Origin: a virus
DNA: 24,225 nucleotides
Direction: 5' to 3' (one strand)
IMG/VR virus record: IMGVR_UViG_3300030406_001032
Span: 1-24,225 of that record
In this document: piece after piece, positions 1 to 24,225 of the stretch
Position numbering within the stretch: the first letter of the stretch is position 1
Layout: each line of letters starts with the position of its first letter
Translations under genes and position numbers: made by a program
Notes under the pieces: model-generated
The model's database searches: none
What the model was told of the DNA's origin: nothing
What the model saw: only the letters and a program-made list of their open reading frames with translations

Positions 1-17
1 GAAGGAGGACTAATTAG

Positions 18-197
18 ATGGCATTTGACGGCGGAGTAACTATTACAGATAAAACTAAACTGAAAGTTTTTTCTATGGAAGGTAGTGCCGCAGATATGCA
101 AGAGCAATTGAGATTGGCTATTGCAAATAATGATGTAATTATCGCCGCTTCTGTAGATAATAGAAGGCTTACCGTAGTATGGTATGATGTAGCATAA
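18..197 (+). CDS. Small protein at the start of the tail module (59 aa)
   Basis: This short gene reads from ATG (begins MAFDGGVTIT, ends VVWYDVA) to TAA. It is supported by an excellent Shine-Dalgarno sequence, AAGGAGG at positions 2-8, nine bases before the ATG. I do not recognise a family. The protein is soluble, with no membrane segment, and looks like a small alpha/beta fold. It lies 41 bases before the tail assembly chaperone gene on the same strand, so it probably belongs to the virion or tail module. The position between major tail protein and chaperone often holds small tail-completion or connector proteins, but that role is only a guess from position. Confidence 0.7.
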   Translation: MAFDGGVTITDKTKLKVFSMEGSAADMQEQLRLAIANNDVIIAASVDNRRLTVVWYDVA

Positions 198-211
198 GAG
201 TAATAAGTGAA

Positions 212-221
212 AGTGTAGCGT
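212..221 (+). repeat. Leader motif AGTGTAGCGT, copy 1
   Basis: The ten bases AGTGTAGCGT occur just before the chaperone gene start at 239 and again at 893-902 before the tape measure gene. Similar purine-rich sequence follows in both copies (tagagaattagtga and gaggtatagagtga). It may be a shared promoter or mRNA leader element; its function is unknown. Confidence 0.4.
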
Positions 222-238
222 AGAGAATTAGTGAGAGA

Positions 239-592
239 ATGCCGGTATTGAGAAAAGAAATAACCCTTGACGATGGCTCAGTCATCGAAGTCAAGCAGGT
301 TTCGGGAATGAAGAAATTACAGATAGAAAATATACAAGCCAAGGTCTTTAGGCAATTTAGACACTTTGGTAATCCTCTTGAGTGGGATGAAAAGCAACAA
401 TTTGAGTTTGCAGATGCTTTGGATGAAGCAGGTGCAGGTATTACCGCACAAGCACACGCTTGGTTGCCGGATTGCATTGTTACAGAAGGTGTAGACATAG
501 ATGACTTAAATTCTGCTGAGTTGCTACGTGTGTTACAATTCGTAAGGGGCGATGAGGAAGAGGCTCCAGAAGGTGCGCTCCCTTTGGAATGA
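239..592 (+). CDS. Tail assembly chaperone, upstream (gpG-like) frame
   Basis: This 117-residue acidic protein sits immediately before the tape measure gene, the classic place of the tail assembly chaperone, which coats the tape measure protein while the tail tube polymerises. The sequence has an N-terminal beta-rich part (MPVLRKEITLDDGSVIEVKQ) and a helical middle, and ends in an acidic run (RGDEEEAPEGALPLE). Homology to lambda gpG is not visible by eye; the call rests on gene order, size and the -1 frameshift signal at its 3' end. The last codons are CCT TTG GAA TGA, and the stop overlaps the ATG of the next gene. A frameshifted product would keep residues 1-116 and continue into the next frame for about 210 residues in total. 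Confidence 0.7.
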   Translation: MPVLRKEITLDDGSVIEVKQVSGMKKLQIENIQAKVFRQFRHFGNPLEWDEKQQFEFADALDEAGAGITAQAHAWLPDCIVTEGVDIDDLNSAELLRVLQFVRGDEEEAPEGALPLE

Positions 593-611
593 TGTGGTCT
601 ATAGCACCACA
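580..611 (+). promoter_or_regulatory. Programmed -1 ribosomal frameshift signal
   Basis: CCCTTTG at 580-586 is a canonical X XXY YYZ heptamer in the correct phase: the zero-frame codons are CCT and TTG, and after slippage they read CCC and TTT. A 6-base spacer (587-592, containing the zero-frame TGA at 590-592) leads to a perfect 6-bp hairpin, TGTGGT at 593-598 pairing with ACCACA at 606-611 around a 7-base loop. The -1 frame is then open through GGA ATG ATG TGG to the stop at 868-870. The geometry matches lambda G/GT-type signals. Confidence 0.75.
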
Positions 612-870
612 GTTATGTATGGCTTTTAAGGGAGTCACACCGTCAGACTTTTTTGATAGATACGATGGCGAAGGTGGCTTTCAACGCGCTTTGTTAGATA
701 TAACAATAGCACAAGAAATGAATGAGCAAATACGTGAGGCCCATTCCCCTGCCGACGTTGGTACTGGGGGAATAAAACGGCTCACAAAAGATGACGCAAA
801 CGCAGTCATAGCGAGGCGTGATGCAAGAAGGAGAGCAAGGGCCGAAGCCGAAAGAAAAGGTAACATTTAA
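589..870 (+). CDS. Tail assembly chaperone, downstream (T-like) frame, probably made by -1 frameshift
   Basis: This 93-residue reading frame lies in the -1 frame relative to its upstream neighbour and overlaps it as ATGATG/TGA. It begins MMWSIAPQLCMAFKGVTPSDFF and ends in a basic helix (IARRDARRRARAEAERKGNI). In long-tailed phages the T extension of the chaperone is translated only as a fusion with G through programmed -1 slippage, and binds the tape measure protein. The slippery heptamer at 580-586 and hairpin at 593-611 fit that arrangement. Independent initiation at ATG 589 or 592 by stop-start coupling remains possible. No good Shine-Dalgarno sequence is seen before either ATG, which favours the fusion. 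Confidence 0.7.
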   Translation: MMWSIAPQLCMAFKGVTPSDFFDRYDGEGGFQRALLDITIAQEMNEQIREAHSPADVGTGGIKRLTKDDANAVIARRDARRRARAEAERKGNI

Positions 871-892
871 TCAACAAACAATGTCTTGACAT

Positions 893-902
893 AGTGTAGC
901 GT
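893..902 (+). repeat. Leader motif AGTGTAGCGT, copy 2
   Basis: This is the second copy of the motif at 212-221, located in the 58-base gap between the chaperone and tape measure genes, 26 bases before the TTG start at 929. Confidence 0.4.
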
Positions 903-928
903 GAGGTATAGAGTGATGGTGATGAGCA

Positions 929-3661
929 TTGAGTAGACAGGGTGCATCCCAAGTATTCTTCGATATAGTCGGTACTTTCCAAGCCGGTAGGCTTATCCGA
1001 GATGGAGCCGCTGGCATGGCGGCTTTAGAGGCTTTGATGCTTGATACGTTAGGTGGTATAGGTAATGCTGCTGGCGAATTAAGTATGCAGATAGACCAAG
1101 TAGTAAATGCTACAGTACCATTAGCAGAAGAAATAGAAAAATCACGACTTGAGTTTCAAAAATTCGTTAGCGAGGTAAACTCAAGTGCGCTTACTGCTGA
1201 AATAGAGCAACTCGGTTTATCCTTTGGGTTTACTGCACAGCAATCACTTAAAGCAGGTTCAAGGATGGCGCAACTAAGCGCATTACTAGGAGAAGAGGTA
1301 GTCCCGGCGGCTACAGAAGCAGGTATAGCCTTTGGTCTAATAGGTGACATGGAAACCGAAGACGCTATGAACAGGCTAATTAGTCTACAGCAACAGACTA
1401 AGTTTATGTTTGAGGGTACTACGCAAGCGGCTTATAGTCAAATGTCTGCTTTAGAAAGAAGAGACTTGGCTACAAGACAAATGGCTATGACTCTAAACAG
1501 ACTAAACAGCGTAGAAGACCACTCAGCCGCAACTATGGCTCAGATTACTGCGGTTATGAACGAGTTTGCTTCTCAGGCTCATCTAACTGGAGAAAGTATG
1601 GGCTTTATGGCGGCGATGTCTGCCGTGCTTGTTGAGTCGGGAGAACAGCAAGGTAAGGCTGGAAGGTCACTAAGAATGACTTATGCTAGACTCGGTGCAG
1701 ATATTAATGGTGCCGCAGAAACCCTTGAAAATTATGGTGTAGCAGTAAAGGATTCTACAGGAAGCCTAAGACCACTTTCTGCTATATTAGCAGACTTACA
1801 ACCTATATGGGGTACGCTTAACTCCGGTATAAAACAGAACGTCGCTCAGCAAGTAGCAGGTAACAGACACTATGTACGTTTCATCAAAATTATGGAAAAC
1901 TTCGATAGAGTCAAGGCGTTAGAAATAGAGGCAAGAGAACAAACTGCCGCCGTAATGGACGAAGAGGGAAATGCGATAGGTTACTTGGATACCCTACAAC
2001 GCTCTAACATGGTTACCCTAAAAGGTCTACGAGCCGAGTTAGAGTTAGTCAATTCTGCGATAGGAGAGCGACTTATTCCCGGAGTTATTAGTGCTACACA
2101 ATTCCAAGTAGATTTCAATAGGTCTTTTGAGCAATTGCTTCATGCCGCGCCTTTGCTATCTGACGCTCTTGGTAGAATAGTCGGTATGCAACAAATGTTA
2201 AGCAACGTATTTGCTCCTTTCTTTAGTGCTTTCCTAAACATCAAAGCCATGAATCTTGCTTTGCAGACTCACATGGCGGTTATGAGAGCCGTAAATGGAG
2301 AAAGACTGACTATTGCTAAAAGCGAAATGAGTATGACAAATGCAAGAATAGTTTCTATGGCTTCTGAGCAAGCAAACGCTAAAGTTTTGCTGGGTATGAA
2401 ACACGCCGAAAGAAAGGCATTCATAGATACTATGGCTCTTAGACTGACTGAGGCAAGAATTAGGCATACTCAAAACCAACAAGAGTTACAATCTGCTATG
2501 GCTTATCAAAATGTAACTAGATTTAGTACGGCACAAGAGTTGGCTCAACTAAAAATTAAAACTGGTAAAGCAGATGTAGATGAAGCAATTTTAAAAATAC
2601 AGATTAATCTTAACAAATTACAATCGGGATATGCTTACGCTGCTAGTACAATAGTTAAGATGGAAAGAGAGATAGCCAAGGCTAAAGAAATTATTTTACT
2701 AAACTCGGTTTTGATAAATCAAGCACAACAAAAATCGGTAACAAATTTACACCGAGTACAGCAAGAAAACGCCAAGATTATCCAAAGACTTGAGGTAATG
2801 ATTCCCAAGTGGAGAACAATACTAACAGACGTAGAGAAATTTAAACAAGAACTGATGATGGCTAACGACCAAGTAGAGTTTATGAATTTCAATTTAGATG
2901 CTACGTCCATGCATATGAATGCATTGATGGCAGGTTCTATGGTTGCTGATATGGTAATTATGAGCATAGGTAAGACTGTCTTTAAATTGTTAGGTGTAAC
3001 CGATGCTGGTGTAAGGGCGGCAAGAGTTTCCATGATTGCTATGAATCTAAGCATGGTAGTAATGATAGGCTCAATTGGTGTTGCCATGTCTCAAATGGCT
3101 ACGTTTATGGCACAAAAAGTAGCAGATGAAAAAATCACAAGGGCAGACGCACAGGCCCATATGCAATTAGCAAGCGCACAACAAGCAGTAGCAACTGGCG
3201 CACTTACTGCTGGTGCTGGTCTCGCAAAATTCGCTAAACTTACATTAGGATATACCGCTATTATTATTGGTTTGTCTATAGCAATAGAAAGGGTGTTAGA
3301 TTTCTTCGGTGTGTTTGATACAGAAATAGAAGAGTTGGCTTTAGATACGGCTAATTTCCAACAAGACTTCCAAAACTTTGACTTTACTATACCCGAAGTA
3401 GACATGGGACTAGAACCAGCGATGGAGCAAATGCAAGAATTTTCAAACCGAAGAGAAGAGTTATTCTTTGGTTTTAAGGCAGGTAATGTAACAGGAGATT
3501 TGATAAAGCAAGTTACCGTCGGCGGAGTAGATAACTTTGTGGCAAACACAGAAATTATTATGAAAAATGAGTTTCACGGCATGACAACACAAGAAGCGGC
3601 GGCTGAAATAATAAGTCTGATACAAGAGGAAGGAGAGAAGCAGGGGTATTCATTTGGTTAG
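929..3661 (+). CDS. Tape measure protein
   Basis: This 910-residue protein sets tail length and occupies the tube lumen before DNA ejection. Roughly residues 210-330 look like the TP901-type core of tape measure proteins, with features such as SGEQQGKAGRSLRMTYARLG and the DSTGSLRPLSAILADL stretch. Residues about 440-650 are helical and probably coiled coil. Hydrophobic stretches follow near 664-720 and 768-794 (for example LGYTAIIIGLSIAI), usual for this family. With the commonly used 1.5 angstrom per residue rule, the tail would be near 135 nm. The start is TTG: an in-frame TGA lies at 923-925, and GGTGATG at 918-924 matches the archaeal anti-Shine-Dalgarno sequence, although only four bases away. 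Position after the chaperone supports the call. Confidence 0.88.
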   Translation: MSRQGASQVFFDIVGTFQAGRLIRDGAAGMAALEALMLDTLGGIGNAAGELSMQIDQVVNATVPLAEEIEKSRLEFQKFVSEVNSSALTAEIEQLGLSFGFTAQQSLKAGSRMAQLSALLGEEVVPAATEAGIAFGLIGDMETEDAMNRLISLQQQTKFMFEGTTQAAYSQMSALERRDLATRQMAMTLNRLNSVEDHSAATMAQITAVMNEFASQAHLTGESMGFMAAMSAVLVESGEQQGKAGRSLRMTYARLGADINGAAETLENYGVAVKDSTGSLRPLSAILADLQPIWGTLNSGIKQNVAQQVAGNRHYVRFIKIMENFDRVKALEIEAREQTAAVMDEEGNAIGYLDTLQRSNMVTLKGLRAELELVNSAIGERLIPGVISATQFQVDFNRSFEQLLHAAPLLSDALGRIVGMQQMLSNVFAPFFSAFLNIKAMNLALQTHMAVMRAVNGERLTIAKSEMSMTNARIVSMASEQANAKVLLGMKHAERKAFIDTMALRLTEARIRHTQNQQELQSAMAYQNVTRFSTAQELAQLKIKTGKADVDEAILKIQINLNKLQSGYAYAASTIVKMEREIAKAKEIILLNSVLINQAQQKSVTNLHRVQQENAKIIQRLEVMIPKWRTILTDVEKFKQELMMANDQVEFMNFNLDATSMHMNALMAGSMVADMVIMSIGKTVFKLLGVTDAGVRAARVSMIAMNLSMVVMIGSIGVAMSQMATFMAQKVADEKITRADAQAHMQLASAQQAVATGALTAGAGLAKFAKLTLGYTAIIIGLSIAIERVLDFFGVFDTEIEELALDTANFQQDFQNFDFTIPEVDMGLEPAMEQMQEFSNRREELFFGFKAGNVTGDLIKQVTVGGVDNFVANTEIIMKNEFHGMTTQEAAAEIISLIQEEGEKQGYSFG

Positions 3662-6600
3662 AACCGTAACTAACAAATACGGCGTGTGGCTTTGCGGTTA
3701 CTACGACGATTTTCTCAGCGCAAAAACTGTAGGTTATGACAATAACAACCCTAATAATACTACAGCAGGTGCATACGCCCATCTTTCTACACACTACGGC
3801 AACCCACTTAATGGGGAGGCTACACTCAACCCGAGATATAGATGGGCGATGCCTGAGAGAGCGCAATCAAGTGGTGCAGTTTACAAATTTGCCCCAGCAT
3901 CTTTGCAATATTATCACAACAAAGGAATGTTTGAGTGGCTAACTCACGATTCTATAAGAAATTATTCTGACAATTGGCAAGGTAGAGCGCAGTTGCAATT
4001 CCCCGATAGCCACACAAACGCTCAACAGTATAAATTAGATGCAAGTGGTAGCGATGCATTTCACATATTTACAAACGGACACAACACATCTGATAGATAC
4101 GTTGTACCATTAGGAGACATTGACTCTTCCTTCGGTAGAGAAACTATGCGTGGTCTTGGCTATATGACCGACTACGCCGCTAAAACAGGTGGGGTTAGTA
4201 ATTGGGTGGCTGATAGTGGAGGTAATTCTGGGACTGACAACGATATAGCCATAGTTAGGAGAGCGCATTTGACTGGTAGATGGATGGGTGAAAGACTAAA
4301 ACAAGATTCAGGTGATACTACATACCCATTAGATATTTTTGCTCCACTAGAGTCTCCGTCAGGCCAACCGTTTTTGACCATACAGACATGGCATAAAGCG
4401 GGAAGTAGTAGTTTACCTAGTAGCCCTACCATCTACTACCAAGGGTCGCTTAATTCGCGTGGGACTGGCGATTTTTTACATTTCAGAATAGCAACAAGAG
4501 CATTTAATGGTGCTGGCGCAGTAACACCCACAATAAACATCAAGGCTGGCTTTCCAAGTACTGGTATAGGCGCAACATACGAAGGGGGCTTGCAAGGAAC
4601 ACCCGCCATTTCCTTTAACTTAGATTTGTCGTCTTACTCTACGCTCCCTTTATTATACGATGGAAATAATAGTAAATTGTCATATACTAATAATAATTCT
4701 TGGATTGATGTAGATGTATGGATTGATTATGACAATAACAAATACCAAGTTTATCAAGATGGTGTGGCTGTGGGTAGCCTTACATCTTTTGCTATATCAA
4801 GGGCGGCAAAAGATATGTATGGGTGGGCTATACATAGCGTGTCACCAAACGGTACAGCCGACTCAAACGTATCTATTATGTTAGACCGAGCGTCCTTGTA
4901 TAGACCACTCACAGATAGTATAAAGGATAACGATTTCCCAGGAATATACACGTTTGATTTTAGTAGTGGTGTGAATGCTACGTCTACTATGAAAATATCT
5001 GTAAGAGATAAACCACTTGAAACTAATTCAAAGGGCTTTTCTGCGTCGGATTACAAACATCAACTTACAGAAATATTTAAGTCTGAGATTTTAAATGATT
5101 GGTGGATGATATTATTTACAGGCGCAGGTGAAACAGGACAAGAAGATATTGCAAACATAGATAGACCGACATGGCGTGGGCTAATAGATAGTATTTCAGT
5201 AAAGGAAAACAATCAAGATAGAACAATTAGTATATCAGCCCAAGATACGTTTTCCCTTCTTACCAAACAAGTCTTGCTTTGGGAAGTAGGTCAAGGCAAG
5301 GTAAATGACTCCGAAGGTAGTAGTGCTTATTGGGCCTTTGAAGCAGAAGGCATGAAAGATATTATGTATCTCGGTGCAAGCAAATTAAAGCAATTTGCAG
5401 GTAACATAGGATTTGAGTCCGGTAATTCGTATAAACCAAGAGATGACCAGAGAACACAACTGTATTCCGGTCATCCTATACAGATGTATAACAACGAAGA
5501 AACATATGGGCCTAACTCATTAGAAGACGATTACGAAGGTATGGGTATAGACTACATTATTCACGATGGCACTAATCAATACATTTACCTTACTGGTAAC
5601 CCAGGATATTCGTCAAGCGATAGTATTACTATAAGGGATACCGATAACGCCGCTTATGACGAAAAAACTGTAACAATACAAAGTGTCTCTACCGTAGACG
5701 GACAACAAAGACTGACTATTACAGATGGTAGTGGCTCAGGTGAAATGCAATTTACAGATAAAAAAGCGGCAGATATTGTATATGCAGGTAAATACATAGG
5801 AGAATCCATAGGAGCAGATAATCCTGAGTATAGTTTCGATAATGGTTTTGCTACTAACGATATAGAAGCAATAAGTAATTGGCTAAGGTATTTCAATTTG
5901 GTTTTGTCACACCCCAAAGGATTTTTCTTAGATAGCGTAAGTGTTATAAATCCCGGTAATGGTTATAACAAACAGTTTAATTATTATACTCTAATAGACG
6001 GCGAAAATTTACATCAAGGAGATTTGACTATTTCTGGGGGGTCACCGGATGATACAGCCTTGGCTACGTGGTTTAGCGATGGTGAAGAAATAACACACGT
6101 AGAAGTTAGAGAGCCTGGTAGAGGATACGGTAGCGTACCTACCGCTTCGCATTCTGGTATTACAGGAACAGGTACTGAACTAAGGGGTGGCATAGTAACA
6201 TTTACAGTTAAGGCTACTGGTAGCAATTCTCTTGCTAGTATAGGTAGCGATGTATTAAGTAATGCTGGAAGTATAATACAAGAGCAAAGTGCTTTCAACG
6301 TAGATGGTAATAGAAATGCACCGAAATCTGCTATATTTGAGGTCGCTTCTCCAGATGGAACATTGTCTGCAAGTGATATAACATTACAATATGCTGGGTC
6401 AGGCTATGACCCTTCTGGTAGTGGTACTGCGGTAAACACAAACATTTTGATAGATAGAGTAGGTGGTAGTACATACACTTTAGACATTACTGTAAATACT
6501 ATTTTTGCTGATGCAACATTTGTATGTAACTTAGAGGGCGAACCCACTACTGATTTTTACACATTCCTAATGAAAACAGACCCCGAGTTGTTACCAGGCG

Positions 6601-9600
6601 AAGAATTTGTTATTGCAGGTAAAGCGATAACAGGACATACTGCTAACGAATTAGATAAGATAGAAGGAAAACATACTGTAAAATCTGTAAAGAAAATTTT
6701 TAATTATCACGATGGTTCTTACACCGTAGGCACACAAAGATATTGGTGGCAAGTACAAACCTATACGCCATATACATCATCAAGTGCTGAGTTTGGTGAT
6801 TGGCCTACTAACAATGGGTTACTTGCAAATAGAATAGGGTGGTCTAAAGTTACTGGTGGTACGGTTACCCCTAAACCTACTAGCCAAACTGAAGATATTA
6901 GTAATAGAGCAGTACACGCTAAATGGATGCGCGACTTACCTAAATCGTTGTGGTTCCAGTATCACTTTGGTAAAATTCAATATGATTCAAATCCAATTTC
7001 TACCGACTTAACACTTAACGGTGCAATTTCCCTTAGCGATACTGAAATACAAATAGACTCTACTACTTACGGCGCTATACCAAATCATGGGTTAGTAGAA
7101 ATAGAAAGAGTAAAGTCTGCCGCTAGATATGATTTAGTAACAGAAATAAGAGATATATTCATCTATCAATGCAAATATCAAATCGGTAGCAATTACTACA
7201 TTGGTGGTATTAAGTTTATTAGCGCAGACCATCCTACCTCGGCAGAAACATGGATTTCTACAACCGAAACTGGTAGCATAAATACAACCTTAAACTTCCT
7301 AACAATATCATCTAATTACAAACACTTGTGGGTGTTGTGGGCTGACATGAGAAATGACGGTAATGCAGATGCCGATGGCCTTCGTAGAAAAACATCCTTT
7401 GGTCTACAGTATCCTTCACATAAAAATTACGATGTAAAGTTGTTATTTGAAGACCAATTCAACGACCAAGGTGAATATGAAACTTATGCCGAACTAAAGC
7501 AAGGGGAAGACGTAGATGTATGGGAAATAGATGCTACTAATGACCCCTCAACTGCTGGTGCTTTTTCACACCCAATAGATTACGCTAACGCAAAAGCATT
7601 TGCTTGGACTGACGTAAGTAATAGTGGTGGCACGGTAAATATAAATCATACAAATCACGGTTTAACTACAAATGATAAGGTTGCTTTATTTAATATAAAT
7701 GAGTCAAGTTGGGACGGTGTGTATAATGTAGTTGCAACTGCCGACGCGAACAACTTCCGAACATCCTTAACATACCCAGGAATACCAAGTGTAGTCACAA
7801 ACTCAAATCAGAATGACGATAGATTCTTCTTCGCTAAAATTACAGGTTCCTATGACGATATTTCTACATATCAAGACTGGCAAAACAAAGCAGGTGCTTT
7901 TGTCATAGTAGACGCATCAAAATTCTTTAACATGAATACGTTGGCTAATGACGGCTCGTTTACAAAAACTTCTGGTGGTAAAACAGACTTAGGTGATTAC
8001 TATGCCGTAAGAGAAGCAGACCCAGTACTAATTGACACGTATTGGAAACAAGCCGCATCTACTGAAATGACTACTGGCGATACTTATAGAAAGCATGAAA
8101 ATATGGACAGACTAACTACGCAAGTTACAGACTTAGCAGATGTAAAGGAAGGTCAATTTTATCTTGTTCCTACTGATTTAACTTTGTTTAATGAAAATGG
8201 GATAGGAAGAATTATTGCCCATAAAGATGAAGACGAATTAAAAAGCGAGTTTTATTACACTTGGAATGGGAAAGTCTCAACTAAAATTTCAGGTAGTTTT
8301 GAAACAGTTTCGGTATCAACCTTTGATACACACTTTGTTTGTACCGATAACCAAGGGTCATTTACATCGGACTTAGAAGGTGCATATATCAAAAACACAA
8401 CTAAGCCATTAGTTGCAGGTGTAGGTGATTCTTGGAAAACTAACTTTATACAAGAATATTGGTACAGAATAAAAACTGTAGTTTCGTCTACCGTCTTGCA
8501 TATAGAAAGAGTATCTTACTTACCTATTAACCCATTTGGTTCTGGTGGCTTATTTACTTCTCAACCCGGAGAAAATTACAATAATTACGAAAATGGCTTA
8601 AACCCTAACGTACTAAGAGCCGTAGATATAGCAGATGGGTGGGCTAATACCCACAACTATCAAATTGTACCACAAATATACAACGTAAACTTAGAGTCTG
8701 CTACTAAAGTTACCACAGACACTACATACTCACAAAAAGTTATTGAAGAAGAATTTGCTATAAAACAATCTGAGTATGGTAGAAGAACGGAACCACATTG
8801 TAGAGTCGGCATTCTCAATGCAAACTACACAGCAGTTAAAATTTACAACACCGTAGCCGCTGAATATGCCTTTAGGCTAATGATGCATCTCGGTGGCTAC
8901 GTTAGAAACGAAAACATAGGAACCTTTGCCTTCCACGACAAATTTAGAATGCTATGGAATTTGTCTATATTAGATTCGTGGTGGACTACCACAAGATTAC
9001 CAACTACATTCGGTCTAAATACAGTACCAGTAACAGATAAAATGACTACATATAACGACATTTCTACACACGATAGATACGGTAGCGTTTACAAGGCAGA
9101 TAATAAGAAACTGAGTGAAATTATTAGGGGGGTACAAGAAACTGCTGGTACTGGCTCTCTAAATAGTTATGTCAGCACGTTTTCGTACATGATAGGAAGA
9201 GACAATAAGATGGAATTTAGACCTAAATTTAACGCAGGTTACGAATTTACAAGAAATAACATAAATCTAACTGCTATGGAAATAAAAAATAACGGGGTAA
9301 TTAGCAACGTAAGAGTACAATACAATGACGGCAACAGTTTTGTTGATTACCCAGCAACATCATTAGGGGATATTACCAAGTGGAAAATTGTGCAAGCACC
9401 ACTGGTATTATCTGACAAAGAAGCCGAGGCTATAGCAAGGCGAGAATACGAAAAACACAAAGGTAATGATATAAGAATAAAAATGCAACCAATTAGAGAT
9501 ACAGGTCAAGGGGATGTAATGTTAGATGGTGGCAGATTTGGCTACATACAAGATGCACAGATAGCCTACCAAGGAAATGCAGACCAAAGTACCGAAACTG

Positions 9601-11387
9601 GTTGGTGTTGGACTAAATTAGGTACAGGTGGCGTATTATTCCCAGGTATGGTAAACGCTCTCGACGGTAATTTAGGCGGTGCAGTAACTAGTACTACAAA
9701 AAATACTCGGTATGGTACATCAAAAATAGATGCAACTGCTAATACCGACCGAAATGTATCTGCAAATGACAATTATTACTGGTATGGGTCTAACTCATTG
9801 GCTCATGCAGTACAAATTGTCAATGTAAGCAAAAACGCAAACAAAACCAGTAGCACAACAGGAGAAAAACTAAGAGTTGTCCTTGCCCTAAAACCAAATC
9901 AAACAATTGTCGATATAGGAAACGCACAGTTTAACTTATATTTGTTAGATTGTAGTTTCTCAACTACTGCTTCTAGTGGCTACGCACCACACCTAAAGGG
10001 TATTATCAAGAGTCATAGTGTAAAAACACTAAAACATAGTGGGTTCTACGAAATATCGCTACCTTCTACTTATGGTACTGGTACTATTGTAATATCCTTT
10101 AATGCCGAGTATTGTAGAGACCTTATGAGAAGCAGATGTGGCGACCCATCACAAACTACACATGGTTCTGCAAATTATATTTTCGACAATTGTGTAGCAG
10201 ATATTGTAAGTCATACCGGTGGCTCAAGTATTGAATTAGATACTGGTAATGCAGTAAATGACGCCAGTATATTTCCACTTGGATACAGACCTTATACCGA
10301 ACTAATATCTGGTTCTATGAGTACAGACGGAAGGCTACTATGGTATGCACCATCTATTACAATCGTTGATGACTTAATGTATGTACCGGGGTCAATAGTA
10401 ACTTATACTGACGCAGGTATGGATTTCAATGCCGAAAATTTAGTAATACAAGACATAAAATGGTCTGCAAATACCACGCAAGGAGAAAAAGTACAACTTA
10501 CCGTAGAAAGAGATGAATCGCGCTCAATGGATGGCTTATTGCCTTACATATTAGCAGACCCCGGTAATATGCCTGTACCATTACCGCCTACTGTAAATAC
10601 AACTGTGCCACCAACTACATCAGACACAGGTAATATTACTAGCGAAGACCAGTTACCCAGCGGAGGCAACAACCCTGGAACTGGCACAGTAGGTTCATTT
10701 ACAACAGAATCAGCACAATCAATCGACAACTTCGGTAGAGGTCTATCGCGCACCATAAAAGGTGCTATGGCATTGGGGGATAGCGATTTATCTGCACAAT
10801 CCGGTTTCCATATATTAGGGCAACCAAAAACATCTACTACACCGAGTAATATGCGTGGTATGACAGGCCCAATGCGAATGCCTGTTGTAGAGGGCGCGGC
10901 TATTTCCAACGAAACTTCGTTTGAATTACCAGGTATAGGCAAAGAAAAGCAAGGGCAAGGAGAAGCGCCAAGCCCAGCAAGAGATGCTACTCATGCTGTA
11001 GAAATAGAAATAAACACACCAGAAGATGCTACTACAAATGAAATAAATATAACAGGAGTACCCTTAATGAATGTAGGTCGTGATGGTGGTAGTACAGGTG
11101 TATTGCATATATCGGTTCGGTGTGTGCAAACTGGTGCGTCTGCATCACAATCAATAAGCATTAGCCCTGCTATGAATCAAAATAACGTAGAAATGCTACC
11201 GACAAGCATTATAGACGGTGTAACTACGCCAGGTAATAACTTAATAATTAGAGTAAGTAGAACGCCAGGACAAGGTAATGATACTGCTTTGTATAGTAGC
11301 GTATCTGTATCTAATTTTAGAGTAAACTTTAGACGCGCAGGTGTATCAACTGCGTCATCACAAAACTCGTTTATTCCATACCGATAG
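3654..11387 (+). CDS. Giant tail hub / adhesin protein (2577 aa)
   Basis: This is the largest gene in the window and directly follows the tape measure gene with an 8-base overlap, so it probably forms the tail tip that joins tube, baseplate and receptor binding. Visible parts: residues about 235-420 resemble a LamG/concanavalin-like jelly roll (NNSWIDVDVWIDYDNNKYQV, then a GWAIHSVS strand); 430-590 look like the first part of a gp44/gp27-type hub; GxGY repeats lie at 768, 822 and 915; an FCCH-like tail domain lies near 1315-1380; 1820-1970 and 2230-2300 look like the rest of the hub; a Pro/Thr-rich linker covers about 2303-2345; a beta-rich C-terminal domain follows. No separate distal tail gene is seen. 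The start is TTG, with AAGGAGAG 16 bases upstream, so the exact start is uncertain. Domain calls are by eye. Confidence 0.8.
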   Translation: MVRTVTNKYGVWLCGYYDDFLSAKTVGYDNNNPNNTTAGAYAHLSTHYGNPLNGEATLNPRYRWAMPERAQSSGAVYKFAPASLQYYHNKGMFEWLTHDSIRNYSDNWQGRAQLQFPDSHTNAQQYKLDASGSDAFHIFTNGHNTSDRYVVPLGDIDSSFGRETMRGLGYMTDYAAKTGGVSNWVADSGGNSGTDNDIAIVRRAHLTGRWMGERLKQDSGDTTYPLDIFAPLESPSGQPFLTIQTWHKAGSSSLPSSPTIYYQGSLNSRGTGDFLHFRIATRAFNGAGAVTPTINIKAGFPSTGIGATYEGGLQGTPAISFNLDLSSYSTLPLLYDGNNSKLSYTNNNSWIDVDVWIDYDNNKYQVYQDGVAVGSLTSFAISRAAKDMYGWAIHSVSPNGTADSNVSIMLDRASLYRPLTDSIKDNDFPGIYTFDFSSGVNATSTMKISVRDKPLETNSKGFSASDYKHQLTEIFKSEILNDWWMILFTGAGETGQEDIANIDRPTWRGLIDSISVKENNQDRTISISAQDTFSLLTKQVLLWEVGQGKVNDSEGSSAYWAFEAEGMKDIMYLGASKLKQFAGNIGFESGNSYKPRDDQRTQLYSGHPIQMYNNEETYGPNSLEDDYEGMGIDYIIHDGTNQYIYLTGNPGYSSSDSITIRDTDNAAYDEKTVTIQSVSTVDGQQRLTITDGSGSGEMQFTDKKAADIVYAGKYIGESIGADNPEYSFDNGFATNDIEAISNWLRYFNLVLSHPKGFFLDSVSVINPGNGYNKQFNYYTLIDGENLHQGDLTISGGSPDDTALATWFSDGEEITHVEVREPGRGYGSVPTASHSGITGTGTELRGGIVTFTVKATGSNSLASIGSDVLSNAGSIIQEQSAFNVDGNRNAPKSAIFEVASPDGTLSASDITLQYAGSGYDPSGSGTAVNTNILIDRVGGSTYTLDITVNTIFADATFVCNLEGEPTTDFYTFLMKTDPELLPGEEFVIAGKAITGHTANELDKIEGKHTVKSVKKIFNYHDGSYTVGTQRYWWQVQTYTPYTSSSAEFGDWPTNNGLLANRIGWSKVTGGTVTPKPTSQTEDISNRAVHAKWMRDLPKSLWFQYHFGKIQYDSNPISTDLTLNGAISLSDTEIQIDSTTYGAIPNHGLVEIERVKSAARYDLVTEIRDIFIYQCKYQIGSNYYIGGIKFISADHPTSAETWISTTETGSINTTLNFLTISSNYKHLWVLWADMRNDGNADADGLRRKTSFGLQYPSHKNYDVKLLFEDQFNDQGEYETYAELKQGEDVDVWEIDATNDPSTAGAFSHPIDYANAKAFAWTDVSNSGGTVNINHTNHGLTTNDKVALFNINESSWDGVYNVVATADANNFRTSLTYPGIPSVVTNSNQNDDRFFFAKITGSYDDISTYQDWQNKAGAFVIVDASKFFNMNTLANDGSFTKTSGGKTDLGDYYAVREADPVLIDTYWKQAASTEMTTGDTYRKHENMDRLTTQVTDLADVKEGQFYLVPTDLTLFNENGIGRIIAHKDEDELKSEFYYTWNGKVSTKISGSFETVSVSTFDTHFVCTDNQGSFTSDLEGAYIKNTTKPLVAGVGDSWKTNFIQEYWYRIKTVVSSTVLHIERVSYLPINPFGSGGLFTSQPGENYNNYENGLNPNVLRAVDIADGWANTHNYQIVPQIYNVNLESATKVTTDTTYSQKVIEEEFAIKQSEYGRRTEPHCRVGILNANYTAVKIYNTVAAEYAFRLMMHLGGYVRNENIGTFAFHDKFRMLWNLSILDSWWTTTRLPTTFGLNTVPVTDKMTTYNDISTHDRYGSVYKADNKKLSEIIRGVQETAGTGSLNSYVSTFSYMIGRDNKMEFRPKFNAGYEFTRNNINLTAMEIKNNGVISNVRVQYNDGNSFVDYPATSLGDITKWKIVQAPLVLSDKEAEAIARREYEKHKGNDIRIKMQPIRDTGQGDVMLDGGRFGYIQDAQIAYQGNADQSTETGWCWTKLGTGGVLFPGMVNALDGNLGGAVTSTTKNTRYGTSKIDATANTDRNVSANDNYYWYGSNSLAHAVQIVNVSKNANKTSSTTGEKLRVVLALKPNQTIVDIGNAQFNLYLLDCSFSTTASSGYAPHLKGIIKSHSVKTLKHSGFYEISLPSTYGTGTIVISFNAEYCRDLMRSRCGDPSQTTHGSANYIFDNCVADIVSHTGGSSIELDTGNAVNDASIFPLGYRPYTELISGSMSTDGRLLWYAPSITIVDDLMYVPGSIVTYTDAGMDFNAENLVIQDIKWSANTTQGEKVQLTVERDESRSMDGLLPYILADPGNMPVPLPPTVNTTVPPTTSDTGNITSEDQLPSGGNNPGTGTVGSFTTESAQSIDNFGRGLSRTIKGAMALGDSDLSAQSGFHILGQPKTSTTPSNMRGMTGPMRMPVVEGAAISNETSFELPGIGKEKQGQGEAPSPARDATHAVEIEINTPEDATTNEINITGVPLMNVGRDGGSTGVLHISVRCVQTGASASQSISISPAMNQNNVEMLPTSIIDGVTTPGNNLIIRVSRTPGQGNDTALYSSVSVSNFRVNFRRAGVSTASSQNSFIPYR

Positions 11388-12057
11388 GATTACGCAATTC
11401 TAATATTCGTCGTGCCTTTTCACGGCCAATACCATCAACTTGCATAAGATTTTTTTGTGTTTGTCTACTATGCAGTATTTTTGGTATGCTACCAAATTCT
11501 TGTAACAGCGCATCTGCTTCTTTACGTGATACACCAGCAATACTTGCTAATACAGTTATGCGAGAATCTAACTTTTGATAGGGAATTTTAGGAAAACTCT
11601 CTTTGGCTTTTCCTACAATATTTAACTGCGTATGATTTATGATTAACCAGTTGATAAACTCAGTCATATTAGCCAGTTCCATGTATTTTATCTGCGGAAA
11701 CCGATTATAGAATGTGGCTTTAAAATTCTCTATAGTTTTTACCATTCTGGTTTTTTCTATTGCCAGTCTTTGTGCATCCGGTCTACCTTGGACAAAGGGC
11801 TTTAGGATAGAGCCATAGACAACCAGCATAGGATTGTCGAAATTTCTTTGTAAATCTGTAAGTTGGCCCACGATTGTCCTACTTCTACCTATCCCCATGA
11901 TAGACCGGTATAAGTCGTTTATTTCCTTGGCTTCGATACCGACATCTTGGATAACATAGTCTGCACTCTCAAGACGACGTACAGTACAATCGTCGCCCAT
12001 GCGACTCTGAATCTTATTTATGAGAATTTCATTCTCTCTATCATCTATTACCAGCAC
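11371..12057 (-). CDS. XPF/ERCC4-family nuclease with helix-hairpin-helix domain
   Basis: This 228-residue protein has the two-part build of archaeal XPF nucleases without the helicase. The N-terminal ERCC4 nuclease domain has IDDRE at residues 4-8 (family VDxRE), ADY at 32-34 (family GDY) and EAKEIND at 42-48 in place of the usual ERKxxxD. The C-terminal helix-hairpin-helix pair lies at about 165-225, with IAGVSRKEADALL and VDGIGREKARRIL. Such enzymes cut flaps, forks or branched DNA, often as dimers tied to the clamp. The Arg in ERK is replaced by Ala-43, while the metal-binding acids and the Lys are kept. The start is GTG at 12057, directly before the first catalytic motif, preceded by a TATA-like box at a leaderless distance. 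The 3' end overlaps the convergent tail gene by 17 bases. Confidence 0.85.
   Translation of the reverse strand: MLVIDDRENEILINKIQSRMGDDCTVRRLESADYVIQDVGIEAKEINDLYRSIMGIGRSRTIVGQLTDLQRNFDNPMLVVYGSILKPFVQGRPDAQRLAIEKTRMVKTIENFKATFYNRFPQIKYMELANMTEFINWLIINHTQLNIVGKAKESFPKIPYQKLDSRITVLASIAGVSRKEADALLQEFGSIPKILHSRQTQKNLMQVDGIGREKARRILELRNPIGME
11450..11456 (+). terminator. Possible T-tract terminator of the tail operon
   Basis: A run of seven T lies about 63 bases after the stop codon of the giant tail gene. Archaeal RNA polymerase can stop at T tracts without a hairpin. The tract is inside the oppositely oriented ERCC4 nuclease gene, where it encodes Gln-Lys-Asn, so it may be chance. Confidence 0.25.
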
Positions 12058-12068
12058 TATTTAGTGCT
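12053..12068. repeat. Perfect inverted repeat over the nuclease start codon
   Basis: AGCACTA and TAGTGCT form a 7-bp perfect inverted repeat with a TT centre. It covers the GTG start of the ERCC4 nuclease gene and lies where a leaderless transcript would begin, so it could be an operator for a dimeric repressor or a small mRNA hairpin. Confidence 0.5.
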
Positions 12069-12094
12069 ACTAATAAACTGGTTAATAAAGGGTT
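12058..12094 (-). promoter_or_regulatory. Promoter of the ERCC4 nuclease gene
   Basis: The 37-base gap between methyltransferase and nuclease genes holds two TATA-like boxes on the minus strand: TTTATTAAC at 12089-12081, centred about 28 bases before the GTG, and TTTATTAG at 12077-12070. The first is at the distance expected for a leaderless archaeal transcript starting at the GTG. Confidence 0.5.
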
Positions 12095-12637
12095 TTAGAA
12101 TTGTAGTGAGTAGGGTTGTTGGACACCTTGCCATTCAGAGTTACTATTCTCTCTACTTTCAATGATGCCGATGGTACAATGTTGTGAGCCGCCGTGTGCG
12201 AAGACGCACAATTTATCCAATTCGTAGCCTCTCATTTTCCCCATGAACGTCGAATGGTAGCCAAATGATATGATGCTCCCATTTGGTGCTAAGATTCTAC
12301 CGACTGAATCTGCTAACATCTTGAACCGGCTTGTGTAGTTTCCGTTATACATCTCCATAGCCTTGCGTAGAGCGTAAGGTGGGTCAAGGATAATTGTGTC
12401 AAATTTGTGTCCCTCCCATTGTTGTACGAAATCCACGCAATCCATTCGATAATCAGCAACAGCGTTCTGCTCGTCAATGTCATTCCTTGTCTCATCCAAA
12501 TCCAACAAGGTCTTACCTGCGAACAGGTTCAAGACTTTACCCGAACTATTTTCTTCTACCCATCTCTTAATTTTGGGTGACTCAAAAGTATATCTCCGCA
12601 GGTTAGTCTGTATTATCTCTAATTGTGGAATCTTCAT
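12095..12637 (-). CDS. DNA methyltransferase, DPPY type (probable N6-adenine)
   Basis: This 180-residue Rossmann methyltransferase has motif I as LNLFAGKT at residues 36-43 (S-adenosylmethionine binding) and catalytic motif IV as DPPY at 85-88. DPPY is typical of amino-methyltransferases acting on adenine N6 or cytosine N4. It is short and lacks an obvious separate target recognition domain, and no restriction endonuclease lies next to it, so it is probably an orphan enzyme that protects viral DNA or marks it for regulation. An RNA or protein target cannot be excluded from sequence alone. It starts at ATG 12637, exactly after a conserved promoter cassette shared with polB, so it is likely transcribed on its own without a leader. 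Confidence 0.78.
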   Translation of the reverse strand: MKIPQLEIIQTNLRRYTFESPKIKRWVEENSSGKVLNLFAGKTLLDLDETRNDIDEQNAVADYRMDCVDFVQQWEGHKFDTIILDPPYALRKAMEMYNGNYTSRFKMLADSVGRILAPNGSIISFGYHSTFMGKMRGYELDKLCVFAHGGSQHCTIGIIESRENSNSEWQGVQQPYSLQF

Positions 12638-12674
12638 AGATTATCCTATAATCAATCGCTTATGAATGTGACTA
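12638..12674 (-). promoter_or_regulatory. Conserved leaderless promoter cassette, methyltransferase gene
   Basis: Reading on the minus strand, the TAG stop of the upstream zinc-ribbon gene is followed by 34 bases and the methyltransferase ATG. With the ATG included (12635-12674), 35 of 40 bases match 17560-17599 in front of polB. A TATA-like ATTCATAAG is centred about 27 bases before the ATG. The GATTATAGG stretch between box and start is also conserved and may be a further element. Confidence 0.65.
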
Positions 12675-12809
12675 TATTATACACTCGCCGTCGCCACAAC
12701 AAGAGATAACTTTCATCTTACAGTTTAAACAAGTAGAAGAACCGTGTACTTCTACAAATCCTTTGTCGCTAAAACACATTGGGCATCTCATTTTCTTTTG
12801 CATTGTCAT
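12672..12809 (-). CDS. Small zinc-ribbon protein (45 aa)
   Basis: This 45-residue protein (begins MTMQKKMRC) has two Cys knuckles, CPMC at residues 9-12 and CLNC at 27-30, typical of a zinc ribbon, followed by a further Cys cluster CCGDGEC near the C-terminus. The gene has a strong GGAGG at 12817-12821, seven bases before the ATG, and begins two bases after the stop of the small membrane protein gene, so it is coupled to it. Its TAG stop forms the first bases of the promoter cassette of the next gene. The partner or nucleic acid it binds is unknown; such tiny ribbons commonly bind nucleic acid or a protein surface. Confidence 0.75.
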   Translation of the reverse strand: MTMQKKMRCPMCFSDKGFVEVHGSSTCLNCKMKVISCCGDGECII

Positions 12810-12811
12810 TT

Positions 12812-13000
12812 TCAGTCCTCCATCGACAAAAACATCGCGCTATCTATAAACCCGTAGTCTTCGTGGTTGGAATTAGAGTTGTAAGTCTCATGTCGTATAA
12901 TAGTTGTCGTTTTTATTCTTATTGGTAGTGTAATATACCAGAATATCCAGCCCACAAAGAGTATCTCAATTACCAGCACAAAACCAACAACCCTCTCCAC
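12812..13000 (-). CDS. Small single-pass membrane protein
   Basis: The 62-residue product has one strongly hydrophobic segment at about residues 4-26 (VVGFVLVIEILFVGWIFWYI) and a polar tail ending SMFLSMED-like. It would sit in the host membrane with a short N-terminus. I recognise no family; roles such as lysis, membrane anchoring of replication or superinfection exclusion are only possibilities. Its 3' end, two bases from the next gene and carrying that gene's GGAGG, argues that it is a real gene in the polB operon. The start is weak: GTG at 13000 overlaps the primase gene by 35 bases, no ATG is available upstream of the hydrophobic segment, and a shorter form from an internal GTG is possible. 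Confidence 0.55.
   Translation of the reverse strand: MERVVGFVLVIEILFVGWIFWYITLPIRIKTTTIIRHETYNSNSNHEDYGFIDSAMFLSMED
12817..12821 (-). promoter_or_regulatory. Ribosome binding site GGAGG for the 45-aa zinc ribbon
   Basis: GGAGG lies seven bases before ATG 12809 and inside the last codons of the upstream membrane protein gene. It supports both the reality of the tiny gene and coupled translation. Confidence 0.6.
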
Positions 13001-14000
13001 TACAATACCCTTTACTCTTATACCACTTAGGAGAAGGGGAATTGTTGTAGGTGTTGATGATGTACCTCACGTTTTGTTTGGTTGTCGCTTCCCTATAATC
13101 TCTCCAGTTCAAGGTAGCGATGTAACCACATATTTGATTCTCAATGTCTTTCATTTGTTCTCGGCTCAAGGTCTTCTTATCTGCAAACCATCTTAGGTTT
13201 TGTGACAAAAATTGAGCCAATGCTACCCTTATCTCATGTCGTGGGTTCTCCTTGTGTATAGCCCTCTCAAGGCAATTAGGTAATGGTATGTCGAGAGCAG
13301 AACCTATAGTGATAGCCGAGGAATCAATAGTACCTACATCTACAGTATCTTCGGGATTATCTATTAGCCATTGAGTGATGTCAAATGTGGATTGATTAGG
13401 CATTCCCATGAAGGGGTCATACTTCTTTAGTGTGCGGTCAGGTCTCTTGGGGATAGAGTAATTCATAGGGTCAGCCCTAAATGCTTCGGGGTCTATGGTC
13501 ACGGCCCATCTACCTCGCTTCGGATTGAACGTATCAGGTATTCTCGTCAGTTTAGATGCGTGACCTACACCATCCAAAGTGTCTAACCCTTTCGACATTT
13601 GGCGTTGGTATCTCTCTAAGTCTCTACTACCCTTTACGCCTTTGATTGGTTTGCTAAACAGTTGATGAACGTGAAAGCCTCTACCAGTAGCGACTATACG
13701 CACATCGCCACTCAACTTGAGACATAGCAAAGCAACATCTTGCTTGACCTTATCTATGCCATGAGTCTCGGTAGTATCGAAGTCCCACCAAGCCCTATCA
13801 ATAACAACGGAATCTACATCGAGTTGTTTATACTCGATGCCGAAACCGTCCCACCCACTATCTTCAAACCTTTCGTAAGAGTATAGGCTGGTGTAGCAAG
13901 CACTTCTGCCGTTGAATGTCTTGACATACTTCTTGTATGAGTCTAAAGACCACACAGTATGACGGCGAAGCCCTATGGTGCGTGGGAACGAAAGAAGCAT
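12966..14000 (-). CDS. Archaeo-eukaryotic primase, PriS-PriL-type fusion
   Basis: This protein carries both halves of an archaeal primase on one chain. Numbered from ATG 14000, the catalytic PriS-like part shows DFD at 73-75 (metal-binding motif), GRGFHVH at 106-112 (the SxH-type motif) and TRIPDTFNPKRG followed by WAVTID with Asp-170. The C-terminal part, from about 240, resembles the iron-sulfur domain of PriL: PLPNCLERAIHKENPRHEIR, then a helical region, then YCSGEGCWFC. Cysteines at 243, 291, 333, 338 and 341 are candidates for the four cluster ligands. It would make primers for the PolB of the same operon. ATG 14000 follows the stop of the preceding zinc-ribbon gene by four bases; a GTG at 14027 would add nine residues and overlap that gene. 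Confidence 0.85.
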   Translation of the reverse strand: MLLSFPRTIGLRRHTVWSLDSYKKYVKTFNGRSACYTSLYSYERFEDSGWDGFGIEYKQLDVDSVVIDRAWWDFDTTETHGIDKVKQDVALLCLKLSGDVRIVATGRGFHVHQLFSKPIKGVKGSRDLERYQRQMSKGLDTLDGVGHASKLTRIPDTFNPKRGRWAVTIDPEAFRADPMNYSIPKRPDRTLKKYDPFMGMPNQSTFDITQWLIDNPEDTVDVGTIDSSAITIGSALDIPLPNCLERAIHKENPRHEIRVALAQFLSQNLRWFADKKTLSREQMKDIENQICGYIATLNWRDYREATTKQNVRYIINTYNNSPSPKWYKSKGYCSGEGCWFCAGN

Positions 14001-14004
14001 ACTA

Positions 14005-14157
14005 TCAACACTCTTGTTTGTGACCACAATCGCAAATCATTACATCTACGACTTCAGGTACATTCCCTTCCTGTCCTGTAACCCTTATAATTTTGTCGCT
14101 ATCTACCCAATCAGAGTCACTACCACAAGCGGCACATACTAAGATAGGTTTACTCAT
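14005..14157 (-). CDS. Small Cys-rich zinc-binding protein (50 aa)
   Basis: This 50-residue protein (begins MSKPILVCAACGSD, ends ICDCGHKQEC) has Cys pairs CAAC at 8-11 and CDC at 42-44 with His-46 and Cys-50, a probable zinc ribbon or rubredoxin-like knuckle. It starts at ATG 14157, overlapping the end of the Cas4-like gene, and GGTGATT a few bases upstream matches the archaeal anti-Shine-Dalgarno sequence. It ends just before the primase start. The tight position between nuclease and primase suggests a DNA-replication accessory role, but no specific function can be assigned. Confidence 0.72.
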   Translation of the reverse strand: MSKPILVCAACGSDSDWVDSDKIIRVTGQEGNVPEVVDVMICDCGHKQEC

Positions 14158-15037
14158 TCCAATCACCTTCTAACCCCAACTCGGCGGCATGAATCTCTTG
14201 TTGGCATGACGCATTGAAGTCGCACCATGTCATACAAAAGTAGTCATTCCACTTCATGTCCCACTTGTGGGAGAATAGATTAGGAAGAGTGTCATTTAAT
14301 CGTTTGTAAAAGGCATTAATAGACCGTGAACCAACTGGCTCAAGTATGGCTATACCGTTGTGGTCTCCTAACCACAAAGTCTTACCCTTCTTGCTACCCT
14401 CAAGTAGTAACTTATCTTCTCGGTCTACCACAAGTTGGTAGTCGGGACAAATATAGAGGAAATGTGTGATTGATTCGTAGATATTCATCTTATCTAATAT
14501 CATCTTGTAGAAGCACAACTCTCTACGTGTGCGTTGCAATTTACCTACTCCCATGTTACCAGTCTTGAGTTCGGTAAGAATTAAGCCGCCGTCAGGATGA
14601 CGCAACACAGCATCTATCATACCCACCCAAATAATCTCGACTTGACCTATACCATCAATATGCTTCTTCTCAAACACTTGATGTTTCTTCTCTACCTCTA
14701 CAATGTCAAAGCCACCTAAATCCCAGGCTATTTGATGAAGCAAAGAAGTCATAGATTCTATAGCCGGGTCAAGAACGTCTAACCCCTCGTCTACTACGGC
14801 TTGAGGTACTGCATCGGCACCATCTAATAGACCTACCTCCATGACTTTGTGTACTTGACCGCCCCTAACCATAGCCTCGGTAGGTGGTGGTCTCGGGACA
14901 TCGGCTATGTTATTCCACCAGTATTGTCGAGGACACATCAAGTAACCCATGTAGGAGGACTTACTTATCTTCGTGATGCCATCTTTGTTAGGCGTGTAAG
15001 AGGATAAGCCTATTTGCTCGGCAGTAGCAAGTTTCAT
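14150..15037 (-). CDS. Cas4/RecB-like PD-(D/E)XK nuclease with iron-sulfur cysteines
   Basis: This 295-residue protein shows the motif order of Cas4-like exonucleases: an N-terminal Cys in SSYMGYLMCPRQYWW (near residue 35), the His motif RGGQVHKVME (near 60), the metal site GMIDAVLRHPDGG followed by ILTELKTGN (Asp and Glu-x-Lys, near 138-158), a Tyr motif RELCFYKMIL, and three C-terminal Cys in YFCMTWCDFNASC. One N-terminal and three C-terminal cysteines are the usual ligands of the 4Fe-4S cluster in Cas4 and AddB. No cas1, cas2 or CRISPR repeat is near, so it is a viral replication or recombination end-processing nuclease rather than part of CRISPR adaptation. The ATG overlaps the preceding gene's stop as ATGA. 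Confidence 0.88.
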   Translation of the reverse strand: MKLATAEQIGLSSYTPNKDGITKISKSSYMGYLMCPRQYWWNNIADVPRPPPTEAMVRGGQVHKVMEVGLLDGADAVPQAVVDEGLDVLDPAIESMTSLLHQIAWDLGGFDIVEVEKKHQVFEKKHIDGIGQVEIIWVGMIDAVLRHPDGGLILTELKTGNMGVGKLQRTRRELCFYKMILDKMNIYESITHFLYICPDYQLVVDREDKLLLEGSKKGKTLWLGDHNGIAILEPVGSRSINAFYKRLNDTLPNLFSHKWDMKWNDYFCMTWCDFNASCQQEIHAAELGLEGDWNE

Positions 15038-15324
15038 TCTTCTTCATCCCCTATGTCATCAGGCGCATCAGTCCAACCACACAAGTTACAAACCTTGTGA
15101 TTCTCCTCCACACTATCAAACATAGGGATGAGTATTGGTGCTTTGCAAGAAGGACATTCTTCTTCTTCTACCTTTCCTAAATCTTTGAGAAGGTGAAACA
15201 AAAGGAAATTGACTTTCTCCATATCTTGTGTCATAGCACCGGCCAAGCCACCGACATCATGCTTCAATCTAATGTAAGCATCCATGAGCGTTTGTAGACT
15301 TATGGTCTCCTCGCCGTCACTCAT
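15034..15324 (-). CDS. Zinc-ribbon protein with helical N-terminus
   Basis: Started at ATG 15324 the product has 96 residues. The first 50 are helical (for example QTLMDAYIRLKHDVGGLAG), followed by an acidic turn and a four-Cys ribbon: CPSC at 57-60 and CNLC at 79-82, then an acidic tail. I do not recognise a family. The start is chosen because GAGGAG lies five bases before this ATG; a GTG at 15330 would add two residues. The gene begins nine bases after the polB stop and overlaps the Cas4-like start by four bases, so it is translated with the replication genes and may adapt one of them. Confidence 0.78.
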   Translation of the reverse strand: MSDGEETISLQTLMDAYIRLKHDVGGLAGAMTQDMEKVNFLLFHLLKDLGKVEEEECPSCKAPILIPMFDSVEENHKVCNLCGWTDAPDDIGDEEE

Positions 15325-15329
15325 AGCCA

Positions 15330-15335
15330 CTCCTC
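15330..15335 (-). promoter_or_regulatory. Ribosome binding site GAGGAG choosing ATG 15324
   Basis: GAGGAG overlaps the polB stop codon and is five bases before ATG 15324, but overlaps the alternative GTG 15330, so the ATG is the better start. Confidence 0.5.
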
Positions 15336-17562
15336 ACACCCAGCGCATATTAACTTGTTGGATACTATTCCATAGTGGTTGCATATCCCAGCCCACCAAA
15401 TCGTAATACGGCTCTACCTTCTTCAGTACGAACCTCTCCAACAATTCTTTGTATCCTATCTTAGCCAACCCCTTTATTTCCTTTGGGTCATCGAAGGCTA
15501 TGTACTTACCATTTTCATCTAATGTAGTCAAGAAATAGGAATCCTTGCGATATGTCTTACCAATGTTTGCGTTGGCCCACGCCGCCCCAGCACTTGGGCC
15601 GGATAGAGTCTTGTACTTGGATAGGTCTCTCGACAATCTACCCTTCATGCATAGGTTGATGTCTTCCTCTTTACCCTCAAGAACCCTGTCAATCAAGTCC
15701 TTGATATAGTTAGTAGTCTCGATTTCGTTTTTGTGAGTCAATACACTATTCAAGGTAGCAGACATTACTTCTTTCATAATAGGTGGCATTCTTGATTGCT
15801 TCAGTTCAATACCCTTGACATAAAGAACATCACCATGACTAACACCCTCAGTCCATGTTACGTTGCCAGCATAGCGATTCTTAGCCATCAACACCATGCT
15901 ACTACACCACTTCTCAAACTCTACTTCAATAGGAGCCAGTTCTTCGTTAATTAAGCGCATCTTTGCCTCTCCCTCTTGAGGGGTAGGTATGATGCAAAAC
16001 ACGCTGTCTGTGTGTCCGTAAAGTACCTTAAAGCCGTGCTTTTCAGCACACACCTTCAAGTCATTTAGAGTAGCCCGTGAAGTGTAGGTAATCGCCGCCG
16101 CGATTTTAGGGTGATACATACCATACTTTGAATCGCCAGCCACACCGTACATAGACGCTACTAAAGATTTACAGGCAAATTGCATAGTATCCCACTTATC
16201 TAAGCCGTCTTTCTTTTTCAGTCTCTTGTAGTGGTTTCTCAAATCGGTCATCTTATCCATCAATCGAACAAGCAAGCCTTTCTTACCCTTGTAAAATACT
16301 GTACCATTACCACAGTCTTCATAACGCCATTCGTCTATCGGATTCTCCTCTAACGTATCCCATGAGATATTATGCAAAGATGCATTACTATGATACATCG
16401 CTTTGACATCGAGAATGCCTACATTATCATATGCGCCTTCCTCGACCTCCATAATCTCAGCACCTTCGTATGGCTCAAATGCGAATTGTGGTCTTGTGGG
16501 AATACGTCTATCGAATTCCTCGTCTTGCAAAGTCAAACAAGTAAACATCTTGGTTATGAAAGGAGTGCTTTTCAGTTCACATTGTACGATATGTTGTAGA
16601 GATAAGTAGTGCTTTATTGCATTGACCTTCTCATCCAAGAGTGGTAGTAACGCTACGTCTTGAATACAGTAATGAATGTATGTGGCGATGTCGCTATAGT
16701 ATGTATCGTGACCGTCTTCCAGTTCTACTTTAGTTTGTCCCAGTACTTCACGCGCAACATCGTCAAGTTTGTATCCCGGTAGTTTGCCGTTCTTCAACTC
16801 CCACAATTTAGAAAAGGCAATCATCAAGTCTATGCAATTCCTCCCTGCTATTGGTTGCGCCCAATCACCGAATTCGTATCGTATTCGATTTAGTGGGGAA
16901 AGCCTCTGAGGTTGCAAACCGTTGGCTCTACATCGCTCTATGATGGTCTTGATGTCTGCACCCACCACGAACCAACCAGTAATCACATCGGGGTCTTGAG
17001 CCGTCATATGTGAAAGGAAATGACGAAGCATATCCTTCTCGGTAGAGAAAGCCTTGATGTGGGTATCGAAAGTGTGACCGTCTAATTCCTTGTGGTCGCC
17101 AGGCTCTATGTCTGCATGAACAACCCACACATAGTCTTGTTGTGTGAAACTATCCTTGACTACTATCACCCTCATTTGATTTGTCGTAGGATGCCACTCA
17201 CAGTCTAAGTACCATACTCGATGCTCGTAGTTAGGGATATTGTAGGCGTTGTCACAAAGTATTCTATTGGTGGTGGGAATGTTGGCCTCCCACGTATCGT
17301 ATTCTTTCCTTACGCTTTTCATAAAGTCATAGTCTGGAGAGGTAATCTTAGTCAGTTCCTCTCCGTACAAACCTATGAAACCATCAATTGTGGTATATGG
17401 GAATACATCTATACCACTCTTGAATTTATCTTGTAGAGAGTCGGCTTCCTCGGTCTTTATGAATAGATAAGGAATTATCTCATCGGTTATAGTCTTACGA
17501 TAACCCTTTTCATCTCTATATCTAATAGACACTCTATTTCTTACAAGCGCGTCTACTATCAT
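15334..17562 (-). CDS. polB: Family B DNA polymerase
   Basis: This is the viral replicative polymerase with 3'-5' proofreading. Numbered from ATG 17562 (742 residues), Exo I is YLDCEWH with D120 and E122, Exo II has Asp-203 in GWFVVGADIK, and Exo III is YCIQD with Y298 and D302. Polymerase motif A is DVKAMYHS from D385 (family DxxSLYPS), motif B is K465 to SMYG at 470-473 with Ala for the usual Asn, and motif C is YGHTDS at 515-520 where the family has YGDTDS; the catalytic second Asp (519) is kept. KG at 583-584 marks the palm-thumb region. ATG 17562 is chosen over an upstream TTG (17580) because a conserved promoter cassette ends exactly there. It probably heads the operon polB, zinc ribbon, Cas4-like, zinc ribbon, primase, membrane protein, zinc ribbon. 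Confidence 0.95.
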   Translation of the reverse strand: MIVDALVRNRVSIRYRDEKGYRKTITDEIIPYLFIKTEEADSLQDKFKSGIDVFPYTTIDGFIGLYGEELTKITSPDYDFMKSVRKEYDTWEANIPTTNRILCDNAYNIPNYEHRVWYLDCEWHPTTNQMRVIVVKDSFTQQDYVWVVHADIEPGDHKELDGHTFDTHIKAFSTEKDMLRHFLSHMTAQDPDVITGWFVVGADIKTIIERCRANGLQPQRLSPLNRIRYEFGDWAQPIAGRNCIDLMIAFSKLWELKNGKLPGYKLDDVAREVLGQTKVELEDGHDTYYSDIATYIHYCIQDVALLPLLDEKVNAIKHYLSLQHIVQCELKSTPFITKMFTCLTLQDEEFDRRIPTRPQFAFEPYEGAEIMEVEEGAYDNVGILDVKAMYHSNASLHNISWDTLEENPIDEWRYEDCGNGTVFYKGKKGLLVRLMDKMTDLRNHYKRLKKKDGLDKWDTMQFACKSLVASMYGVAGDSKYGMYHPKIAAAITYTSRATLNDLKVCAEKHGFKVLYGHTDSVFCIIPTPQEGEAKMRLINEELAPIEVEFEKWCSSMVLMAKNRYAGNVTWTEGVSHGDVLYVKGIELKQSRMPPIMKEVMSATLNSVLTHKNEIETTNYIKDLIDRVLEGKEEDINLCMKGRLSRDLSKYKTLSGPSAGAAWANANIGKTYRKDSYFLTTLDENGKYIAFDDPKEIKGLAKIGYKELLERFVLKKVEPYYDLVGWDMQPLWNSIQQVNMRWV

Positions 17563-17599
17563 AGATGACCCTATAATCAATTGCTTATCAATGTAACTA
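17563..17599 (-). promoter_or_regulatory. Conserved leaderless promoter cassette, polB
   Basis: On the minus strand this runs from the TAG stop of the upstream helix-turn-helix gene to the polB ATG. With the ATG included (17560-17599), 35 of 40 bases are identical to the cassette before the methyltransferase gene, with identical length. A TATA-like ATTGATAAG is centred about 27 bases before the ATG. Confidence 0.65.
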
Positions 17600-17929
17600 C
17601 AAGTTAGCGAATCTACCAGGTGGTCTTGTATCCAAGCCGTGCTTCTTTAGCCACTTGAATACCGCCATAGGAGTAATGTCAAACTCGTCGGCAATAGATT
17701 GCATAGACCTACCCTTCTCGATGTACTCTTCATTCAACCACTCTCTTTGTCGGTATAGTTTCTCGTTGCTTACCGTCTTGGTTGAAAATTTCAGTATAAC
17801 CTTCTCATCATTCTCATTGTAGAATTCTTCCGTTATGTCTACGTTTTCTACCGTCTTGCCACTCTCTATTTTCTCTAATATTTCTTCAACAAACTCGCTC
17901 AAGAGTATGTATTCTACTAATTCAGTCAT
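17597..17929 (-). CDS. Helix-turn-helix protein upstream of polB
   Basis: This 110-residue protein has an acidic helical N-terminal half (VEYILLSEFVEEILEKIESG) and a C-terminal homeodomain-like helix-turn-helix at about 64-100, with SMQSIADEFDITPMAV as turn and recognition helix and KWLKKHGLDTR after it. This pattern is common in phage regulators and in the DNA-binding ends of endonucleases; no nuclease motif is visible here. The start overlaps the previous stop as ATGA and is preceded by AAGGTGA. The gene ends within the polB promoter cassette, so it is a good candidate regulator of that promoter or of late genes; this is inference from position. Confidence 0.72.
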   Translation of the reverse strand: MTELVEYILLSEFVEEILEKIESGKTVENVDITEEFYNENDEKVILKFSTKTVSNEKLYRQREWLNEEYIEKGRSMQSIADEFDITPMAVFKWLKKHGLDTRPPGRFANL

Positions 17930-18255
17930 TGTCTCACCTTACCCATAAATGTTGTCTCATCCTTTCTTTGTGCCTTACTTCTATCCATGTTTTCTAATAA
18001 TTCGGAATCTTCGTTCACAACCCACTCTCTTACCTTCTTGCTCCTGTCTACGATTTTAAAGTCGGGATGCATTCTAAATATTGTAGTCAATTGCCTAACG
18101 CTCATGGAGAAGTGACTATCCTTAACTAACCTACCGTTCTCAAGGGTAGCATAATTAGCAGTATCACTTATAGACGATGGGCCATTTTCGTGTAGATAAC
18201 GAGCAAACGCCCTCATGGGATAACTTGTTCGACCGAACCTATTAGTGTATGCCAT
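17926..18255 (-). CDS. Putative winged-helix protein, unknown function
   Basis: The 109-residue product begins MAYTNRFGRTSYP and has a helical section MRAFARYLHENGPSSISDTA followed by SVRQLTTIFRMHPDFKIV and a strand REWVV, an order of helices and strands that would suit a winged helix. The C-terminal 30 residues are highly charged. I do not recognise a family and the fold call is tentative. ATG 18255 is chosen because AGGAGG lies seven bases upstream; TTG 18261 would overlap that site. It overlaps the next gene by four bases, so the two small DNA-binding-like proteins are probably made together. Confidence 0.65.
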   Translation of the reverse strand: MAYTNRFGRTSYPMRAFARYLHENGPSSISDTANYATLENGRLVKDSHFSMSVRQLTTIFRMHPDFKIVDRSKKVREWVVNEDSELLENMDRSKAQRKDETTFMGKVRQ

Positions 18256-18262
18256 AACCAAA

Positions 18263-18268
18263 CCTCCT
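18263..18268 (-). promoter_or_regulatory. Ribosome binding site AGGAGG choosing ATG 18255
   Basis: A full AGGAGG stands seven bases before ATG 18255 in the 15-base gap after the glycosyltransferase gene, which fixes the start of the winged-helix-like gene. Confidence 0.55.
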
Positions 18269-18270
18269 AC

Positions 18271-19263
18271 TCAAACGCTTTTAAACCTACTTGTGTATGC
18301 CTCATCCCCAGTAGCAACCAATGTAGTCATGTCTTTATCGACTGTGACTCTATGGCTATTGAAGGCTCTACTCTCCTTCTTTCTCTTTTGTAGAATCATA
18401 CCGTACTCATCATTACCCTTTTGAATGTTCAGTCCTTCTTTCAACATCAATGGGTTACCCTTGAATGGTTTGTAATCTACTTCATGGTGCCACCGACCAT
18501 ACCGCATAACTACCTTTGCTACGTCGGGGTGCATATCCTCTAACATTCTACTTTTTTGGATAGTGCCGTCTTTGGAATAGAATTGTTGATGGTTGCCACC
18601 GTGCATACGTTGTGTGGTTATCTTATCTGCTAAGAATGCGTTGAATTGTAGGGTAGCCCAACCATCCTTTAGAACCCTCAAGCAAATGTCGGTGTCTTCG
18701 TTGTATCTACCACGCCATCGGTAGGGAATGTCATTACGAATAAACAAGCATGAATAGATTCTTGTGTTCTTCACATAGGGTGGAAGTGCTTCTGCTTTAT
18801 TGCAAAAGCCGGAATAGTTAGGGCCGGAAATAGCGATGTTATCATATCTCAGTACGAAGTCCTCCATAGCCCTAAAGATTGCTCCAGTATGTGCTTGCGC
18901 CTTTATGTTTCTATTCAGCCTATGAAACCCATCGAAGTTATCATCCATCACCCAATGATGACTAAATCCCATAGACATCGAATGCTCCCACGCGAAGTTA
19001 CGAGAAGCACCAGGCCCAAGCCTTGGGTCATCGTCTACCCAATACATATCGTATTCGTCTTTGTATTTTTGTGGTGTTACCAAGAATTCAATACAAGAAG
19101 AACCTCTCTCGGCTTCGTATTGCTCCTCTTCCCCCTCCTCTATAATCATACGATAGGGAACCCCTATCACATCAAGAGCGCGACCAGTAAGTTGGTTATC
19201 CCATCTCCCCTTCGACACAACATAGATGGGGAATTGTGGCTCATTCTTCGTGGGCATTTTCAT
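18271..19263 (-). CDS. TAGT-like glycosyltransferase (GT-A fold)
   Basis: This 330-residue protein resembles the TET-associated glycosyltransferases of phages. Seen from ATG 19263: FPIYVVSKGRWDN at 11-23, GPGASRNFAWEHS at 83-95, the metal and nucleotide-sugar motif WVMDDNFDGF at 104-113 (DDN in place of DxD) and RGRYNEDTDICLR near 184-196 with the ED pair typical of a GT-A catalytic base. In phages this family is linked to sugars on modified DNA bases, so the likely substrate is viral DNA, with an unknown nucleotide sugar. No TET/JBP-like oxygenase is in the window; the target base is unknown. It lies in the PCNA operon rather than beside tail genes, which favours DNA over a tail glycoprotein. 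ATG 19257 is an alternative start. Confidence 0.75.
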   Translation of the reverse strand: MKMPTKNEPQFPIYVVSKGRWDNQLTGRALDVIGVPYRMIIEEGEEEQYEAERGSSCIEFLVTPQKYKDEYDMYWVDDDPRLGPGASRNFAWEHSMSMGFSHHWVMDDNFDGFHRLNRNIKAQAHTGAIFRAMEDFVLRYDNIAISGPNYSGFCNKAEALPPYVKNTRIYSCLFIRNDIPYRWRGRYNEDTDICLRVLKDGWATLQFNAFLADKITTQRMHGGNHQQFYSKDGTIQKSRMLEDMHPDVAKVVMRYGRWHHEVDYKPFKGNPLMLKEGLNIQKGNDEYGMILQKRKKESRAFNSHRVTVDKDMTTLVATGDEAYTSRFKSV

Positions 19264-19564
19264 CAACAAACCTATGGATATGCTCTCCCCAGTGCGACTT
19301 GAATGGATGCCAAAGAGCCTTTGTCCTATCGGTTATCTTCTGCCCTATTATCTTGGCAAACTCATCCATGTCCTCCTTAGTGGCAAATCTAATCTTTATC
19401 ATGTGATATGCATCATTCTTAGGATTATTATACTCCGGCATACCGCCTCTATCCCATTCCTCTTGAGCCGTACCCTCTTGTATCTCGGTGTCTACAACAC
19501 CAAAAAAAGAGTTTTGCCTATCATCCATACTATCTACCTTGTTCAAACGACGCTTGTAGGACAT
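19241..19564 (-). CDS. Small protein paired with the glycosyltransferase
   Basis: This 107-residue protein has a conserved-looking stretch: a strand YHMIKIRF, then ATKEDMDEFAKIIGQKITDR and ALWHPF near residues 53-88. From memory, the pattern of strand, ED, FA..IGQ and a W-P end recurs in small phage proteins and at the ends of phage DNA-modification proteins, but I cannot name a family. It overlaps the glycosyltransferase gene by 23 bases. ATG 19564 overlaps the PCNA gene by 35 bases; ATG 19528 (95 residues, beginning MDDRQNSFFG), one base after the PCNA stop and with AAGGT upstream, is an equally good start. It may cooperate with the glycosyltransferase in base modification, by position only. 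Confidence 0.65.
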   Translation of the reverse strand: MSYKRRLNKVDSMDDRQNSFFGVVDTEIQEGTAQEEWDRGGMPEYNNPKNDAYHMIKIRFATKEDMDEFAKIIGQKITDRTKALWHPFKSHWGEHIHRFVDENAHEE

Positions 19565-20375
19565 AAGACCTATCCCATGCCATGAGAAGACCTATGCCTT
19601 GGTTCTTACTTCTAAAGTCAAAGAAGGATAACCACACAGGCCCATTGACGTACTTGAATATCTCATTGAACCCACCATTGTAAGCACACTCAAATCCACC
19701 GTTACCGACGAAACTATCTATGGCTATAGAAGATTCGGTAGCACCCTTCAAGTCATTACCCACTCGTATCTTGAGGTTACCGTTGTCATCTACATTGAAT
19801 ACGAACACATCGGGGTCTTGATTGTTTATGCCAGCACATCTAAACGCCTCAAACAAATCTACCGCATCAACTTGTATCCTAAGCATAGGTGGATACAACT
19901 CCCCTTCGGCAGTAACGTAGGTAGGATTGTCAATAGGCACATTGTTAATCTTCGCCGCCAACATCTCGGACTTCTCGGCCCACGATAGTAGAGAATCTCT
20001 ACTGTTGGGGAATGCCAACGCGCGAGGAGTAGATTGTATTGTTGTCTGCTTGTTATTAGACTTGAACACAACCTTCTCGTCGGTTGCAGTTATCTTCATC
20101 TTGCCACCATGATACTTTAGGATACCCAAAACCCTCGTAATATCGGGAATGAAGATTGGCTCCATAGAATCGTTGTCATCATGCAAAGGTACTGCAAAGT
20201 GAGACACGGAAGAGATACCATCCTTGACTATCCAAGTGGTAGAAAGTCCTTGGTCTTCACTTGGGGTTAGTTTCACCCCATAGACTTGAGGGCCAGTTTG
20301 CCCTGCTATGGTAGCCTTTCTCTCTGTTTGCTGTAGAAGATTTACAAGGTCATTGGTTTCAATTATCAACGGCAT
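19530..20375 (-). CDS. pcn: Sliding clamp, PCNA-like
   Basis: This 281-residue protein looks like a divergent archaeal PCNA. The alternating strands and helices span the whole length, and the C-terminal section is most telling: ECAYNGGFNEIFKYVNGPVW followed by LSFFDF and a final strand pair GIGLLMAWDRSYVLQASF. PCNA trimers ring DNA and tether polymerase, ligase and nucleases. The length is somewhat greater than the roughly 250 residues of cellular PCNA. It is encoded between the Sak4-like gene (17-base overlap) and the glycosyltransferase pair, and the loader RFC small subunit and PolB are in neighbouring operons. Identification rests on the C-terminal pattern and context. Confidence 0.8.
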   Translation of the reverse strand: MPLIIETNDLVNLLQQTERKATIAGQTGPQVYGVKLTPSEDQGLSTTWIVKDGISSVSHFAVPLHDDNDSMEPIFIPDITRVLGILKYHGGKMKITATDEKVVFKSNNKQTTIQSTPRALAFPNSRDSLLSWAEKSEMLAAKINNVPIDNPTYVTAEGELYPPMLRIQVDAVDLFEAFRCAGINNQDPDVFVFNVDDNGNLKIRVGNDLKGATESSIAIDSFVGNGGFECAYNGGFNEIFKYVNGPVWLSFFDFRSKNQGIGLLMAWDRSYVLQASFEQGR

Positions 20376-21318
20376 CGTCTTCCCCCCAAGTTAGCATCGG
20401 TAGTCCATACCATTTAACGTTACCCTTCTTCACCGATAGGATTGTGTGAGTAGTACCTAAATGCTCCATGTTTCTACCCTTCATCTCCTCTATCTCGGCC
20501 TTTACAACCCACTCCTCTTCATCCAAGGAGGAGTCACCCTTTACTCCGGCGGCTTCGTCGGCCTTCTTCATGTATCGAGTTAGGAATATCTGTTGCGAGA
20601 AGTATCTCATCGTTCCCTTCTCCCACTCCGGCCTCTCTCCTACCTTCATAAGAACCTTCTTTCCAGACCCATCATTGACAAATTCCTTTATCTCCTTTAG
20701 GTGGAATGTGAAGAATATCCTATCAATGGGTAAGCCATGTAGTCTACCAATCGTATCCCTAAACATCTTGTTTCGGATTCTCCATTCTGCTTGGTTGAAT
20801 CTATCGCCATCTTCGGGATTGACGGGATTCTTGCTTCGGTGTTGCAGAACGTAGGTCATCGCGTGTTCGCACCACTTCAAGAAGGTAGAACCACCATCGA
20901 AGATTACCGTGTCAATCTCGTCGGCTTGCTCTGCTATGAGATTGATGTACCAATTTACTTTGTCGGTTAGAGCAACGTAGTTGATTGTGTTATCCTCGTT
21001 GAAGATTGACTCGTCGTTCTCATCCAAGAGGGGAAGTACACGTATCTTATCGTCATCACCGTAGTTGTACTCTACGGTAGCCCCAGCGGAATTGTCTATA
21101 TCGAGAATGACTGTGTTACCCTTTCTCATGGAAAGAGCGAGTCCTGTCTTAGCGCAATTCTCTCTCGCAACCAAGGCCATCCTAATTGTACCAGTAGACT
21201 TCTTCGGTGCATTGAAGAGGTTTCGATAGTAGTCTTGGTTGTACTCTACTGTCGGTGCGCTCGGCGTAGTCTTCGGTGCAGTAGCCCCCCATGCGCCACT
21301 CATTTCACCACTCACCAT
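20359..21318 (-). CDS. Sak4/RadA-like recombination ATPase with altered P-loop
   Basis: This 319-residue protein has the RecA-type ATPase layout used in phage Sak4 single-strand annealing proteins. Walker A stands at residues 51-58 as ARENCAKT, where both expected glycines are alanine but Lys-57 and Thr-58 are kept. Walker B is TVIFDGGS at 137-144 with Asp-141. FHLKEIKEF near 208 and a later region resemble Sak4. The N-terminal 40 residues are low-complexity Ala/Pro/Thr-rich. It lies directly after the OB-fold SSB gene, the usual partner that Sak4 proteins act with. ATG 21318 has AGAGGA seven bases upstream; ATG 21303, one base after the SSB stop, is an alternative. DnaB-like or RadA proper are less likely given the size. 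Confidence 0.75.
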   Translation of the reverse strand: MVSGEMSGAWGATAPKTTPSAPTVEYNQDYYRNLFNAPKKSTGTIRMALVARENCAKTGLALSMRKGNTVILDIDNSAGATVEYNYGDDDKIRVLPLLDENDESIFNEDNTINYVALTDKVNWYINLIAEQADEIDTVIFDGGSTFLKWCEHAMTYVLQHRSKNPVNPEDGDRFNQAEWRIRNKMFRDTIGRLHGLPIDRIFFTFHLKEIKEFVNDGSGKKVLMKVGERPEWEKGTMRYFSQQIFLTRYMKKADEAAGVKGDSSLDEEEWVVKAEIEEMKGRNMEHLGTTHTILSVKKGNVKWYGLPMLTWGEDDAVDN

Positions 21319-22537
21319 CCGTATCCTCTTCTACGAAGTCCGATACCATAGCCTCAACAGGCTCGTAGGCGTACCAACCGCTACATGAGAACCTTACGTC
21401 ACCCTCTCGACCCATCCATGTTTGGCCTATGGCTACAACCTTAGAGCCTACACCAAAGTCGATTGTGTCGGCGTGCTTTCCACTAACCCATAGGTCTATT
21501 GTGTCAAGAGAGGTCATGTCATCGCTACCTAACACAAGTACCATCGCACCATTGTCCTTCGGCTCCATGTGTATGACTTCTCCCACAACACCCACTAAAG
21601 CATCGTACCATCCATCACTACCCTCGTTTTGAGAGTGATAGGAATCGAGACCACTCACACCAACCATGTCACGAACCAAGTCGGTGATTGGGCCATCGGG
21701 TGTACCGTTGTTCACTACCAAGGGAGGGCTACTAAAGACCGATTGCACACTATCGTCGCGTGAGAATACACTCACATCTCTAACGACGTAGGCAACGTCG
21801 GGATTCTTAGCACCCTTCAATGGGATTCTACCTGCGACAAACGTAGGTGGATAGAGCGCGTCGGCTTCTTTCCCATTGGCCCTTACGGTGAGTAGTCTAA
21901 TCGGTGCGTTAGTTTGTGACTCCTCGCGACCCAAGAATAGGGTGACCCTCTCCCTCTCGTCTTGTGGTCTCGGCTTGCCGAACTTGAAGTTTCGGTCTCC
22001 CGAAGGCCAAGTCGGTGTCTTGTTGTCCCATACTATGTAGAAGAAGCGACCCTCGGCGTACTCCATAGCCTCTCTTGGTAACTCGGTCACGGTAGTCTCG
22101 GTCATCTCGTCGGCAAGAGGTATGAAAGCGAACAACGATGGGTTTGCCTTTCGTATGTACTCCCCTCCACTCTCTTCGTAAAGAACGACCGAACCAGCAC
22201 GAACAAGGCCATTGATAGCCTCATCACTTAGGTTCTTCAAGTCCTTGAGCATCTTGTTGTAGAGAATCTTCCCCCACTCCTTGGAGCGAGGTACACTCAC
22301 GAACATACCCACGTAGTTAGAGGCACCACTCCTTGCGAGGGCGGCGTTAGCCCTTTGCATCTTGATTTGTGCAATCCTAAGAGCCTGTACTTCCATAGTG
22401 GCCTCGTCCTTTCCGGCGTTGGCCCATATGTCTCGATTCTCATCAAGAACGGTAGTAGCCATGTCCATGACTCTATCGTTTGTAGTGTTCAATGTATTAG
22501 CAATATTAGCAACCATCTTTTCATCCATGTCATTCAT
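21305..22537 (-). CDS. OB-fold single-stranded DNA-binding protein (RPA-like)
   Basis: This 410-residue protein would coat single-stranded DNA at the fork. An N-terminal helical part (about 1-85) is followed by beta-rich segments; the clearest OB fold is near residues 310-390, with ALVGVVGEVIHME, AMVLVLGSDD, KHADTIDFGVGSKVVAIGQT and FSCSGWYAY in the right order. Another OB-like part may lie at about 100-260. The C-terminus is acidic (VEEDTDGEW), as is common in SSBs that recruit partners. It heads the operon with Sak4-like, PCNA and glycosyltransferase genes. Base composition is notably GC-rich here, for example 34 of 60 in 21901-21960. Confidence 0.75.
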   Translation of the reverse strand: MNDMDEKMVANIANTLNTTNDRVMDMATTVLDENRDIWANAGKDEATMEVQALRIAQIKMQRANAALARSGASNYVGMFVSVPRSKEWGKILYNKMLKDLKNLSDEAINGLVRAGSVVLYEESGGEYIRKANPSLFAFIPLADEMTETTVTELPREAMEYAEGRFFYIVWDNKTPTWPSGDRNFKFGKPRPQDERERVTLFLGREESQTNAPIRLLTVRANGKEADALYPPTFVAGRIPLKGAKNPDVAYVVRDVSVFSRDDSVQSVFSSPPLVVNNGTPDGPITDLVRDMVGVSGLDSYHSQNEGSDGWYDALVGVVGEVIHMEPKDNGAMVLVLGSDDMTSLDTIDLWVSGKHADTIDFGVGSKVVAIGQTWMGREGDVRFSCSGWYAYEPVEAMVSDFVEEDTDGEW

Positions 22538-22586
22538 CTCGCGTTTCTAAGTAACCCTACCCCAATCTCTAATGCTTATAATACTA
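22538..22586 (-). promoter_or_regulatory. Promoter of the SSB-PCNA operon
   Basis: After the TAG stop of the RFC gene the minus strand reads TAGTATTATAAGCATTAGAG, sharing the ATTnATAAGCnATT core of the polB and methyltransferase cassettes. Here the TATA-like box is about 41 bases before the ATG, so a leader of roughly 14 bases is expected. No strong Shine-Dalgarno sequence is visible. Confidence 0.5.
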
Positions 22587-23489
22587 ACTATCAATACACA
22601 TTTTGATGAAGTTTGCTCTAACTACATCTTCGTGTACCCCATCTATCAAGTCCCTAAGAGAAGTGATAACCGCGTGTATTACCTTCAGTTTGGAGTCGTT
22701 GGTGGCTCTTTCAGAATAGCAAACGTAGTTGAAGATAGCCATGATGAAATTCTTAGCGTGATAGTCCTTCATCATCTTCAAGGCGTTTACCAAGTCTTTG
22801 TCCTTAGTTGTCAGCATGAGGAATGCTCGACAATCTATCCCTTCTTCGGTAAGAGACATTAAGAATCTCTCTCGGTTTACAGTACCTTCTTGTAGACAAT
22901 AGGATTGGAGTGCGCCTATTGCGTTTCTCATGTCACCCTCATTGTATTTTATGATTGTAGAGATTACACCCGGTGTAAGCATACAACCTTCTTCTAAGGC
23001 TATGTGATGCAATTGCCTATTCATCTCTTCTTTATCCAATGGTCTAAACGCCCTTACCGCACATCGAGATTGTAGGTAGTCACTTACCTTGCTTATGTCG
23101 TTGCAAGTCAGTATGAAATACCCTTGTGAATTCTCTATGACTCCTTTCAATGCCGATTGTGCGGCTGGTGTCAATTGGTCGGCTTCGTCTAACAAAATGA
23201 TTTGCTCCTCTCGACCAATAGATGTAAGGGGAATCAATTCCTCCTCAACGAAATCAATCCCTCTCGTCTTCTTGCTACTTGCATTGAAGATGTGAATTTG
23301 CCAGTCTAACTCGTCTGCAATAGCGTAGGCCATTGTAGTCTTACCCACACCGGGAGTTACAGAATGAAAGAGATAATGTTGCATCACACCTTTGTCAATC
23401 ATCTCTCGGATTTCATTTACAATCTCGTCTTGACCTTCAATTTCGTCAATGGTCTTAGGACGATACTTCTCACTCCAAATTTGGCTCAT
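22584..23489 (-). CDS. rfcS: Clamp loader small subunit (RFC-S)
   Basis: This AAA+ ATPase of 301 residues loads PCNA onto primed DNA. From ATG 23489: the RFC box WSEKYRP at 5-11, Walker A TPGVGKTT at 45-52, Walker B IILLDEAD at 97-104, sensor 1 TCND near 128-131, the SRC motif at 141-143 and sensor 2 GDMRNAIGALQ near 190. The C-terminal collar domain is present, though the protein is a little shorter than cellular RFC-S (about 320). No large subunit is in the window. The track of in-frame starts allows a TTG one codon earlier, but GGTGAT five bases upstream fits ATG 23489. Its ATG overlaps the stop of the 30-residue zinc-ribbon gene by one base (TGATG). Confidence 0.93.
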   Translation of the reverse strand: MSQIWSEKYRPKTIDEIEGQDEIVNEIREMIDKGVMQHYLFHSVTPGVGKTTMAYAIADELDWQIHIFNASSKKTRGIDFVEEELIPLTSIGREEQIILLDEADQLTPAAQSALKGVIENSQGYFILTCNDISKVSDYLQSRCAVRAFRPLDKEEMNRQLHHIALEEGCMLTPGVISTIIKYNEGDMRNAIGALQSYCLQEGTVNRERFLMSLTEEGIDCRAFLMLTTKDKDLVNALKMMKDYHAKNFIMAIFNYVCYSERATNDSKLKVIHAVITSLRDLIDGVHEDVVRANFIKMCIDS

Positions 23490-23581
23490 CAAAAATCACC
23501 CCTATTGCAAGTACGACATTCTTGACTTATTGTATTCCAACCTTTAATGCTCCCACACCATGAGCAATCAATTCTCGCCAT
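23489..23581 (-). CDS. Tiny zinc-ribbon protein coupled to RFC (30 aa)
   Basis: A 30-residue reading frame (begins MARIDCSWCG, ends CRTCNRGDF) fills the gap between the RFC gene and the gene upstream of it. It has two perfect Cys knuckles, CSWC at 6-9 and CRTC at 22-25, enough for one zinc ribbon. Its TGA overlaps the RFC ATG (TGATG), and the RFC ribosome binding site GGTGAT lies inside its last codons. The Shine-Dalgarno sequence of the tiny gene itself is weak (GGTCAT). The Cys spacing and coupling argue for a real gene; the function is unknown. Confidence 0.6.
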   Translation of the reverse strand: MARIDCSWCGSIKGWNTISQECRTCNRGDF

Positions 23582-23603
23582 GATATGACCGAGATTAGAG
23601 GGC

Positions 23604-23960
23604 TTATAAACTTGATGCTCTCTCTAAAATATACTGCCGAGTTGAGTCAAACATCGGTATGATTCTATCGTGGTGCGCCTTCTTTATGAATGGGACGCTA
23701 AAGGTTCTCTCTACCGCCAAGCAGTAAGTGATACCGACTAAGACCCCACGAAGGAATTGCTCATCATACTCTTCTGCATTCTCTATCAGTACGTCTACTA
23801 TGGGGTTATCCCCCTTGTTGTAATTTGGGTCGGTAGCAAGAGCCATAGCATTCTTCAAATCCATAATCTCGTCCAGTGTGGAGCGTTCACAAATCTCGTC
23901 TATCTTCTTGAGGAATGCGCGTTGTCGTGCATCACCAACATTCATCCCTACCATGTTCAT
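23604..23960 (-). CDS. Unknown helical protein (118 aa)
   Basis: The product is almost entirely helical and acidic in its first two thirds, with features such as ARQRAFLKKIDEICERS, DEIMDLKNAMALATD and a hydrophobic FLRGVLVGITYCLAV helix. No catalytic motif is visible and I recognise no family. ATG 23960 is chosen because GAGGTGA, an ideal archaeal ribosome binding site, stands eight bases upstream at 23969-23975; a GTG at 23993 would add 11 residues and begins one base after the previous stop. Its position ahead of the RFC gene suggests a replication or regulatory accessory. Confidence 0.7.
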   Translation of the reverse strand: MNMVGMNVGDARQRAFLKKIDEICERSTLDEIMDLKNAMALATDPNYNKGDNPIVDVLIENAEEYDEQFLRGVLVGITYCLAVERTFSVPFIKKAHHDRIIPMFDSTRQYILERASSL

Positions 23961-23968
23961 AATATAAC

Positions 23969-23975
23969 TCACCTC
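23969..23975 (-). promoter_or_regulatory. Ribosome binding site GAGGTGA choosing ATG 23960
   Basis: GAGGTGA is complementary to the archaeal 16S rRNA end and lies eight bases before ATG 23960. It would be internal to the gene if GTG 23993 were the start. Confidence 0.55.
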
Positions 23976-23994
23976 ATCTGACAAGTCTTCCACA

Positions 23995-24219
23995 CTACAA
24001 GAATGACCCCAACGATTTTTTATGGTTTCGCTCAGATTTTTCTGGTGTTGGTTTAGGTTGTAGGTTTATATTCTTGGTTTTAGGAACCACCTTCTTAGGT
24101 TTACTGGTCTTTTTCGGTGTTGGTTTGGTCTCAGTAAGCGTTTGAACCCTACCTCGCTTTTGCCATGACTTTAGCACACCAATCGCTTCTAATTTGTCTG
24201 TGAGACAAAAGTGACACAT
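23995..24219 (-). CDS. Lys/Pro-rich protein with C-terminal PIP-like box, possibly 5' truncated
   Basis: The visible 74 residues begin MCHFCLTDKL with one Cys knuckle (CHFC), continue with a short helix (EAIGVLKSWQKRG) and then a disordered Lys/Pro/Thr-rich tether of about 40 residues. The last eight residues, KKSLGSFL, match the PCNA-interacting peptide QxxLxxFF except for Lys in place of Gln, and stand at the very C-terminus as in many archaeal replication proteins. The ATG is six bases from the window edge, so no ribosome binding site can be checked and the gene may begin outside; this could be the tail of a larger protein such as a ligase, nuclease or clamp loader subunit. Confidence 0.55.
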   Translation of the reverse strand: MCHFCLTDKLEAIGVLKSWQKRGRVQTLTETKPTPKKTSKPKKVVPKTKNINLQPKPTPEKSERNHKKSLGSFL

Positions 24220-24225
24220 TGGCGC

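Follow-up and report, generated by a model that had tools for sequence, protein, structure and literature searches.

The window analysed here, a stretch of 24,225 nucleotides, comprises positions 1 to 24,225 of the IMG/VR record IMGVR_UViG_3300030406_001032. Near its start, two short ORFs (G and T) lie on the plus strand directly upstream of a tape measure gene. The first (239–592) encodes a putative gpG-like tail assembly chaperone of 117 amino acids as the zero-frame product and, in the frame of its ATG at 239, closes with the codons CTC, CCT, TTG, GAA, and TGA. The initial annotation had read a −1 frameshift signal here, and its core was confirmed: the slippery heptamer C CCT TTG (580–586) stands in exact X XXY YYZ phase, and the zero-frame stop TGA (590–592) is the second codon after it. 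The −1 frame ORF (556–870) is free of stops between TGA at 553–555 and TAA at 868–870, and within it an ATG (589–591) overlaps the zero-frame stop as ATGA; this possible re-initiation start is not conserved among relatives. A −1 slip at the heptamer would join residues 1–116 of G to the T extension (586–870, 94 codons plus stop, beginning Gly-Met-Met), giving a fusion of 210 residues, the size previously proposed. The tape measure gene (929–3661, plus strand, 910 aa) was recognized by PHROG tape-measure families (E = 6 × 10−16) and by the Pfam profile PhageMin_Tail (E = 6 × 10−15). Just upstream of the chaperone gene lies a further short ORF of about 60 aa (18–197 in the window; also at 3135–3323 in relative L005), for which the window copy had no Pfam or PHROG match. 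Downstream, a single ORF of 2577 residues (3654–11387), whose TTG start codon overlaps the stop of the tape measure gene, had no PHROG match of note; it probably encodes a giant protein of the tail or its fibres.

The structural genes are on the plus strand and the large ORFs past 11.37 kb (11371–24225) on the minus strand, which makes two modules that converge at about 11.38 kb; the capsid genes are not within the window. The minus-strand ORFs include a family B polymerase, the small subunit of replication factor C (RFC-S), an XPF/Hef-type nuclease, and an AAA_24 ATPase. The RFC-S of the window is closest to archaeal RFC structures. Since an RFC-S homologue was present in all twelve of the 12 long contigs of relatives, these share the replication module too. 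Among 13 records, a search for TFIIB gave no match and MCM gave weak matches only, in four records. With a family B polymerase, RFC-S, and a Hef/XPF-type nuclease, all of archaeal type, it is plausible that the virus infects an archaeon, and we regard this marine tailed virus as probably archaeal.

Relatives were collected from IMG/VR with an alignment of the G proteins of the window and of relatives L002 and L005 as query. In total, 80 loci were recovered. Removal of near-duplicates (at least 92% DNA identity in G) left 52 non-redundant relatives; because related sequences are not independent, counts over these 52 overstate the number of events, and kinship was addressed by parsimony counts on a FastTree tree built without the slippery-site region. 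A tape measure homologue directly follows T in 49 of the 49 loci where the contig continues, and the order G, T, tape measure was found at all testable loci. The same G-T arrangement with its site recurs in nearly all 80 loci, which come from many metagenomes. One record, IMGVR_UViG_3300030451_001777, encodes G, T, and tape measure proteins 100% identical to those of the window and represents this virus, or one very similar to it, from a different assembly. A tblastn search of a phage collection with the fusion gave no match, and a scan of bacterial and archaeal genome contigs with the tape measure protein and with G found no relative.

At the homologous site, 43 of the 52 relatives carry CCCTTT(G/A/T), divided into 32 CCCTTTG, seven CCCTTTT, and four CCCTTTA, and all of these have C as the first base of the heptamer. 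In three others, T TTT TTG stands one codon further on, and six have degenerate sites (GCCTTTT in three, ACCTTTT in two, and ACATTTT in one). The expectation voiced with the initial annotation, that relatives keep both the heptamer and the −1 overlap, thus held: a canonical heptamer was present in 46/52, and the −1 frame was open in 52/52, with a T extension homologous from the first residues past the slip and nine invariant columns among 45 sequences. The proline codon (alignment column 116) is CCT in 48/48 sequences, with no parsimony change at its third base compared with 6–24 at other four-fold columns, whereas other conserved proline columns of G use several codons freely. The leucine codon after it is always TTG or TTA, and its first base likewise shows no change, compared with 3–14 at other leucine columns. 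This synonymous freezing at both slippery codons indicates selection for slipperiness beyond the protein sequence. By contrast, the zero-frame stop may be TAA, TAG, or TGA and lies 0–5 codons past the heptamer; as stop and overlap vary while the slippery codons are frozen, selection acts on these codons rather than on the stop or the length of the overlap. Elsewhere in the G genes, in-phase XXXYYYZ strings occupy 0.47% of codon positions (27/5708), and conservation of the site over the 52 relatives is far beyond chance.

All six degenerate sites have TTT as their second codon. Since a slip to U UUU would still re-pair perfectly there, these sites suggest a relaxed need for pairing in the P site. 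In a clade of this TTT type, drift has replaced the initial C of the heptamer by G or A (L054, L058, L060, L063, L066, L067, L069, L074, and L078; the site of L066 is ACATTTT), and many of these loci have TAATG or TGATG at the stop, where re-initiation might partly take over. In another sublineage, represented by L071 (4336–4362), L072, L080, and L081, CCCTTTN is replaced by the T TTT TTG located one codon downstream, with a perfect hairpin (8 bp, 3-nt loop) 5 nt past it, a case of frameshift-signal turnover within one gene family.

Sequence profiles from Pfam, PHROGs, NCBIfam, and the PDB gave no credible family match over threshold for either G or T. The model of G (pLDDT 90.7) predicts a beta-hairpin and helices, and that of the T extension is helical (pLDDT 77). 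In a Foldseek search of the PDB, the first match of the G model was the HK97 tail assembly chaperone 2ob9, a weak one (E = 0.12); VIA-align also placed 2ob9 at the top (Z = 4.8, rmsd 4.2 over 81 residues), tied with unrelated entries. Against viral models, the best match was an unnamed homologue of 115 residues and the second a mycobacteriophage tail assembly chaperone (E = 0.005), with several more such chaperones below. The T model had no meaningful match in the PDB. These structural matches are weak and suggest, without proving, a tail assembly chaperone; the assignment is based on gene position and the frameshift.

Downstream stimulatory structures are frequent, although not universal, in frameshifts of the G/GT type. 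In the window, a perfect Watson-Crick stem of 6 bp (TGTGGT at 593–598 with ACCACA at 606–611, plus strand, 7-nt loop) follows the heptamer after a spacer of 6 nt. The initial annotation had included this hairpin in its textbook signal. The stem and its spacing are there as described, but they are missing from L010, a relative (same locus as L002) with 85% identity in G, which makes the hairpin private to a lineage and its role doubtful. Its P-value was 0.011 under mononucleotide shuffling and 0.070 under shuffling that preserves the protein (7% of these shuffles contain a stem of this kind), and folding of 587–640 gave z = −0.84; taken by itself, the hairpin is not beyond chance. Nor were the hairpin pairs kept among relatives, as a comparable perfect stem occurs in only 5/52, mostly as a different stem. 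Over all 52 relatives, the 36 nt past the heptamer had a mean folding z of −0.6, with 13% at P < 0.05 (protein-preserving shuffles), and did not stand out from some control segments located deeper in T (z of −0.26, 0.14, and −0.52; 2–23% at P < 0.05). Neither folding compared with protein-preserving shuffles nor the alignment of one subclade revealed a common stem. Strong but different stems do stand at similar spacing in some lineages: L071 and L072 have GTGAGGGT-TGC-ACCCTCAC five bases past T TTT TTG (a perfect stem of 8 bp with a 3-nt loop, shared by L080), and further stems occur in L070, L077, L084, and L088, those of L077 and L084/L088 being long; the stems of these lineages have no common consensus. 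Downstream structure is therefore at most a lineage-specific helper, and it is unlikely that the window hairpin is an essential, conserved stimulator; the frameshift account does not need it. A Shine-Dalgarno-like stimulator upstream of the heptamer is weakly suggested by the motif GAGGG about 6 nt before it in many relatives (mean z −0.57); the window lacks GAGGG and has GAAGG (z = −0.17).

We interpret the locus as a programmed −1 frameshift of the lambda G/GT type in a sequence-divergent chaperone family, with a probability of about 0.93. The earlier reading of a −1 site in a G/GT-type chaperone is supported, and the gene lies upstream of the tape measure gene. Most ribosomes would read ORF 239–592 to its TGA and produce the short chaperone G. 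At C CCU UUG, a minority would shift one base back: in the P site, tRNA-Pro would re-pair from CCU to CCC, and in the A site, tRNA-Leu from UUG to UUU. These ribosomes would then go on in the −1 frame and yield the 210-residue G-T fusion. By analogy with lambda, G may coat the tape measure protein, the product of the neighbouring gene, and its T extension may recruit the major tail protein; in systems of this type, G and G-T are produced in a fixed ratio and bind the tape measure protein and the tail tube protein. What the sequences show is the site with its phase, the conservation of both the site and the −1 ORF, and the gene order; slippage itself, its efficiency, the roles of the proteins, and the involvement of an archaeal ribosome are what we infer. 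The heptamer of the window ends in G, which is not the preferred last base in the reviewed rule (PMC8211752).

An alternative for the production of T is termination at TGA 590–592 followed by restart at the overlapping ATG 589, with T as a separate protein. The ATGA overlap of the window would suit such coupling, and 15/52 relatives have an ATG close to the stop, such as the TAATG or TGATG of the TTT-type clade. However, in 26/52 relatives the −1 frame offers no ATG, GTG, or TTG ahead of the conserved beginning of T (in 37/52, no ATG), and T is nevertheless conserved from the slip onward, which rules out re-initiation as a general mechanism. It also does not predict frozen synonymous sites in the heptamer next to stops of varying position. 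As a general explanation it is thus highly improbable, and in the window it may add to T production. Even less can be said for slippage of RNA polymerase as the source of the fusion: in one subclade the site contains six consecutive T (AATTTTTTGAG), but the general site CCCTTTG contains no homopolymer longer than three, and selection falls on codon phase, which leaves this reading with a very slight chance. A last alternative is coincidence, two adjacent genes with a chance heptamer, or a sequencing error. In a single sequence, one in-phase heptamer in the 12-codon overlap is expected with a probability of about 5%; the recurrence of the arrangement across metagenomes refutes this reading, and its probability is practically nil.

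More than 50 diverged sequences under selection on slippery codons, in a lineage that is probably one of archaeal viruses, amount to a large collection of natural variants with which to study the requirements for slippage on archaeal ribosomes. We see an even chance that a marine, probably archaeal virus clade keeps a −1 site on CCUUUN working on the archaeal ribosome without a conserved downstream structure, while the site itself is subject to turnover: CCCTTTG alternates with CCCTTTT, the first base may then be lost, or T TTT TTG takes over one codon on with its own 8-bp hairpin. An unannotated protein pair is at the same time linked to tail assembly, and both proteins can be annotated as one frameshifted gene.

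The reference system is phage lambda, whose G/GT tail assembly chaperones were reportedly treated by Xu, Hendrix and Duda in 2004. Lambda shares with the window its gene order (major tail region, then G, T, and tape measure) and, close to where G ends, an X XXY YYZ site for a −1 slip that gives a G-T fusion; the lambda mechanism has been reviewed (PMC5009743). The window differs in its heptamer CCCTTTG, in a shorter T of about 94 residues, in belonging to a family without detectable sequence similarity to known tail assembly chaperone families, and in an apparently archaeal-type virus.

In part of its gene content, the window resembles the Magrovirales. The profile of the Aoguangviridae describes marine tailed viruses with a family B polymerase, RFC-S, and an annotated tail assembly chaperone (PMC10768690). 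The window likewise has two oppositely transcribed gene clusters, and of the archaeal-type replisome genes it carries PolB and RFC-S; it is a possible member of this order. A GroEL is reported for the Aoguangviridae, and Cpn60/TCP1-family chaperonins in two long relatives (L052 contig, 61300–62799; L049 contig, 33472–34932) are in line with this. The profile annotates the chaperone without mentioning frameshifting (PMC10768690), and in our search of openly accessible papers, magroviruses and frameshifts met only in a reference to cobalt chelatase. Within the same scope, the CCCTTTG chaperone family seems to be new, as do the comparative data on it.

Among archaea, one −1 case, fucA1 of Saccharolobus solfataricus, has been counted as reported and studied, in addition to predictions in a few haloviruses (PMC8211752). 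It differs from the window in being a cellular enzyme with an A-rich site that is not conserved across homologues. The earlier statement that examples from archaeal viruses are few was fair but incomplete, as predictions have been published for HVTV-1, HCTV-1/2/5, and Hardycor1 (−1) and for HSTV-2 (+1). A −1 G-T frameshift was considered very likely in four haloarchaeal viruses, and a +1 shift in HSTV-2 (PMC5009743; repeated in PMC8211752). In HVTV-1 (Druskaviridae, haloarchaeal; KC117377), HVTV1_129/130 is annotated as a joined (frameshifted) chaperone immediately preceding the tape measure gene, and G GGA AAG is visible near the junction; its heptamer differs from that of the window, the gene is larger and GC-rich, and the window fusion had no tblastn match to HVTV-1, which was present in the phage collection. 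In the haloarchaeal siphovirus Hardycor1, G GGA AAT ends the first chaperone gene (HrrHc1_110/115; PMC7911831), an X XXY YYZ site as in the window with a different heptamer and host group. The kind of system described here is thus already known, with haloarchaeal precedents in HVTV-1, HCTV-1/2/5, and Hardycor1.
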